From Acidobacteriota bacterium (GTDB taxonomy: Bacteria; Acidobacteriota; Terriglobia; Bryobacterales; Bryobacteraceae): 64,000 bases of DNA. Positions 1 to 64,000 of the stretch are shown here, in pieces. The position numbers were made by a program, and so were the translations under genes. The notes under the pieces are model-generated. The model was given only the letters and a program-made list of their open reading frames with translations. It was not told the origin of the DNA and did not search any database. How positions within the stretch are numbered: position 1 is the stretch's first letter; every line of letters begins with the position of its first letter. The DNA lies in contig JACPNQ010000047.1 of the NCBI GenBank assembly GCA_016185425.1, positions 1-64,000 on the forward strand, in the 5' to 3' direction.

Positions 1-434
1 ATCCGCGTGAATTCGCCGCCTTCAGAAGTAGGCGGCGGCTCAGCGGCGGCGGCCGGTTTCGGTGGTTCCGCAGCCTTCGGTGGCTCAGGTGCCTTCGGCA
101 CTTCCGGCTCCGGCTTCGGCAGCGATTGCGCATTGAACATCCGCGTGAATTCACCGCCTTCGGAGGCGGGGGGCGGCGCAGCAGCGGCGGCCGGTTTCGG
201 TGGTTCCGCAGCCTTCGGTGGCTCAGGTGCCTTCGGCACTTCCGGCTCCGGCTTCGGCAGCGACTGGGCATTGAACATCCGCGTGAATTCGCCGCCTTCC
301 GAAGCGGGCGGCGGCGCAGCGGCGGCGGCCGGTTTCGGTGGTTCCGCAGCCTTCGGTGGCTCAGGTGCCTTCGGCGCTTCCGGCTCCGGCTTCGGCAGCG
401 ATTGCGCATTGAACATCCGCGTGAATTCGCCGCC
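1..434 (-). repeat. Tandem 138-bp coding repeats (46-residue GEFTRMF units)
   Basis: The plus-strand string atccgcgtgaattc recurs at 1, 139, 277 and 415, exactly 138 bp apart. Read on minus each unit is GGEFTRMFNAQ followed by a Pro/Lys/Glu/Ala-rich linker ending in SE. Copies are nearly identical, which implies recent expansion. The array continues beyond the left edge. A diverged unit (GEFTRLF) lies near 571-585. Confidence 0.92.
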
Positions 435-1337
435 TTCAGAAGCGGGCGGCGGCGCAACGGCGGCTTCGGCGGCCCTCGGTGCGGGCAATTCTTCTGTCGG
501 CACTTCGGTTGGTGGGGCTGCGGGTTCCGGAGCTTTCGGAGCGGCAGCTAACGGCGACGCCTGGAACAGCCGCGTAAATTCGCCTGGCTCGCGCCCTTTC
601 CCCGGAGCCGGCGCCGCCGGCGCGCTCGACGTCGATAATCCGCCCTTGCCGCGCTCGGGCACGTGGAACAACCTCAAGAAATCTTCGTCAGCGCCTTTCT
701 TCGTCGCCTGCTGCGGATCGGCCGGCGGCGGTCCACCTGCCTTTGGCGGTGGCGTTGTCATTGCACGGAACGGCGGCAAGGTCTCGCCATGCTCCGGCAT
801 CGGCACGCGGAACGGAGGCAGCGTTGCGCCTTTGTTCGGGTCGAACGCCTCGAACGGCGGCAGCGTCGTTCCCTTCTCCATGTCGGCCATGTAGACTTCG
901 GGAGCCTTGAACGGCGGAAGCGTCGCGCCTTTGCCCGGATCATAGGCCTGGAATGCGGGCAGCGTCGCACCCTTCCGCGGGTCGAATGCCTGGAAAGGCG
1001 GCAGCGTCGTCCCTTTTCCCAGATCGCCGAACGGCGGAGGCGCCGGGGCTAAATCGGGAATTCCCGCAAGCCACTCCCGCAAACCGCGCCGATCGGGCAA
1101 AAGGTGCGAAACCACATATGGTGTTCCGTGATGGTCGCCGCTCTCCAGGACGAACTGACGGTATTCGTGCGACAACCCGTGTATCTTATTCAGGATCGCG
1201 GTGTTTTCCGGAGTTCTTCCCGTTACAAACAGGTGGGCCTCTACGGCTTGTCCCGTGGCCCGATCCCGCGCAACGACGGTCCGTATCCCGTCATTTCGCA
1301 CCTCTGCCAGAATCTCGTATTTTTCGTCGAAGCTCAT
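1..1337 (-). CDS. Repeat-rich protein with degenerate kinase N-lobe, T6SS-linked (3' end off window)
   Basis: The frame is open from an ATG at 1337 to the left edge, giving 445 visible residues. Residues 6-90 resemble the N-lobe of a Ser/Thr kinase (KYEILAEV at the start, GTPYVV as the hinge), but the glycine loop, catalytic lysine, HRD and DFG motifs are not seen, so it would be a non-catalytic remnant. Residues 105-190 hold six TLP[PA]F units, mostly 14 residues apart. From about residue 250 a Pro/Ala/Glu-rich region carries GEFTR[LM]F motifs; the last four are exactly 46 residues apart. No signal peptide or membrane segment is visible. It is divergent from tssK, which suggests a role with the secretion system or its kinases. 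I know no characterised function. The opposite-strand reading is low-complexity and is taken as a shadow. Confidence 0.8.
   Translation of the reverse strand, partial: MSFDEKYEILAEVRNDGIRTVVARDRATGQAVEAHLFVTGRTPENTAILNKIHGLSHEYRQFVLESGDHHGTPYVVSHLLPDRRGLREWLAGIPDLAPAPPPFGDLGKGTTLPPFQAFDPRKGATLPAFQAYDPGKGATLPPFKAPEVYMADMEKGTTLPPFEAFDPNKGATLPPFRVPMPEHGETLPPFRAMTTPPPKAGGPPPADPQQATKKGADEDFLRLFHVPERGKGGLSTSSAPAAPAPGKGREPGEFTRLFQASPLAAAPKAPEPAAPPTEVPTEELPAPRAAEAAVAPPPASEGGEFTRMFNAQSLPKPEPEAPKAPEPPKAAEPPKPAAAAAPPPASEGGEFTRMFNAQSLPKPEPEVPKAPEPPKAAEPPKPAAAAAPPPASEGGEFTRMFNAQSLPKPEPEVPKAPEPPKAAEPPKPAAAAEPPPTSEGGEFTR
768..1028 (-). repeat. 14-residue TLPPF coding repeats
   Basis: Six copies of a KG[AT]TLPPF-type unit lie at residues 111, 125, 139, 158, 172 and 186 (threonine positions) of the minus-strand protein. 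The spacing is 14 residues except for one 19-residue step. The linkers often read QAFDP or a variant. Confidence 0.85.
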
Positions 1338-1560
1338 AGACTGCCTACCCGTTCCGTGCAAGTAGATTATCATGGCGGCGCTGAACTGCCGCAACTCGCA
1401 AAAGCACTAAAGCGTAACGCGGAATCCCGTGGGAAATTCCGTCACCACCCTACCAATTTCCTACGGTAGCAAGTTGGGAGGGCTGTGGTAGAGTAAATCG
1501 TGCCAAGGAGCGGAAAAGGGCGGGACTTTGTTCGCCGAATCCGCGTTAGGATCTAAGCGC

Positions 1561-2916
1561 ATGAAACAGCTCTCGCGCGTTGTGTGGTCGGAGGGGATGT
1601 ACCTCGGGCCCCATCACTTTCAGGTACAGGGCCGGTATTTCGAGGACTCCATCCGGTTCGCGACCTCGTCTCTATGGTTCGAGCCATGGGGACTGGTAGG
1701 CTGCGAGCTCGATTCCGAAGCCCTGATAAACGGGACACTCTCCGTGCTGCACGCGCGCGGCATCTTCCCCGACGGTCTGCCCTTCCATATGCCGCAGCAC
1801 GATCCGCTGCCGCCGACACGCAACATCGCCGATGAATTCCCGATGACGCGGGACCGCGTCACCGTTTATCTCACGATTCCCGCCCGTCGCGAAAATGGCC
1901 TCAATTGCATTCCTTCCGAGGAGGCCGCCTCGAACCCGGTCCGCTTCGTCGCCGAGAACCAGCTTCTTTTCGACGAAACCACGGGCCGCGACGAAAAGGC
2001 CGTGCGCCTCGGCCGCAAAAACATCCGCCTCGCGCTCGATCTCGAAACGCCGGACCCCGCCGTCAGTGTCGCCATCGGCCGCGTGATGCGCGACGGCTCC
2101 GGCAATTTTGTCTTCGATCCTTCGTTTGTTCCGCCTTGCGTCCAGGTGGCAGCCAGTGAGCACGTACTCACCATCCTGCAACGCCTCGTCGATATCCTCG
2201 ACGACAAAAGCCGCGCCCTCGGCCGGGGAAAGAGCGGCAGCGCCAGCCTCTGGTCCGAATATTCGACATCGGAAATCGCCACGTTCTGGATGCTCCACAG
2301 CATCAACTCCGCTCTGGCGCCGCTGCGGCACATTCTGAAGGTCAAGCGCGGTCATCCCGAAGAGCTCTACAGCGAGCTGTCGCGACTTGCCGGCGCCCTC
2401 TGCACGTTCTCGGTCGATCACCATCCGAGCAAAATTCCGCTCTATAAGCATCGTGAGCTGGACAAGACGTTCGACGATCTCGACGCGCTCATCCGATTGC
2501 TGCTGGAGACGATGGTTCCCACGCAGTTCATCCAGGTCCCATTTGAAAAAACGGCCGAATACTTCTACCGCGGCATGATTACCGATCAGCGCGTTCTGAA
2601 TCCGTCACGATGGATCCTCAGTGTCCGCTCAACAGCTATGGAACAGGATGTCATCCGCAAAACACCGCAACTGGTTAAGTTCTGCTCCACGGCGTTCGTG
2701 CCGAAGCTTGTCGAACGCGCCCTGCCCGGCCTGCCGCTGAATCACTTGCCGATCCCTCCCGCCGCCATCCGCTCGCGTGTCGATGCCCAATACTTTACCG
2801 TTACCTGCAAAGGCCCTTGCTGGGAGAGCATCTCCCAATCCCGGCAAGTTGGTCTATACATCCCTGGCGACCTTCCGGACCCCAAACCGGAACTGTACGT
2901 CATCCTGGAATCCTGA
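1561..2916 (+). CDS. tssK: Type VI secretion baseplate protein TssK
   Basis: TssK trimers join the T6SS baseplate to the membrane complex in the cytoplasm. The 451-residue product begins with the family hallmark VVWSEGMYLGPHHFQ and has the usual length. I start it at the ATG at 1561, which has AGGA at 1548-1551 in front; an in-frame TTG at 1528 would add 11 unconserved residues. It is the first gene of a plus-strand run with tssL (25-bp gap) and tssM. The other core genes (tssB, C, E, F, G, H, hcp, vgrG) are not in this window. The gene uses mainly C-ending codons, as do all plus-strand genes left of 35 kb. Confidence 0.93.
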   Translation: MKQLSRVVWSEGMYLGPHHFQVQGRYFEDSIRFATSSLWFEPWGLVGCELDSEALINGTLSVLHARGIFPDGLPFHMPQHDPLPPTRNIADEFPMTRDRVTVYLTIPARRENGLNCIPSEEAASNPVRFVAENQLLFDETTGRDEKAVRLGRKNIRLALDLETPDPAVSVAIGRVMRDGSGNFVFDPSFVPPCVQVAASEHVLTILQRLVDILDDKSRALGRGKSGSASLWSEYSTSEIATFWMLHSINSALAPLRHILKVKRGHPEELYSELSRLAGALCTFSVDHHPSKIPLYKHRELDKTFDDLDALIRLLLETMVPTQFIQVPFEKTAEYFYRGMITDQRVLNPSRWILSVRSTAMEQDVIRKTPQLVKFCSTAFVPKLVERALPGLPLNHLPIPPAAIRSRVDAQYFTVTCKGPCWESISQSRQVGLYIPGDLPDPKPELYVILES

Positions 2917-2941
2917 TTTCGCATCCTAATTCGAGGAGAGC

Positions 2942-3673
2942 ATGCAACCTTACGCTGCTAACACCGCCCCCGCCGCCTTTGGCTCCGAGCGGCGCGCCGA
3001 GAATCTCGCCTGGTGTTTCCAGGAGGTCTTCACCGTCGTTGAGCGCATGCGCTCCAACAGGCAGCCCGTCACCGACGCTAATGTCTTTCGCCACCAGGTT
3101 CGCGAGGCCATCAAAATGGCCGACCAGGAGTCGAAGAAGCGCGGCTACGACGGCGAAGAGATCAAGCTCGCGATCTTCGCGGTGATTGCGTTCCTGGACG
3201 AGTCGATCCTCAACCTCCGCCTGCCCGTGTTCGCCGACTGGCCGCGACAACCGATGCAGGAAGAGTATTTTGGCCACCATGTCGCCGGCGAGATCTTCTT
3301 CCAGCACCTGCAGAAGCTGCTCACCATGAACGACTCCCAGTCGCTGGCCGATCTTCTCGAAGTCTTCCAGCTCTGCCTCCTGCTTGGCTTCATGGGCCGC
3401 TACAGCCTGGGCAGCCGCGGCGATCTGCAGCCGATCCTGCAGGCAACCGCCGACAAGATCCACCGCATTCGCCGCACGAATGTCGCCATATCGCCATGCG
3501 GCATGTTGCCGCCCGCCGGCGCCACATCACCCACCGGCAATGACCCTTGGGTGAAGCGCGTGGCCATCATCGCCATCGCCTGCCTGCTGCTCACCGCCGG
3601 TCTGTTCGGGACTTATTACTATATGCTTTCCAACGGCATCAGCAGCCTTGCCTCGCTGGCCCGCGGCCGATAA
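2942..3673 (+). CDS. tssL: Type VI secretion protein TssL (DotU/IcmH family)
   Basis: TssL is the tail-anchored inner-membrane partner of TssM and a docking point for the baseplate. The 243-residue product has the cytoplasmic DotU-type domain, including KLAIFAVIAFLDE and a GFMGRYS stretch, followed by one C-terminal membrane segment at about residues 203-225. It lacks a C-terminal OmpA-like peptidoglycan-binding extension, so it is the short form. The start has GAGGAG just upstream (2933-2938). It lies between tssK and tssM, 12 bp before the latter. Confidence 0.93.
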   Translation: MQPYAANTAPAAFGSERRAENLAWCFQEVFTVVERMRSNRQPVTDANVFRHQVREAIKMADQESKKRGYDGEEIKLAIFAVIAFLDESILNLRLPVFADWPRQPMQEEYFGHHVAGEIFFQHLQKLLTMNDSQSLADLLEVFQLCLLLGFMGRYSLGSRGDLQPILQATADKIHRIRRTNVAISPCGMLPPAGATSPTGNDPWVKRVAIIAIACLLLTAGLFGTYYYMLSNGISSLASLARGR

Positions 3674-3685
3674 GGAGCCTCCACC

Positions 3686-6600
3686 ATGTCTCCCATACTT
3701 CTCGTAATCATTTGCCTGCTTATCTGGATCGGTATTGCAGTGGGTCTCGGTTTCTTGATCGGGCTCTCCGGCTCAATGCTCTATATCTTCATCGGAATAC
3801 TGAGCATCGTCGGCATTATCGGCGCCGGAGTCTATCTCTGGCTCCGCTCCAAGCAGCCGGCTAAGCCCGGCGCCAACAGCGGCGACCCGGAAATCGACGC
3901 TCTGTGCAAGGATGTCGACAACAAACTCGCGCTCGCCAAAATCGTGCAGGGCGCCAAGATCAGCAACCTGCCGCTCGTCTTCGTCGTCGGCGAAAACGGC
4001 AGCGTGAAGACAACCACGGTACTCCACAGCGGCCTTGAGCCCGAACTGGTCACAGGGCAGGTTTATCAGGATACGAACGTCGTTCCCACTCGCCTTGCGA
4101 ATGTCTTCCTCGCCCGGCAAACGCTGTTTATGGATACCGCCGGCGGCTTCATGAACGACGGAAACCGCTGGCAGAAACTGGTCCGGCGCCTTGCGCCCGG
4201 GCAATTGAAGAGCGTCGTCGGTGCAAAGGCCCAGGCGCCGCGCGCCGCCATCGTTACGTTCGATGGCGAAACGTTCTTCCGCCAGGGCGGTAACGAAGCG
4301 GCCACCGTCGCCGCGCGCAAGCTCAACGAACGGCTGGTCGAAATCTCCGCGCAGCTCGGCATCCGCGTCCCCGTCTATGTGCTCTTCACGCGCATGGACC
4401 GCATGCAGTTCTTCCTCGACTTCGCCCGCAACATCGGCAATGAGGAGGCCCTGCAGATCTTCGGCGTCACGCTGCCCATCCTGCCCGCCGACGCCGGCGG
4501 CATCTATTCCGAAGAGGAAACCCGCCGCCTCACCGACCAGTACAGCCTGCTGACCCACTCCCTCTGCGACAAACGCCTCATCTACCTTCCGCGCGAAAAC
4601 GATCCCACCAAGCTCCCTGGAGCCTACGAATTCGCCCGCGAGTTCACTAAGCTCCGCCGTCCGCTTGTGCAGTTCCTGGTCGATCTCTGCAAACCCAGCC
4701 AGCTCCGCACCTCCCCGTTTCTTCGCGGTTTCTACTTCTCCGGTGTTCGCCCCATCGTGGTCGACGATTCCGCCGGTCTACAGGCGGCGCGCCAACAGCA
4801 CGCCCCGGCCATCGATCCGGCGGCCGCCGGCGCAACGAAAATCTTCAAGCTCGGGCCCGGCGGTACCATGGGCGCCAGCAATCCGTCCATGACGCCGCAG
4901 GTCGGGGCCACGCGCAAAGTGCCGCAGTGGACCTTCCTCGGCCGTCTCTTCAACGACGTCATCCTTGCCGACCACGAAGCGCAGACCGCTTCCAGCGCCA
5001 GCACCAAGACCTCCACCGCGCAGCGCATCCTCCTTGGTATCGCCGCCGCGTTGTCGTTGCTCGCCCTCGCAGGTTTCACGGTCAGCTTCTTCGGTAACCG
5101 CACACTGGAGAACGACGCGCTCGAAGCCGCTCGCGGGATCGCCAGCGTCAACATCACCGACCCCAACGCGCTTCCCGACAAAGCCTCCCTCGAAAAGCTC
5201 GAGACCCTTCGACAGACTCTCGAAACCCTCGACGGCTACAAGACCGCGGGCGCCCCGTACAAGCTCCGCATGGGCCTCTATTCCGGCAATGAAATGTATC
5301 CGCACGTCAAGGAAATCTGGTGCCAGAAGTTCAACCAGACTCTCCTCGGCCCAACCCACGGCGGCCTGCAACGGATGTTGAAGATGCTCCCCAATTCGCC
5401 GCAGCCTACCGACGACTACGGCACCTATTTCAGCGCCCTCCGCACCTACCTCACGCTTACCATCTATCCGGACAAAGCGACTAAAGACCTTACGTCGGCG
5501 GCATTGTTCAACTCCTGGTCCGCCGGACGCGACGTGGGCGACCGCGCACAGCTCGCCCGCGCCCAATTCGATTTCTATTCCGAATACCTCCGCAACTCCG
5601 GGGGCTGCCCGCTACCGTTTGACGCGGAGGCCGGTACCCGTGGCCGCCGCTTCCTCGCGCAGTTCTCCGGCGTCGACAGCATCTATCAGTCGATGCTCGC
5701 CTCCGCCAACAAGGCCAACAAGCCCGTGAACTACAACCGCGATATCAAGGGGTCGGAGACCATCATCGTCAACAACAAGGATGTTGCCGGCGCCTTCACA
5801 AAGGAAGGTTTCGGCACGATGTCCGGATACATCAAAAATCCGGATCCGTTCTTCGGCGGCGATAAATGGGTGCTCTGCGGCGAAACCTCCAACGCAAAGG
5901 ACACCGCCCGCACGAGCTGCGATTCCGGCGCCGGCTCCATCGATCGCTCCAGCCTCGCCAAAAACCTCACAGACCGATACACCATCGACTACATCCGCGC
6001 CTGGCGCGGCTACCTCCGCAACTCCACCTTCGTGAAGTATGCCGACCTTGATGACGCCGTCAAGAAACTTGATCAGATCGTATCCAACGACACGCCGCTT
6101 ATGGCCCTATTCTGGCTGGCTACGCGCAATCTCGCGGTAGATAACGAGAAGATCCGAAACTCCTTCCAGCCGATCATGGAAGTGGTCCCGCCTCCGGCCA
6201 CGGTCCAGAAGTATATCTACGCCGAAAAGAACGGCGTGTATGTCGACTCGCTCGCCAAACTGCAAAAGGCTCTCGCGGACGCGGTGCCGAACCTGAAAAC
6301 CGATCCGAACGCCGCGAACAAACCAATCGATGCCGCCGGCGATTCGCGTATGCAGGTCAAAGCCGTCGCGCGAGCCTTCAATCCCGACCCCGAAGGCCAG
6401 GTGGACCAGATGTCGTTCCGTATCCTTGAGGACCCCATCGTGCAGGTCGACCGATTCCTGCGCGGTATGGGCAAGGATGAGCTCAACGCCAAAGGCGCTG
6501 GTTTCTGCAACCAGAAATTCGCGGGCCTGCGCGGTAAGTTCCCATTCAATCCAGCCGCCAAAGCCGACGCAACGCTGGATGACGTCTCGCGCGTCTTCCG

Positions 6601-7195
6601 CCCCGCCGACGGCTCCATATGGGCGTTCCTCGAAAACGACTTGAAAAAGTACATGAAGAAGGAAGGCGGCAAATGGACCGGGGTCAATGCGGACAACATC
6701 CAGATCAACCCCGCTTTTGTCGGCTTCATCAACCAGGCGCAGAAGTTCTCCGATATGGTCTTCCCCGCCGGCAGCCAGCAGCCAAAAATGGCCTACACAT
6801 TAACGCCGTTGAAATCCGATGTAGTCACCGGCAGTACACTAACCATCGATGGCCAGACGCAAGTCTTCGCGGCTTCTGGTGGCGGCAAACAGTTCTTCTG
6901 GCCCGGCAGCGGCCAGCAGGGCGTAAAGGGCGGCGTGAAACTCGTCGGCGGCACCGTGTTCGATGTGGAAGCGCAACCCGGCCTTTGGGGAATCTATCGC
7001 TTTATCTACGCTGCCGACCGCGTCACTCCGACGTCTGGCGGCCAGAGTATCGAGTGGATCGTCCGGCAAGGGAAAGCCGCCAAACCCATGATCATCGGCG
7101 ACAAAGAGGCGAGTTACAAATTTGAAGTCAACATCCCCGTCTTCTCAAGGGAGTTCAATCAGTCTCTTCAGTGTGTCCCCCTGGTTGCGAAGTAG
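3686..7195 (+). CDS. tssM: Type VI secretion membrane protein TssM (IcmF), degenerate P-loop
   Basis: TssM forms the T6SS trans-envelope channel with TssJ and TssL. The 1169-residue product has two N-terminal membrane segments (about residues 3-53), a cytoplasmic NTPase-like domain, a third membrane segment near residues 450-473 and a large periplasmic C-terminal region, matching the family. The Walker A motif reads GENGSVKT at residues 102-109: the invariant glycine before the lysine is Val107 (GTG at 4004-4006). The Walker B-like DTAG is at residues 150-153. Nucleotide binding is therefore doubtful; some TssM proteins are known to lack a working Walker A. AAGGAGCC precedes the start. Confidence 0.95.
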   Translation: MSPILLVIICLLIWIGIAVGLGFLIGLSGSMLYIFIGILSIVGIIGAGVYLWLRSKQPAKPGANSGDPEIDALCKDVDNKLALAKIVQGAKISNLPLVFVVGENGSVKTTTVLHSGLEPELVTGQVYQDTNVVPTRLANVFLARQTLFMDTAGGFMNDGNRWQKLVRRLAPGQLKSVVGAKAQAPRAAIVTFDGETFFRQGGNEAATVAARKLNERLVEISAQLGIRVPVYVLFTRMDRMQFFLDFARNIGNEEALQIFGVTLPILPADAGGIYSEEETRRLTDQYSLLTHSLCDKRLIYLPRENDPTKLPGAYEFAREFTKLRRPLVQFLVDLCKPSQLRTSPFLRGFYFSGVRPIVVDDSAGLQAARQQHAPAIDPAAAGATKIFKLGPGGTMGASNPSMTPQVGATRKVPQWTFLGRLFNDVILADHEAQTASSASTKTSTAQRILLGIAAALSLLALAGFTVSFFGNRTLENDALEAARGIASVNITDPNALPDKASLEKLETLRQTLETLDGYKTAGAPYKLRMGLYSGNEMYPHVKEIWCQKFNQTLLGPTHGGLQRMLKMLPNSPQPTDDYGTYFSALRTYLTLTIYPDKATKDLTSAALFNSWSAGRDVGDRAQLARAQFDFYSEYLRNSGGCPLPFDAEAGTRGRRFLAQFSGVDSIYQSMLASANKANKPVNYNRDIKGSETIIVNNKDVAGAFTKEGFGTMSGYIKNPDPFFGGDKWVLCGETSNAKDTARTSCDSGAGSIDRSSLAKNLTDRYTIDYIRAWRGYLRNSTFVKYADLDDAVKKLDQIVSNDTPLMALFWLATRNLAVDNEKIRNSFQPIMEVVPPPATVQKYIYAEKNGVYVDSLAKLQKALADAVPNLKTDPNAANKPIDAAGDSRMQVKAVARAFNPDPEGQVDQMSFRILEDPIVQVDRFLRGMGKDELNAKGAGFCNQKFAGLRGKFPFNPAAKADATLDDVSRVFRPADGSIWAFLENDLKKYMKKEGGKWTGVNADNIQINPAFVGFINQAQKFSDMVFPAGSQQPKMAYTLTPLKSDVVTGSTLTIDGQTQVFAASGGGKQFFWPGSGQQGVKGGVKLVGGTVFDVEAQPGLWGIYRFIYAADRVTPTSGGQSIEWIVRQGKAAKPMIIGDKEASYKFEVNIPVFSREFNQSLQCVPLVAK

Positions 7196-7248
7196 TTCCA
7201 TCGGCGAAATGCGTGGTGCGATGATACTATGAGACTTCGGACTTCCTG

Positions 7249-8442
7249 ATGCAGCTCCCTGCGCGGATTGGCAAATACGAATTGCAGGAATTCCTCGGCG
7301 GCGGCATGTCCCATGTCTATCGCTCGCAGGATACGGTGCTCGGGCGCACTGTTGCTGTGAAGATTCTCACGGAACAGGGCTGCTCCGATGCGGAAGCGAA
7401 GGCACGATTCCTGCAGGAGGCCCGGGTCGCCTCCAGTATCGTTCATGAAAACATCATGAACGTCTTCGATTTCGGCGAAGAAGGTGGTAAGCCCTACATC
7501 GTCATGGAGTTCCTGCGCGGCGAGAATCTGCGCGACGCCATCCGGAACGGCCGTGCCGGCGACGTCCGCAATCGCCTCCGCCTGGCTGTCCAGATCGCCA
7601 AAGCGCTCGATTACATCCACCAGAAGAAGATCATCCACCGCGATATCAAACCGGAAAATCTCCAGGTCGATTCCACGGGCAAGATCAAGCTGATGGATTT
7701 CGGCATCGCCAAGACCGAAGGCATGCAGTTGACGCGCGCCGGCTTTACGCTCGGTACGCCATACTACATGGCGCCCGAGCAGGTGCTCGGCCAACAGGTG
7801 ACGCACCTCGTCGACATCTACTCCTTCGGCATCCTGCTCTTTGAAATGCTCTGCGGCGCCAAACCGATTATGGGCGACACCATCGAGAAGATCTTCAACA
7901 AGATTCTCTACGAGCCGCTCGACATGGCCCCCCTGCAAGCCGCCGGTGTCGACCCGGAAGTGCTCCGCATCGTCGGCAAGTGCACCGCCAAGCAGCCGCA
8001 GGACCGCTATCAAAAACTCTTCGATACCGCCGTCGATATCGAGCGTTTCCTTGGCATCCAGAGCGCTGCCCGCATGGTCACCACCAGCATGCCCACTATG
8101 GCCACATTGCAGCAGCAGGGCCACGGCGGCTCCTCAGCACCCACGACGTCCCAGACGTCGGCCAATAGACCACAGACGGGCTATACGCAAAGCCAGCCGC
8201 CCATCACACAATCCCGTCCCACGGCTGGAGCTTCCGTCAACCCCACCGGCTGGAATCCCACGCAGCAAACCGGTAACCGTCCTACCATCAGCGGAACGCA
8301 ACAGGTCCCCGACGGCCTCCCCGGCTTCGTGAAAATCCTCCCTGGCCCAATGCAAAACCAGACCGGTGTAATGATTCTTGTCGCGCTCGTCGTCCTGCTC
8401 TTCATGGCTGGTGTTTATTTCGTCATTACCCTAATATCCTGA
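7249..8442 (+). CDS. Ser/Thr protein kinase with C-terminal membrane anchor
   Basis: The 397-residue product is a Hanks-type kinase with Lys38 in VAVKIL, HRD at residues 130-132, DFG at 150-152 and an APE motif (YYMAPE), so it should be active. The glycine loop reads LGGGMSHVY, one residue shorter than usual and with the third glycine replaced. Residues 280-370 are Ser/Thr/Gln/Pro-rich, and a single hydrophobic segment ends the protein (about 373-395), predicting a tail-anchored cytoplasmic kinase. It lies 53 bp after tssM. By analogy with PpkA, which triggers T6SS assembly by threonine phosphorylation, it probably controls the secretion system; that link is inference from position. Confidence 0.92.
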   Translation: MQLPARIGKYELQEFLGGGMSHVYRSQDTVLGRTVAVKILTEQGCSDAEAKARFLQEARVASSIVHENIMNVFDFGEEGGKPYIVMEFLRGENLRDAIRNGRAGDVRNRLRLAVQIAKALDYIHQKKIIHRDIKPENLQVDSTGKIKLMDFGIAKTEGMQLTRAGFTLGTPYYMAPEQVLGQQVTHLVDIYSFGILLFEMLCGAKPIMGDTIEKIFNKILYEPLDMAPLQAAGVDPEVLRIVGKCTAKQPQDRYQKLFDTAVDIERFLGIQSAARMVTTSMPTMATLQQQGHGGSSAPTTSQTSANRPQTGYTQSQPPITQSRPTAGASVNPTGWNPTQQTGNRPTISGTQQVPDGLPGFVKILPGPMQNQTGVMILVALVVLLFMAGVYFVITLIS

Positions 8443-8448
8443 TTGCCC

Positions 8449-10128
8449 ATGCAACTACCCGTGCGGTTCGGAAAATACGAGCTGCAGGAGTTCCTTGGCG
8501 GCGGCATGTCGCACGTCTACCGCGCCCTGGACACTGTAATCGGCCGTCAAGTGGCGGTGAAAATCCTGACCGGCGATGCGGCCCGGGACGTGGAAGCTAA
8601 GGAACGCTTCCTCCACGAGGCGCGCATCTCCGGCACCATTCAGCACGACCATATCGTGACCATTCACGACTATGGCGAAGAAGAGGGCTTCCCCTATATC
8701 GTCATGGAATTCCTGCGCGGCGGCGACCTGCGCGACGCCATCCGCAACGGGCAGGCAGGCGACCTCCTGAACCGCCTCCGCATCGCCGCGGAAACGGCGT
8801 CCGCGCTCGAGTTCTGCCACCAACGTGGCATTATCCACCGCGATATCAAACCGGAAAACATATTCCTGGAGCAGTCCGGCCGCTCCAAGATCATGGACTT
8901 CGGCATCTCCAAGGCAGCCGGCTTCAACCTCACTAAAGCCGGTAACACGATGGGCACGCCGTATTACATGTCTCCGGAACAGGTGATGGGCGTGAACATC
9001 ACGCCCCAGGTGGATGTCTACTCCTACGGCATCGTGCTCTATGAGCTGTTCACCGGCGAGCGCCTCGTCTCCGGCGACAGCATGGAGCGGCTTTTCTACG
9101 TCATCCTCAACGAGAACCCTGACCCTCTGAAGCTCCAGTCCGCCGGAGCGCCGAAAGCCCTCGCCGATCTCGTCGTCAAATGCGCCGCCAAGAAGCCGGA
9201 GGAACGCTTCCAGGGATTCGGGGCCGTCCGCCAAGCGCTCGCCTCCGTCATCACGGAAGTTCGCGACGGCGTTGCGCCCAGGCCAGGCCCATCCGGCGCG
9301 GCGAATACCACTACAAAAAAACCGGCCCCGGCCATCAAACTGGGGCCCATCATGGCTGCGGGACTGTGTGCTCTCCTCCTCGGCGGCGCGGGTCTCTGGT
9401 TCCTCCTCAACAAAGACAAAGTGAAGCCCGGCCCAACGCCTCCCGGCAATACAGGCCCCGCGCCGACTCTCGCTGCCAAAGGCGGCAACATGAACCTTGT
9501 CCCCGCCGGCGAATTCCTCTTTGGCTCCTCCCGCTCTCCCGTCAAACTTCCGGCGTTCTACATGGATGTCACCGAGGTCGGCAACAGGGCCTATCGCGAG
9601 TTCGCCACTGCTTCCGGTCATGCCCTTCCCGATGCTTTCGCCGCCGACGCGCCCAGCCTCCCAGTCACTAACGTCAGCTTTACCGACGCCAAGGAATTCT
9701 GCACGTGGGCGGGCAAGCGCCTGCCCGACGAACGCGAATGGGAGAAAGCCGCCCGTGGCGCCGACGGCCGCAACTATCCCTGGGGTAACGATGGCAGATC
9801 CGCGATGGCCAATGTCTCAGCGAAGGGCCCGGCCCCGGTTGACAGTTTCGAAACCGGCGCCAGCCCCTACAAACTACTCCACATGACCGGCAACGTATGG
9901 GAATGGATCGATCACCCCCACACACCCAGCGCCCAGGCCATCGAAAGCTTCGGCAAAATGCTTACGCCCAAGCCCACCGCCAATGAGCCCTGGCACTACA
10001 TCAAAGGCGGCGCCTATGACCGTACGCTCGCCGAAGGCGTCGTCTACGAGTGGTCCTCCGTCCCCGGGCGCTTCACCAGCCCCACAATCGGCTTCCGCTG
10101 CGCCCAGGATCTGCCCGAATCGAAGTAG
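8449..10128 (+). CDS. Ser/Thr protein kinase fused to FGE/sulfatase-modifying-factor-like domain
   Basis: The 559-residue product starts almost identically to the preceding kinase (GKYELQEFLGGGMSHVYRA) and keeps VAVKIL, HRDIKPEN, DFG and SPE. A membrane segment near residues 300-320 separates the kinase from a C-terminal formylglycine-generating-enzyme-like domain (from about residue 345: VPAGEF, MTGNVWEW, KGGAYDR, GFRC). The topology suggests an outside sensor domain and an inside kinase. The paired cysteines of catalytic FGE enzymes are not seen near the C-terminus, so the domain probably binds rather than oxidises. I start at ATG 8449; the track-length start is a TTG six bases earlier, abutting the previous stop. 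It is a tandem duplicate with a new tail, in the T6SS locus. Confidence 0.92.
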   Translation: MQLPVRFGKYELQEFLGGGMSHVYRALDTVIGRQVAVKILTGDAARDVEAKERFLHEARISGTIQHDHIVTIHDYGEEEGFPYIVMEFLRGGDLRDAIRNGQAGDLLNRLRIAAETASALEFCHQRGIIHRDIKPENIFLEQSGRSKIMDFGISKAAGFNLTKAGNTMGTPYYMSPEQVMGVNITPQVDVYSYGIVLYELFTGERLVSGDSMERLFYVILNENPDPLKLQSAGAPKALADLVVKCAAKKPEERFQGFGAVRQALASVITEVRDGVAPRPGPSGAANTTTKKPAPAIKLGPIMAAGLCALLLGGAGLWFLLNKDKVKPGPTPPGNTGPAPTLAAKGGNMNLVPAGEFLFGSSRSPVKLPAFYMDVTEVGNRAYREFATASGHALPDAFAADAPSLPVTNVSFTDAKEFCTWAGKRLPDEREWEKAARGADGRNYPWGNDGRSAMANVSAKGPAPVDSFETGASPYKLLHMTGNVWEWIDHPHTPSAQAIESFGKMLTPKPTANEPWHYIKGGAYDRTLAEGVVYEWSSVPGRFTSPTIGFRCAQDLPESK

Positions 10129-10132
10129 CGCG

Positions 10133-11542
10133 CTAACCCCGCCCCAATCCGCACTCGGCGTGAATCGCCTGTACCGCGCGCTCCAGTCCATCACGGCCCA
10201 CTACCAGGTTGATCGTCAGTTCGCTCGACCCCTGCGCAATCGCAATAATGCTGATTCCTTCCTTTGAAACGGCAGTGAATACGCGCCCAGCCAAGCCAGG
10301 CACGCCGCGCATCCCCTCTCCGACCACAGCCAGCAGCCCGACATTCTCGTCGATCTCAAACGGCTTCACATATCCATGCTCAATCTCTAGCGCCAGCGCC
10401 TCTTCCAACCCCTTCAACACCGGAGGCAGTTCGTCCTTCCGAACAAGAAAACAGAAACTCTGCTGGTACGACGAGCTCGATAACGTCAGTACTTCCGCAT
10501 TGACGATGTCCAGCGCATCCAGAGCTCGCGCCATTACGCGTGTACCGCTGATCGATGCCGAGGCCGGCTCCACCGACACAAGCGCAACATTCGCCATCGA
10601 CGTCACCGCCCGCGCCCCGCGCGGCACATCGTCCCGCAGCGACGGAACAATGTGCGTTCCCGGCGCATCCAGATTGAATGAATTCTTGCTCCACACAGGG
10701 ATCTTTTTCTCCACTAATGGAGCCAGCGTCCGTGGATGCAGTACCTTCGCGCCGTTGTAGGCCAGTTCCGCCGCCTCGGCATATGTCACTTCATCAAGCA
10801 CCCGCGCGTCTTTTACCAGCCGCGGGTCCGCGGTCATAATCCCATCGACGTCGGTCCAGATCCATAATTCCGACGCATCCAGCGCGCTCGCCAGAATCGA
10901 CGCGGAGAAGTCGGATCCGCCCCGGCCTAGCGTCGTCGGCTTCCCGTCCGCCGTCGCGCCGTTGAAGCCCGTCATCACGGCCACTCTCCCCGCGGCTAGC
11001 AGCGGTGCGACAACGTCCGCAGCCCGCGCGCGCGTCAGTTGCATTATCGGTGTCGCATTGCCGAATACTGGATCGGTGACAACCACTTTCGCCGCGTTCA
11101 CAGCCTCCGCCGGAGTACCCATCTCGGTCAGGTAAGCCGCGATGATGAGCGCCGTCAGCCGCTCTCCGATTGCCACGGCCTCGTCCACAGAGCGAGGTGG
11201 ACGGTCGCCCAGCAGCAGAATCCCCTGCGCAATCCGTTCAAACTCTGCCACGAGCGCGCCGATCCCTTCGATCACCACTCCGGACTCGCGGAGCAGTTCC
11301 CGTGCCGTCGCCTCGTGACGCTCGCGCAGCCCGGCAACATTCTTGTCCATGGTCGCGCGGTCCCCGCCCTCGGCGTGCCGCAGCGTGTCCAGGAGTAGAT
11401 CCGTCACCTTCGACATTGCCGAAACAACGATCGCCACCGGGCGCTTCGCCCGCTCCGCGGCGGTGATACTTGCCGCAATCCGGATCCGTTCGGCGCTCCC
11501 CATGGACGTGCCGCCAAACTTCATTACGATCGACTCGCTCAA
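10133..11542 (-). CDS. lysC: Aspartate kinase
   Basis: This enzyme phosphorylates aspartate in the first step of lysine, threonine and methionine synthesis. The 469-residue product has the amino-acid-kinase start MKFGGTS at residues 7-13, GRGGSDFSA and WTDVDGIM, followed by two ACT-type regulatory regions with VGEGMRG near the end. There is no homoserine dehydrogenase domain, so it is the monofunctional type. The start used is TTG, overlapping the TGA stop of cmk; the next in-frame ATG (11524) would remove part of the first strand. It ends 4 bp from the converging kinase gene. Feedback control through the ACT domains is expected. Confidence 0.93.
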   Translation of the reverse strand: MSESIVMKFGGTSMGSAERIRIAASITAAERAKRPVAIVVSAMSKVTDLLLDTLRHAEGGDRATMDKNVAGLRERHEATARELLRESGVVIEGIGALVAEFERIAQGILLLGDRPPRSVDEAVAIGERLTALIIAAYLTEMGTPAEAVNAAKVVVTDPVFGNATPIMQLTRARAADVVAPLLAAGRVAVMTGFNGATADGKPTTLGRGGSDFSASILASALDASELWIWTDVDGIMTADPRLVKDARVLDEVTYAEAAELAYNGAKVLHPRTLAPLVEKKIPVWSKNSFNLDAPGTHIVPSLRDDVPRGARAVTSMANVALVSVEPASASISGTRVMARALDALDIVNAEVLTLSSSSYQQSFCFLVRKDELPPVLKGLEEALALEIEHGYVKPFEIDENVGLLAVVGEGMRGVPGLAGRVFTAVSKEGISIIAIAQGSSELTINLVVGRDGLERAVQAIHAECGLGRG

Positions 11543-12207
11543 CTCGTCACTCCTCTTCCGTTCGACGTCCTCTCCCGCACGATGCGCAACACAGCGGCGA
11601 TCACCTCTTCTTCGTCCAGATCGCTCGTATCCAGATACACCGCGTCTTCCGCCTGCCGCAGCGGCGAATCGGCACGTGTCGCGTCCCGGTCATCGCGTTC
11701 CCGGATCGCGCGTAACACTTGCGCGTAATCGCCGCCGGTCTCCTCCACGCGCCGCCGGGCCCGCACCTCCGGACTCGCATCCAGGTAGATCTTCACCTGC
11801 GCCCGAGGATAAACGACCGTCCCGATGTCCCGCCCTTCCATCACTACGCTCGCCTGCAAGGCATACTCCTGCTGCTTCATCACCAGTTCCCGCCGTACAC
11901 CAGGAATCGTCGACACTTTGGACGCCGCCTGCGACACCTCCGGCGTCCGGATCTCCGTGCTCACATCCCGCCCATTCAGCAGCACCCGCCCGCCGGTCAA
12001 TGCAATCTCCGCGCTCTCCGCCAACGGCACCAGTTTGTGATCGTCGCCAGGGTCGATGTTGTTTTCCACCGCCCACAGAGCCACCGCGCGGTACATCGCG
12101 CCGCTGTCTACGTGCAGGAATCCCATCCGCTCGGCAACGGCTTTTGCCACCGTGCTTTTACCCGCGCCGGCCGGGCCGTCTATCGCAACGATAATCCGTT
12201 TGTCCAT
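11539..12207 (-). CDS. cmk: Cytidylate kinase
   Basis: This enzyme converts CMP and dCMP to the diphosphates. The 222-residue product carries the P-loop GPAGAGKST at residues 11-19, the HVDSGAMYRA substrate-binding motif and GRDIGTVVYP, all typical of bacterial Cmk, and has the usual length. It starts at an ATG 9 bp downstream of the ferredoxin-like gene and its stop overlaps the lysC start, so the three genes probably form one transcript. Confidence 0.95.
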   Translation of the reverse strand: MDKRIIVAIDGPAGAGKSTVAKAVAERMGFLHVDSGAMYRAVALWAVENNIDPGDDHKLVPLAESAEIALTGGRVLLNGRDVSTEIRTPEVSQAASKVSTIPGVRRELVMKQQEYALQASVVMEGRDIGTVVYPRAQVKIYLDASPEVRARRRVEETGGDYAQVLRAIRERDDRDATRADSPLRQAEDAVYLDTSDLDEEEVIAAVLRIVRERTSNGRGVTS

Positions 12208-12216
12208 TGCGCCGGC

Positions 12217-12600
12217 TTACTCGCCGCTCCCGCCCAGCGGATTCGCGGCAAAGACAAACTCCTCTACCGGCTTTCCGCCCACCAGGTGCTCATCCACGAT
12301 CCGGTCCACGACTTCCTTCGTCACCGAGTGGTACCACACCCCTTCTGGGTAAACCACGGCAATCGGCCCGTGTTCGCACACTCGCAGGCAGTTCGCCTTC
12401 GTGCGGTAGGTGCACCGGTCACCGGTCATCAGCCCCGCCCCCGCCAGCCGTTTCTTCAAATGCTCCCAAACCTCGTTCGACATCTCTTTGTCGGAGCACT
12501 TAGGCTTCGTCTGATCGGCACAGAGGAAAATATGGCGGACCAGCTTGCCGATCCCCAAATTGGCGGCTACGGTCGGCAGGGTCGAAAGGTCGTCGTTCAT
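12217..12600 (-). CDS. Thioredoxin-like [2Fe-2S] ferredoxin domain protein
   Basis: The 127-residue product has HIFLCAD near the start, a second cysteine 8 residues later (KPKC) and a CLRVC motif, giving the four cysteines of thioredoxin-fold 2Fe-2S ferredoxins. [10 protein letters not shown] and WYHSV after the cluster also fit that family. I use the ATG at 12600; a longer frame to 12669 would overlap the divergent peptidase. It probably carries electrons for an unidentified partner. It leads the cmk-lysC cluster. Confidence 0.85.
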
Positions 12601-12641
12601 GGCATTTGCGCGCAAGGGCGAATACCCTCTATTCTGGCAAA

Positions 12642-13052
12642 GTGGCCGTTCAGCTCGCACCAAAAGCATTCGATTCCCTCGTTGAGCGTGCCGTCGCCAA
12701 CATTCCCGGCCGCTTCCGCGCCCGCATGCGCAACCTCGTCATCGTCGTTCAGCCGGTCGGGCCGTCCGCGGATCTGTTGGGCCTCTACGAAGGGCGCCCC
12801 GCAACGGAGCGCACTACCGGCGACGCCCCCTCCGACGGACCGGACCGCATCCGCATCTTCCAGCGCGCGCACGAAGAGATGGCCCGCACCCCCGCGGAGC
12901 TCGAACGCATCGTCACCGATACCGTCTGGCATGAAATCGGTCACTACTTCGGACTTTCCGAACGGGAAATTCACGTCGCCGAGGAGCGCCGGGAACGCCT
13001 CCGCCCCCTCCGGCGCGCCGCTCGGCTTGCCAAATCGCCGCGGAACAGGTAG
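12642..13052 (+). CDS. Zincin-like metallopeptidase family protein
   Basis: The 136-residue product contains [11 protein letters not shown], the HExxH zinc motif with its downstream glycine, within [11 protein letters not shown]. Its small size, the early [13 protein letters not shown] stretch and the Arg-rich tail fit the short bacterial Zincin_1/MPN-unrelated metallopeptidase family, whose substrate is unknown. I favour a GTG start at 12642; a TTG at 12606 is also open. It is divergent from the ferredoxin-like gene (41-bp gap) and followed by rplU. Confidence 0.8.
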
Positions 13053-13062
13053 ACTTGGTAGT

Positions 13063-13079
13063 TGCGGACTGGCTCCGCA
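13063..13079 (+). promoter_or_regulatory. Hairpin in the rplU leader
   Basis: TGCGGA and TCCGCA pair across a CTGGC loop in the 106-bp gap before rplU. Leader regulation of L21-L27 operons is known in other bacteria, but nothing here shows that this hairpin acts. It is a structure call only. Confidence 0.35.
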
Positions 13080-13158
13080 CGCGCTTAGGGTGTGCAATCC
13101 CTCCCTCCTGCCCCCCGTAAGTAGAAGAATCCAATAAAAATACCTGAAGAGGTTAGCG

Positions 13159-13470
13159 ATGTACGCAGTGATCGAAACTGGCGGCAAGCAGTACCGCGTT
13201 GCTCCCGGGACGTCGGTGAAAATCGAAAAGCTGGCGGGTGACCCCGGCGCCGACATTACGTTCGACAAAGTGGTCGCCGTCGTCAACGACGCGGGCGAAG
13301 TCAAGGCCGGCAAGGACGCCGCGGGCGCCAAGGTCAGTGCCAAAATTGAAAATCACGGACGCGCTGACAAAGTCATCGTCTTCAAGTTCAAGCGCAAAAA
13401 GCAGTACAGGAAAACGCAGGGCCATCGCCAAGGCTTCACCCAGGTGACGGTCACCGGCATCGAGGCGTAA
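13159..13470 (+). CDS. rplU: 50S ribosomal protein L21
   Basis: L21 binds 23S rRNA in the large subunit. The 103-residue product has the family start [14 protein letters not shown] and the C-terminal [13 protein letters not shown] and FTQVTVTGI motifs. The length is standard. GAAGAGG lies just before the ATG. It heads the usual rplU-rpmA-obgE order. Confidence 0.98.
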
Positions 13471-13483
13471 GGAATCACCAGCC

Positions 13484-13744
13484 ATGGCATCAAAAAAAGG
13501 TTTAGGCTCCACTAAAAACGGGCGTGACTCGAACGCCCAACGGCTCGGCGTAAAACGGTTTTCGGGCGAAGTCGTCACCGGCGGCTCCATCATCGTGCGG
13601 CAACGCGGTACACCCTATAAGGCCGGAGAAAACGTCGGACGCGGCTCCGACGATACCCTCTACGCCCGTGTTGCCGGCACCGTCATCTTCCGTGATCGCG
13701 GCCGGCTTGGAAAATTTGTTTCCATCCAGGCCCTCGCAAACTAA
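13484..13744 (+). CDS. rpmA: 50S ribosomal protein L27
   Basis: L27 sits at the peptidyl-transferase centre. The 86-residue product has [16 protein letters not shown], then [10 protein letters not shown] and [10 protein letters not shown], the standard signatures. It starts without the cleavable N-terminal extension found in Firmicutes. AAGGA precedes the start and rplU ends 13 bp upstream. A strong terminator follows. Confidence 0.98.
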
Positions 13745-13774
13745 CTAGAACCCTCCGAAAGTCCCATTTCTGAA

Positions 13775-13804
13775 GCCGCCGCAAAACGGCGGCTTTTCTT
13801 TTGC
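13775..13804 (+). terminator. Rho-independent terminator after rpmA
   Basis: GCCGCCG (13775-13781) pairs perfectly with CGGCGGC (13787-13793) across CAAAA and is followed by TTTTCTTTT. It separates rpmA from obgE, which begins only 10 bp further on, so obgE either depends on readthrough or has a promoter inside this stretch. Confidence 0.88.
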
Positions 13805-13813
13805 TCTCTTCCT

Positions 13814-14824
13814 ATGTTCATCGATGAGGTAAAGATCTACGTCAAGGCCGGCGACGGCGGGAACGGCTGCCTGGCCTTTCGCCGCGAAAAGTTCGTCGCC
13901 AAAGGCGGCCCTTCCGGCGGCGACGGCGGCCGTGGTGGCGATGTTGTCCTCGTCTCCTCCGAGCACTACAATACGCTCCTCCACCTTCGCTACAACCCCG
14001 AACACAAAGCGGAGCGCGGCGGTCACGGCGAGGGCTCCAATCGCACCGGACGCGACGGCGAAGACCGCGAAGTCAAAGTCCCTGTCGGCACCGTCGTTTA
14101 CGACTGGAATACCCACGAGCAACTCTTCGATTTCAACGCCCCGGATCAACGCTTCGTCGTCGCCCGCGGCGGCCGCGGCGGCAAAGGCAACGCCCGTTAT
14201 GCCAAGCCCTGGCACCAGGCGCCCACCGAGCACGAACCCGGCTTCCCTGGCGCGGACTTCACCCTTCGTCTCGAATTGAAGCTCCTTGCCGACGTCGGTC
14301 TCGTCGGCTTTCCCAACGCCGGCAAGTCCACTCTTATCTCCCGCATCTCCGCTGCCCGGCCCAAAATCGCCGACTACCCCTTCACCACGCTCGAACCAAA
14401 CCTCGGAGTCGTGCAACTTGCCGACGACCGCAGCTTCGTCGTCGCCGACATTCCCGGTCTCATCGAAGGGGCTTCGGAAGGTCACGGCCTCGGCACGCAG
14501 TTCCTCCGGCACATCGAGCGCACCCGCCTCCTCATCCATATGGTTGACGTCAGCGACATCACCGGCCGCGACCCTGCCCGCGATTTCGACGTCATCTGCA
14601 ATGAGCTGGCAAGCTATTCCGAGGAACTCGGCGCCAAGCCGATGATCGTCGTTGCCAGCAAAATCGACGCGGCGCAGGAACCCGCCCGCATTACGGCCGT
14701 CGAGGAGATCGCGGCAAGTCACGAACTGGAGTTCCACCAGATCTCCAGTGCGACCGGCCAAGGGCTGGAGGAGTTGAAGGAAGCCATCTCCGCGCGCCTC
14801 GCCCAAACTCCCCGTCAAAACTAG
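13814..14824 (+). CDS. obgE: GTPase ObgE/CgtA
   Basis: Obg is an essential ribosome-associated GTPase involved in 50S assembly and stress control. The 336-residue product has the glycine-rich Obg fold (residues 1-158, beginning [16 protein letters not shown]), then the G domain with GFPNAGKST (G1), the FTTLEPNLG switch and [10 protein letters not shown] (G3). The G4 motif reads SKID where NKxD is usual. There is no C-terminal OCT extension. The start lies just after the rpmA terminator. Confidence 0.96.
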
Positions 14825-14826
14825 AT

Positions 14827-14861
14827 CCGCCGGCTTGGAGAGTCTCGCTCCTTGCCGGCGG
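14827..14861. terminator. Hairpin after obgE
   Basis: CCGCCGGC (14827-14834) pairs perfectly with GCCGGCGG (14854-14861), with an inner GGAG/CTCC stem. It starts 3 bp after the obgE stop. No T-run follows, so intrinsic termination is likely weak or factor-aided. Confidence 0.5.
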
Positions 14862-14916
14862 GGCGCAGTATCTTAATTCGTCTAGCAAGTCAGCGTTACC
14901 GCAGTCTTGTCAGTTT

Positions 14917-14943
14917 AGTGACGGGGATTAATGTCCCGTTACT
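14917..14943. other. Hairpin between convergent obgE and transpeptidase genes
   Basis: AGTGACGGG (14917-14925) pairs with CCCGTTACT (14935-14943), with one G-T pair, around an AT-rich loop. It lies 71 bp past the transpeptidase stop on minus and about 90 bp past obgE on plus. It could limit readthrough in both directions. Confidence 0.4.
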
Positions 14944-15013
14944 TACTAAAGCGGTATTCCGGCGGAAATCGTAGCAGCGGCTAGCGAAAAAATTTTGTTG
15001 TTTACACATCCAC

Positions 15014-16249
15014 TCAGTTTGTCGGAGCCGCTTCGGGCTTGAGCGACAGCTCCCGCCGCCCCGCAAAAAACTGCTGGCCGGAAAGGTTCTTGTACACGCC
15101 CCCGGCAATCTGCGCGGCCACAGGACCATTCACGGCCTTGCCGCCAGTCAACAAAACCACCACAACAAGCTTGTTGTTGCCGACTTCGTTGAAGCTGCCG
15201 AACCATCCGAGATGCGTCGGTGTCGCCCGATCCGTGCAGGTTCCCGTCTTTCCGAGAATCGGCTCGTTCGGATCATAGTAGGCCCGCCGCGCTGTTCCAA
15301 ACTCTACAGCGCCTGCCATCCCCGGCTTGATTTCGGAGATCTCGTTGCCGATGTCCAACTGCCGCTTCACTCGCGGCGCGAACCTCTGGACTTCCTCGGC
15401 GGAGCGCGGATACTGCAGGTGGTACATCGTTCCACCGTTGGCGATTGCCGAGAGCAGGGAAGCTAACTGCAACGGCGTCAATTGGATACCCTCACCGAAG
15501 CTGGTCATCATGCCTACACCGCCAAACTTCGGCGGCGCTTCCGGAAGCACGCCGGGGTTTTCACCCTCAATCCCCAATCCTGCCCGCTCTCCCAAGCCGA
15601 ACTGTTTAGCATAGGAGTGAACTTTCTCAAATCCGAGCTGCTCTCCTACCCGTGCAAAGTAGGGGTTATTCGACGTAGCGAGCGCGGAGGTAAGGTCCAG
15701 GGAGTACCGGCGGCTGAGCCGCATCGGCGTCTCACGCTCCATCACCCCCTCGTGCAACCCGGCAAGCGCGCATACCAGCTTGATGGTCGAACAGGGCTGA
15801 AAACCGCCTCCAAGAGCCAGTTTCTGATTGACCATCGTGAGAATGCGTCCGGTTTTCGGGTCAACCACAACAACACTACCGTTGTAGGGTCCGAGGGCGT
15901 TCACGGCAGCCTGGCGAATCGTCAGGTCTTCTCCACCGACATCGTCACCCATGGTCGAGTCGGCGAACGTCGGCTCCTTCCACGGACCTCCGGCGACCGC
16001 GCCCGTCCGTCCAGTGCGAGTCCGGACCAGCGCCCGCCTCTTGGCGGCCACAACCGGTGCCCTTTTGGTCGAAGCGACAGTTCGAACGATCGTTTTACTC
16101 GTCCTGGGTGCAATAACTGTCTTTTTCTTGCCTGTTTGCTGCTTTTTGGATGGAATTCCAAGCACCGGCAGTGCGCCTATTAGGACTACCAAACTGGCCA
16201 TTACCAGCAATCGCCACCCAGTCCTCTGCGAACTCAAATCTGTCTTCAA
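15014..16249 (-). CDS. Small penicillin-binding protein (transpeptidase domain only)
   Basis: The 411-residue product is a membrane-anchored serine transpeptidase acting on peptidoglycan outside the inner membrane. An N-terminal hydrophobic segment (residues 12-32) is followed by a very Lys/Arg-rich linker (about 34-83), then the catalytic domain with STIK (SxxK, preceded by PC rather than the usual PG), TSNN (SxN) and GKTGT (KTG). The class B dimerisation domain is missing. The start is TTG, with AAGGAAGG upstream supporting it. The substrate step (elongation, division or remodelling) cannot be told from sequence. Confidence 0.85.
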   Translation of the reverse strand: MKTDLSSQRTGWRLLVMASLVVLIGALPVLGIPSKKQQTGKKKTVIAPRTSKTIVRTVASTKRAPVVAAKRRALVRTRTGRTGAVAGGPWKEPTFADSTMGDDVGGEDLTIRQAAVNALGPYNGSVVVVDPKTGRILTMVNQKLALGGGFQPCSTIKLVCALAGLHEGVMERETPMRLSRRYSLDLTSALATSNNPYFARVGEQLGFEKVHSYAKQFGLGERAGLGIEGENPGVLPEAPPKFGGVGMMTSFGEGIQLTPLQLASLLSAIANGGTMYHLQYPRSAEEVQRFAPRVKRQLDIGNEISEIKPGMAGAVEFGTARRAYYDPNEPILGKTGTCTDRATPTHLGWFGSFNEVGNNKLVVVVLLTGGKAVNGPVAAQIAGGVYKNLSGQQFFAGRRELSLKPEAAPTN

Positions 16250-16431
16250 AACAAAAAACCTTCCTTGTGTTGTTCCGGACTTGACCCGCGTGCCTGCTAT
16301 TTTGCCCGACTCAACCGGCTAGAGTCAACCAAAAAGCGCTACAGCAACTACTCGTGTGTGGCTTCGCTTACCTATTGTATCGACGCAAGTTGCCAATACG
16401 ATTAGAAGTACTTCGTGTTACCCGAATAAAC

Positions 16432-17181
16432 CTAGGCCGCGGTCCACCCACCGTCGATCGATACGACGCTCCCGTTCACAAACCCCGCCTCATCAGAGGC
16501 CAGATAAAGAGCCAGATTGGCAATTTCCTCGGGTTTCCCCAACCGTCCGATCGGCTGCCGTGCATTCAGTTCCAGCCGTACCTTTTCCTTTTCGTTCTTG
16601 TGGTACTTCTCCAGGTACCCTTCCACAAACGGCGAATCGACGGTGCCCGGGCAAACGCAATTCACGCGAATCTGCGTCGGGTAGTCCACCGCAAGCTGCC
16701 GCGTCATCGCCACAACCGCGCCCTTTGTCGCGCAATAGGCAAAGCGCTTCTTCACGCCGATCAGTCCGGCGACGCTTCCGATGTTGACAATCCGCCCGGC
16801 CGACTTCAACAACAGCGGCATCGCATACTTCGTCACGAGGTAAGGCCCAGTGACATTCACCCGTATAAGACGCTCAAAATCAGCAGTTTCCGTCTCTTCA
16901 ACATTCCCAACCAAGCCGATCCCGGCGTTGTTCACCAGAACATCGAGCTGCTGCAATCCGCTAAACAACTCACGAATCCCAGCCTCATCGGTCACGTCAC
17001 ACCGCACAGCCAGCGCACCCGGCAATTCCGCCGCCAGCTTCTCGGCGCGGGCCATATCGATATCTGCAATCAGCACGGACGCGCCCGCCGCCGTAAACAC
17101 GCGGCAAGCCGCCTCTCCAATGCCGCTCGCTCCTCCGGTAATCAAGGCAACCCGGCCATCCTGACGAAAAGGTGTAGTCAT
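16432..17181 (-). CDS. SDR family NAD(P)-dependent oxidoreductase
   Basis: The 249-residue classical short-chain dehydrogenase has the TGGASGIGE cofactor loop (residues 15-23), DVTD, NNAG, a serine in NIGSVAG, YCATK as the YxxxK catalytic pair and SIDGGW near the end. The Asp at the end of the second strand (IADID) predicts preference for NAD over NADP. GGAGGA lies just before the ATG. The substrate is unknown. It is divergent from the OPT transporter, 71 bp away. Confidence 0.92.
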   Translation of the reverse strand: MTTPFRQDGRVALITGGASGIGEAACRVFTAAGASVLIADIDMARAEKLAAELPGALAVRCDVTDEAGIRELFSGLQQLDVLVNNAGIGLVGNVEETETADFERLIRVNVTGPYLVTKYAMPLLLKSAGRIVNIGSVAGLIGVKKRFAYCATKGAVVAMTRQLAVDYPTQIRVNCVCPGTVDSPFVEGYLEKYHKNEKEKVRLELNARQPIGRLGKPEEIANLALYLASDEAGFVNGSVVSIDGGWTAA

Positions 17182-17252
17182 TCCTCCACGATTGTAGCGA
17201 AGGCGCGTTAGAATGTACCTCGTTTCAGGTCACCGCCCAAGGAGCCTTCTGC

Positions 17253-19271
17253 GTGAGCGCAACAAAGCACGTCCCCTTCGTCCCCACCGACCGCAAGATG
17301 ACGGAATTCTCTTACAACGCCGTCATTCTCGGCCTGTTGATGAGCGTCATCCTCGGGGCGGCCAACGCCTACTTAGGCCTCAAGGCCGGAATCACCATCG
17401 CCGCCACCTACCCCGCGGCCGTCATCGGCATGGCCCTTCTCCGCTTCAAACGCGGTACGATCCTTGAGGAAAACCTCGCGCGCACAGCCGGGTCCATCGG
17501 CGAATCGATCGCGGCCGGCGCCATCTTCACCCTCCCTGCCTTCGTCATCGCCAAGGCATGGCCCGAGTTCAACGTCGAGAACGGCTATTTGAAGTCCACG
17601 GCGCTCATGCTGGTCGGTGGCGTTCTCGGCGTTCTGTTCGTCTCTCTCGTCCGCCGCGTCATGGTGGAGGACGACGAGCTTCCCTTCCCCGAGTCCGTCG
17701 CCGCCGCCGAGATTCACAAGGCCGGGCAATCCGCCTCCAAAGCCGCCAAATACCTGTTCATCAACATGGGAACGGGAGCGGTGGCGTATATGCTCGGCGT
17801 CTTTAAGCTATTCGAGCCCGATCGCAACTTCATCTTCCAGATCGGTAACCTCGGCCGCTCGGTGGTCAAACTCGGCTCTGAGCAGCGCGCCTTGAACGTC
17901 GGCGGCGTTACCATGGCCGCCGCCCCATCGATCAGCCCCGCCTATATCGGCGTCGGCTATATCATCGGTCCCCGGCTGGCCGCGCTCAACTTTTCCGGCG
18001 GCGTCCTCGCCTGGGGCTTCATGATCCCGCTCCTCATCTATTTCCTCGGCGAAGATCTCAACCGGTTTCTCCCGCCCGGCGCGACGGCCAATGACTGGCA
18101 GGGCCTCGCCAACTCCGTCTGGCGCTATATTGTCCGTCCGATTGCGGTTGGGGGCATGCTTGTCGGCGCGGCTAACACACTCTGGAAAATGCGCAAAAAC
18201 CTCAGCATAGGCCTCGGCCGCGCGTTTGCCGAGCTGCGCGGAGAGGCGCCCGCCGGCGACCAGGGTAAACGCACCGAGCAGTACATGAGCTCGAAATCCG
18301 TCTTTACCCTGATCGGCATTACCTTCGTCGCAATGATCGGCGTGTACTCCTACTTCGCCGGTGCCCTCTGGATTGCCGTGGTCGCTGCCAGCGTCATGCT
18401 GATCACCGGCTTTTTTTTCGCGACGGTCTCCGGCTCTCTAACCGGTATGATCGGCTCATCCAATAATCCCGTTAGCGGCCTCACACTATCCACGCTCCTT
18501 ATCGCCGCCCTGTTGATGGTCAGCCTCGGCGTCGGCGGTCCGGGCGGCGTCGCCGTAGTCCTTGCGGTCGCCGCGGTCGGCTGCGTCTCCGCCGCCGTCG
18601 CGGGCGAGCTCCTGCAGGACTTCAAGGTCGGCTATATTCTCGGCGGCACTCCGCGCACGATTCAATGGGTGGAGCTGCTCTCCGTCGTTGTTTCCTCCTG
18701 CGTCATGTTCTTCCCGTTGATGCTGCTCCACCAGGCCAACATCAAGCAGGGCGGCATCGGCTTCGGCGACGCCAAACTCCCCGCGCCGCAATCCGGCCTG
18801 ATGGCGCTCATCGCGCAGGGAATTGTCGGCGGAGACATGGCCTGGCCCCTTGTCATCATGGGTGTCTTCATGGGCACCGGCATGATCATGATGCAGGTTC
18901 GCAGCCCAATGCTCGTCAGCGTCGGCATGTATCTGCCCTTCGCCACCACCTTTTCCATCTTCGTCGGCGGCTGCTTCCGCGCCGTCGCCGACTATTTCTC
19001 CGCGCGCAAGGGCCACAACGAGGCCCAGCGCGCCCGCAGCGAGAACATCGGCATCCTCATCTCCTCCGGCATGATCGCCGGTGAGGGGTTGATGGGCCTC
19101 GTCGTTGCCGGGTTCGCGCTGGCCGAGGTCCAGCTTCCCGAAATCTTCAAGGAACCCAGCTACTTCGTCGGCCTGGGCGTACTCGCGCTGATGGCAGTCA
19201 ACATGATCGCCACACCGATCGCCAACGCGGGCCGCCCCGATGAACCGGCGCCCCCAACAGCGATGATGTAA
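17253..19271 (+). CDS. OPT family oligopeptide transporter
   Basis: The 672-residue product is a polytopic inner-membrane protein with about 15 hydrophobic segments. The N-terminal TEFSYNAVILGLLMSVILG and NAYLGLKAGIT region and the later GSSNNPVSGLTLSTLL are diagnostic of the OPT family, which imports peptides or metal chelates. The start is GTG, supported by AAGGAGCC at 17239-17246. The spermidine-synthase-like gene follows after 25 bp and probably shares its transcript. Confidence 0.93.
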   Translation: MSATKHVPFVPTDRKMTEFSYNAVILGLLMSVILGAANAYLGLKAGITIAATYPAAVIGMALLRFKRGTILEENLARTAGSIGESIAAGAIFTLPAFVIAKAWPEFNVENGYLKSTALMLVGGVLGVLFVSLVRRVMVEDDELPFPESVAAAEIHKAGQSASKAAKYLFINMGTGAVAYMLGVFKLFEPDRNFIFQIGNLGRSVVKLGSEQRALNVGGVTMAAAPSISPAYIGVGYIIGPRLAALNFSGGVLAWGFMIPLLIYFLGEDLNRFLPPGATANDWQGLANSVWRYIVRPIAVGGMLVGAANTLWKMRKNLSIGLGRAFAELRGEAPAGDQGKRTEQYMSSKSVFTLIGITFVAMIGVYSYFAGALWIAVVAASVMLITGFFFATVSGSLTGMIGSSNNPVSGLTLSTLLIAALLMVSLGVGGPGGVAVVLAVAAVGCVSAAVAGELLQDFKVGYILGGTPRTIQWVELLSVVVSSCVMFFPLMLLHQANIKQGGIGFGDAKLPAPQSGLMALIAQGIVGGDMAWPLVIMGVFMGTGMIMMQVRSPMLVSVGMYLPFATTFSIFVGGCFRAVADYFSARKGHNEAQRARSENIGILISSGMIAGEGLMGLVVAGFALAEVQLPEIFKEPSYFVGLGVLALMAVNMIATPIANAGRPDEPAPPTAMM

Positions 19272-19296
19272 CCGCGACTTCAATTACCATAGTTAC

Positions 19297-21672
19297 TTGT
19301 CCCGGATTACGACGTCACCCGATTCCGTCACTGCCAAATGGCCTCAGGTTTATATGGGTGTTGCCTTTACCACCATGGCGACACTGCTCCTGGAACTGGC
19401 AATGACGCGGATCTTTTCCGTAGTTTTTTACTACCACTTCGCCTTTCTCGCCATCTCCATCGCTCTTTTCGGCCTAGGCGCCGGAGGCGTATTCTCTTAT
19501 GTAATCGCCGCCCAGCGCGCCCCGCTCTTCCGCAAACTCGGCCGCCTGTCCCTCATCAACGCGGTGATGCCGCTCGTCAGCGTCATCTTTCTTCTCACCC
19601 GCGGCCAGGAACTCACCAACACCACCCTCGCCGCCGTCTATTTCTTCAGCGCGCTGCCATTTTTCCTCGCCGGAACCATCGTCTCCCTCGCCATATCGGA
19701 GACGATTGAACGCATCGACCGCGTCTACTTTTTCGACCTTCTCGGCGCCGCCGGCGGCTGCCTTCTGCTCATCCCTCTCCTCAACAACTTCGGCGGCCCC
19801 AACACCGTCATCGCCGCTGCCGTCCTATTCGCCGTCGGCTCCGCCATCTGGTACAACCTCGATGGACAGGCCCCTCTGCGCGCCGCCTCCGTAGCCATCG
19901 CCCTCCTGCTGACAGTCCTCATCGTCTTCAATGCCAAAAAGCACTGGATCGACGTCCACTACGCGAAGGGGCAGGCCCTCGACAATGAGCTCTTCGTCCG
20001 TTGGAATACCTTCTCGCGCATCGCCATCGCCAAGGACAAGCAGAGCGGCCAGACCCAAATTGTCATCGATGCCGACGCCTCCACCGGCATCATGGACTTC
20101 AACATCGACGCCCTCAAGCCCGAACAGATCGCCGACCTCACCAAACAAGGCCCCGCCTTCCCCTACGTCATGCGTCCTGGGGCGAAGACGTTGATCATCG
20201 GCCCCGGTGGCGGTTGGGACGTTGCCCGCGCCATTGCCGCGGGCTCCAGAGACATCACTGGCGTCGAGATTAACCCCATCATCGCCGACACCATCATGCG
20301 CGGCGAATACGCATGGATCAGCCAGGACCTCTACCGCCGCCCCGGGATCCAGATCCATGTAGAAGACGGCCGCAGCTTCGTGCGCCGCAGCACGGAGAAA
20401 TACAGCGTCCTGCAGGCCACCCTCGTCGACACCTGGGCCTCCACCGCCGCCGGCGCCTTCGCTCTCTCTGAAAACAACCTCTACACCACCGACGCCTTCT
20501 ACGACTACCTCAGCCACTTGAATGACGACGGCGTACTCGCCATCACCCGCTGGGGGTTCGAGCCCCCCCGCGAATCGGTGCGCCTCCTTATCCTCGCCCG
20601 CGATGCCCTCGCCCGTCTCGGTGAAAACGAACCGCAGCGCCACGTAATGGTCATCCGCGAAGGGTCGCAGAAGGAGCTCGAACGCTGGGGCGCCCGCGAC
20701 ACGGTGCTCATCAGCCGCAAGCCGTTCTCCGATGCCGATCTCACTCGCGCGTCGTCTATCATCGCCACCTCCCGTTTTCAGCACATCTACCTGCCCGGTG
20801 ATGGCGCCGGAAACCCGTTTGGCCAGGCGCTGCTCGCGAAGAATCTCGACACCTGGATTGACCAGTATCCCTTCGACGTCTCCGCTGTCAGCGACAATCG
20901 TCCCTTCTTCTTCTACACCGTCCAGCCGCGCGATCTCTGGAACTTTGTCTCCACGATGAACAAGGACAGCGCCGACTATAAGATCAACCGCGCCGTTCCC
21001 ATGCTCTTCGCCCTTGTCGGCGTCAGCCTTCTCGCCACCATCATCATCCTCGCCCTCCCCCCGCTCGTGCTGGGTACGCGCCTCCCGCGTGAGAAAGGCG
21101 TACTGCGTTTTCTCATGTACTTCCTCTGTATCGGCATCGGCTACATCCTCATCCAGGTCGCGCTCATTCAGAAGTTTGTCCTCTTCCTCGGCCACCCCAC
21201 CTATGCGCTCACCGTCATCATATTTTCGATGCTCGTCTCCAGCGGTTGCGGCAGCTTCCTCAGCGGCAAATACATTGGCGACGACGACAACAAGCTCATG
21301 CGCGCATTAGTGCTGGTGACGATCCTTGTCTCGATGCTCGCCTTCACCGCCTCGTACATCACTACCGGTTTGGTTGGCCTGCCGCTGCCGGTCAAGATGC
21401 TGATCACGGTACTGCTGATCGCGCCCGCCGGATTCTGCATGGGCATGCCATTCCCGCAAGGCCTCGCGCGCCTGGAAGCGTTCCATAAGCCGTCCGTGCG
21501 CTGGGCCTGGTCGCTCAATGCCGCATCGAGCGTCCTCGGCTCGGCGGCCGCCATATTCTTTGCGATATACCTTGGCCTGCGCGAGACGCTGCTCCTCGGC
21601 GGCCTCCTTTACCTCGGCGCGCTAATCGTCGTCAAAACCACATCCGCTTACAGATCCCAACATGTCTCTTGA
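19297..21672 (+). CDS. Membrane protein with spermidine-synthase-like domain
   Basis: The 791-residue product has about six N-terminal membrane segments, a central Rossmann methyltransferase/aminopropyltransferase-like domain (IIGPGGGWDVARA near residue 300, DGRSFV near 358) and a second block of membrane segments after residue 565. This arrangement is known in uncharacterised membrane spermidine-synthase-like proteins. The usual catalytic YDVIxxD segment is altered (LQATLVDTW), so aminopropyl transfer is uncertain. The start is probably TTG at 19297. Its last 11 bases overlap the next SDR gene. Confidence 0.8.
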   Translation: MSRITTSPDSVTAKWPQVYMGVAFTTMATLLLELAMTRIFSVVFYYHFAFLAISIALFGLGAGGVFSYVIAAQRAPLFRKLGRLSLINAVMPLVSVIFLLTRGQELTNTTLAAVYFFSALPFFLAGTIVSLAISETIERIDRVYFFDLLGAAGGCLLLIPLLNNFGGPNTVIAAAVLFAVGSAIWYNLDGQAPLRAASVAIALLLTVLIVFNAKKHWIDVHYAKGQALDNELFVRWNTFSRIAIAKDKQSGQTQIVIDADASTGIMDFNIDALKPEQIADLTKQGPAFPYVMRPGAKTLIIGPGGGWDVARAIAAGSRDITGVEINPIIADTIMRGEYAWISQDLYRRPGIQIHVEDGRSFVRRSTEKYSVLQATLVDTWASTAAGAFALSENNLYTTDAFYDYLSHLNDDGVLAITRWGFEPPRESVRLLILARDALARLGENEPQRHVMVIREGSQKELERWGARDTVLISRKPFSDADLTRASSIIATSRFQHIYLPGDGAGNPFGQALLAKNLDTWIDQYPFDVSAVSDNRPFFFYTVQPRDLWNFVSTMNKDSADYKINRAVPMLFALVGVSLLATIIILALPPLVLGTRLPREKGVLRFLMYFLCIGIGYILIQVALIQKFVLFLGHPTYALTVIIFSMLVSSGCGSFLSGKYIGDDDNKLMRALVLVTILVSMLAFTASYITTGLVGLPLPVKMLITVLLIAPAGFCMGMPFPQGLARLEAFHKPSVRWAWSLNAASSVLGSAAAIFFAIYLGLRETLLLGGLLYLGALIVVKTTSAYRSQHVS

Positions 21673-22450
21673 ATCCCTCTTCTCTCTCAAAGGTAAGACC
21701 GCGCTCGTTGTCGGAGCCAGCCGCGGCATCGGCCTCGCCATCGCGAAGGAAATCGCGGGCGCCGGTGCGCACACCATCCTCGCTGCCCGTAGTGCGGACA
21801 AACTAGCTGAAGAAGTCGCCGCCCTCACCGCGCAAGGCTACAGCGCGGACTCACGGTCCATCGACATGACCAGCTCCGAGTCCATTCGGGCCTTCGCCGC
21901 CGAATTCCGCGGCAAGACGGACATCCTCATCAACGTCGCCGGAACGAACGTGCGCCGCCGCATGCAGGACTATACGAAGGAAGAGTACACGCGCATCCTC
22001 GACACCAACCTCCACGGCATCTTCGAGCTCTGCCAGCACATCGGCGGCGGCATGGTGGAAGCGGGCAAGGGCGGCAAGATTATCCATATCGGCAGCCTGA
22101 TGTCCCTGCTCGGTATCCCGTTCCTCAGTGTCTACGCCATCAGTAAGGCTGGCATAGCCGGCCTCACCCGTGTACAGGCTGCCGAGTGGGGCAAGGACAA
22201 CATCCAGGTCAACTGCATCGCGCCCGGTTTCATCCTCACGGATCTCAACAAGGACATGTGGCAGCCCAAACACATGCACGACTGGTTGAAAGGCGTGCAG
22301 GCGAACCCTCGCATGGGCACGCCTGCCGACCTCGCCGGGTGCGCCGTCTTCCTGTCGAGCAAGGCGGCCGACTACGTCACCGGCCAGGTTATCGCGGTTG
22401 ACGGCGGCTACACGACCACCGCCAACTGGCCGTTCGAACCGGCCTACTGA
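21662..22450 (+). CDS. SDR family oxidoreductase, gluconate 5-dehydrogenase-like
   Basis: The 262-residue product starts SLFSLKGKTALVVGASRGIG, has a serine in IGSLMS, YAISK as the catalytic YxxxK and AVDGGYTT near the C-terminus. Overall it resembles gluconate 5-dehydrogenase or 2-deoxy-gluconate 3-dehydrogenase types. The usual NNAG reads NVAG. The cofactor loop with Arg after GAS and the AARS after strand two point to NADPH. It overlaps the preceding gene by 11 bp and is the last gene of that run. The true sugar-acid substrate is not shown. Confidence 0.88.
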   Translation: MSLESLFSLKGKTALVVGASRGIGLAIAKEIAGAGAHTILAARSADKLAEEVAALTAQGYSADSRSIDMTSSESIRAFAAEFRGKTDILINVAGTNVRRRMQDYTKEEYTRILDTNLHGIFELCQHIGGGMVEAGKGGKIIHIGSLMSLLGIPFLSVYAISKAGIAGLTRVQAAEWGKDNIQVNCIAPGFILTDLNKDMWQPKHMHDWLKGVQANPRMGTPADLAGCAVFLSSKAADYVTGQVIAVDGGYTTTANWPFEPAY

Positions 22451-22510
22451 TCGCCGGCCCGGCGCGCCCGGATCTTTAGATCTGCCGCTAACTTCCCGCA
22501 TACTGAAGCT

Positions 22511-23317
22511 ATGCGCCGCCGTTCCTTCCTCCCCCTGCTAGCTGCGCAATCCATCCCCGATTTCATCTGCCCCATGGACCCCGACGTCCATTCCAAACTC
22601 CCCGGCCGCTGCCCGCGATGCGGTATGAAACTGGTTCCCGGTCTCCCTGATCCGCTCGAATACCGGCTCCACGTCGACGTCCTCCCGAAGGCCCCCCGCA
22701 CAACCGCGACCACTGCCCTCCGCCTGAGCGTCACCCACCCCAAAACCAGCCGCCGCGTGGAAGCCTTTGAAGAGATCCACGAAAAGCTCATGCATCTCTT
22801 CCTCATCAGCGAGAACCGCCAATACTTCGCGCACGAACACCCCATCCCCCAACCGGGCGGCTACTTTCTCTTCAATAGCCGGCTCCCCCTTCCCGGCTTC
22901 TACCGAATCCTCACCGACTTCTACCCCGCCGGCGGCACCCCCCAACTCCTCACCGCCTCAATAAACGTCCAAGGCCCGCCCCAACCGTTCCAAAAGCCAG
23001 AAACACCCAACCTCAAAATCAGCCTCCGCACTGAGCCCGAGAAACCCATCGCCGGCCTCAAGACCATGCTGTTCTTTGAGCTCGATCCCATCGACGGCCT
23101 CTCCCCCTGGCTAGGCGCCTGGGGCCATCTCCTCTCCGCCTCTGCCGATCTCCTCGATCTCGTCCACGCCCATCCGGCCTGGGAACCGTACCGCAATCAC
23201 GTCCAGTTCAACGTCATCTTCCCCCGCCCTGGCGAATACACCCTCTGGGGACAGTTCCAGCGCAACGGCGTCGTCAACACCGCCAGGTTTCCGGTCAACG
23301 CCGCGGCACTCGGCTAG
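22511..23317 (+). CDS. Exported protein with heavy-metal-binding CPMxP domain
   Basis: The 268-residue product has a short RRRSFL-type (possibly Tat) signal followed at once by a heavy-metal-binding domain: FICPMDPDV, then PGRCPRCGMKLVPG. The domain is known from copper/silver efflux proteins (CPMHPEV...CPxCGM). The remaining 220 residues have His-containing stretches (EKLMHLFLIS, YFAHEHP) and look like a beta-rich domain seen in related proteins of unknown function. A role in metal handling outside the membrane is inferred. Its end overlaps the convergent haem c gene by 4 bp. Confidence 0.8.
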   Translation: MRRRSFLPLLAAQSIPDFICPMDPDVHSKLPGRCPRCGMKLVPGLPDPLEYRLHVDVLPKAPRTTATTALRLSVTHPKTSRRVEAFEEIHEKLMHLFLISENRQYFAHEHPIPQPGGYFLFNSRLPLPGFYRILTDFYPAGGTPQLLTASINVQGPPQPFQKPETPNLKISLRTEPEKPIAGLKTMLFFELDPIDGLSPWLGAWGHLLSASADLLDLVHAHPAWEPYRNHVQFNVIFPRPGEYTLWGQFQRNGVVNTARFPVNAAALG

Positions 23318-23985
23318 CGAACCACCGCCTCCAGCACCGCGCCTCGAATCACCGTTCCCGCGGGTAGCGTCACCGGGGACCGGTAAATCATCCACTGTGG
23401 TTTCCCGGTCCCCGTCAGCCACGCCAGTGGCACAACGCTCCCATCGGCCAACTCAGCCCAGATCTTCCCTGCCCTCGACCCGCCTTTTACCGCCAACACC
23501 GTCAGCCCCTCCGCCAAACTCCCCTCCAGCCGCATTACCCGGCCCGCCGGACGCGCCGCCGCCTTCCACAAGGGAACCGCAAACACGGGCCGTAGATACT
23601 GCGCCTCCCCTTCCGGAGCGCCCCCCTCCGCCCACTCCGCCAGCCGGTTAATCTCCTCCTGCGGCAGCGAAATATCGTTGGAGAATTCGCCAAACCCCTT
23701 CGCCGCCGGCCACGGAGGCATCTTCCGCTGCAACACCTCTTCCTTAATCGCCACCGCCCACGGACGAGCCTCCGCATACGTCCGCAGCGAAAACGGCGCC
23801 TTCCCGCCTGGCTGATGACATCCTACACACCGCTGCGTAACCAGCCGCGATATCTCGCGCGTCCACGTCAGCTTCGTCGTCGGCGTATCGTGCCCCCAAA
23901 CGGCCGCTCCGCATAGCAACAAAGCCGCCATTCGCCCCGTCAATTCTCCAGCACCCCGGCAACTTTCCGGCACAACCCATTCCAT
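23314..23985 (-). CDS. Periplasmic haem c-binding protein
   Basis: The 223-residue product has one CxxCH haem motif (CVGCH) about 55 residues in, followed by PGGKAPFSLRTY and KMPPWPA, the distal methionine region typical of planctomycete/acidobacterial cytochrome-like proteins. A short hydrophobic stretch (MAALLLCGAAVWG) serves as a secretion signal. The start is uncertain: ATG 23985 is used, ATG 23931 and an in-frame TTG between them are possible. The C-terminal half is not recognised. No partner oxidase or reductase is adjacent. Confidence 0.78.
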   Translation of the reverse strand: MEWVVPESCRGAGELTGRMAALLLCGAAVWGHDTPTTKLTWTREISRLVTQRCVGCHQPGGKAPFSLRTYAEARPWAVAIKEEVLQRKMPPWPAAKGFGEFSNDISLPQEEINRLAEWAEGGAPEGEAQYLRPVFAVPLWKAAARPAGRVMRLEGSLAEGLTVLAVKGGSRAGKIWAELADGSVVPLAWLTGTGKPQWMIYRSPVTLPAGTVIRGAVLEAVVR

Positions 23986-24293
23986 CCCTGCACGCCTGGT
24001 TTCAGATTGGAACCGCATCCAGCCCCGGGCACGGCCAAAAACAGTGCCAAGTCACACTGGCACCCCACTTGCTTAGGAATCCCCAGTACGCGCATGCTCC
24101 CACTCAACACCTCCTACTATACGAGACCAACTCTCCTTGAGGTTCCGGGAAGCCACAGCCGGTGGCCTACCGACCCCGCGCCTCAGATTATCCTGAGAAC
24201 GGCTCAAAAAACGTACAACCCCGCCGATATGAGATTCACGAGGCGATTTACGCTCTCTACGGCCAATCTCCAACCAGGAGGCACCGAGCGAAC
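23986..24293 (+). promoter_or_regulatory. Gene-free region upstream of flgM
   Basis: This 308-bp gap between the divergent haem c and flgM genes has no supported gene. It contains the sigma-54 promoter listed separately, an inverted repeat GTGCCA/TGGCAC (24044-24049 and 24058-24063) that includes the -24 element, and AGGAGG at 24276-24281 ahead of flgM. The leader from the predicted start to flgM is about 210 bases. Confidence 0.7.
24058..24073 (+). promoter_or_regulatory. Sigma-54 (RpoN) promoter for the flgM-flgL operon
   Basis: TGGCAC, five bases, TTGCT reproduces the RpoN -24/-12 consensus with correct GG-to-GC spacing. Transcription would start near 24085. Sigma-54 control of middle flagellar genes is established in many polar flagellates. 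An activator of the FlrC/FleQ class would be required and is not in this window. Confidence 0.85.
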
Positions 24294-24614
24294 ATGAAAA
24301 TTAATCACGGATACCAGGATTCACGCGCCGCGTCGGCGCAGGACTCTTCGAAAGCACAGGAAACCACCGCCACGCCGGCTCGTGCGGCCCGCGGCGGCGC
24401 TGGGGCTGGAAAGACCGCGGGAAATGACGAAGTAAACTTATCGTCTCTCGCCTCCGCGCTCCAGGGCGCGCTGGCGGACTCTCCCGATCGCGCGGCCCGT
24501 CTCGACCGGCTCGCGGGTGAGTATGCCGCGGGCACCTACAACCCGGATCCAGAGTCCATTGCCGGCGGGATCATCTCGGACTCGCTGCTCGACGAAGAAT
24601 CGAAAAAGCCCTGA
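24294..24614 (+). CDS. flgM: Anti-sigma-28 factor FlgM
   Basis: FlgM holds back the flagellar sigma factor FliA until the hook is finished and FlgM is exported. The 106-residue product has the small start MKIN, a disordered Ala/Ser/Thr-rich middle, and the C-terminal family pattern VNLSSLASALQ, DRLAGEYAAGTYNPDPESIA, GGIISDSLL. The ATG has AGGAGG 13 bases upstream. It leads flgN-like, flgK and flgL, the common order. Confidence 0.9.
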   Translation: MKINHGYQDSRAASAQDSSKAQETTATPARAARGGAGAGKTAGNDEVNLSSLASALQGALADSPDRAARLDRLAGEYAAGTYNPDPESIAGGIISDSLLDEESKKP

Positions 24615-24618
24615 CGCC

Positions 24619-24969
24619 ATGCCCGAAGCATCCGTTCCCCTATCCGATCTCTCGGAGGCCCGTAGTGCGCTCGCACAACTGGCCACGCAGGACGCTCTCG
24701 AGCACCTGGAAGCCGCCCTCCGCTCCCTGCAGGGCCTGTCGGCATCGCTCCGGAACGGCAACCGTTTGCCGCCAGCCGAACAGCGCGCGCTCGAACGCTC
24801 CCTACTCCACTTCCGCGCCGAATTGCGCGACGCCGGTGCACTCACCGCGCAGGGCCTCGCCTACTGCCAGGAATGGACCGGCATGCTGCAACCATCACCC
24901 TCCTATCAGGCCGGCGGCGGCGTGACCCGCACCAACATCGAACCGCACCAACTCTCTCTCAACGCATAA
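24619..24969 (+). CDS. Flagellar export chaperone FlgN-like protein
   Basis: The 116-residue product is short and mostly helical with heptad-like leucines (LEAALRSLQGL, LLHFRAELRDAG). Its place between flgM and flgK matches FlgN, the chaperone of FlgK and FlgL. Sequence similarity alone is weak, so the call rests on position and size. It starts at an ATG 4 bp after the flgM stop. Confidence 0.7.
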   Translation: MPEASVPLSDLSEARSALAQLATQDALEHLEAALRSLQGLSASLRNGNRLPPAEQRALERSLLHFRAELRDAGALTAQGLAYCQEWTGMLQPSPSYQAGGGVTRTNIEPHQLSLNA

Positions 24970-24975
24970 ACCGCT

Positions 24976-26337
24976 ATGGGCAGCATATTCACATCGATGG
25001 TCTCCACGGCCGGCGCCATGCGCGCATTGCAGACGTCGCTGAATGTCGTTCAGAACAACATCGTGAACGCCTCCACTATTGGCTACGCGCGTCAGGAAGC
25101 CAGCCTCGTCGCCAATCCGTTCAATCCCAATTCCAGCTCCACCTCCGGCGGTGTCACCTCCGGTCCACTCTTCTCCACTCGCGACGCTTTCGTTGAAACG
25201 TCGGTTTGGAAATCGCAGCACCGCGCCGGCTACTCGGACACCCTAAGTTCCAAAATGACCGAAGTCGAGCGCACCTTCCCCCTCAACAGCGGGGCGGGCG
25301 TCACCGGCGAGATCGACAGGTTCTTCGCCGCCATCAGCCAGTGGTCGGTCTCCCCAAACAACTCCGTCGCTCGCCGCCAGGTGCTCGACCGCGCCTCGAC
25401 GCTCGCCCAAACTTTCAATCAGACCGCGCTCCAACTCGGCGATACCGCCGGCCGCGCGGGTGCCGAGATCGCATCTACCGTCCAGCAGGTGAACCGCCTC
25501 ACCGCGGACATTGTCTCCATCAATCGTCAGCGCCGGGAGAATTTCGCCAGCGCCGGCGATGCCGGTCTCGATTCCAGCCTCCACGCCAAGCTCGAAGAGC
25601 TCGCCCAATACGTTGATTTCACCGCCCTCCCGCAGGAAGACGGCTCCGTATCCGTATTCATCGCCGGCCAAACTCCCGCCGTCATCGGCGATCATCAATG
25701 GCCGCTCTCGGCAACAAACAATGCGAACTCCGCGCAGGTCTTCGATTCCGAAGGCGTCGACGTTACGGCGCGCATTCGTACAGGCAAACTGGGTGCGCTG
25801 CTCGATCTCCGCAACACGCTCCTGCCCGACTATCAGAACCGCCTCAATACTCTCGCCCAAGGCTTCGCCGGCAACGTCAACAATATCCTCAACGCCGGCA
25901 TCGACCAGAACGGCAACGCCCCAACCACAAACCTCTTCGCCTATAACGCTGCCAATGCCGCCGCCTCCCTCGCCATCACGAACATCAGCGGTCCGGAGCT
26001 CGCCGCCGCGGCGGCCGGCGATCCAGGTGGCAACACCAACGCGCTCAACCTCGTCGATTTGCAATCGTCCGGCATCTTCGCCGGTCTCACCGCCTCCCAA
26101 TACTACGCCGAGCTCACCAGCAATATCGGCGACCGCCTCAATGCGGAAAAGTCAAACGGAGCCCTGCAGAAGCAGCTCCTCCAACAGGCGCAGAGCATCC
26201 GCTCGGAGCTCTCCGGCGTCGATATCAACCAGGAAGCCACCAAGCTTCTCCAATTGCAAAAAGGCTTCCAGGCCTCCGGCCAGGTCATGTCCGTCCTCAA
26301 CAGCCTCACCGACACTCTCATCAACATGATGCGCTAG
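24976..26337 (+). CDS. flgK: Flagellar hook-associated protein 1 (FlgK)
   Basis: FlgK forms the first junction ring between hook and filament. The 453-residue product has the rod/hook N-terminal helix with ALQTSLNVVQNNIVNASTIGYARQ (conserved N and GYxRQ) and the C-terminal helix with NQEATKLLQLQKGFQAS, both typical. It is near the short end for FlgK, with a small central region. It begins 6 bp after the flgN-like gene. Confidence 0.94.
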   Translation: MGSIFTSMVSTAGAMRALQTSLNVVQNNIVNASTIGYARQEASLVANPFNPNSSSTSGGVTSGPLFSTRDAFVETSVWKSQHRAGYSDTLSSKMTEVERTFPLNSGAGVTGEIDRFFAAISQWSVSPNNSVARRQVLDRASTLAQTFNQTALQLGDTAGRAGAEIASTVQQVNRLTADIVSINRQRRENFASAGDAGLDSSLHAKLEELAQYVDFTALPQEDGSVSVFIAGQTPAVIGDHQWPLSATNNANSAQVFDSEGVDVTARIRTGKLGALLDLRNTLLPDYQNRLNTLAQGFAGNVNNILNAGIDQNGNAPTTNLFAYNAANAAASLAITNISGPELAAAAAGDPGGNTNALNLVDLQSSGIFAGLTASQYYAELTSNIGDRLNAEKSNGALQKQLLQQAQSIRSELSGVDINQEATKLLQLQKGFQASGQVMSVLNSLTDTLINMMR

Positions 26338-26345
26338 GCAATCCA

Positions 26346-27251
26346 ATGATCTCCTTCCTTGACGCCAAACACTCCGCCTTCCTTGACGACCTCAACCGTA
26401 TCGACGACCGCGCCAGCCGCGCCCAGCGCGCCCTGTCGACGGGCCTCCGCATGAACACGATCTCCGACAATCCGGATCAAATCGGCGTCCTCCTCCAATC
26501 GCGCGCCGAGCTCGCCTCCACAGAGCAGACCAAAGCCAACCTGAGCCGCACCAAAACCGAAGTCGACGCGGCCGAAAACTCACTTGAAAACGCCATCAAG
26601 GCCGTCGAACGCGTCCGCGTACTCGGCGCGCAAGGCGTCACTGGTACACAAAACGCCAACAGCCGCGCGACAATCGCCGGCGAAGTCGAATCCCTGTTCG
26701 GTCAACTCGTCAACATCGCCAACACCGCCATCGACGGGCGCCACATCTTCGCCGGCTCGGCCGATCAGGTTCCCCCGTATTCCGTCGACCTCACCACCGC
26801 CTCCGGCGCCACGCCGTATGCCGGCGGCAACGCCACCCGGCAGATCCGCGATTCCTCCGGCGTCCGCCTCTCCGTCGCCCGCACCGCTCTCGAAATCTTT
26901 GACAACCCCGCCACAGGCCGCAACGTCTTCACCGCGGTCAATAGCCTGCGTACCGCCCTCCTCGCCAACGATGAGGCAGCCATCCAGACAGCCATCGCCG
27001 GCATCGGCACCTCGCTCGATCACCTCAACGAGCAACTCGCCTACTACGGCTCCACGCAAAACCAGATCGCCGGCGCTACCACCGCCGCCGGCAAGAAAAT
27101 CATCTCGCTCCAGGCCCAGATCGCCGACACCGAAGGCGCCGACCTCGCCGAATCCATCCTCGAACTACAAACCGCCTCCACCCATCGGCAAGCCGCACTG
27201 CAAGCCCAAGCGCAGGAGGACCGCCGTACCGTCTTCGATTTCATCCGCTAA
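26346..27251 (+). CDS. flgL: Flagellar hook-associated protein 3 (FlgL)
   Basis: FlgL is the second hook-filament junction protein and is flagellin-like. The 301-residue product has the N-terminal DDRASRAQRALSTGLRMNTISDNP flagellin-type helix, RHIFAGS-like DGRHIFAGSAD in the middle and a C-terminal ESILELQTASTHRQAALQ helix. It starts 8 bp after flgK and overlaps the convergent aldehyde dehydrogenase gene by 4 bp. Flagellin itself is not in the window. Confidence 0.93.
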   Translation: MISFLDAKHSAFLDDLNRIDDRASRAQRALSTGLRMNTISDNPDQIGVLLQSRAELASTEQTKANLSRTKTEVDAAENSLENAIKAVERVRVLGAQGVTGTQNANSRATIAGEVESLFGQLVNIANTAIDGRHIFAGSADQVPPYSVDLTTASGATPYAGGNATRQIRDSSGVRLSVARTALEIFDNPATGRNVFTAVNSLRTALLANDEAAIQTAIAGIGTSLDHLNEQLAYYGSTQNQIAGATTAAGKKIISLQAQIADTEGADLAESILELQTASTHRQAALQAQAQEDRRTVFDFIR

Positions 27252-28666
27252 ACACGCCAGACGATCAGCTTCCGCTCCGTCATCTCCTCCACGGCGTAAT
27301 GCGGACCCTCCCGTCCGCTCCCGCTCAACTTCACGCCTCCATACGGCATCTGATCCGCGCGGAACTGCGGCACATCGTTGATCAGGAAACCTCCCACCTC
27401 CGCCTCCCGCGCCGCGCGAAACGCTTTCTGAATGTCTCTTGTAAAAATGCTCGCCTGCAACCCGTAAACACTCGCATTCACCATCCCGATCGCCTGGCCC
27501 AAATCCCCAAACCGGTTCACACCAGCCACCGGCCCGAACGCCTCCTTCGCCAGCAGTTTCGCCGACGGCGGCACATCCGTCACCACCGCCGGACGCATTC
27601 TTGTCCCCTCCCGCTCTCCGCCCGTCACCAAACGCGCTCCCGCTCCAACGGCCTCCGCAATCCACTCCGCTACCCGCTCGGCCTCGCCCTCCGAGATCAG
27701 CGAGCTCACCTCCGTCGTCTCTTCCACCGGATCGCCGCGCCGCAACGCGGCAGCCCCCGCCGCCAGCCTCTCCACGAATGGCGCAAACAGCGAATCGTGC
27801 ACAAAGATCCGCTGCACCGAAATGCATACCTGTCCGGAATGCGCATAAGCGCCGCTCACGCACTGTGGCGCCGCAAGCTCCAAGTCCGCGTCGGCCTCCA
27901 CAATCACCGCCGAGTTGCTCCCCAGCTCCAGAGTCACCCGTTTCAACCCCGCAATCTCCCGCAGCCGCACACCAACCTCCGGACTCCCCGTGAACGTAAC
28001 CATCGCCACATCGCGATGCCGCGCCAGGGCCTCCCCCAACGCAGCGCCCGGCCCCGGCACCACGTTCAGCGCCCCCTCGGGCAATCCCGCCTCTTGAAAA
28101 TACCGCGCCAACTCCAGCGCCGAAACAGGCGTCGCAGACGCCGGCTTGTGCACCACCGCGTTCCCCGCCGCCAGCGCCGGCCCGATCTTGTGCAGGGAAA
28201 GATTCAAAGGAAAATTGAACGGTGTGATCGCCCCGATTACTCCCAACGGTTCCCGGATCACCATTCCCATCCGCCCCGCGCCGTGCGCCGACGCATCCAT
28301 CGGCACCTCCTCCCCAGCCAACGCCAGAGCCTCCTGCGCCGAGAACAACAGCGTCCCCGCGCCCCGCGCCACCTCCAACCGCGCTTCCCGCATCGGCTTC
28401 CCGCACTCGGAAGCAATCACCCGCGCCATCCAATCGGCGTTCTCCAACAGCCGCCGCCGCGTCTCCAGCAGAATCTCCGCGCGCCTCGCCCGCGTCATAG
28501 TCCGCATCGCGCCAAAGCCCTTCCGCGCCGCCGCAACCGCCTCGTCGAGCATCCCAACATCGCCCGTATGCACCCGCGCGAACACACGTCCGTCATACGG
28601 CACCTGCACCTCGCGTACCGCTACACCGTCCCGAAATGCGCCGCCGAGGAAGACTCGAAATTCCAT
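27248..28666 (-). CDS. Aldehyde dehydrogenase family protein
   Basis: This 472-residue enzyme oxidises an aldehyde to an acid with NAD(P). It has ITPFNFPLNL, KPASATPVSA (cofactor lysine), TFTGSPEVG, the general base glutamate in LELGSNS and the nucleophile in GQVCISVQR. The pattern is closest to succinate-semialdehyde/lactaldehyde-type or glyceraldehyde-3-phosphate (non-phosphorylating) dehydrogenases; the substrate is not settled. It starts at an ATG 74 bp from the divergent MBL hydrolase. Confidence 0.93.
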   Translation of the reverse strand: MEFRVFLGGAFRDGVAVREVQVPYDGRVFARVHTGDVGMLDEAVAAARKGFGAMRTMTRARRAEILLETRRRLLENADWMARVIASECGKPMREARLEVARGAGTLLFSAQEALALAGEEVPMDASAHGAGRMGMVIREPLGVIGAITPFNFPLNLSLHKIGPALAAGNAVVHKPASATPVSALELARYFQEAGLPEGALNVVPGPGAALGEALARHRDVAMVTFTGSPEVGVRLREIAGLKRVTLELGSNSAVIVEADADLELAAPQCVSGAYAHSGQVCISVQRIFVHDSLFAPFVERLAAGAAALRRGDPVEETTEVSSLISEGEAERVAEWIAEAVGAGARLVTGGEREGTRMRPAVVTDVPPSAKLLAKEAFGPVAGVNRFGDLGQAIGMVNASVYGLQASIFTRDIQKAFRAAREAEVGGFLINDVPQFRADQMPYGGVKLSGSGREGPHYAVEEMTERKLIVWRV

Positions 28667-28740
28667 ACCGCCAGACTATCGCTTTATAGTGGGAAGTGGC
28701 TTCCTCGTGTGAGGCGAATCGCACACACGGAGAAAGACCA

Positions 28741-29610
28741 ATGCACATCTTTATCGCACTCCTGTTCGCAATCGACTCCCTGCAAACCGGAACGCTCCCG
28801 CGCCAGTGGCGCACGTCCGGCCCCAACTGCCTCGAAGTCCCCGACTGGCAAGTCCACGAGTACAACCCCAACCTCTACATCATTCGCGAAAGCGGCTGTA
28901 CCAACTACGAAAAGCCCTTCCTCTACCTCTTCTTCGGGGCCGATCGCGCGTTGCTCCAGGACAGCGGCGCCGGCGACACCGATATCGACCGCCTCATCCC
29001 CACCCTCCTCGCGCAATGGGCCAAGCGCAACAACCGGCAAGTCCCGCCCCTCCTCGTCGTCCACTCCCACTCGCACGGCGACCACACCTCGGGCGACAAG
29101 AAGCTAGCCGCTCTCCCCGGTATCACCGTCGTTCTCGCGAAGCCTGAGGAGATCGAAAAGGCGCTCAACATGCCCGGCTGGCCCGAGAAGCTCGGCGTCA
29201 TCGACCTCGGAGGCGGCCGCCTCCTCGACGCCATTCCCATCCCCGGTCACGACACCGCGGACCTCGCACTGTATGACCGCCAAACGGGCCTCCTGCTGAC
29301 GGGCGACACTCTCTATCCCGGCCGCCTCTACGTCCGTAACTTCCCCGCGTACGTGAAAAGCATCGACCGTCTCGTCAACTTCACCAAGGGCTTGCCTGTC
29401 GCGCATATTCTCGGCACACACATCGAGCAGACCCGTACGCCCTTCCTCGACTACAAGGTCCGTACGGTGTACCAGCCCGACGAAGCCGTCCTCGAACTCA
29501 GCCGTGGCGATCTCCTGGAACTCCAATCCGCCCTCTCCGCCATGCAAGGCAAACCCCGCCGGGAGCAACTCTCGCGCTTCACAATCACGCCGCGGGTTTC
29601 GCTGCCCTAG
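28741..29610 (+). CDS. MBL-fold metallo-hydrolase
   Basis: The 289-residue product has the zinc site HSHSHGDH (HxHxDH type) near residue 110, the second-site PIPGHDT, LLLTGDTLYPG and GTHIEQ, in the order expected for the fold. The N-terminus (MHIFIALLFAI) may be a short secretion signal. The substrate cannot be read from sequence; beta-lactamase, thioesterase and phosphodiesterase activities all occur in this fold. The ATG at 28741 is preferred over an upstream in-frame start at 28696. Confidence 0.88.
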   Translation: MHIFIALLFAIDSLQTGTLPRQWRTSGPNCLEVPDWQVHEYNPNLYIIRESGCTNYEKPFLYLFFGADRALLQDSGAGDTDIDRLIPTLLAQWAKRNNRQVPPLLVVHSHSHGDHTSGDKKLAALPGITVVLAKPEEIEKALNMPGWPEKLGVIDLGGGRLLDAIPIPGHDTADLALYDRQTGLLLTGDTLYPGRLYVRNFPAYVKSIDRLVNFTKGLPVAHILGTHIEQTRTPFLDYKVRTVYQPDEAVLELSRGDLLELQSALSAMQGKPRREQLSRFTITPRVSLP

Positions 29611-29619
29611 AAACTTCAA

Positions 29620-31548
29620 CTACCGCAATCCCACAATCATCTGCAGGTCCGATTCCTGCCCCTCCACCTGCGTGTACAGTATCTCCTTCCCGTCCGGCGC
29701 CGCCGCCATTCCTAGGCTCAGCGATTGCTCCGGACGGTACACCTCCCGCACCTGCTTCTTCACCGCATCCCAAAAGTAAATCGCCCGCTCAGCCCTCTGA
29801 AAATACACGCCATCCTCCACAACGGCATAGAACAGCCTCCGCACCTCCGGAGCCACCATCTCCGGCGCACCACCCGCTACCGGCCTCCGGAGCAAAGGTC
29901 CGAAATTCCGCGTCTGCGTGTAGTACAGATACTTCCCATCCCGTGATTCCGTAGCCGCAAATCCACCCTCCCTCGTCACCTGCTCCGCCGCGCCTCCGCC
30001 CGCTGGCACTCTCCAGATTTCAAACCGCCCCGTCCGGTCCGAGCAGAAATAGATCCACTTCCCGTCCCGCGACCACGCCGGAATCGCGTCCGTCCCCGGC
30101 GCATCCGTCATCCGCCGCGCGGGCCCGCCGTTCGCGCGAATCACATACACATCGGTCTGTCCGTCTTCGTTCGACTCATACGCAATCCACTCCCCATCGG
30201 GCGACCACCGCGGCGACGCCGTCGTCCGTGCATTCGTAAACGTAAGCCGCCGCGCGTTCGATCCATCCCTTCCCGTCACCCAGATGTCCGACGCTCCCGA
30301 CCGGGTCGAATGAAACGCAATCTGGCTCCCGTCCGGCGAATAATCCGGATTCAAATCCGAATGTGTCGACAACGGCAGCCGCTCCGCCACCGGTGCTGCC
30401 CCGCCAAGCTTCAACTTCCAGATCTCGTGCCGCTGCGTCCGTGCCGTCGCGAAAACCACCCTCCGCTTGTCGCTCGATATCGACAGGGACAGACACTTGT
30501 CCGTCGTTTCATACACCAGCTCCGGCTTCGCGCCCGGCGTCAACCGGCTCCGCCACAGGCTCATCCCCTCTTCGCTGGTCCCCAGGGAATAGTAAATTTC
30601 CTCCCCATCCACAGTCACCGCCGTCGGACCAGTCCATTCCGGCAAGCGCAAGAGCATCCGCTCCGGTCCCACCGGCCGCAAACCATCGCCCAGCGGAATC
30701 TCATAAATCGACGTCGATCCCGGTTTCCCTCTCCCGAAAATCATCCGCTTCCCATCCGCCATCACCGCGGCCCCAGTGAACCCGAATTCCGCCGCCGGCA
30801 CCACAACGTGTACCTCGCCGTTCGTCGCCGAAATCGCCACAATCTGCGCGCTCTTCCCCAAGGACTCGATCGCTGTTAACCAGCGCCCCTCCGGCGACCA
30901 CACCAGTCCCCCCGCGACATTCGTCTCCGCGATCTTCGCCGCTTTCCCGCCGGTTGCCGGAATCAGCATCACGTCAACGCGCGGACTCGCACCTGCCCGC
31001 GTGAAGTACGCAATCATCCTCCCATCGGGCGACCACGCCGGAAACCGCTCCGCCATCACACTATCCGTAAGCCGCACTGCCCTCTCTCCATTCACCGGCT
31101 TTAGATAAATGTGTCCCGGCGATCCCTGTGGCATTCCGACATACGCAACCCGCAATCCATCGGGCGAAATCGCCGGCTGCATCTCCCATCCGTGCTCCGC
31201 CGTAAACGGCACCGCCCGGTTCTCCGCCCTCGCCGGGCGCCACGCCAGCGCCAACGCTGTCGCTACAACACACCCAAGCAGCCCCACGCCGATCCACTCA
31301 ACCCGTGACGCCCGCGTCCCTTCCTCCGCCGTCGCCGGCATAAGCTGCCCGCTCTTCTCGCGCCACCACGTATCCAGTTCTTCCTTATAAGCGAACACCG
31401 GCCCCGCACGGTCCGGCCCCAGCCTCCGCACCGGCAGCCCTTCGGCTTCCCATCGCTGCACCGTACGAACGCCCTTGCCCAGGTACGCCGCTATCTCTTT
31501 CCAGGAATCCAGCCGGTCCGGCCGCGCGGGCGTAGTTCCCTCTGCCAT
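29620..31548 (-). CDS. Helix-turn-helix protein with membrane segment and TolB-like PD40 beta-propeller
   Basis: The 642-residue product begins with a MerR/excisionase-type DNA-binding domain (SWKEIAAYLGKGVRTVQRWEAEG, residues 12-34), then a membrane segment near residues 83-100 and repeated PD40/WD40-like blades (AISPDGLRVAY, WSPDGRMIAY, YSPDGSQIAF, WSRDGKWIYF). Such proteins, a cytoplasmic HTH tied to a periplasmic propeller, are common in Acidobacteriota and may be one-protein signal transducers. The ATG at 31548 is favoured because GGGAGG lies 6 bases before it; a longer frame to 31797 lacks support. The ligand is unknown. Confidence 0.86.
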   Translation of the reverse strand: MAEGTTPARPDRLDSWKEIAAYLGKGVRTVQRWEAEGLPVRRLGPDRAGPVFAYKEELDTWWREKSGQLMPATAEEGTRASRVEWIGVGLLGCVVATALALAWRPARAENRAVPFTAEHGWEMQPAISPDGLRVAYVGMPQGSPGHIYLKPVNGERAVRLTDSVMAERFPAWSPDGRMIAYFTRAGASPRVDVMLIPATGGKAAKIAETNVAGGLVWSPEGRWLTAIESLGKSAQIVAISATNGEVHVVVPAAEFGFTGAAVMADGKRMIFGRGKPGSTSIYEIPLGDGLRPVGPERMLLRLPEWTGPTAVTVDGEEIYYSLGTSEEGMSLWRSRLTPGAKPELVYETTDKCLSLSISSDKRRVVFATARTQRHEIWKLKLGGAAPVAERLPLSTHSDLNPDYSPDGSQIAFHSTRSGASDIWVTGRDGSNARRLTFTNARTTASPRWSPDGEWIAYESNEDGQTDVYVIRANGGPARRMTDAPGTDAIPAWSRDGKWIYFCSDRTGRFEIWRVPAGGGAAEQVTREGGFAATESRDGKYLYYTQTRNFGPLLRRPVAGGAPEMVAPEVRRLFYAVVEDGVYFQRAERAIYFWDAVKKQVREVYRPEQSLSLGMAAAPDGKEILYTQVEGQESDLQMIVGLR

Positions 31549-31556
31549 CACAAACC

Positions 31557-31614
31557 TCCCACGGGGACATTGCAATCGAAACTCGCCTCTCGCAGCGGCA
31601 CTTCCCACGGGGAC
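31557..31614. promoter_or_regulatory. Paired TCCCACGGGGAC sites in the divergent promoter
   Basis: TCCCACGGGGAC occurs at 31557-31568 and 31603-31614, 46 bp apart, between the HTH-propeller gene and the TPR gene. Each copy has TCCC and GGGA arms around ACG. They are candidate binding sites, possibly for the adjacent HTH protein. Confidence 0.4.
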
Positions 31615-31781
31615 CTTGGCCGCATGCCTGTGTCCCCAGACGCCGCACTCTCTCCGCAAGTACCTAAGCCGCGCACGCCATCGCGCGCCAACCCGCGCCA
31701 ACATCTGCCACGCCTTGTTTTGTTGCGTTTGGCGCTTCCCGGCGCTTGCCCGGCGCGGCGAACATCCCGCACCCTGCCAGC

Positions 31782-32579
31782 ATGAGAGTCGCCGCATTCC
31801 TGCTCACTATTTGCACATGTCTCGCCGCCGATTGGCTGGACGCCGCACGCAAACAAGGCGCGGCTCTTGAACGCGAACGCCAATGGAGCGAAGCCGCCGC
31901 GGTCTACCGTCACGCGCTCGAACGCGGCGGCGATACTCTCTCTCCCTCCAGCCGCTTCGTCCTCCGTATGTCTCTCTCGGAAACGGCTTTCTATCAGGGC
32001 GACTACATCCAATCCTGGCGCTGGCTCCGCGACGCCGAAACCGGCATCCCCGCCACGCCCGAAGCTCGCGCCCAGTTCCTCAACGCCCGCTGCGCCCTCT
32101 ATTCCGTCGAAGGCAAACTCACCGCGGCCGAGCATGATCTCACCGCCGCGCTTGACGCCGCTCGCCTCGCAGCCGCGCCCCTCACCATGGCCGCCACGCT
32201 CCATAACCTCGCCAGCCTCGAAGCTCACCTCGGCGCTCTCCCCCGCGCCGAAGAGCACGAACATAACGCCATCGCTCTCTGGCGCGACAACCTCGGCGCC
32301 AACCATGAATACGTTCGCCGCGCCTGGATCAGCCTCTCCACCATTCAGGGTCTCCGCGGCAACTGGTCCGGCGCCGCCGAAAGCCTCCGCTACTCGCTCG
32401 CCGTGGCCGAATCCCCAGACGCCCTCGCCAACTACGCCGTCGTTCTCGATCGCCTCCACCGCGGCAAGGAAGCCCGTGAAATTCGCAAACGTCTCCCTCC
32501 CTCCCCCGCGGCCAACGGCCTCGTCGATCTCAAGTCTCTCCGCCAGGGCCCGGCCCGCGAACAAATCGTCGTGCGCTAA
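31782..32579 (+). CDS. Exported tetratricopeptide-repeat protein
   Basis: The 265-residue product has a signal peptide (MRVAAFLLTICTCLAAD) and about five helix pairs with TPR spacing (EAAAVYRHALERG, LHNLASLEAHLG, EHEHNAIALWRD). It resembles the scaffold or kinesin-light-chain-type repeats and is probably a periplasmic binding protein. No enzyme domain is present. It is divergent from the HTH-propeller gene. A longer upstream start at 31746 is possible but would bury the signal peptide. Confidence 0.78.
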   Translation: MRVAAFLLTICTCLAADWLDAARKQGAALERERQWSEAAAVYRHALERGGDTLSPSSRFVLRMSLSETAFYQGDYIQSWRWLRDAETGIPATPEARAQFLNARCALYSVEGKLTAAEHDLTAALDAARLAAAPLTMAATLHNLASLEAHLGALPRAEEHEHNAIALWRDNLGANHEYVRRAWISLSTIQGLRGNWSGAAESLRYSLAVAESPDALANYAVVLDRLHRGKEAREIRKRLPPSPAANGLVDLKSLRQGPAREQIVVR

Positions 32580-32629
32580 CTGCAACATCCACTCCAGAAG
32601 GAATACGTTGCAAGCGCCGCTTCGTTCCC

Positions 32630-34819
32630 TTATTTCGACTCGCTCACTTCGAGCACCGTCCGTATCCCCGTAAGCGGCGGCGCGAACAACGACATCTGCC
32701 CGGGCTCCGCGAATACGACCGCAAAATCGGCCGGTGAAAACGCCCGCTCCAGACGCGCCGCGAACGTTGTCCGTAACAGCCGCGCATACCGCTCCACGTC
32801 GTAGTCCCGCCTGTCGCCCGCCGTGTCCTCCTCATCCACCACGCCGCCCGCGCCCGCCTGTGTGCGATACACCCGCACCCGGTCGCCCGTGCTCCATTTG
32901 TTCCGCCCGCTCGCCAGCATCGCCTCATAGGCCAGCTCCCGCCGCGCCTCCCGTGTCTCCCCGTACTCCTCCGGCGACTTCGTCAATCGCACCCTCGACG
33001 ACACATCGAACGTCGGCAGCTCTCTCCGCCGCAGCGCATCGAGCGTTTGCAGGTACGCCTCGCGCACCCCCGCCACATCCCCAGCCAGCAGCCGCTCAAT
33101 CGACCGCCGCAAAAACGTCTCTCCAAACGGCTCCGCCCGGCTCGATCGGAACGCCACTCCCCGCAGCAGCAGCTTCCCGTCATACGTCAACAGCGCATAG
33201 TTCTTCGGCTCATGCGACAACATCGCCGCAAATCGTCCGTCAAATTCTAAATGGACCAACTCCGGCAGCAGCGCCGCCACCTCCGCCACCACTCGCCGTT
33301 CATCTCGTTCGGACCAGTTCTCCGGCACCGCGAAGTACACGCCGTCCGTATCCGCCTCCAATAGCGTTACTCCGCGGGCCGCCAGTTCACGGCACATCGT
33401 CTCCAGCGTCTCGCGCCCGCGCCTGGTTACCTCGTTCGCCGCGTGAACATCCGCAAACCGCGTCAATCCGCCGCCAGCGGCCAGGTATCCATACGCCGAA
33501 TTCACCACCAGCTTCATCGCCGCCGACAGTGCCTCCTGCGTATACCGCTCCACCGATCCCGCCGGCGCCGCCTTCCCCGCAGCTTTCGCCGCTAGCCGGG
33601 TTTCCACCAGCCGGTCCACCAGAGCCAGCAACGCTCCCAGGTGGTCGCGCGCCGGGCCGATGCGATACGCCCGCATTAATGACGGATACAGGCTCGCCAC
33701 GTCCGCCTTCACCACGCGTTGCGCCACGCCGCTCGCGAACAGGTGCAGCGCCGCCCCGCTATGCGGCGTGCCGTCACCTTCTTTGTGCGCCGGTAGCGCC
33801 ATGCCGGCGCGCAAATACGCGCGCACCAGTAGCGGATCGATCACGCCCGTCGCAGCGCCCGCATCGGCAAGGCGTTCATACCGGCGTGGCGCCATTCGCG
33901 CCAGGGCGAATGCGGCCCCACCCAGCAGCCGTGCCACGCCCGCCACCTCTTCCACGTCGGAAGCGGCATATCTTTTCACGCGTTCCGGATCGCGTTGATA
34001 GACCGCAAAGATCCGGTCGCCGCGAATATACTCTCTGTCTTCTTTCGCCAGGCCAAGGTGCCGCGCCACGGTCTTCAAGCCATGTTCCGGCAGCTCGCGT
34101 GTAGCGAAGTCATACCGCAGCACCGCATCGAGCGTGTCAATCAACTCCCGCCCCGGCGCCACAAACCGGAACCGTCTTCGCGATGGCCGCTGCCGTAACC
34201 CCGGCCCCCCAATCCGCCCAAGCCCAAGCGGCACACCCAAAATACTCGCGCGCCGTTCCAGGAACGGCAGGTCGAAGCCGTGGAGGTTATGGTTCTCAAT
34301 CACATCCGGATCAATGGCGCGAACACGTTCGACCAGCCGCCGGATCAAGTCCTTCTCCTCGCCCTCAAGAATTTCCGTCACCCCCGAAGGCTCCCGAATC
34401 GCGATAATAAAGATCCGGCTATTCTCTGGCGAAAGGCCTGTGGTCTCGAGGTCAAACTGCATCCGCCGAAGCTGATTAAAGGAGAGCCCGCGAAAGTAGT
34501 TGCGCCCTGTAGCGACGAGATACTGTTCCTCCGGCGGCAGCACCAGTGCGGATTCGCTTTTCCGAAAACCCCGCAAATCCGGAGCCGTGACCAAAAACCG
34601 CAACTCTCCCGGCCCCGCAAGCTCCCGCACGGCAGCCCTCTCCGGCACAGCATCTAAGCGGTCAACGAGCATCCAAGGCGAGAATCGCTCTTGCTCACAG
34701 ATCAGCTCCCCGGACCCCGGCAGCCGCCGCCAGACAGTAGCCCGCCCATCGCTTTCCGCCCAGACAGAAACAATCCCCGGCGTCTCATCCCATCCCCAAA
34801 GCCACTCGTCCTCAACCAT
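32630..34819 (-). CDS. Family B DNA polymerase (Pol II-like) with 3'-5' exonuclease
   Basis: The 729-residue product has an intact exonuclease (ExoI FDLETTGLS, ExoII IENHNLHGFDLPFL, ExoIII YAASDVEEV) and an intact polymerase (motif A DVASLYPSL, motif B KLVVNSAYGY, motif C ADTDGVY). Both activities should therefore work. Family B enzymes in bacteria (E. coli Pol II) act in repair and fork restart. It is somewhat shorter than E. coli Pol II. I use ATG 34819; GTG 34840 adds seven residues and has no better ribosome site. It abuts the gap where strand composition switches. The dinB/imuBC genes are not nearby. Confidence 0.9.
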   Translation of the reverse strand: MVEDEWLWGWDETPGIVSVWAESDGRATVWRRLPGSGELICEQERFSPWMLVDRLDAVPERAAVRELAGPGELRFLVTAPDLRGFRKSESALVLPPEEQYLVATGRNYFRGLSFNQLRRMQFDLETTGLSPENSRIFIIAIREPSGVTEILEGEEKDLIRRLVERVRAIDPDVIENHNLHGFDLPFLERRASILGVPLGLGRIGGPGLRQRPSRRRFRFVAPGRELIDTLDAVLRYDFATRELPEHGLKTVARHLGLAKEDREYIRGDRIFAVYQRDPERVKRYAASDVEEVAGVARLLGGAAFALARMAPRRYERLADAGAATGVIDPLLVRAYLRAGMALPAHKEGDGTPHSGAALHLFASGVAQRVVKADVASLYPSLMRAYRIGPARDHLGALLALVDRLVETRLAAKAAGKAAPAGSVERYTQEALSAAMKLVVNSAYGYLAAGGGLTRFADVHAANEVTRRGRETLETMCRELAARGVTLLEADTDGVYFAVPENWSERDERRVVAEVAALLPELVHLEFDGRFAAMLSHEPKNYALLTYDGKLLLRGVAFRSSRAEPFGETFLRRSIERLLAGDVAGVREAYLQTLDALRRRELPTFDVSSRVRLTKSPEEYGETREARRELAYEAMLASGRNKWSTGDRVRVYRTQAGAGGVVDEEDTAGDRRDYDVERYARLLRTTFAARLERAFSPADFAVVFAEPGQMSLFAPPLTGIRTVLEVSESK

Positions 34820-35306
34820 ACCGCCGCCGCGGACCTCCACCAGTCAGTGTCCCACTGGTGTCATCACCGCCCGCGCCTCGATCTCCTGCGCGGTAACTAT
34901 CCAACTGACTGCTCACCGACACAACGTCGGGCAGCGCCGGGACACATCGTATCCGGCGTCCTGCGCAACGAGCGAAGAGCGAACAACATGCAGTCTTAGA
35001 CGACGCCACTCGTCACAGCGTTTGAAATACTTTTACGGATGCCTTCCCCGATTCAGGAAAGACTTGCCGCAGTCGCGAAAGCGGCTCAATCGGGATACAC
35101 GGCCGGAGCGGATCATCGCCGGCAATCTCACACCCGCTCTTCGCACACCCTATATATGCCGCACGCGCGTCTTCGACAGAATCGTAGCGAGTCGCGATAC
35201 CACCATTCACAATATATGCACCTGCATCGTCGCGGTACTCGCCGACCCCAATGGCGCGATGCACTCGACTGTATTATCAATCACTCGCCGCCCGCCTCGC
35301 GGGCCG
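34820..35306. other. Gene-free gap at the strand-composition switch
   Basis: This 487-bp stretch separates polB (transcribed leftward) from the 3' end of the CehA-like gene. I see no supported gene; a minus frame at 35013-35264 lacks family features. The plus strand is C-rich up to about 35.2 kb and G-rich from about 35.3 kb. AT-rich patches are TATATATGC (near 35150), AATATATGC (near 35211) and TATTATCAAT (near 35272). The best DnaA-box-like string, CCATTCACA (35203-35211), matches 7 of 9 positions only. Confidence 0.6.
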
Positions 35307-36806
35307 TCATTGGAGGAGTTGCAGCGCTTTCTCGCCGGCGTCGAAGAACTGGCGCCGTTGGTTGTCGCTTGCGAAGGGCAAGTTGGCGGCGCGGTAGTAT
35401 TCGAGCTCGGCTTGCCAGCGTTTGGCGAGGCTGGCGCGGATGGCGGCGTCGGGAGGCGGATTGCCGATGTATAGCGGGTTCGTGTGGGCTTGCAGTTGGG
35501 GCTCACCCTCCACCTTCTTCAGGCGGGCATGAGCGGCGAACCATGCAGCGTCCGCCGGCACGCTGACGGTGAGTTTTTTGCCGTCGCGAGCGGTGGCAAC
35601 GACTTTGCCGTTGCGAATGATTTCGAGCGTCTCGATCGGTTGATGGAAAATGGCGGTGGCGGTGATGGTGCTGTTGACTCGTGTGATTTCGACGAAGGGA
35701 CCGTTGCTTACGACGACTTCGCCACGCTTCACAGCAGCGGCCCAGGCGGTGTAGGCGGATTGGCCGGGTTGGGCCTTGACGAGGGTGCGCTCGGGGCCGA
35801 GCAGTGGAATGTGTTTCGGCCAAGGCATGAAGCGGCCAAGAGGAACGGGAAAGTCGCTGCCGGCGATACCAGTGACGCGGAGTCCGGCGTTGAGGAGCTC
35901 GTACCACTCGGTGTTCCAAAGTTTGCCGAATTGGAAGACTTCGAGGAAGTCGATGTTGCCCAGGGCGAGGTCCATGAGGAGAGTGGAGTGGGGCATGGAG
36001 CCGTGGAAGTGGGCATATCCGGTGAGAGCTTTGGCCTGGCGGCCCTTTTGAAACAGCAGTGACGGGAAGGGCGATGCGGCGGGTTCGTTGGCATACATGC
36101 TGCCGACACTCAGGGGACGGATGAGCTCGCTGCCGCCCAGCATGTTGATGTGACCGTAGTATTCGGAGCGCGATTCCTGTCCGGAACGGATGGAGTAGCC
36201 CGCAGTTCGCGCCTCGCCGGCGGGGCCGAATGCATACTGCGGGGCCGCGTCAATCTGCCGCTGGAGTTGGAGGAAGTTGGCGACAGAGAGGTCTTCGGCC
36301 TGAAGCCATTTGAGGAACGTTTCGTTCTCGGCGGCGGTGCGCGGGAGGTGGATATGGTCGTCACCGGAGAGCCAGTCCTTCGTGTTCCCGGCCCAACGTT
36401 CGAGGGTGATTGGAAGGGTTTTCGATTCACCGGGCTTAAGGGTGAAGTTGACGGCGACCGGGGTGAAGAAGAGACCGCGGTAGGCTTCAATGCGGTAGTC
36501 GCCTGGGGGGAGCTCGAAATCGGCTTTACCGGTGAGAAGGAAAAAGTGCGACTGCTCGTTGTTCGTGACTTCGAGGGTTTGCGGATTGGGCGTGCGGCGC
36601 CAAAGCGTATCGCGGTAAAAGAGGTCGATTTTGAGGGGAAGGATGGCATCGACCGGGTGGAGCCGGAAGGGGCGGTCGTTTTTAAGGAGGTAGATACGGG
36701 CGGGGTGGTTCGCCGTGATTTGGAGATGGGCCGCGGGCGAGCTGTGGCGGAGTTGGGCTATGGCGAGGGTGACGGAGAGGGCGAGGAGCATCCACACGCG
36801 GGGCAT
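35307..36806 (-). CDS. CehA/McbA family metallohydrolase, exported
   Basis: The 499-residue product has a signal peptide (MPRVWMLLALSVTLAIAQ) and a PHP-like C-terminal two-thirds with GDDHIHLPR (metal-binding DxH), GYAHFHG and AGSDFPV, as in the CehA/McbA group, whose known members hydrolyse carbamate pesticides. The natural substrate here is unknown. The N-terminal 150 residues form a beta-sandwich-like region. The ATG at 36806 is chosen for the signal peptide; an in-frame GTG at 36848 is possible. No Shine-Dalgarno sequence is obvious. Confidence 0.83.
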   Translation of the reverse strand: MPRVWMLLALSVTLAIAQLRHSSPAAHLQITANHPARIYLLKNDRPFRLHPVDAILPLKIDLFYRDTLWRRTPNPQTLEVTNNEQSHFFLLTGKADFELPPGDYRIEAYRGLFFTPVAVNFTLKPGESKTLPITLERWAGNTKDWLSGDDHIHLPRTAAENETFLKWLQAEDLSVANFLQLQRQIDAAPQYAFGPAGEARTAGYSIRSGQESRSEYYGHINMLGGSELIRPLSVGSMYANEPAASPFPSLLFQKGRQAKALTGYAHFHGSMPHSTLLMDLALGNIDFLEVFQFGKLWNTEWYELLNAGLRVTGIAGSDFPVPLGRFMPWPKHIPLLGPERTLVKAQPGQSAYTAWAAAVKRGEVVVSNGPFVEITRVNSTITATAIFHQPIETLEIIRNGKVVATARDGKKLTVSVPADAAWFAAHARLKKVEGEPQLQAHTNPLYIGNPPPDAAIRASLAKRWQAELEYYRAANLPFASDNQRRQFFDAGEKALQLLQ

Positions 36807-37117
36807 TGGGGTTAGGGTAGCAGGGGGCGCGGTCGGTTCGATCACCACCGGGCCGCTGGGACTCCCGGTTTCTGTGATGGTGACACGGAACCAAGACGAC
36901 CTGAATACCCTTCTTCGCGGACAACTTGCTTCACGGTCAACTCGGTGATGCCTCGCCTAATGAAGCCGGCCGGCCATCCTCTCTTTTACGGCGGTTGATC
37001 GACCCGAAGCTGATCGCGTACCTTATCGCCTATGTAGCTGGCCCGCTTTCGGCAGCGACCAGTGGCGCCGCATTGCGCGTAGAAGGCGGGCTGGTGCGAT
37101 CGGTCGCATAGCAAGCC
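36807..37117. other. Gap between CehA-like gene and permease
   Basis: This 311-bp stretch lies downstream of the permease stop and upstream of the CehA-like start. It must hold the promoter of the latter, but I cannot pick a convincing box. I see no gene, repeat or RNA structure. Confidence 0.5.
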
Positions 37118-39712
37118 TCACTCGTGCCGCAGGGCAACGAGCGGATCGAGTCTCATTGCCCTGCGGGCGGGGACGTAGCAGGCGGCGATGGCGACCGCCG
37201 TCAAAAGGAGCGAGACGGTAATGAAGGTCAGCGGATCGGTGGAGGTGACTCCATATAGCAGGCCGGCTGCCAAACGAGTCGCTCCGATCGCGCCGATGAG
37301 ACCTATGCCGAGACCGGTCAAGCTCAGGAGCAGTCCCTCGCGGATGATCAGCCGGAAGATCTCGCCTGCTTGCGCGCCGACGGCAAGACGGATTCCGAGC
37401 TCCCGCGTGCGCGCCACGATGGAGTATTGAATCAGCCCGTAGATTCCTATCGCCGCCAATAGAAGCGCCACAGCGGAGAAGCCGATCAGCAGCGCCGCCT
37501 GAAAACGGCGCTGGGAAAGCCCGGCGTCAACGCGGTTTTCCAGCGCCGTGATCCTATACACCGGCGTGCGCGGCTCAACATCGTGCACCGCGCTTTGTAT
37601 CGCGCCCGCCATTTGGGCCGGGTTGTCGAGTACCGTTCGCACGAGCAGCGTCACGAGCCGCGACGGGTTTTGCGCCAGCGGCTCAAACATCTGTGGGATC
37701 GGCTCGTTCTCCAGATTCTGGCGGCGCATGTCGCCGACAACACCCACAACGGTGAACCATGGCGCGCTGGAATCTTCGCCGCCGGGCTTGAAGCGCTTAC
37801 CAATTGCTTCCAACCCCGGCCAAAGACGGCGAGCCATAGCCTCGTTGACGATTGCGACGCGCGGGGCGGCTGCGTTGTCGCCGGCGTTGAAGAAACGGCC
37901 GCTACGTAATGGCGTGCCAATGGTCTGGAAGAATCCGGGGCTGATTTCATCGGCGCGGAAACGGAGGCGGCCGGAGTGCGGAGTGGCGGCGCCTTCGGTG
38001 GTAATTACACGCTCCGGGTTGCCGCCGATGAACAGGTCGCCAATGATGCCCGCACTCTCAACACCGGGGAGCGCTGCGATTTGTTCCAGGATGCGGTTGA
38101 AGAGTTCGGGCCGCGGGGAAGGCGCGGAGAGTTGGACAGAGAGTACGTGCTCCGGACGAAAGCCGGGGTCGACGTTGTGAATTGCCCGGAGACTGCGAAT
38201 GAAGAGGCCGGCGCCGGCGAGGAGGACGATGGCCATCGCGAACTCGGCGACGACGAGCACGCGGCGGATGCGGCCGGCGGCGCGCATTCCCGGGTTACGG
38301 GGTGACGTTGTGATTGCGGGGGCGAGCCCGACGAGGACTCCTGTGAGCAGGCAGAGGACGAACGTCCAGGCCAGCGCTTGCGGATTGAGAGCGGCATCGT
38401 TGAGACGGACAAGCCCGGCAGGTTGTAGAGCCAGGATGACGCGAATGACGGCGTCGGCGACTGCGAGTCCCAGCAGGCCCGCAATTGTGCCCAGCGTAAG
38501 ACTTTCGACGAGGAGTTGACGGGCGATCCGGGTGCGGCTGGCTCCGATGGCTACACGAATGGCCATCTCCCTGCCTCGCGCCACACTCCGGGCGAGCGAG
38601 AGGCTGGCGACATTGGCCGCGGCGATCAGGAGGACGCAAAAGACAGCGCCGGCGAGCATCCACAGGGCCGTTCGCGACGCCGGGCCTGTGACGTGAAGAG
38701 CCAGCGGCATGAGGCTGATGCCGCGGTTGCGCGCGGACGGCGGCGCTTGTTCGTCCAGGCGGCGGGCGAGCGCGGTCATTTCCGTCTGCGCCTGCTCGAT
38801 GGATACGCCGGGCTTGAGCCGGCCGAGAGCGAACCACGTCTCGGCACCGTTAACGCCTTGCCGAGCTTCCCAATCGGGGAAGAGGGTGTGCGGTTCCCAG
38901 ACATCCGTTGTAAACGGTTCGAAGTGATATTTCGCGGGCAGGATGCCGATGATGCGCGATGGTTTTCCGTCGAGTTCGATGGATGCGCCAATAGCTTCGG
39001 GCGAACCGGCAAAGCGGGACTGCCAGAAACGATGACTGATGAGTGCAACGCGCTCGCGACGGCTGGCCTCCTCCTCGGAAAAAGCTCTTCCGAGGGCTGG
39101 TTGAAGGCCCAGGAGCGAAAAGTAATTCGGGGATATGCGGACAGCGCTGATTTGTTCCGCGGCGGCGGGACTCGTGAGGGTGAGCGACAGCGGATCGGCG
39201 ACGGCGATATCGGCAAAGGAGGAACTTTGGGCGCGCCACTGTTCAATGTTGCGGTAGGCGGATCTGCCTTCGCGGGCGGCTTGGCCGGGGATCTCCGTCC
39301 AGAGCATGACCAACTGCCCAGGTTCCCGGAAAGGAAGGGGTTGTAAAATGACCGCATTGAGCACGCTGAACATGGCCGTGTTCCCGCCGATTGCGATGGC
39401 GAGCGTTGCGACGGCGGCGATGGTGAAGGCGGGATTCTTGCGGAGAGTGCGGAGTGCGTAGCGGATGTCCTGCGCGACGGTTTCGATGAATGCAAAGGCT
39501 CGCCGCTCCCGGTGGGTTTCCTTCATTGGCGCAATGGCGCCGAAGCTGCGAAGCGCGGCGTATCTGGCGCCGGCCGGACTCATCCCGGCTTTGCGGTTGT
39601 CCTCGATCTGCATTTCGAGGTGGAAGCGCACTTCGTCTTCGAGCTCGCGTTCGAGGCGGCCGCGCAGAAGGAGGCCGCGAAGGCGGGCAGCGATCACGCT
39701 AGGCCAACTCAT
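37118..39712 (-). CDS. ABC transporter permease of the ADOP type (FtsX/MacB-like), long form
   Basis: The 864-residue product is an acidobacterial duplicated orphan permease: an N-terminal prefix domain (LERELEDEVRFHLEMQIEDN), then two MacB/FtsX units each with a periplasmic domain and the membrane segments FTIAAVATLAIAIGGNTAMF and AVALLLAAIGIYGLIQYS. It ends LDPLVALRHE, the family tail. No ATPase gene is adjacent, hence orphan. The ATG at 39712 overlaps the end of the padR gene by 14 bp, so the two are translationally linked. The transported substrate is unknown. Confidence 0.93.
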   Translation of the reverse strand: MSWPSVIAARLRGLLLRGRLERELEDEVRFHLEMQIEDNRKAGMSPAGARYAALRSFGAIAPMKETHRERRAFAFIETVAQDIRYALRTLRKNPAFTIAAVATLAIAIGGNTAMFSVLNAVILQPLPFREPGQLVMLWTEIPGQAAREGRSAYRNIEQWRAQSSSFADIAVADPLSLTLTSPAAAEQISAVRISPNYFSLLGLQPALGRAFSEEEASRRERVALISHRFWQSRFAGSPEAIGASIELDGKPSRIIGILPAKYHFEPFTTDVWEPHTLFPDWEARQGVNGAETWFALGRLKPGVSIEQAQTEMTALARRLDEQAPPSARNRGISLMPLALHVTGPASRTALWMLAGAVFCVLLIAAANVASLSLARSVARGREMAIRVAIGASRTRIARQLLVESLTLGTIAGLLGLAVADAVIRVILALQPAGLVRLNDAALNPQALAWTFVLCLLTGVLVGLAPAITTSPRNPGMRAAGRIRRVLVVAEFAMAIVLLAGAGLFIRSLRAIHNVDPGFRPEHVLSVQLSAPSPRPELFNRILEQIAALPGVESAGIIGDLFIGGNPERVITTEGAATPHSGRLRFRADEISPGFFQTIGTPLRSGRFFNAGDNAAAPRVAIVNEAMARRLWPGLEAIGKRFKPGGEDSSAPWFTVVGVVGDMRRQNLENEPIPQMFEPLAQNPSRLVTLLVRTVLDNPAQMAGAIQSAVHDVEPRTPVYRITALENRVDAGLSQRRFQAALLIGFSAVALLLAAIGIYGLIQYSIVARTRELGIRLAVGAQAGEIFRLIIREGLLLSLTGLGIGLIGAIGATRLAAGLLYGVTSTDPLTFITVSLLLTAVAIAACYVPARRAMRLDPLVALRHE

Positions 39713-40070
39713 CGGAAAAGCTCCTGGGGCCGGCGGTGAGGAAGCGCTCGATGGTGGACGACATGCGGCGCCAATCTTTCGTTTCCCGGGCGAGGCGGCG
39801 GCGGCCAGAGGCGGTAATGGAGTAGAACTTGGCTTTGCGATTGTTATCCGACGCTCCCCACTTCGCGTCAACCCAGCCTTCCTGTTCCATGCGGAGCAGG
39901 GCGGGATAAAGGGTGCCCTGGTTGAGTTGGAGGAGGTCTTCGCTGATCTGTTCGATGCGGCGGGCGATGCCATAACCGTGGAGGGGACCGAGGGCGGCGA
40001 GCGTGCGGAGGACGACAAGGGTGAGGGTGCCTTGGAGGACGCCGGCTTTGGCGGGTTGTTCGTTCTTCAT
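39699..40070 (-). CDS. PadR family transcriptional regulator
   Basis: The 123-residue product has the PadR winged helix: GTLTLVVLRTLAALGPLHGYGIARRIEQ, then NQGTLYPALLRMEQEGWVDAKWG and a YSITASGRRRLARE wing end. PadR proteins usually repress a neighbouring transporter and respond to small ligands. Here it leads the ADOP permease gene and overlaps it by 14 bp, the standard pairing in this phylum. The ATG at 40070 is chosen because the family starts just before this motif. Confidence 0.92.
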   Translation of the reverse strand: MKNEQPAKAGVLQGTLTLVVLRTLAALGPLHGYGIARRIEQISEDLLQLNQGTLYPALLRMEQEGWVDAKWGASDNNRKAKFYSITASGRRRLARETKDWRRMSSTIERFLTAGPRSFSDELA

Positions 40071-40137
40071 TTGGCTATCTACAGGAACATGGTAGCGGAG
40101 GCTTATGTAGGTAAGCAACAGGGGGAGTGAATGTCGC

Positions 40138-40154
40138 AACACGAAGTTCGTGTT
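40138..40154. promoter_or_regulatory. Palindromic operator of the first PIN toxin-antitoxin module
   Basis: AACACGAA and TTCGTGTT form a perfect 17-bp palindrome with a single central G, 11 bp before the antitoxin start. A further half-site AGTTCGTG lies at 40161-40168 on the start codon. Antitoxins of this kind commonly repress their own operon, so this is the likely binding site. Confidence 0.65.
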
Positions 40155-40165
40155 ACACTGAGTTC

Positions 40166-40399
40166 GTGCTTAAGAATGTGACGATCACTCTCTCCGAAGA
40201 GGCCGCGCATTGGGCACGAAAAAAAGCCGCCGATGAGAACACGTCGGTCTCGCGCCTGGTTGGGCGCATGATCGAGGACCAGATGCGGCTCGGCGATGCC
40301 TATTGGCAGGCGTACGAACGGTGGAAGAAGCTTCCCGCCAGTGGGGAGAAGAGTGCCAAGAACCGGCTTAGCCGGTCTGAATCGCATGAACGGCGATAG
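40166..40399 (+). CDS. VapB-like ribbon-helix-helix antitoxin
   Basis: The 77-residue product begins with the ribbon strand KNVTITLSEEAAHWARKKAADENTSVSRLVGRMIEDQM, written here in two parts as KNVTITLSEEA and NTSVSRLVGRMI, a CopG/Arc-type dimer. The tail would wrap the toxin. The start is GTG at 40166; a GTG at 40127 is open but would place the palindrome in coding sequence. It overlaps the toxin gene by 14 bp. It is a type II module and independent of its neighbours. Confidence 0.82.
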   Translation: MLKNVTITLSEEAAHWARKKAADENTSVSRLVGRMIEDQMRLGDAYWQAYERWKKLPASGEKSAKNRLSRSESHERR

Positions 40400-40841
40400 G
40401 CTGTATTTCGTTGACACAAACGTCCTTTTGTACGCTTGTGCGCAGGTTGAGCGGGACAAAGCGGAAGTGGCAAGACGTTGGCTCGATGTGTTGTGGAAGC
40501 AAGGCACCGGAAGGCTCAGTTGGCAGGTCCTGCATGAGTTTTATGTGAATGCGGTGCGGAAAATGGCCGTCCCTCGTGAGGACGCGCAGGCAAGGGTTGA
40601 GCTACTCATCGCCTGGAGCCCGATCGATACCACCGCGGGGCTGGTCAGGCGCGCATGGGAGTGGTCCGATTCGGCGGCGCTATCCTATTGGGACGCGCTG
40701 ATCGTGGCAGCGGCGGAACGGCAGGGATGCCAGTACCTGTTAACGGAAGACATGCAGGCAGACCGCAAATTCGGCGACGTACTTGTGGTGAACCCATTTG
40801 CAATGCGTGCAGAACCGTCGAGGAGACGAGGAGCACACTAA
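40386..40841 (+). CDS. PIN domain ribonuclease toxin (VapC-like)
   Basis: The 151-residue product has the PIN acidic residues in FVDTNVLLYA (Asp near residue 9), a glutamate in LHEFYVN and the Asp pair in SYWDALIVAAA and LLTEDMQ. These make the metal site of RNA-cleaving VapC toxins. The ATG at 40386 is preferred over a frame opening at 40296 because the PIN fold starts there. It forms a pair with the antitoxin gene it overlaps. The RNA target is not known. Confidence 0.87.
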   Translation: MNGDRLYFVDTNVLLYACAQVERDKAEVARRWLDVLWKQGTGRLSWQVLHEFYVNAVRKMAVPREDAQARVELLIAWSPIDTTAGLVRRAWEWSDSAALSYWDALIVAAAERQGCQYLLTEDMQADRKFGDVLVVNPFAMRAEPSRRRGAH

Positions 40842-40913
40842 TAACAACGTCGATGAACTGTGCGAGGAGTTCCGGCGCGGGAACTTTTCGCGCTCGAATC
40901 CGTCTAATTGCGC

Positions 40914-42146
40914 ATGACGCGGAGAGACTGTCTCTTACTCGCAACGGCAGGGGCGTATGCGCAGCCGAAACCGGCTAGCTGGCGCCAATGGGGCGGACCG
41001 AACCGGGATTTTCAAGTTCCCGACAGCCCGGCGATCAAGGCCAAGTGGCCTGCGTCCGGTCCGAAAGTGGTGTGGAAACGCGCGTTGGGCGACGGGTATA
41101 GCTCTCCTTCGATTGATAACGGCGTCCTGTACACGATGTACGCCAGCCCGGGAGGGACGGCGACGATCGCGGCGGACGCGGCCACCGGCAGGACGATCTG
41201 GGAGCAGACGGCGGCCGCCAACTTTCGCTCGGAAGCGCCAGACATGGGCCACGGGCCCTACGCGACACCGCTGATTGCCACGGACCGTATCTTCACCGCC
41301 GGGGTCACAGGGCGGATTGAGTGCCGCGCGCGGAAGGATGGAGCGCTGCTCTGGAAACAGGAGCTTTGGAGCGAGCATCGTGGGACGCGCCTGGCGTACG
41401 GGTATGCGTCGAGCCCTATTGCGTTCCGTGACACGATCATCATGCCCTGCGGTGGAAAGGGCAAGTCGCTGATGGCATTCCGCCAGTCCGACGGAGCGAT
41501 TGCCTGGGCGGCGAACGACTTTCCGAACGTGTACTCGTCGCCGATACTCATCAGCGTCGACGGCTTGGAACAGTTGGTCGCACTCATGGATGGCTATGTA
41601 TTCGGCGTCAACCCGCACAATGGCGACCTGCAGTGGAGGATCCCGTTCAAGGCGAGCTACAGCATCGCGGTCGCGTCGCCGGTCTGGGCGCCGGGGAATC
41701 TGCTCTTTGTGTCGTCGGAATACGATGCCGGCACGAAGGTCATCAAGCTGGAACGGAAGGGCATGCAGACCGAGGCTAAGGAAGTATGGTCCGCGAACCG
41801 GCTTCGCCTCCATCATGGTAACGCGATCTGCCACAACGGCACGATCTATTTTTCGAGTGGCGGCAAGGGTTCTGTCGCTGTTTTGTCGGCAGTGGACATC
41901 GCGACCGGCAAGATCCACTGGCAGGATCGCGTGATTTCAAAAGCCTCTTTCGTGTGGGCCGATAACAAGCTGATCACGCTCGACCAGGACGGCAATTTGA
42001 TGCTGGCGCAACCGAGTCCGCAGGGCTTTCAGGTTCTGGCGAAGGCCGAGGTGTTGACGAACCTTGCGTGGACGCCGCCTGTGCTGGCGGGTAGCCGGCT
42101 TTATCTGCGGGACCGTAAGTCGCTACTGAGTATTGAGTTGGGTTAG
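40914..42146 (+). CDS. Exported PQQ-binding-like beta-propeller protein
   Basis: The 410-residue product has a short signal (MTRRDCLLLATAGAYAQ) and repeated propeller blades with the pattern AxDxxTGxxxW (ADAATGRTIW, DGALLWKQ, DIATGKIHWQD), as in PQQ-like/BamB-type propellers. It begins WRQWGGPNRDF, a common feature of planctomycete and acidobacterial members. No active-site calcium or cysteine pair is seen, so PQQ binding is not shown and a scaffold role is equally likely. It ends 190 bp before an ADOP permease gene. Confidence 0.86.
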   Translation: MTRRDCLLLATAGAYAQPKPASWRQWGGPNRDFQVPDSPAIKAKWPASGPKVVWKRALGDGYSSPSIDNGVLYTMYASPGGTATIAADAATGRTIWEQTAAANFRSEAPDMGHGPYATPLIATDRIFTAGVTGRIECRARKDGALLWKQELWSEHRGTRLAYGYASSPIAFRDTIIMPCGGKGKSLMAFRQSDGAIAWAANDFPNVYSSPILISVDGLEQLVALMDGYVFGVNPHNGDLQWRIPFKASYSIAVASPVWAPGNLLFVSSEYDAGTKVIKLERKGMQTEAKEVWSANRLRLHHGNAICHNGTIYFSSGGKGSVAVLSAVDIATGKIHWQDRVISKASFVWADNKLITLDQDGNLMLAQPSPQGFQVLAKAEVLTNLAWTPPVLAGSRLYLRDRKSLLSIELG

Positions 42147-42175
42147 GCGTGTCCTTGTGCAGAACATCGAACAAA

Positions 42176-42206
42176 GATTAAGGTTGGATTAAATTGGTCT
42201 TTGACA
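42176..42206 (+). promoter_or_regulatory. GATTAA direct repeats with a TTGACA box
   Basis: GATTAA occurs at 42176-42181 and 42187-42192, 11 bp (one helical turn) apart, followed by TTGACA at 42201-42206, 130 bp before the permease gene. I see no clear -10 box, so this is a weak promoter call. Confidence 0.3.
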
Positions 42207-42336
42207 CGGTTTTTGCGGCTGAAGGAACAGTTAGCGTGGTTTGCACGATTCGCGCAACCGCCGGCTCTGACGCTTCAGCGTCCGTATTCGGTAAATTACC
42301 TGTAACCGGAGCGGCGCTCGCGAGTATAAGGCAGGT

Positions 42337-44769
42337 ATGCGACTGCTGTCTTCCGACTTCCGCTATATCATGCGCGATCTGCTGCGGCGCCCGGGATTCA
42401 CGATCACGGCCGTGCTGTCGCTTGCGCTGGGCGTAGGCGCGACAAGCGCGGTGTTCAGCGTTATTTACGCGGTACTTATCAATCCGTTTCCCTATGCGGG
42501 CGCGGACCGGATGATGCAGCTCAGTTTGATGGTGAAGGCCGGGCAGTACCGCTATCCCGGCTTGAGCGGCCCGCAGATCGAGCAGATTCGACAGGCAAAG
42601 AGTGTCGAAAGCGCCGTGCCCGAAGATGGCTGGAATCTCACGACAACGGACGGCGACCTGCCGGAAGACGTGGCGGCGGGGTATATCTCCGCGAACGCGC
42701 CGAATCATTGGGGCATTCCGGCATTGAAGGGCCGTTGGCTGGTTCCCTCCGATGGCCCGCCGGGACAGGAGCCGGAACGAGTGGTGGTGCTGGGGTATCG
42801 ATTCTGGCAACGTTACTATAACGGCGACGAAGGCGTTGTGGGCCGCACGATCCAGCTTGTGCGGAAGAACTACCAGATCGTGGGCGTGATGCCGCCGCGG
42901 TTCCGGTGGCGCGAGTCGGACATTTACGTGCCGCTGAAGATGACGATCGATCCGAACGTCTATTACGGAATGACGCTGAAGCTTCGTCCCGGCGTGACGG
43001 CCGCGCAGGCGAACGCCGAACTGCAACCGATACTGGAGCAGTTCGCCAAGCAGGCGCCGGACCGCTATCCGGACAGCTTCCGGGTGACGCTGCGAAGCAT
43101 CACGGAGTTGTACGCAAAGCCGCTGGGGCCGAAACTGTACCTGCTTTTCGGCGCTGTGGCGTCGCTGTTGCTGGTGGGGTGCGCAAACGTCTCCATCCTG
43201 CTGCTGGCGCGGGGTACGCAGCGGCAGCATGAGCTTGCGGTCCGCAGCGCGCTGGGGGCCGGGCGCGGCCGGATTATCCGGCAACTATTGACGGAGTCGC
43301 TGGTGATTGCGACGGCGGGCGCGGCGCTGGGCGTGCTGATTGCGTGGAAGAGCCTTGCGCTCCTGATCGCGTGGATTCCGGCAAATTCCTACCCGGCGGA
43401 ATCGGTGATCGAGATGAATCTGCCGGTACTGCTGTTCAGTGTTGTTCTGGCTGCCGCGACAGCCATTGTGTTCGGTATTTCGCCGGCGCTGCAGCTTTCG
43501 CGGCCGGACGTGGGACGCGTGATGCAGTCGAGCACGCGGCGGATCATGGGAAGCGCGCACGGCAAGCGCACGCATCGCGTGCTGGTCGCGGCGCAGGTGG
43601 CGTTGACGCTGCTGATGCTGACGGCGGCGGGCGCCGCGGCCAAAGGGTTTTTGCGGTTGGTGAACGCCGATCTGGGTTATAACCCGCACTATACGATGTC
43701 GCTGCCGATACCGGTTCACGAGAATACCTATCCGGCGTGGAAAGAGCGATCGGAGTATTTCGAGCAGATTCGGGCAAGGGTGGCGGCGATGCCGCAGGTG
43801 GAGTTGGCGGGTATCTCGACGAACGCTACGCCGCCCGCCAACGGCGGAGACAGCCGCATTGAAATTGCGGACAGAAGCGATGTGGAGAAGCCGAACGTAC
43901 GCGTGAACTTCGTGAGCCCCGAGTATTTCCCTGTGTTGCGGATTCCGCTTGTGGATGGGCGGCTTTGGGATCGCGCCGAGACGATGCGCGGCGCGGCGCT
44001 GGCGATTATCAACGAGACCATGGCCAAGCAGTATTGGCCGAACGGGGATGCGATCGGGCGCCGTTTCCGGATTATCGGGATGAAGAATGAGCCCCCCTAC
44101 GCGCCGGCGGCTGCCGGTAGCGACGGATGGATACAGATCACCGGCATAGCCAGGGACGCTCGTAACGACGGCCTGCGGAATGCGATTAAGCCGGCTGTCT
44201 ATGTGCCCTTTTCGCTGCGCATGCGGATGTTCACGCAGATTCTGGTGCGCACGCGTGTGGCGCCGCTTTCCATGCTGCGGGAGATACGCGCGGAGATCGT
44301 GCAGATCGACCGGGAACAGCAGGTGATGCGCGTGCGGGACCTGGACGAGTGGATCCAGAACCTTCCCGAGTACTCGCAGCAGCGGCTGGTGGCTATGCTG
44401 TTCGCGCTGTTTTCGATTCTGGCGCTCCTTCTGTCGGCCGCCGGTCTGTACAGCGTGGTTTCGTACGGAGTGGCGACGCGGACGAACGAATTCGGGATAC
44501 GGATGGCATTGGGCGCAAAGGCGCGCGACGTTGTCCGAATCGTGCTGGCGTCCACGATTGTGAATGTGGGAGCAGGGTTGGCGACGGGCGTCGTTTTGAG
44601 CGTACTGTTCGACAAGTTTGCGGCGGAGTGGGTGACGGAGAGCTCGCGGGATCCGATGATTCTTGGCGGGGTTACTGCTTTGCTGCTTGGCGTGGCGGGG
44701 TTGGCGTGCGTGATTCCGGCGCGCCGCGCCGCGGCGGTGGACCCGATGGAGGCGTTGCGATACGAATAA
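42337..44769 (+). CDS. ABC transporter permease of the ADOP type, short form
   Basis: The 810-residue product starts with DFRYIMRDLLRRPGFTI followed by the membrane stretch ITAVLSLALGVGATSAVFSV and has two FtsX-like permease units (second membrane block near residue 690) ending VDPMEALRYE. The PadR-linked prefix domain of the longer paralog at 37-40 kb is absent and no padR gene is adjacent. No ATPase is next to it. Together the two permeases show a family expansion typical of the phylum. Confidence 0.92.
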   Translation: MRLLSSDFRYIMRDLLRRPGFTITAVLSLALGVGATSAVFSVIYAVLINPFPYAGADRMMQLSLMVKAGQYRYPGLSGPQIEQIRQAKSVESAVPEDGWNLTTTDGDLPEDVAAGYISANAPNHWGIPALKGRWLVPSDGPPGQEPERVVVLGYRFWQRYYNGDEGVVGRTIQLVRKNYQIVGVMPPRFRWRESDIYVPLKMTIDPNVYYGMTLKLRPGVTAAQANAELQPILEQFAKQAPDRYPDSFRVTLRSITELYAKPLGPKLYLLFGAVASLLLVGCANVSILLLARGTQRQHELAVRSALGAGRGRIIRQLLTESLVIATAGAALGVLIAWKSLALLIAWIPANSYPAESVIEMNLPVLLFSVVLAAATAIVFGISPALQLSRPDVGRVMQSSTRRIMGSAHGKRTHRVLVAAQVALTLLMLTAAGAAAKGFLRLVNADLGYNPHYTMSLPIPVHENTYPAWKERSEYFEQIRARVAAMPQVELAGISTNATPPANGGDSRIEIADRSDVEKPNVRVNFVSPEYFPVLRIPLVDGRLWDRAETMRGAALAIINETMAKQYWPNGDAIGRRFRIIGMKNEPPYAPAAAGSDGWIQITGIARDARNDGLRNAIKPAVYVPFSLRMRMFTQILVRTRVAPLSMLREIRAEIVQIDREQQVMRVRDLDEWIQNLPEYSQQRLVAMLFALFSILALLLSAAGLYSVVSYGVATRTNEFGIRMALGAKARDVVRIVLASTIVNVGAGLATGVVLSVLFDKFAAEWVTESSRDPMILGGVTALLLGVAGLACVIPARRAAAVDPMEALRYE

Positions 44770-44870
44770 CTGAGAGATTTTGTCGCGGTATGTAGAGAAT
44801 GTCCGTTGGGCTCCGACTCTCCCATGAAACGGCACTAACCGGGTGCCAGAATTGAAAGGAGCACGACGTT

Positions 44871-45266
44871 ATGAAATACATGCTGCTGATGACCGGCACG
44901 AAGGCCGATTTCGAGTGGTACGCGAAGTGGCCCAAGGAAGATTTGCAGGCGAATATGGCATTCATGCGCGCGTTTAGCAAGGAGCTGAAAGAGTCCGGCG
45001 CGTATGTCGCGACGCAGGGATTGGCTTTTCCGCACGAGGCAAAGATCGTTCGCGCGGGGGCCGATGGGACGCCGATTACCGATGGTGTGTTTCCCGAGTC
45101 GAAGGAGTTTTTAGCCGGATATTGGATTATCGATGTGGAGAACGCGGAGGAGGCATACCGGATTGCCGCGCGGCTTTCGGCTGCGCCTGGCTCCGGGGGT
45201 AAACGGGGCGACATGCCGGTCGAGGTGCGGCAGATCATGAGCGGTCCGCCGCCTGAACTCCAGTGA
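44871..45266 (+). CDS. YCII-related (DGPF) domain protein
   Basis: The 131-residue product has the YCII/DGPF pattern: MKYMLLMTG, FMRAFSKELKESGAYVATQGL, KEFLAGYWIIDVENAEEAYRIA and a C-terminal VEVRQIM. In other bacteria such proteins are encoded beside ECF42-type sigma factors. An AAAGGAG site lies just before the ATG. Its stop overlaps the sigma-factor start by 4 bp. The biochemical role is unknown. Confidence 0.9.
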   Translation: MKYMLLMTGTKADFEWYAKWPKEDLQANMAFMRAFSKELKESGAYVATQGLAFPHEAKIVRAGADGTPITDGVFPESKEFLAGYWIIDVENAEEAYRIAARLSAAPGSGGKRGDMPVEVRQIMSGPPPELQ

Positions 45267-46456
45267 AGGACACTTCGATTGAGCAGGTTCTGCGGGAGTT
45301 GACGCCGCAGGTGCTTGGAAGCGTTGTCCGGCGGTATCGGGATTTTGCGGCGGCCGAGGACGCCGTGCAAGAGGCGCTGCTGGCCGCCGCAACGCAGTGG
45401 CCGTGCGAGGGATGGCCGGAGAATCCGCGGGCGTGGCTGACACAGGTGGCGTTTCGCCGGATGGCGGATCACATTCGCAGCGAATCGGCGCGCAGGAAGA
45501 GGGAGAGTGAGGCGGCCATTGACGCCACGCCGCAGGAAGACGACGCGCTGACGCTCCTTTTTTTGTGTTGCCATCCGGCCTTAACCCCGTCGTCGGCGAT
45601 TGCGCTGACGTTGCGGGCGGTGGGCGGATTGACGACGGCTGAGATTGCGCAGGCGTTTCTTGTGCCGGAAGCGACGATGGCGCAACGGATCAGCCGCGCG
45701 AAGCAGAGCATCAAGGACTCGGGCATTCCCTTTCAGATGCCGGATGGTGAGAAGCGAGAACAGCGGCTGCGGTCGGTTCTGCATGTTTTGTACCTGATGT
45801 TCAACGAGGGCTACACCAGCAGCGGCGGGGCTGCCCTGTACCGGAACGATTTATCGCGCGAGGCGATACGGTTGGCGCGGATGGTTCACGCACTGCAGCC
45901 CAAGCACACCGAGGCAGCGGGATTGCTGGCGCTGATGCTCCTGACCGATGCGCGACAGACGGCGCGAACGGGTGCGGAGGGCGAGTTGATTCCGTTGGGG
46001 GAGCAGGATCGGTCGTCGTGGGATAAGGAGAAGATTGCCGAGGGAGTGGCGCTGATTTCGGCGGCGCTGCCGAAGGGCGCGGTGGGACCGTACCAGTTGC
46101 AGGCGGCGATTGCGGCGGTTCACGATGAAGCGGCGCGGGCGGAGGAGACGGATTGGCCGCAGATACTGGCGCTCTACGAATTGTTGAAACGGATGTCGGG
46201 GAACCCGATGGTGGCGCTGAACCATGCGGTGGCGGCGGCGATGGTGCACGGGGCCGGACGCGGATTGGAGTTGTTGGGGGCGTTGCAGAGTGATGCGCGC
46301 ATGAAAAATCACTACCGGCTGGACGCCGTGCGGGGGCACTTGCTGGAGCTTGCGGGGGAAACGGAAGAGGCCGTACGCTGCTATCGCGCGGCGGCGGGCA
46401 AGACGGGCAGTTTGCCGGAGCGCGAGTATCTGTTGATGAAGGCGGCGCGGCTATGA
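45263..46456 (+). CDS. ECF sigma factor of the ECF42 type with C-terminal TPR-like extension
   Basis: The 397-residue product has sigma region 2 (RRYRDFAAAEDAVQEALLAA, with WPCEGWPENPRAWL) and region 4 (TLRAVGGLTTAEIAQAF, ATMAQRISRAK). It continues with a long helical extension (from about residue 170) typical of ECF42/SigJ-like sigma factors. The pairing with a YCII/DGPF gene is established for this group; no anti-sigma factor is present, so control is likely through the extension. The start is GTG overlapping the upstream stop. Confidence 0.92.
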   Translation: MKDTSIEQVLRELTPQVLGSVVRRYRDFAAAEDAVQEALLAAATQWPCEGWPENPRAWLTQVAFRRMADHIRSESARRKRESEAAIDATPQEDDALTLLFLCCHPALTPSSAIALTLRAVGGLTTAEIAQAFLVPEATMAQRISRAKQSIKDSGIPFQMPDGEKREQRLRSVLHVLYLMFNEGYTSSGGAALYRNDLSREAIRLARMVHALQPKHTEAAGLLALMLLTDARQTARTGAEGELIPLGEQDRSSWDKEKIAEGVALISAALPKGAVGPYQLQAAIAAVHDEAARAEETDWPQILALYELLKRMSGNPMVALNHAVAAAMVHGAGRGLELLGALQSDARMKNHYRLDAVRGHLLELAGETEEAVRCYRAAAGKTGSLPEREYLLMKAARL

Positions 46457-47313
46457 GCGGACTGCCCGTTCTTGCCGTTGATTCGAAGGAGTTGTGCGCG
46501 GCGGCCCGGGAGTTTAGCTGTTTTCATTTGCGGCATCCGCTGTTTCCGGAGGCTCGTTGCATGGAGGCTGTGGAGTTGGCGCGGTCGTTTTTCGCGTTGG
46601 CGGATGTCGAAAAGCGGGCGTTGGCGATTGAAGGGTCGGCACATTTTCGCGGATACAGCGTAATGCGCAATCAGCGGGACTGGCGGGAGCAGATTCACTT
46701 TGGCCGGGAGGAAGTGGCGGTCGTTTCCGCGCGGAACTACGACGGATTGCGCGGACCGAATCTTTGGCCGGAGGATGTGCGGTGGAAGAGCGAAGTGATC
46801 CGGCTGATTCGGGATTTGGAAATCGTTGGGAGGGAGGTATTGCGGCGATTTGGCGAGTGGATGGTGGAGGAGGAACGCTCCTACCTGTTGCTGAAGATGA
46901 TTCACTATCATGAGTCGCCCGGCGGTATAGCGCGGCCGGGCGTGGCGGCGCATGTGGACTTCAGTTGGATCACACTGCTTGTGCGGGATCACGCGGGGGG
47001 ATTGGAGATCTGCACGCCCGCGGGGGAATGGCTGGCGGCGCCGGCGGTTTCCGGGACACTGTTGGTGAACTTGGGCGAGGTACTGCAGTTTGCGACCGGC
47101 GGGTATTATCAGGCGACGCCACACCGCGTGACGACAGGAGACCGCAGCCGCATTTCGCTGCCATTCTTTTTGAATCCTTCCCTGGATTCGGTGATTTCCC
47201 CGCGCGCGGGCGAGGCGCATGTACACCGGGTACTGCGCGCGGAGCCCCTGCATTTCGGCGAGGCCGAATGGAAGCGGAAGGGGCTGGGCTTCTGGTGCGC
47301 CGAGTGCTGTTAA
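46453..47313 (+). CDS. 2-oxoglutarate/Fe(II)-dependent oxygenase, isopenicillin N synthase-like
   Basis: The 286-residue product has the iron triad H-x-D in AAHVDFSWITLL and the distal His in QATPHRV, plus the 2-oxoglutarate arginine in RSRISLPFF, all intact. Family members hydroxylate or cyclise small molecules. The ATG overlaps the sigma factor stop (ATGA), making a three-gene unit with the YCII and sigma genes; the oxygenase may be a target or a part of the stress response. Its end overlaps the convergent gene by 4 bp. Confidence 0.88.
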   Translation: MSGLPVLAVDSKELCAAAREFSCFHLRHPLFPEARCMEAVELARSFFALADVEKRALAIEGSAHFRGYSVMRNQRDWREQIHFGREEVAVVSARNYDGLRGPNLWPEDVRWKSEVIRLIRDLEIVGREVLRRFGEWMVEEERSYLLLKMIHYHESPGGIARPGVAAHVDFSWITLLVRDHAGGLEICTPAGEWLAAPAVSGTLLVNLGEVLQFATGGYYQATPHRVTTGDRSRISLPFFLNPSLDSVISPRAGEAHVHRVLRAEPLHFGEAEWKRKGLGFWCAECC

Positions 47314-48065
47314 TCGATGTTGCAGTGTGGTCCGAAGATGGCTTTTCCGCGGTAGGTGAAGCGCTCGCGGGTTTCGTGTTCCTGCCAGGTGAGCGCGGCC
47401 TTCAGCGCGGTGCGAACAATCTCGCCGCGCGAGGCGTGCGGGTCGATGTGCCACTTGCGGCCGGTATAGTCTTGGATGCGCTGCGTTAGTGCGTCGGGGA
47501 TAGCTGCGGAGATGTGGAGAAGGAATCCGGAGTCGATCTGCTCGGCGCGGAAGTTGCATTCGCCGCACCGGACTTCGGCGAGGATGCCGCGGATCGCATC
47601 GAGGTCCATCGGGACGCGTTGTGCCTTTGCTTTCGTAATCGCGTATTCGACAGCCGCTTCGACAGTGGCGAAGACGGGCACGCGGTGGGCGTTGGCCATG
47701 GTGCGGAGAAAGATGCGGCCGCGGTTGAGGTCGTTGCGTTCGGTATCGGTTATTCGTTGGCCGTAGATGCTCGAGTTTTCGGGGAGATCGGTGATGACGA
47801 GGGCGAGTTGGCGGCCGATGCCGAGGTAGTACGCGACTTCGGCGACGGTGGCTACACCACGCGTTTCGGCACTGATGACGAAGAGGAGGACGTCAGCCTC
47901 ATCCTTGGCGAGCATTTCGGCGGCTTCGCATTCCTCGGTCCATTCCCCGAGGCCAAGTTGGGGATCGAAGTAGGTGACCCCTGCCGCTGCCAGCGCGGGA
48001 ATTGCGATGTCGCGGCGCCATGTGGTTTCCCCGGCGGCTCCACCGAGGAAGACTTGCTTATACAT
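47310..48065 (-). CDS. Nucleoside 2-deoxyribosyltransferase-like protein with extra C-terminal domain
   Basis: The 251-residue product begins KQVFLGGAAGETTWRRDI, has FDPQLG, LLFVISAETRG and ATVAEVAYYLG with the glutamate expected in the active site of deoxyribosyltransferases, so residues 1-145 look like that fold. Residues 160-251 contain CGEC and a His/Cys-bearing end (KAIFGPHCNID) and are not recognised. The fold is also used in base-removal and NAD-cleaving enzymes, so the reaction is open. It is divergent from the TonB receptor gene. Confidence 0.75.
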   Translation of the reverse strand: MYKQVFLGGAAGETTWRRDIAIPALAAAGVTYFDPQLGLGEWTEECEAAEMLAKDEADVLLFVISAETRGVATVAEVAYYLGIGRQLALVITDLPENSSIYGQRITDTERNDLNRGRIFLRTMANAHRVPVFATVEAAVEYAITKAKAQRVPMDLDAIRGILAEVRCGECNFRAEQIDSGFLLHISAAIPDALTQRIQDYTGRKWHIDPHASRGEIVRTALKAALTWQEHETRERFTYRGKAIFGPHCNID

Positions 48066-48104
48066 GCCCTGTCGTCCTTCAGCTTAACGTGATATATCTG
48101 CACG

Positions 48105-51100
48105 ATGTTTTTGCGCCTTCTGCTCTTCACAGCCGCCGCGGGCGTGCTGCTCTCCCAGACTGCTTCATTGACCGGGCGCGTGACGGACGCGAGCGGCGCA
48201 GTGGTTCCCGGCGCGGGCGTGGTTGTCCGCGCGGAGGGGACGGGTGTCACGACCACCGTGTCGACCAACCAGGACGGCTACTATTCCGCGCCGTCGCTGC
48301 CGCCGGGACGCTACGGCGTGACGATCGAGAAGGATGGCTTCGTGCCGACGCGGCAGACGGGACTGGAACTGGCGGTGCAGCAGGTGGCGCGGCTGGATGT
48401 TGTATTGAAGGTGGGCGCAGTTTCGGAGCGGATCGAGGTGTCGGCGCAGGCGCTGGTGCTGGAGAGCGAAAGCACAACGCTGGGGCAGGTGATCAATAAC
48501 AAGCAGGTAACAGAGCTGCCGCTGTTGGGCCGCAATACGTATGCGCTCGCTATGCTGGTTCCCGGCGTGCGTCCATCGGCGGGAGTGAATGGACTGGTGA
48601 TCGACCAGATCTCGACGGTGTCTTATTCGATCAATGGACAGAGGGCGACATCCAACGAATTCCTGCTCGACGGCGCGCCAAATTCCGCTGCCGCGCAGAA
48701 CCAACCCGTGATCAACGCCAATCCGGACATGGTGCAGGAGTTTAAGGTGGAGACAAACAACTTCTCTGCCGAGTATGGACGCGCCGCTGGCGGTGTGTTC
48801 AACGTTGTCACAAAATCCGGGACGAACGATATTCATTTTGGCGCGTATGAGTTCTTCCGGAACGACAAGCTGAACGCGAACGATTTCTTCGCGAATCGCA
48901 GCGGAACCGCGCGAGCGCCGTTCAAGTTCAATCAGTTTGGAGGGACGTTGGGCGGACCGGTTGTAATCCCGAAACTCTATAACGGAAAGAACAGGACGTT
49001 TTTCTTCGTGAATACGGAGATTGTGCGGTTTATCCAGGGCATTACATTCACGTCCGCGCTGCCGGACCCGAAGATGTTGACGGGCGATTTCAGCCAGGCG
49101 CGGCTTGCCAACGGCAATGCGGTGACGATCTACGATCCGGCGACGACGCGAGCAAATCCGGCGGGTTCCGGATTCATTCGTTCGCCATTCACGGGGAACA
49201 TCATTCCGGCAAACCGGATCGATCCGGTGGCGCGAAATGTGTCGAAGTATTTTCCAGTGCCGAATGTGGCGGGGGTGACGGCGCTCGGAGCGATCAACTA
49301 CACGCGCACGGCCGGGAACGTAGTGCCGAAGGACAGCTACAGCGTACGGATGGACCACAACTTTAGCGAACGGAATCGCATTTTCGGACGCTACTCGTAC
49401 GACAACACGCCGTTCAACCGCGCGCCCGCCTACGGCGACGAGAACCGGAACATTGCGCCAACAGCGGGCCCGCAGATATTCAAACGCTGGAACGCGGTCC
49501 TGGAAGACACGGCCGTGCTCTCCCCGTCGGCGGTGGCTACGATGCGTTATTCGGTGACGCGCCTGATCAATTTCCGGCGGCCTTATTCGGACGGATTCGA
49601 CATTACGTCGCTGGGCCTGCCAGCCTATATGCGCGAAGGAATGGTGGATCCGCTATCCTTCCCGGCGATCACGATTACGGGATATAGCGTTACCGGGTCG
49701 GTGCCGAACATTGTTGTCGGCGGGCTGATCGGCGCGACCGATCTGATCGCATTCGGGAACACGCAGCAGGCGGCCCAGGGAAACATCACCAAAAACCTGA
49801 CGAAGCATACGCTGAAATTTGGTGGGGAGATGCGCGCGATCCAGTTCAACAGTCAACAGGTGGGCGATTCCGCGACAAACTTCAGCTTTGCCCCGACATG
49901 GACGCAGGGGCCGAACGCGACGGCCGCGAGCGCGACGGCGGGATTGGGACTGGCCAGCTTCCTGCTGGGCATTCCGGGCGGGGGCGTGGCCCCAGCGCCG
50001 GCATTGGCACAGACCACAAAATACTATGGCCTGTTTGTGCAGGACACATGGAAGGTTACGCCGAAGCTGACGGTGAACCTGGGGCTGCGCTACGACTACG
50101 AGACGCCGCGTACGGACCGGTTCAACCAGCTTTCCAATTTCGATTTCAACGCCGCGTCTCCACTCGAGATTCCCGGGCTGCCGCTGCGCGGCGGGTTGAC
50201 TTTTCCCGGTGTGGGAGGGCTGTCGCGCTACAACGCGAACCCGGACCGCAACAACGTCGCGCCGCGCGTAGGCGTGGCTTACAAGGTGACGCCAAAGACG
50301 GTGATACGAACGGGCGCGGGGTTGTTTTATGCCGGACTGACCGGCCTGGGCGGCGGCACCGCCGCGTTCGGCATCAGCGGATATGCAACGACGACATCCA
50401 TCGTAACGAGCCAGGACGGAGCGAATCCGATCGTGACCTGGAGCAATCCATACCCAACGGGATTCAACAAACCGACCGGTTCCAGTGCCGGGCTCGCGAC
50501 TCTGTTGGGACAGAATGTACAGTTCTTCGATCGCGGAAACTACACGCCGTACAGCGCGCAATGGAACTTCAATGTGCAGCGGGAGCTCCCGAAGAATATG
50601 CTGTTCGAAGCCGGGTACTTGGGCAGCCGCGGCGTTGGATTGTTTGAGAACCGGCAGTGGAATCAGTTACCACCTGAATTGTTGGCGCAGGGTGACGCCC
50701 TGCGGACGCAGGTGGCGAATCCGTTCTTCGGGCAGATCGCGGTCGGCACGCTGGCGGCGCGGAACATTGCGCGAGCACAATTGCTGCGGCCGTATCCGCA
50801 GTTCGATGGTTTAGCCTCACAGAACGCGTCGTGGGCAACGTCGTCGTACCATGCGCTCGAGACGAAAGTGGAGAAGCGCTATGCGAGCGGGTTGAGCATC
50901 TTGGTGAGCTATACGTTTTCCAAAATCATGGATTACGGCAACGGACCGTTCGCGGGCGAGACGGTCGGCGGCGGGGCCATCCAGAACTGGTACAACCTCG
51001 CCGCGGAATGGAGTCCGTCAACCCTCGACCAGACACACCGATTCATCTTGAACGCGGTATACGAGCTGCCGTTCCTGAAGAAGAACAAAATCCTGGGTGG

Positions 51101-51542
51101 CTGGCAGGTTGCCTCGATCTGGAGTGGGTTCAGCGGCGGGCCGCTCGGAATTACGTCGGCGACGAATAACACCTTTTCGCAGGGCGGCGGCCAGCGGCCG
51201 AACTGGACGGGCGTGAATGCCACGGTGCCGAATCCGCGGCCGGAATTGTGGTTTGACGCGTCACAGTTCTCAATCCCGGCGCAGTATCGGTTCGGAAACG
51301 CGCCGCGAACCTACAATGGACTGCGTAGCGACGGAACCGCGCAGGTCGACGTCACGTTGAGCAAGAACTTCCGTATCCGCGAACTGTTCCAGATCCAGTT
51401 CCGGGCGGAGACGTTCAACCTGACGAACACGGCTCGGTTCGCTCCGCCGAATCAGTCCTTCGGAAATCCGCAGTTCGGCCAGGTGAATGCCCAGGGTAAT
51501 CAGCCGCGTATTGTACAGTTCTCGCTGAAGCTCAATCGCTAG
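48105..51542 (+). CDS. TonB-dependent receptor-like outer-membrane protein (Oar-like)
   Basis: The 1145-residue product has a signal peptide (MFLRLLLFTAAAGVLLSQ), a carboxypeptidase-regulatory-like domain (ASLTGRVTDASGAVVPGA, residues 20-100), a plug-like region (LPLLGRNTYALAMLVPGV, then QRATSNEFLLDGA) and a long beta-barrel ending in FSLKLNR. This architecture is greatly expanded in Acidobacteriota. The substrate is unknown; no TonB-box is clear. It ends 4 bp overlapping the convergent sulfatase gene, with which it may share a substrate. Confidence 0.92.
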   Translation: MFLRLLLFTAAAGVLLSQTASLTGRVTDASGAVVPGAGVVVRAEGTGVTTTVSTNQDGYYSAPSLPPGRYGVTIEKDGFVPTRQTGLELAVQQVARLDVVLKVGAVSERIEVSAQALVLESESTTLGQVINNKQVTELPLLGRNTYALAMLVPGVRPSAGVNGLVIDQISTVSYSINGQRATSNEFLLDGAPNSAAAQNQPVINANPDMVQEFKVETNNFSAEYGRAAGGVFNVVTKSGTNDIHFGAYEFFRNDKLNANDFFANRSGTARAPFKFNQFGGTLGGPVVIPKLYNGKNRTFFFVNTEIVRFIQGITFTSALPDPKMLTGDFSQARLANGNAVTIYDPATTRANPAGSGFIRSPFTGNIIPANRIDPVARNVSKYFPVPNVAGVTALGAINYTRTAGNVVPKDSYSVRMDHNFSERNRIFGRYSYDNTPFNRAPAYGDENRNIAPTAGPQIFKRWNAVLEDTAVLSPSAVATMRYSVTRLINFRRPYSDGFDITSLGLPAYMREGMVDPLSFPAITITGYSVTGSVPNIVVGGLIGATDLIAFGNTQQAAQGNITKNLTKHTLKFGGEMRAIQFNSQQVGDSATNFSFAPTWTQGPNATAASATAGLGLASFLLGIPGGGVAPAPALAQTTKYYGLFVQDTWKVTPKLTVNLGLRYDYETPRTDRFNQLSNFDFNAASPLEIPGLPLRGGLTFPGVGGLSRYNANPDRNNVAPRVGVAYKVTPKTVIRTGAGLFYAGLTGLGGGTAAFGISGYATTTSIVTSQDGANPIVTWSNPYPTGFNKPTGSSAGLATLLGQNVQFFDRGNYTPYSAQWNFNVQRELPKNMLFEAGYLGSRGVGLFENRQWNQLPPELLAQGDALRTQVANPFFGQIAVGTLAARNIARAQLLRPYPQFDGLASQNASWATSSYHALETKVEKRYASGLSILVSYTFSKIMDYGNGPFAGETVGGGAIQNWYNLAAEWSPSTLDQTHRFILNAVYELPFLKKNKILGGWQVASIWSGFSGGPLGITSATNNTFSQGGGQRPNWTGVNATVPNPRPELWFDASQFSIPAQYRFGNAPRTYNGLRSDGTAQVDVTLSKNFRIRELFQIQFRAETFNLTNTARFAPPNQSFGNPQFGQVNAQGNQPRIVQFSLKLNR

Positions 51543-53197
51543 GCTTTTTTCTTCTTCTGCTTTTGCTGCGAGCCCGCCGGGAGCCAACTTTGCCACGGAA
51601 GCACGTTGGCCCGATCCGCCCACGTCTGCCATTTGGCGGACATCGTCTCCACACGAGCGGCTTCGCGCGCGGCGAGGTTGTTGAGCTCGGAACGGTCGTT
51701 GTCGATATCGTAGAGTTCCCACTGGCCGCCGTGCTGCTTGACGAGCTTCCAGTTGCCCATGCGAATGGCCTGATTGCCTTCGTGCTCCCAGTAGATGGCT
51801 TCATGGCCTTGGCGTTTCTTGCCTTCAAAGACCGGCAACAGGCTCTTGCCTTCGAGCGGCGTGATCTTTTCGCCTTTGTACTCGGCGGGGTATTTGGTGC
51901 CGGCGACATCGATGCAGGTGGCCATAATGTCGATCAGATGGCCGGGCTGATCGGTGAGCGAGTTCTTTGCCTTGACGACCCTGGGCCAGTGGATGATCAG
52001 CGGGCTGGAGATACCGCCTTCGTGGACAAAGTGCTTGTAGAGGCGGAAAGGCGTGTTGGAGGCATGGGCCCATTCCGGACCGTAACTTTGATAGGTATCG
52101 TCGGCACCGGGCATGACTTGGGGATCGTTGCCAACCTGGACAGGACGCCCATCGCGCGTCTTGACAGGGCGGATGGACGTGTTGGGGTTGGCGTCGGCCT
52201 CCGTGCGCGGCCCCATACCTTCGGCGCAGCCGCCGTTATCGGCGAGGAACAGGATCAGGGTATTGTCGAGCTGGTTCTTCGCTTTCAGCTTGGCGACGAT
52301 TTTGGCGATGTTTTGATCGAGATGATCGATCATGGCGGCATAGACTGCCATCCGGCGGATCTGCCATTCCTTGTTCGGGATGTCGTCCCATTTGGGCACT
52401 TCCGGCGCCCGGGGCGATAGCTCCCATTTCGTTTTCACTACGCCAAGCTTCTTCTGGCGGGCGTGGCGCTCGGCGCGGAGCGCGTCCCAGCCGGCGCGGT
52501 ATCGATCCTTGTACTTGTTGATCGTCGCTTCGGGGGCGTGCATGGGCCAGTGGGGAGCGGTGAAGGCGACATAGAGGAACAGCGGCTCAGTCTTGCCGGT
52601 CAGCTCGTCGATATATTTGGCGGCATTGTCCCCGAGTTCATCCGTGTAGTAGAAATCCTTTTTGTCGGGCTTAATGGGTGTGTTGTCACGGGTGAGGGTG
52701 TTGGGGTCCCAGTAGCTTCCGCCGCCGGCGATGGTGCCGTAGTATTTTTCGAAGCCGCGCTGGAGCGGCCAGTTGTGGTTGTCGGCGGTTTGGGGCGTGA
52801 CGTGCCATTTGCCGCACATGGCGGTGCGATACCCGGCGGTGCGGAGGACTTCCGCGATCGTGACCGACGTGCGATTGAGGTCGCCGCGGTAGCCGGGGCG
52901 ATGATAGTCATTCATCATGTGGCCGATGCCGGCCTGATGCGAGTAGAGCCCGGTCATAAGGGACGCCCGCGTCGGACAGCAGCGGGCGGTGTTGTAGAAC
53001 TGGGTGAAGCGGAGGCCGTTTTTCGCGAGGGCGTCAAGGGCCGGACTGGCGATTTCGCTGCCGTAGGGTCCGATGTCGGAGAACCCGAGGTCATCGGCCA
53101 TGATGAGAATGATGTTCGGGCGGGGGGTTGCGGCGGCAGTTGCGTTGGCGATTGCCGCGGTGCCGAGCGCGGCGCGAAGAAATTGACGGCGTTCCAT
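51539..53197 (-). CDS. Type I sulfatase (arylsulfatase-like), exported
   Basis: The 552-residue product has a Tat-like leader (MERRQFLRAALG), the metal-binding NIILIMADDLGFSD, the formylglycine motif CCPTRASLMTG (CxPxR, catalytic Cys first), GKWHV and DNGGCAEG. It should hydrolyse a sulfate ester in the periplasm after conversion of its cysteine by an FGE. The ATG at 53197 fits the leader; the longer frame to 53329 is unlikely. It lies 19 bp after the cysteine synthase gene, same strand, which points to use of the released sulfur. Confidence 0.93.
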   Translation of the reverse strand: MERRQFLRAALGTAAIANATAAATPRPNIILIMADDLGFSDIGPYGSEIASPALDALAKNGLRFTQFYNTARCCPTRASLMTGLYSHQAGIGHMMNDYHRPGYRGDLNRTSVTIAEVLRTAGYRTAMCGKWHVTPQTADNHNWPLQRGFEKYYGTIAGGGSYWDPNTLTRDNTPIKPDKKDFYYTDELGDNAAKYIDELTGKTEPLFLYVAFTAPHWPMHAPEATINKYKDRYRAGWDALRAERHARQKKLGVVKTKWELSPRAPEVPKWDDIPNKEWQIRRMAVYAAMIDHLDQNIAKIVAKLKAKNQLDNTLILFLADNGGCAEGMGPRTEADANPNTSIRPVKTRDGRPVQVGNDPQVMPGADDTYQSYGPEWAHASNTPFRLYKHFVHEGGISSPLIIHWPRVVKAKNSLTDQPGHLIDIMATCIDVAGTKYPAEYKGEKITPLEGKSLLPVFEGKKRQGHEAIYWEHEGNQAIRMGNWKLVKQHGGQWELYDIDNDRSELNNLAAREAARVETMSAKWQTWADRANVLPWQSWLPAGSQQKQKKKKA

Positions 53198-53216
53198 CGG
53201 GGACAGTATATCCGGG

Positions 53217-54155
53217 CTAACGGTAGGGAGAAAAAAGTTCGGTAGTGAAATAGCGTTCCATACGGTCCGGGAAGACGGTGACGACGCGGGCATTCGGGCC
53301 AAGGCCTTGGGCGACGGTTTGGGCGGCAAAGAAGTTTAGGCCGGAGCTGGGACCAACAGGGAATCCGCGGGCAATGAGTAGGCGGGCGGCGTGAATGGCG
53401 TCTTCGTCGCGAACTTCGATGATCTGCAGGGTCGTCATCTCAGCGGGCTTGAAAATTGTGGACACGGAATCGACGACACCGGGGATGCGGGAGGAGAAGC
53501 TGCAGCACTCCGCTTCCGCCTCGCCGGTTAGCTGAATGGGCCGCGCCAGGACAGGGCGCACAGGAGAACCGGTTTCGCGCAGCCCCTGAAATATGCCGAC
53601 AAGGGTACCGCCGGTGCCAACACCGCTGACGAAGGCGTCGACGGCGCCGCCCGGGATCTGCTCAGCGATTTCGCGAGCGGTAGTGGCGGCGTGTGCGGCG
53701 GCATTCTCCGGGTTTTGGAACTGGCGGGGAAGGAAACAGTTTTCTTCGGCCGCCATGCGCTCGGCTTCCCGGATGGCGCCGTAGATGCCGTCCGCTTTGG
53801 GCGTGAAGCGGACGTGGCCGCCGTACCCGCGGATCATGAAGACCCGTTCGTTGCTAACGCCTTCCGGCATAGCGGCGATGAACCTGAGACCGAGCTGGGC
53901 GCAAGCGAGCGCCATAGCGATGCTGGTGGACCCGGACGAGGCTTCGACGACGGTATCGCCAGGCTGGAGGCGCCCTTCGCGCCATGCTTTACCGAGAATA
54001 TAGCGGGCGACGCGATCCTTGGTGGAGCCGCTGGGGTTTAGGAACTCGAGTTTGCACCAGATGGGCGTATCGCCGGGGTTGAGGGACACAGCGGCGAGCG
54101 GCGTTGGCGCCAGGCTGTGCAGGTAGAAGTTCGTATCGGGTAACCTGCGGATCAC
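53217..54155 (-). CDS. PLP-dependent cysteine synthase family protein
   Basis: The 312-residue product has the PLP lysine in GSTKDRVA, SSGSTSIAMA, the phosphate-binding GVGTGGTLVG and a C-terminal PSSG, matching O-acetylserine sulfhydrylase and close relatives (cystathionine beta-synthase type). The start is GTG. It is 19 bp upstream of the sulfatase gene on the same strand, so it probably assimilates sulfide made from the released sulfate. Which thiol donor it uses is not resolved; a 2,3-diaminopropionate synthase-like role cannot be excluded. Confidence 0.9.
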   Translation of the reverse strand: MIRRLPDTNFYLHSLAPTPLAAVSLNPGDTPIWCKLEFLNPSGSTKDRVARYILGKAWREGRLQPGDTVVEASSGSTSIAMALACAQLGLRFIAAMPEGVSNERVFMIRGYGGHVRFTPKADGIYGAIREAERMAAEENCFLPRQFQNPENAAAHAATTAREIAEQIPGGAVDAFVSGVGTGGTLVGIFQGLRETGSPVRPVLARPIQLTGEAEAECCSFSSRIPGVVDSVSTIFKPAEMTTLQIIEVRDEDAIHAARLLIARGFPVGPSSGLNFFAAQTVAQGLGPNARVVTVFPDRMERYFTTELFSPYR

Positions 54156-54214
54156 TCTGCTAGGGTAGCTGCCTTATAGACAGGCTGTCGCGTTTCTGTG
54201 ATTCTGGACTGGAG

Positions 54215-54406
54215 ATGGCTCGTAAATTGGCCAGGGCGGGAACGGTGCTGATGACGATCGGCGCAGTTCAGTTTTGCGGTGCGGCCTATTTCTGCTGGAT
54301 CGGCGGAATCGACGGGGTACTGAGTCCCGTGGCGGCAGTGGCGGCCGTGTGGCCGGTAGCGGCGTTGCTCGTATTTCTTGGGGCGCGGATTAGGCGGACT
54401 TGTTAG
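54215..54406 (+). CDS. Small two-helix membrane protein
   Basis: The 63-residue frame has two hydrophobic segments (residues 10-28 and 37-57) and basic ends (MARKLARAG, ARIRRTC), a typical small membrane protein. GGAG abuts the ATG, closer than usual. It lies between the cysteine synthase start and the VapC end, which it overlaps by 17 bp. No family is recognised. Chance is possible. Confidence 0.4.
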   Translation: MARKLARAGTVLMTIGAVQFCGAAYFCWIGGIDGVLSPVAAVAAVWPVAALLVFLGARIRRTC

Positions 54407-54800
54407 CCCAGAGTTCGAGCCGCAATCCGGGAACGCGTCGAAACTCACGGACGTTTCTTGTCACGAGCGTGCAGTCGTGCGCGAGCGCGATGGCGGCGAT
54501 CATAAGATCGTTTCCGCCGATTGGCAGACCGTCCCTTTCCAATAGAGTTCGAATGCTTCCGTAGTACGCCGCCGCGCTGTCATCGAACGGCAGAGACAAA
54601 TAGTGTCCGACGAGTTCGTCGAGCCAGTGGAGGTTTGCCGCGACTCTCTGGCTCTTGCGAGCACCATACAGCAACTCCGCGCGCACGATGGAACAGCACA
54701 CGATCTGACTATGTGGCAGCGCGCGCAGTGCGGCGATCGCTGAAGAATCCCCCTTGGCCAGCGCAATCCAGATATTCGTATCCAGCAGGCGAAGGCTCAA
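54390..54800 (-). CDS. vapC: PIN domain ribonuclease toxin VapC
   Basis: The 136-residue product has the VapC layout: LLDTNIWIAL, then ELLYGARKS, PFDDSAAAYYG, IGGNDLMIAAIAL and LVTRNVREFRRVPGL, with all acidic metal ligands present. It is a site-specific RNase held inactive by VapB. The start is TTG overlapping the vapB stop by 4 bp. Together the two genes form a classical type II module on minus. Confidence 0.92.
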   Translation of the reverse strand: MSLRLLDTNIWIALAKGDSSAIAALRALPHSQIVCCSIVRAELLYGARKSQRVAANLHWLDELVGHYLSLPFDDSAAAYYGSIRTLLERDGLPIGGNDLMIAAIALAHDCTLVTRNVREFRRVPGLRLELWANKSA

Positions 54801-55030
54801 TCTAAGGACTCCAAGTCAGTCAGCGGCTCTGGAGGTGGATCCAGGATTTCCGGGAAATCTTCCTTCAAAAAGCCACATACCCTCTCAAAATATCCGGGCG
54901 GATAGTCGTCCGAGTGATCTTTACTAAGCTGTTGCACGACATAACCGGAAAGCGACATATGAGCGCGCTCCGCTTCCTTTTTCAACTTGGCGGCTAGATC
55001 GTCGGGTACGTATAGATTCAACTGCGCCAT
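54797..55030 (-). CDS. vapB: VapB-like antitoxin
   Basis: The 77-residue product has an N-terminal ribbon strand (QLNLYVPDDLAAKLKKEAE) with a short helix pair, and an acidic Pro-rich tail (DPPPEPLTDLESLD) that would wrap VapC. Its ATG lies beside a tandem direct repeat (55033-55051) that is probably its operator. It is the upstream gene of the minus-strand pair. Confidence 0.88.
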   Translation of the reverse strand: MAQLNLYVPDDLAAKLKKEAERAHMSLSGYVVQQLSKDHSDDYPPGYFERVCGFLKEDFPEILDPPPEPLTDLESLD

Positions 55031-55032
55031 AC

Positions 55033-55051
55033 ACCACGTATACCACGTATA
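55033..55051. promoter_or_regulatory. Tandem repeat operator of vapBC
   Basis: ACCACGTATA occurs at 55033-55042 and 55042-55051 (9-bp period, one base shared). The middle ATACCACGTAT has ATAC/GTAT arms. It lies directly upstream of vapB and fits a VapB binding site. Confidence 0.55.
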
Positions 55052-55057
55052 AACGTT

Positions 55058-56920
55058 CTATTCGTCTTCCTCCTCAACCACATCGATAGGCGGAGAAGCG
55101 GGCGGCTCGGGCAGACCGGATTGTTCGGCTAGTTCGGCGAACCATCCGCCGGCGGCGAGGAGTTGAGCGGGAGTACCCTGCTCGGTGACCTGCCCATCGC
55201 GAAGGACGTAAACGTAGTCCGCTTCCTTGATCATGGTGTAGCGGTGGGCGATGATCAGCGTGGTGGGGCGGGGATTCAGGTTAAGGAGCGAGTGCTTGAT
55301 CTCGATTTCGGTGGCGTAGTCGAGATTCGCCGTGGCTTCGTCGAGAACGAGAAGACGCGGCTTGTCAGCCAAAATGCGCGCGATCTGGAGGCGCTGGCGT
55401 TCGCCGACAGAGAGGCCGACGCCGTTCTCACCGATTTCTGTTTCGAGGCCTTCCGGGAGGCGTTCCAGCAGGCGTCCGAGCCCGGCTGCAAGAGCGGCTT
55501 CCATGACGTCCGCGTCGGTGGCGGTGGGACGTTTGTAGCGGATGTTATCGGCGAGGGTACCGCGGAAGACAGCACCGTCGGTGGCGACGACACCGATGGC
55601 GCGGCGGACAGGCGCGGGGCCCTTGGCGGCAATGGAATGGCCATCAATGAGAATCTCGCCTGCGGTGGGCTCGAAGAGCTTTAGGAGGAGATCGGCGGTT
55701 GTGGTCTTGCCGGCGCCGGAGGGTCCGGCGAGTGCCGTGGTCCTACCGGGTTCAAGGGTCAGGTTGATGCCCTTAAGAACTTCGCGCGCAGGGATGTAGC
55801 TGAAGCGGACGTCGCGGAACTCGACCTTTCCCGGGCCGGGCGGCAGGTCGTCACCTGGGGCTTCCACTGGGCCTTCATCGCGGAGACGGATGGCGCGTGT
55901 GAGCGAGATCAGATGCTGCTGGAGGCTGACGGCGATGTTGTTGAGCGAATCGACGGGAGCGAACAGGCGATCGAGGTAGGCGGCGAACATGACGACATCG
56001 CCGGGCGTGAGGCGGCGGCGAAGGACGAGCCAACCGCCGTAGCCGAGCACCATCGATTTGCTGAGATTGGAGAGAACGCTCTGCCAGATGTAATAGCCTT
56101 GGGCCGTGCGGATGCGGTCTATGTAGACACCATAGGCGTAATTCGATTCGCGGCCGAGGCGATCCTCTTCGCGAGACTCCGCACCGGAGAGTTTGACGGT
56201 CTTGACGGCGGCGAGGGCGCCGGTGATGCGGGCCGAGATGTTCTCCCAGAGTTCGTAGTAAGGCTCGAGCCCGGTCTTCATGCGCAATGCCGAGCGGCGG
56301 GCGATCCAAAGATACGGCGGGAGCATGGATAGAGACACCAGCGCCATCTCCCAGTTTTCAGCGAACATGATGGCGCAGATGCCGACCAGGCGAATGGCTT
56401 CCGGGGCGATCTGCTGGGAAAAGGCATGGACCACGGGAGCGAGTTGATCCGACTGATCGATGCGCTTGGCGATACCGGCGCTGGCGCGGCGGGCGAAAAA
56501 CGATGTCGGCAGTCGAAGGACATGGCCGAACGTGGAGACGATAAGGTCGGCTTCCATGGTGCTGGCTACCTTCGCGCCGAAGTAGTCAGAGCGGAGGGAG
56601 AAGTAGTAACCGGCCGTGCTGATGAGAAATAGGAAGCCGACGGATTCGATCAGGGTGCGAAGAGTCTGGTCCGCCGTGCGAGGCGCGACGAAGCCGGGTC
56701 GATGCTGGACGGGAGCGGCGGCGGGTGAGGTTTGTTCGACGAAGAGGCCGGCGACATCGTTGATGGCGCGGCGGTAAACGAGGGGCTGCAGGAGGTCGGC
56801 GCCAGTGGCGAGGAGAGCGAAGAGACTGATGACAGCGAATTGGCCCTTATGATGCCGGGCAAGTTTAAGAAGGACCTGGATGACTCCCCGGTGCGGCTTG
56901 GCGTCGGTTTCGGAGGGCAC
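55058..56920 (-). CDS. ABC exporter, fused membrane and ATPase domains
   Basis: The 620-residue product is a half-transporter of the exporter class: six membrane helices (residues 25-320), then an ATPase with GPSGAGKTT (Walker A), LSVGERQR (signature), LLVLDEATANLD (Walker B) and IIAHR (H-loop). It should work as a homodimer; the substrate is unknown. The start is GTG, 8 bp after the GlsB-like stop on the same strand, so it looks like the last gene of the efflux operon rather than part of the vapBC module downstream. Confidence 0.92.
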   Translation of the reverse strand: MPSETDAKPHRGVIQVLLKLARHHKGQFAVISLFALLATGADLLQPLVYRRAINDVAGLFVEQTSPAAAPVQHRPGFVAPRTADQTLRTLIESVGFLFLISTAGYYFSLRSDYFGAKVASTMEADLIVSTFGHVLRLPTSFFARRASAGIAKRIDQSDQLAPVVHAFSQQIAPEAIRLVGICAIMFAENWEMALVSLSMLPPYLWIARRSALRMKTGLEPYYELWENISARITGALAAVKTVKLSGAESREEDRLGRESNYAYGVYIDRIRTAQGYYIWQSVLSNLSKSMVLGYGGWLVLRRRLTPGDVVMFAAYLDRLFAPVDSLNNIAVSLQQHLISLTRAIRLRDEGPVEAPGDDLPPGPGKVEFRDVRFSYIPAREVLKGINLTLEPGRTTALAGPSGAGKTTTADLLLKLFEPTAGEILIDGHSIAAKGPAPVRRAIGVVATDGAVFRGTLADNIRYKRPTATDADVMEAALAAGLGRLLERLPEGLETEIGENGVGLSVGERQRLQIARILADKPRLLVLDEATANLDYATEIEIKHSLLNLNPRPTTLIIAHRYTMIKEADYVYVLRDGQVTEQGTPAQLLAAGGWFAELAEQSGLPEPPASPPIDVVEEEDE

Positions 56921-56928
56921 ACTTCAGT

Positions 56929-57174
56929 TTAATGGCCGATCAGTCCATAGACCAACAGGAATGCCATTGCACCGAGTATGGACATAACGAAGCTCGCTGC
57001 CTGGTCCGCGTGATAAAGGCCGGCGCGGCGGCCGAACCAATCCGCCGCGAGACCGCCGATGGCGCCGAGGAAGGCGGAAGCGTACGGACCTTCGGGACTG
57101 TGGCCAGGCAGAACCAGGCGCACGCCGAGGGCGGCCACCATTCCGAACACCGCGTGCATTCCGGCCGATTTCAC
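56929..57174 (-). CDS. GlsB/YeaQ/YmgE-type small membrane protein
   Basis: The 81-residue product has two or three short hydrophobic segments with RLVLPGHSPEG, LGAIGGLAADWFG and SILGAMAFLLVYGLI, close to the GlsB/YeaQ/YmgE (transglycosylase-associated) pattern of small envelope-stress proteins. The function of that family is poorly known. The start is GTG, overlapping the stop of the DUF190 gene (GTGA). It sits inside the efflux operon. Confidence 0.7.
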   Translation of the reverse strand: MKSAGMHAVFGMVAALGVRLVLPGHSPEGPYASAFLGAIGGLAADWFGRRAGLYHADQAASFVMSILGAMAFLLVYGLIGH

Positions 57175-57476
57175 AAAGTCTCCACCTCTTGCACCGTAAT
57201 GAGTCCCGAGGGGAGAAGCGTTTTCAATTCCGGCAGGAAGGCAAGGACGCGGTCGTGATCGTCGACAGCGACAATGACGATGGGACTGTCGTCGGAAACG
57301 CCGAAAAGACGGGTGCGATGGACATGACGGTGGCGGCCAAACCCCATGACGCCGCGATAGACGGTGGCGCCGGCGATGTTCGAGTGGAGGAGACGCCGGA
57401 CGATGAGCTCATGAAGGGCGTGGTCGCCGGAGCGGTCGGTCTCCTTCAGATAGATGGTTAACTGGAGCTTCTTCAT
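57171..57476 (-). CDS. DUF190 family PII-like protein
   Basis: The 101-residue product has KLQLTIYLKETDR, LHELIVRRLLHSNIAGATVYRGVMGFG and SPIVIVAVDD, the DUF190 signature. These are PII-like small trimers linked to ion transport regulation in other genomes, often near fluoride (CrcB) or cation transporters. Here it overlaps the RND pump stop by 4 bp and may regulate that pump; this is inference from position. Confidence 0.85.
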   Translation of the reverse strand: MKKLQLTIYLKETDRSGDHALHELIVRRLLHSNIAGATVYRGVMGFGRHRHVHRTRLFGVSDDSPIVIVAVDDHDRVLAFLPELKTLLPSGLITVQEVETL

Positions 57477-60400
57477 TTGGCGGCCTCATTTTTCTCGGAG
57501 CGGATGGTTAGGGCGTACATGCTGGGCAGGGCGATGAGCGTGAGAAGCAGGGTGGATAGCAGGCCGCCTACGACGACCGTGGCGAGCGGCCGCTGCACAT
57601 CCGATCCGATGCCGCTGGCGCGGGCGGCGGGGACCATGCCGAGCAAAGCGACAACGACCATGAGCAGAACGGGCCGAAGCTGCCCAAGAGCGCCGTTGAC
57701 GATGGCCCACTGAACGGAGTGCTCCGGCTCCGAGCGGCGCAGGCGGTTGATTTCGGCGATGACAAGAACGCCGCTCATGACGGCGACGCCGAAGAGACTG
57801 ATGAAACCTACGGCCGCGGAGACGCTGAGATTGATTCCGCGGATGTAGAGAAAGAGCACGCCGCCGACGAGAGAGAACGGCACATTCATCAGCACCATGC
57901 CGGCGTATTTGGCGGAGCCGAACATAAAAAAGAGCAGGACGAAGATAATGGCGATGGTGATGGGAAGAATGACGGAAAGGCGCTTTTGGGCGCGTTGGAG
58001 ATTTTCAAACTGGCCGCCCCAAGTAACTTCGTAGCCCGCGGGAAGTTGAATCGCCTCGTTGAAGCGGCGTTGGGCGTCGGCGACAAAGCTGCCCTGATCC
58101 CGGCCGCGGATATTGGTGCGAACCGTGATCTGGCGCTGATTCTCGCGCCGCGCGATGATGCTGGCGCCGTTGACAACTTTTATCTCCGCCAGTTGTGAAA
58201 GCGGTACGCGGCCGCCTTCGCTCGTGGGGATGAGGACATTGCCGATAGCGCTGATATTGGTGCGGGCCTCCGGGACGTAGCGGACGGTGATATCGAAGCG
58301 GCGCTCGCCTTCAAACATGGTTCCCGCGGCGCGACCGCCGATGGCCATTTCGATAACGTCCTGCACATTGCGGACATTGATGCCGTATCGGGCAACGGTT
58401 TCGCGATCGATACGGATACGAAGCTGCGATTGGTCCTCCTCCTGCTCTATCGCCGTATCCGCCGCGCCGGGCACCTGGCGGACGATGGCGAGCGCTTTGC
58501 GGGCCGTCTGCCGGAGAGTGACAAGGTCCGGGCCGCGGATGATGACCGCCAGATCGGCGGCGGAGCCGGTGACGGACTCGGTAACGTTGTCGATGATGGG
58601 CTGCGTGAAGCTGAAGGCCGCGCCGGGGATCTGCTCGTTGAGCTTACGGGCGAGAACCTCGATGAACTTCTGTTTGTTCATCCCGTCAGGCCAGGTGTCG
58701 TAGGGTTTTAGCGCGAGGAAAAACTCGTTGCGGTTGGGGCCATAGGGATCGGTGCCGGAGTCGTTGCGGCCGGATTGAGAGGAGACGAGCTGAACCTCGG
58801 GGTACTGCGTGATGATGTTGCGGATTTCGCTGGCCACTTGCGCCGATTTTTCGAGCGAGATGCCAGCAGGTAGGTTGGCGCGGACCCAAATGACGCCTTC
58901 ATCGAGGTTGGGGAGAAACTCGATGCCAAGCGCACCGGCAAGAGCGAACGAGGCGACGACAATGCCGGCCGAGATGCCGAAGACGAGCATTGGCGCCTTT
59001 AGCGCGCGGGCGAGAACGCTTTCGTACCGTTTGCTGAGCCAGGGGAGGATTGGGTTTTCCCAACTCTTGGCGCCGTTGCGGAAGATGTACGTCGCGATAA
59101 CGGGAATGAGTGTAAGGGCAAGAAGCATGGAGCCTAGCAGCGCGTAGCAAACGGTGAAGGCCATGGGCGTGAAGAGCTTGCGTTCGACGCGCTCCAGCGT
59201 GAAGAGCGGAATATAGGCCGAGATGATGATGAGCAGCGAGAAGAAGATGGGCCGTTCGACTTCGAGCGCCGCGTCTCGAATGGCGCCAAAGACTCCGCCA
59301 TTGTCGGCGAAATCCGGCTGAGACTGGCGGTGGTGAAGCGTGTGGAGGACGTGCTCCACCATAACGAGCGTGGCATCCACGATGATGCCGAAGTCCAGCG
59401 CGCCGAGGCTGAGCAGGTTCGCCGGGATGCCGGAGAAGTGCATGCAGACGAAAGCGAACAGGAGAGAGAGGGGGATGGTAAGCGCGGTTAGCAACGCGGC
59501 GCGAGCGCTGCCAAGGAAGATGAAGAGAACGAGGAGAACAATACCGAGCCCCTCGAGCAGTGTGTGGGAGACCGTGTGCAGCGTGTTATTGACGAGGTCC
59601 GTACGATCATAGATCGGCTTGATGACGACACCGGGAGGCATGCGATTGGTGTTGAGATCGTCGACGGCGGTCTTGATGGCCTTCAGAACTTCCGAGGGAT
59701 TTTCGCCGCGTCGCATCAGAACGATGCCCTCCACGCCGCCGCTTTCGGCTTCGGCGCCGAAAATTCCGGTGGGGGGAGCGGAGCCCACCTGCACCTTGCC
59801 GACATCCTTCACGAAGACCGGAACCCCTTTGGATTCGGCGACGACGACGCGTTCGATGTCGGAAGTGTTCTGGATGAGGCCGACGCCACGGATGACCATC
59901 GACTGCTGATGGTTGTCGAGCATTGCGCCGCCGGCGTTGCTGTTGTTGGAGCGAACGGCGTCGGCGATCTGGTTAATGGAAAGGCTGTACTTGGCGAGAG
60001 CGAGAGGATCGATTTGTATCTGATATTGCTTGATGAGGCCGCCGAAGGGAGTGACATCGGCAACACCGGGGACTTGCAGGAAGCGCGGTTCGACTACCCA
60101 GTCCTGCACTTCGCGGAGCTTGCGGGAATCGAGCCCGCCGCCGCTGAGCGTGTAGCGATAGAGCTCGCCGATAGGAGTGGAGAGAGGACCAAGGCCTGGC
60201 GTGACGCCGTCGGGGAGATCGGCGTCGCGAAGTTTTTCGAGGACGACCTGGCGGGCAAAGTAGTCATTGGTGCCATAGTCGAACGTCAACTCGACGACGG
60301 AAAGGCCGAAGATGGTGCGGGAGCGGCGGGCGATGACATTGGGAGCGCTGTTGAGGGCGCGCTCGATGGGCACGGTGACTTGCTGCTCGACTTCCTCGGC

Positions 60401-60571
60401 GGCGCGTCCGGGGAATTGCGTGATGACGACGACCTGCGTATCCGAGATGTCCGGATAGGCTTCAATCTTGAGCTGTGTGAAGGCCCAGAAGCCGGCGCCG
60501 ATCAGCGTGAGACCGACGAGCAGAGTGATGAACCGCTGCCGCAGCGCGAAGCGGAGGAGTTGTGCAATCAC
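57473..60571 (-). CDS. Heavy-metal efflux RND pump, CusA/CzcA family
   Basis: The 1032-residue product is the inner-membrane proton-driven pump of a tripartite exporter. It shows twelve membrane segments, two large periplasmic loops and DFGIIVDATLVMVEH in the fourth segment, the acidic pattern of the heavy-metal (HME) branch. The start QRFITLLVGLTLIGAGFWAFTQLKIEAYPDIS, quoted in part, is family-typical (EAYPDIS). Its stop overlaps the DUF190 start. The metal (copper/silver or zinc/cobalt) is not decided here; a methionine cluster survey is needed. Confidence 0.94.
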   Translation of the reverse strand: MIAQLLRFALRQRFITLLVGLTLIGAGFWAFTQLKIEAYPDISDTQVVVITQFPGRAAEEVEQQVTVPIERALNSAPNVIARRSRTIFGLSVVELTFDYGTNDYFARQVVLEKLRDADLPDGVTPGLGPLSTPIGELYRYTLSGGGLDSRKLREVQDWVVEPRFLQVPGVADVTPFGGLIKQYQIQIDPLALAKYSLSINQIADAVRSNNSNAGGAMLDNHQQSMVIRGVGLIQNTSDIERVVVAESKGVPVFVKDVGKVQVGSAPPTGIFGAEAESGGVEGIVLMRRGENPSEVLKAIKTAVDDLNTNRMPPGVVIKPIYDRTDLVNNTLHTVSHTLLEGLGIVLLVLFIFLGSARAALLTALTIPLSLLFAFVCMHFSGIPANLLSLGALDFGIIVDATLVMVEHVLHTLHHRQSQPDFADNGGVFGAIRDAALEVERPIFFSLLIIISAYIPLFTLERVERKLFTPMAFTVCYALLGSMLLALTLIPVIATYIFRNGAKSWENPILPWLSKRYESVLARALKAPMLVFGISAGIVVASFALAGALGIEFLPNLDEGVIWVRANLPAGISLEKSAQVASEIRNIITQYPEVQLVSSQSGRNDSGTDPYGPNRNEFFLALKPYDTWPDGMNKQKFIEVLARKLNEQIPGAAFSFTQPIIDNVTESVTGSAADLAVIIRGPDLVTLRQTARKALAIVRQVPGAADTAIEQEEDQSQLRIRIDRETVARYGINVRNVQDVIEMAIGGRAAGTMFEGERRFDITVRYVPEARTNISAIGNVLIPTSEGGRVPLSQLAEIKVVNGASIIARRENQRQITVRTNIRGRDQGSFVADAQRRFNEAIQLPAGYEVTWGGQFENLQRAQKRLSVILPITIAIIFVLLFFMFGSAKYAGMVLMNVPFSLVGGVLFLYIRGINLSVSAAVGFISLFGVAVMSGVLVIAEINRLRRSEPEHSVQWAIVNGALGQLRPVLLMVVVALLGMVPAARASGIGSDVQRPLATVVVGGLLSTLLLTLIALPSMYALTIRSEKNEAAK

Positions 60572-60580
60572 GTGTGTCTC

Positions 60581-61732
60581 CTAGTTGGCGGCGAGCAGCA
60601 TGACGCCGTCGACGACGACACGGTCCCCGTCATTGAGGCCGGTGAGTATGGCGATGCGATCGTTGACTTGGATGCCCGTCGTTACGGTCAGCTTTTCGAA
60701 CGTGCCCTTGGAAGACTCGCGCCAGACGAACGTTCGGCCCTCGGTGGAGATGATGGCGGCGGCGGGGACCATGGGGCGGAGCTCGGTCTGTTCGGAGAGC
60801 TGAATGCTGCCGAACATTTCGGGCTTCAGTTTTCCGCCGGGGTTCGGCATTTCGGCGCGAACCTTCACGGTGCGGGAATCGGCGTCGACCATGTCGCCGA
60901 TGAGCGTGACGCGGCCGCGAAAGGTTTCGCCCGGATAAGCGGCAAGCTCGATGCGAACGGGTTCGCCGGTTTTGACGAGACGGATGGAGGTCTCCGGAAC
61001 ATCCGAAGTGATCCAGACGGCGCTGAGATCGGCGATGGTCATGACGGGAGCGCTGAGATCGTTGCGGTACTCGCCATTGACCACCGACATTTCGAGCACC
61101 TTGCCGGAGATTGGTGCGCGGACGGTGATCCGCTGCCCGTAATTGCCGGGGGCGATGCCGAGAATCTGCAGGCGGCGCTTTGACTGTTCGAGCGTGGCCT
61201 GCGCTTGTTCCACGGCCGCCTGGGCCTGTGTCACGACGGCTTGTCCGTTCAACACTTCCTTCTGCGGGACGGCGCCGTGCTCAAAGAGATCCTTCTGGCG
61301 GTCCAAATCCATCTGCGCCTTGGCGAGGGCCGACTTGGTCTGCGTGAGCGCGGATTGGGCTTGCTGTGAGCCGGAGACGGCGGCATCGGCATCGGAGCTT
61401 TCAATGGTGATGAGGGGTTGGCCTTGCTGAACGTAATCGCCGATTTTCGGAGACACCGCGACAACACGGCCTGTTAACGGCAGGACAACGTGCGAGAGGC
61501 GGTTCGGATTGGCTTCCACTTTGCCTGGAGCCGACACGGTGTCGACAGGCACTGGCACGGCCTTCACGCTTTCGGTACGGATCTGGGCGAGTTGCGGAGA
61601 GTCCGGCGGGATAACGACGCGTCCGGATTTGGCGGGCGGCGGATCGGGCTTCCTGTCCACATGTGCTTCCGGAGCCTTACCGCAGGCGGCAAGGAGTGCG
61701 AGTCCGATGAATAGAGCGATGTTCCTTTTCAT
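60581..61732 (-). CDS. RND efflux periplasmic adaptor (membrane fusion protein)
   Basis: The 383-residue product has a lipoprotein-like N-terminus (MKRNIALFIGLALLAACGK, cysteine of a lipobox), a lipoyl-type domain, a coiled-coil hairpin (about residues 117-190, QAQSALTQTKSALAKAQ) and a beta-barrel (AYPGETFRGRVTLIGDMVD), which is the CzcB/CusB layout. It links the pump to TolC. It lies 9 bp upstream of the pump gene in the same operon. Its membrane anchor is probably lipid. Confidence 0.93.
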   Translation of the reverse strand: MKRNIALFIGLALLAACGKAPEAHVDRKPDPPPAKSGRVVIPPDSPQLAQIRTESVKAVPVPVDTVSAPGKVEANPNRLSHVVLPLTGRVVAVSPKIGDYVQQGQPLITIESSDADAAVSGSQQAQSALTQTKSALAKAQMDLDRQKDLFEHGAVPQKEVLNGQAVVTQAQAAVEQAQATLEQSKRRLQILGIAPGNYGQRITVRAPISGKVLEMSVVNGEYRNDLSAPVMTIADLSAVWITSDVPETSIRLVKTGEPVRIELAAYPGETFRGRVTLIGDMVDADSRTVKVRAEMPNPGGKLKPEMFGSIQLSEQTELRPMVPAAAIISTEGRTFVWRESSKGTFEKLTVTTGIQVNDRIAILTGLNDGDRVVVDGVMLLAAN

Positions 61733-61752
61733 TTCGATCTCCGTTACTTCCC

Positions 61753-63009
61753 TTAGGAACCGCTCACGGTAGCGCCGGAGACGGTGTCGAGCAGGTAGAG
61801 GCTGCGAGCGTAACTGGCGCGCGCGTCGTTGTAGGTTTGCATGGCGTCGTTGAAGGCGCGTTGCGCGTCGAGGAACTCGATGAGGCTCGCCTCGCCACGG
61901 CGGTAGGAGTATTCGGTGGTGTCGCGGACGCTGCGCGCCTTGGTGAGTACGTTGGTTTCGACGCTTGTGAGGAGTTGTTTGGCGACGCTGTATTGGCGAT
62001 AGGCCTTTTCCACTTCGGTGTAGATGGAAACGCGCAGTGCATCGACGCGAGACCCAGCCTGATCGATTTCACGCTGCGCGCGCAGGATCTCACCCTGGTT
62101 CCGGTTGAAAACAGGGAACGGCACGCTGAAATAGACGCCGAGCGAGCTGCCGCCCACACCGTAGGCACGCTGGTGCGTATATTCGGTCCCGATTGAATAG
62201 TCGACCTTCCCGTTTGCAAGTTGGAGACGGAGGTCGGCACGGGAGCGGGCCTGAGACTGTTGCGTGGCGAGGTAGTCCGGGCGGCGGTCGAGCGCGAGGC
62301 GCGTTATCTCGGTCTGCGGCTGGGAGAGATCGTCGCGGCGAAGCGAGCCGGCAATTTCGAAATCCGCGGCGGGCTGCTTGCGGCCGAGGAGGAACTGGAG
62401 CTGCGTCTTGGCCTGATCGAGCTGGAGTTGGGCCTGCTGGACCGCAGTGCGGAATTGGAGCGCGGCAACCTGAGAGCGTTCGAGTTCGACCTTTGCGAGA
62501 TCGCCGCTCTTAAGACGAGCTTCGTTGATGGTGACCACACCTTCCAGGCGCTGCAGATTGTCCTGAGCAAGCTTCAGATTTTCCGCCGCCTGCTGAACGT
62601 CGACGAATGCGCTTTGGACGTTGAAGACAACCTGGCGCATCATCTCGCGGACGCCAAGCTCGGCGAGCGATTTTTCCTGTCTGGCGACGGCCATACGCTC
62701 ATCGCGTTTGTGGGCGCGCTCAAACGGGAAGTCTGTGTGGATGTTGAGCTGGTTCGGACCGGCATGGCTATTGATGTTGTAGTGGGTACCGAGGACGTCG
62801 AGGGTCTGGCCGGAGACCGTAAGGACGGGATTCGGCCGGAGACTGGCGGTGATTTGGCGAGCTTCAGCGATCGTGACGCTGTACTTTTGAACCGCGAGAT
62901 CCAGGTTGTTGGCCAGCGCTTCCTGGACCGCCTGTTCCAGGGAGACGGGGGTTTGGGCTGTGAGTGCCGTCCCAAACGCCACGAGCGCAGTGAACAGTTT
63001 CGCTTTCAC
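61753..63009 (-). CDS. TolC family outer-membrane efflux protein
   Basis: The 418-residue product has a signal peptide (VKAKLFTALVAFGTALTAQT), then two TolC-type helical repeats (SLEQAVQEALANN, and SVETNVLTKARSVRDTTEYSYRRGEASLIEFLDAQRA). It forms the outer-membrane channel of the tripartite pump. The start is taken as GTG at 63009, which fits the signal; the longer frame to 63153 would start with unrelated sequence. It is the first gene of the minus-strand efflux operon, 20 bp before the adaptor. Confidence 0.9.
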   Translation of the reverse strand: MKAKLFTALVAFGTALTAQTPVSLEQAVQEALANNLDLAVQKYSVTIAEARQITASLRPNPVLTVSGQTLDVLGTHYNINSHAGPNQLNIHTDFPFERAHKRDERMAVARQEKSLAELGVREMMRQVVFNVQSAFVDVQQAAENLKLAQDNLQRLEGVVTINEARLKSGDLAKVELERSQVAALQFRTAVQQAQLQLDQAKTQLQFLLGRKQPAADFEIAGSLRRDDLSQPQTEITRLALDRRPDYLATQQSQARSRADLRLQLANGKVDYSIGTEYTHQRAYGVGGSSLGVYFSVPFPVFNRNQGEILRAQREIDQAGSRVDALRVSIYTEVEKAYRQYSVAKQLLTSVETNVLTKARSVRDTTEYSYRRGEASLIEFLDAQRAFNDAMQTYNDARASYARSLYLLDTVSGATVSGS

Positions 63010-63179
63010 GGTTCCAGAATGCGGCCTGAGCGATGAGATCAAAATCGCCTGACAGGGGGATGTAAATGGGTTTGAGAGGGGTGACGCTCCCGGTCTCAAG
63101 GGGGATGTTTCTCCCCTGCGCAGGGGAGGGTGCCGCGGCCAGGTGAGTGTCATACTGAAGCGGCGTCAGCGTGACCTGA
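63010..63179. promoter_or_regulatory. Divergent promoter region between efflux operon and sensor kinase
   Basis: This 170-bp region holds the promoters of both units. It contains a perfect 18-bp palindrome (63111-63128) and two copies of AGGGGGATGT (63054-63063 and 63099-63108, 45 bp apart). A response regulator or metal-sensor could bind there. No gene is supported here. Confidence 0.55.
63111..63128. promoter_or_regulatory. 18-bp palindrome CTCCCCTGCGCAGGGGAG
   Basis: The sequence is identical to its reverse complement over 18 bases. It lies midway between the divergent efflux operon and sensor-kinase genes, a position that fits an operator, and could also form a hairpin. Confidence 0.55.
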
Positions 63180-64000
63180 ATGCCGCTTACCAACACCCCT
63201 CCCCCCGCGCCGCCGCCCATGGACTTGGCCGTGGAGCCGCTGCTCTCGCGGTCGGCCGTTCTGCGCGTGTCCATTGTGGGTTTCGGGCTTGTCGTGGCAC
63301 TGGTGCTCCTGGCCGCATACCTTGGATACGACCGTTCGAACGAGATACAGGATTCGGCACAAACACTCGTGCGGGAGCAACTCGTGGATACCGAGCGGGG
63401 ACGGGCACTGGAAGAGCGGATCGTCACACAGACGCAGGCCCTGCTGGACGATTTGGTCTGGGTACTGGGCATCTGTATTCTGCTGGCGGTGGGAACTTCG
63501 GGGATGACGATATGGATCATCCAAAAGACATTCAAGAAGCTGGAGTGGCAGGCATCCGAGCTCGCGCATGTGTCGTGGCACATGCTGGACGCGCATGAGA
63601 AGATCGCGCGGCGTTTTTCCCATGAGATGCATGACGAGTTGGGGCAATCGTTGACCGGCCTGCGCGGGATGCTGAACCGTGTGAAGGATTCGGAGTTCGG
63701 GACGATCCGGCAGGAATGCGTGTCCGTGGTGGACGAAGTGTTGCAGAACGTGCGAAAGCTGTCGCAGGCGCTCCGGCCGGTGATTCTCGACGACTTCGGG
63801 CTGGACTCCGGGTTGCGCTGGCTGTGCGAACGCTTCCAACAGCGGACGCGGATTCCGGTGGATTACCAGTCCAATTTTTCAGGGCGGCTGGCCGAGAGTC
63901 TGGAGACGCACCTGTTTCGCATTACGCAGGAAGCGCTGACCAATATTGCGCGGCACGCGGAGGCGACGGAGGCGTGGGTCTCACTGCAAGTTGGCGAGAA
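63180..64000 (+). CDS. Sensor histidine kinase, NarX/DesK type (3' end off window)
   Basis: The frame starts at ATG 63180 and is open to the right edge, 273 visible residues. Two membrane segments (about residues 29-48 and 92-112) bracket a short periplasmic loop with a coiled coil. The HisKA_3 box reads RRFSHEMHDELGQSLTGL, with the phospho-acceptor His in SHEMHDE, and the ATPase N-box FRITQEALTNIARHAEA follows. The C-terminal G boxes lie outside. It is divergent from the efflux operon and probably senses an envelope or metal stress; a response-regulator gene should follow. Confidence 0.88.
   Translation, partial: MPLTNTPPPAPPPMDLAVEPLLSRSAVLRVSIVGFGLVVALVLLAAYLGYDRSNEIQDSAQTLVREQLVDTERGRALEERIVTQTQALLDDLVWVLGICILLAVGTSGMTIWIIQKTFKKLEWQASELAHVSWHMLDAHEKIARRFSHEMHDELGQSLTGLRGMLNRVKDSEFGTIRQECVSVVDEVLQNVRKLSQALRPVILDDFGLDSGLRWLCERFQQRTRIPVDYQSNFSGRLAESLETHLFRITQEALTNIARHAEATEAWVSLQVGE

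Follow-up and report, generated by a model that had tools for sequence, protein, structure and literature searches.

A sharp strand-polarity switch in an Acidobacteriota genome and its possible relation to multi-site replication initiation

According to a 2023 review, all bacteria use a single origin per chromosome (PMC10331603). Multiple bacterial origins have been suggested from nucleotide skew (PMC3269012) and considered possible, if unproven (PMC4403523), and an experimentally supported exception is seen in cyanobacteria with irregular skew, which replicate independently of DnaA from multiple sites (PMC7198777). As pointed out for SkewDB, a skew profile with several peaks may reflect origins, inversions or faulty assembly (PMC8941118). 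Here we describe a C-to-G switch in strand composition from an Acidobacteriota genome, which is possibly a variant of multi-site bacterial replication and not an oriC.

The multi-origin cyanobacteria (Synechocystis PCC 6803, Nostoc PCC 7120 and dnaA-less species; PMC7198777) resemble this genome in their many start sites, shown there and inferred here, and in having no single V-shaped skew. They differ in their irregular skew and flat marker frequency, whereas here a strong skew repeats every ~65 kb at fixed, conserved places and dnaA and its boxes are kept. The human N-domains, or replication fork polarity domains (PMC3320577), also display a skew of alternating sign, in which the upward switches are interpreted as initiation zones and are separated by near-linear declines; however, they are megabase-sized and eukaryotic, and their asymmetry of a sharp rise and a slow fall is not significant here. 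An ordinary bacterial oriC shares the C-to-G polarity with this locus, but here there are no boxes, no dnaA and many copies. Archaeal multi-origin chromosomes (Sulfolobus, Haloferax) are alike in carrying several skew minima per chromosome. Their origins are few, and are served by Orc1/Cdc6 initiators and the boxes of these, in contrast to ~100 sites here and a switch with no initiator gene beside it.

The strand-polarity switch and its gene neighborhood

The window, that is the whole 64,000-nucleotide stretch analysed, consists of bases 1-64,000 of contig C29 (73,475 bp) from a genome of 6.64 Mb in 47 contigs that is 93.7% complete. On its plus strand the GC skew ranges from -0.23 to -0.32 over 22-35 kb and from +0.05 to +0.24 over 35-64 kb; along C29 it is ~-0.3 up to 34 kb and ~+0.15 beyond 36 kb. 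The 5-kb skew jump at 35.3 kb (+0.27) is the largest among the contigs read whole, and the window switch is a real, sharp C-to-G change (Table 1). The original prediction held that the left side is C-rich and the right side G-rich in genes of either orientation, and that third codon positions of plus-strand genes flip from C to G. Both claims are borne out by the plus-strand third-position skews, which are -0.417 in plus genes (n=17) and -0.431 in minus genes (n=9) to the left of the switch, and +0.260 (n=13) and +0.351 (n=14), respectively, to its right. Given that the sign is alike in plus and minus genes on each side, the switch is independent of gene direction.

Table 1. Coordinates of the switch, its arms and its flanking features in the window
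Feature	Position	Strand	Remarks
C-rich (lagging-like) arm	1..35298	+	skew ~0 at 1 kb, deepening to -0.3 at 27-33 kb; gene-strand independent
Divergent DNA polymerase family B gene (polB, 736 aa), left flank	32630..34840	-	DNA_pol_B E 1.2e-12
Gene-free gap, contains or abuts switch	34841..35306 (466 bp)	.	no called gene, tRNA or Rfam family
Change point of G-C	35289..35342 (2-log-unit range)	.	maximum likelihood 35,298 = cumulative-skew minimum
G-rich (leading-like) arm	35298..64000	+	continues to C29 end at 73,475
CehA/McbA-family metallohydrolase gene, right flank	35307..36848	-	order and orientation as in G003

The gene-free gap that had been reported at this place is confirmed, and its sequence has no similarity to G003, an independent assembly from the same genus, or to the other contigs read. 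The adjacent polymerase gene is likewise of the kind announced, namely family B, but divergent, and its product scores below the cut-off of the DNA polymerase II models. It is kept at the same place in G003, G010 and G004. The neighbors of the switch are polB and the metallohydrolase gene, with neither dnaA nor a typical oriC neighbor gene among them. Elsewhere in the window, positions 1-900 hold a Gly/Ala/Ser-rich, repetitive open frame showing several internal repeat matches, which occurs at the same place in G003 (C12 79.5-80.2 kb), and positions 1528-10128 hold a Type VI secretion-type cluster coding for a TssM/IcmF-like protein (334.9 bits, cut-off 388), followed by two protein-kinase-like genes.

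The absence of dnaA and of good DnaA boxes from the switch also agrees with the earlier description: no box with at most one mismatch is present in 34-36.5 kb, the best matches there carrying two mismatches, and dnaA is found as a single full-length copy at C35:147.7 kb, on a contig other than that of the window. Beside dnaA there are 2-6 DnaA-box matches across the genus, versus ~0.5 in scrambled controls, and parS-like clusters lie ~26-33 kb from dnaA in G003, G009, G015, G016 and G017. An ordinary DnaA/parS origin region probably exists. The parS-like sites read TGTTCCACGTGGAACA and not the usual TGTTTCACGTGAAACA in G001, G003, G004, G006, G009, G010, G013 and G015-G018; the canonical form has no match with two or fewer mismatches in the window's own genome. 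These observations bear on the proposal that the gap is the chromosome's single oriC, to which we assign a very low probability: it would account for the correct polarity and for this switch being sharper than any other detected in the genome, but the gap has no dnaA, DnaA boxes or AT-rich element, boxes are instead present at dnaA, and there are many other minima. Thus, of the earlier origin reading, the origin-like direction and the transcription independence stand, while its identification with the one chromosomal origin does not, given that dnaA, its boxes and, in relatives, the parS sites are elsewhere and that other switches of the same sign occur at about one per 66 kb.

Genes for RNase HI and RecG are both present in the window's genome. 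Ectopic initiation of the R-loop- or RecG-related (cSDR) type through loss of rnhA or recG was rejected on these grounds, and the known laboratory routes to such initiation are hence not indicated. As a separate observation, no full-length RecG match over the cut-off is seen in G020, G022-G025, G027 and G028 (genus g3 of another family). The best matches in that genus cover ~217-608 of 629 positions, in open frames of ~1200 aa that look like Mfd; judging by these matches, recG may be missing there, while the window's genus has it.

Repeated skew waves along the genome

The skew reading covered 1.117 Mb of contiguous sequence (C22, C29, 260 kb of C35 and 420 kb of C30) together with 34 stretches of at most 20 kb on other contigs, or ~26% of the genome. 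With cumulative-skew minima called at a threshold of 250, the contiguous part contains 17 minima, i.e. one per 66 kb, and the sign of the skew alternates repeatedly, with the bias swapping between G and C at intervals of about 30 kb irrespective of gene orientation. Among the switches are those at C22:245 kb and C30:145 kb. If the remainder is alike, extrapolation gives ~100 such minima genome-wide. The absence of a global skew minimum here had been put forward as what would refute an origin; by this test the single-origin reading fails and the many-origin reading survives. The skew autocorrelation is -0.31 at 24-40 kb and +0.12 at 56-72 kb. The skew often varies smoothly over tens of kb and not blockwise, and upward switches exceed downward ones in sharpness by a margin that is slight and not significant (N-shape test, P 0.05-0.27). 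The net skew of the long contigs is close to nil (-0.02 to +0.03), such that no replichore-scale signal is visible.

In a set of 980 genes, the share of the variance in fourfold-site skew that is due to gene strand is 0.000, whereas the mean of neighbors on the opposite strand (5-10 kb) is a predictor of it with r=0.74. Genes are almost evenly divided between the strands, 51.9% being on the leading one. The skew affects every codon position, position 3 most strongly, as well as intergenic DNA. That positions 1 and 2 and intergenic DNA shift in the same direction, but less, is as expected if mutation, not protein selection, drives it. At fourfold sites of plus genes, G and C are exchanged almost exactly between G-rich arms (G 0.56, C 0.23) and C-rich arms (C 0.57, G 0.225). 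The G-rich strand is slightly T-rich in intergenic DNA and slightly A-rich at fourfold sites, and hence simple C deamination is not the whole explanation.

A skew caused by transcription or gene orientation, or else an assembly artefact, is the least credible of the explanations considered and is refuted by the gene-strand analysis and by the ortholog correlation given below. Extrema do drift toward divergent gene pairs, which occur at 7 of 16 minima, though this is expected from first-codon-position bias and from how extrema are defined; orientation explains 0% of the skew, and the same pattern is present in several separately named assemblies. No common sequence element was detected at the minima: no shared k-mer survives correction for the number of tests, and there is no AT-rich dip or element. 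DnaA boxes (at most one mismatch, within 1 kb) number zero at 35,298 and three at the dnaA locus, and 13 of 16 minima are without any; at switches other than dnaA itself they are absent or single. ADOP permease genes were considered as recombination substrates at the switches and rejected, since 2 of 17 switches have one within 1 kb (expected 0.9, P 0.23). We found no description of regular skew waves in a bacterium in the literature searched.

Conservation and turnover of the switches

The nearest named relatives of the genome, several of which come from lakes, are metagenome-assembled Bryobacterales (Acidobacteriota). Contig C12 of G003 is colinear, apart from indels, with C29 and C30:3-46 kb, 107 kb in total, with protein identities between the two genomes of mostly 75-92%. 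In this block, window positions 1..35298 correspond to G003:C12 43-78 kb, with the skew mirrored. Both polB and the metallohydrolase gene keep their order and orientation in G003, where the intervening DNA amounts to ~7.7 kb versus 466 bp in the window; the G003 skew minimum, at 43,301, lies inside this segment, flanked by the same genes as in the window. Absence of the G003 segment may account for how extremely sharp the switch is in the window. In G010 the minimum falls at the equivalent of ~43.5 kb, upstream of polB, while in G014 the switch is 0.6 kb after the 3' end of the same metallohydrolase gene, where an ADOP permease begins; judged by eye, this permease looks equivalent to the ADOP permease at the G003 switch. 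The next upward switch, 62 kb away in the colinear block, is also kept in both genomes (C30:35.8 kb, G003:106.4 kb). Thus, the original prediction's alternatives of an inversion breakpoint and an assembly join are both contradicted: the flanks keep their order and orientation in G003, and G010 is also colinear and switches at the orthologous place. The inversions and assembly faults listed for SkewDB are, on this comparison of genomes, not supported for the window switch.

Per-gene fourfold skews of 63 orthologs correlate with r=0.91 between the window's genome and G003. Fourfold identity is 0.53-0.56, versus 0.45-0.46 expected from composition, which corresponds to ~0.9-1.0 substitutions per fourfold site; such a correlation at near-saturated sites indicates that something holds the skew pattern in place. 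The fourfold skews to the left and right of the switch are -0.52 and +0.47 in one species and -0.56 and +0.50 in the other, and C<->G exchanges are nearly balanced (379:446 and 358:311), so that in both genomes the skew is at equilibrium on either side of the switch. The skew left over from an inversion would be expected to have drifted toward one sign; equal and opposite skews in the two species argue against an inversion breakpoint, an assembly join or a fossil pattern. For G017 and G008, the other pair compared, the correlation across 34 orthologs is r=0.96, and the skew falls smoothly along 55 kb. We also observed that in G003:C12 43-64 kb (window 14-35 kb), right of the switch, fourfold G is 0.73-0.81 versus 0.10-0.14 for C in G003, G004 and G010.

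At other loci the species differ. The rapZ-side switch is common to the window's genome, L190 (G002) and L195, but in L187-L189 (the clade of G004, G003 and G010) the rapZ locus is uniformly G-rich and keeps no switch; some switches are thus lineage-specific and turn over between species. A single origin combined with many inversions, in which each arm retains its pre-flip skew, would explain why the sign differs between species at some loci. It is also favored by the position of rapZ, which lies at C35:105.7 kb and in relatives (L189/L190) adjoins what is C35:37.4 kb here, implying a 68-kb inversion in the window's genome; this inversion ends near the upward switches at C35 41.9 and 107.4 kb, with gene order broken at 107.4 kb. 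However, an inversion between two initiation zones would keep the skew pattern, so the C35 case is compatible with initiation zones, though not proof of them. Further, C29 and C30 are colinear with G003 over 107 kb with both switches kept, inherited skew on one side should largely have relaxed at ~0.9-1.0 substitutions per fourfold site while both species are equal and opposite, and the skew often changes gradually over tens of kb and not in blocks. We accordingly regard many inversions as an improbable cause of the waves, and for the window switch an inversion origin is already contradicted.

Waves are present in G003, G008, G014 and G017 of the window's genus, and strong skew in G005, but none is seen in the parts read of G022, a closed genome (180 kb), and of G026 (60 kb), which belong to another family of the same order. 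In the surroundings of rapZ the median RMS skew is 0.116 in relatives whose RapZ identity is 77% or higher versus 0.050 in those further away, a few exceptions being moderately skewed. The wave-less relatives are nearly free of skew, which counts against multi-site initiation, as the genus would then require a strong strand asymmetry in addition to many start sites.

Initiation zones as a candidate explanation

A fixed strand-polarity switch has strong sequence evidence. That the asymmetry arises from replication and that forks set out from the switches is our proposed reading of it, as is the way in which they would be initiated. An abrupt, gene-independent C-to-G change at a fixed place can be read as the trace of bidirectional replication, and its repetition every 65 kb would then translate into ~100 zones. 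We propose, at roughly even odds on the sequence data, that 35.3 kb is a fixed fork-direction switch and one of ~100 initiation zones. Such a zone would be up to a few kb wide, with the prevailing fork direction reversing in it; ~100 of these, ~65 kb apart over the 6.6-Mb chromosome, would each send out forks bidirectionally that converge between zones, and strand-specific mutation would enrich the leading strand in G to produce the alternating C-rich and G-rich arms. Since the zones are without DnaA boxes, initiation there would not depend on DnaA-box clusters, and might be, for example, of a recombination or restart type, as in multi-origin cyanobacteria. The zones would coexist with an ordinary oriC/ParABS region near dnaA. 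Further points against the zones are the lack of a common motif, AT-rich dip or DnaA box at the minima, the non-significant difference in sharpness between upward and downward switches, and the nearly even division of genes between the strands. The conventional DnaA/parS region, along with the species differences in switches, leaves multi-site replication inferred and not shown.

The main rival is a non-replicative strand-biased mutation or repair process acting in fixed 30-kb arms, with the switches as its boundaries, for instance domain-wise repair, or else long-tract resection or break-induced synthesis that starts from recurrent break sites. Its probability is modest, but higher than that of the other alternatives: it fits the mutational character of the skew (silent sites strongest), the fixed and conserved boundaries, the lack of an origin motif, the coexisting ordinary dnaA/parS region and the nearly skew-free state of wave-less relatives. 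Conversely, we know of no strand-biased process with alternating polarity; deamination of 3' overhangs at two-ended breaks would be expected to give the opposite, G-to-C, switch; and break-induced synthesis would in effect equal replication initiation.

Returning to the initiation zones, their extension to the whole genus is a somewhat more tentative proposal than the zone in the window. Under it, a genus of free-living Acidobacteriota, many from lakes, would replicate a 6-9 Mb chromosome from ~100 conserved, box-less zones ~65 kb apart, in an almost eukaryote-like layout with dnaA and parS kept. Replication from many sites rather than a single one would be very unusual for a bacterium, and the waves predict the exact places to look for them. 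If replication is the cause, the waves would be, as far as the literature searched shows, the first sequence signature of fixed multi-site initiation in bacteria; if it is not, they would point to a hitherto undescribed strand-specific mutation process acting in fixed 30-kb arms. In both cases, origin calling from skew would fail in this group, as would skew-based tests of leading- versus lagging-strand genes.
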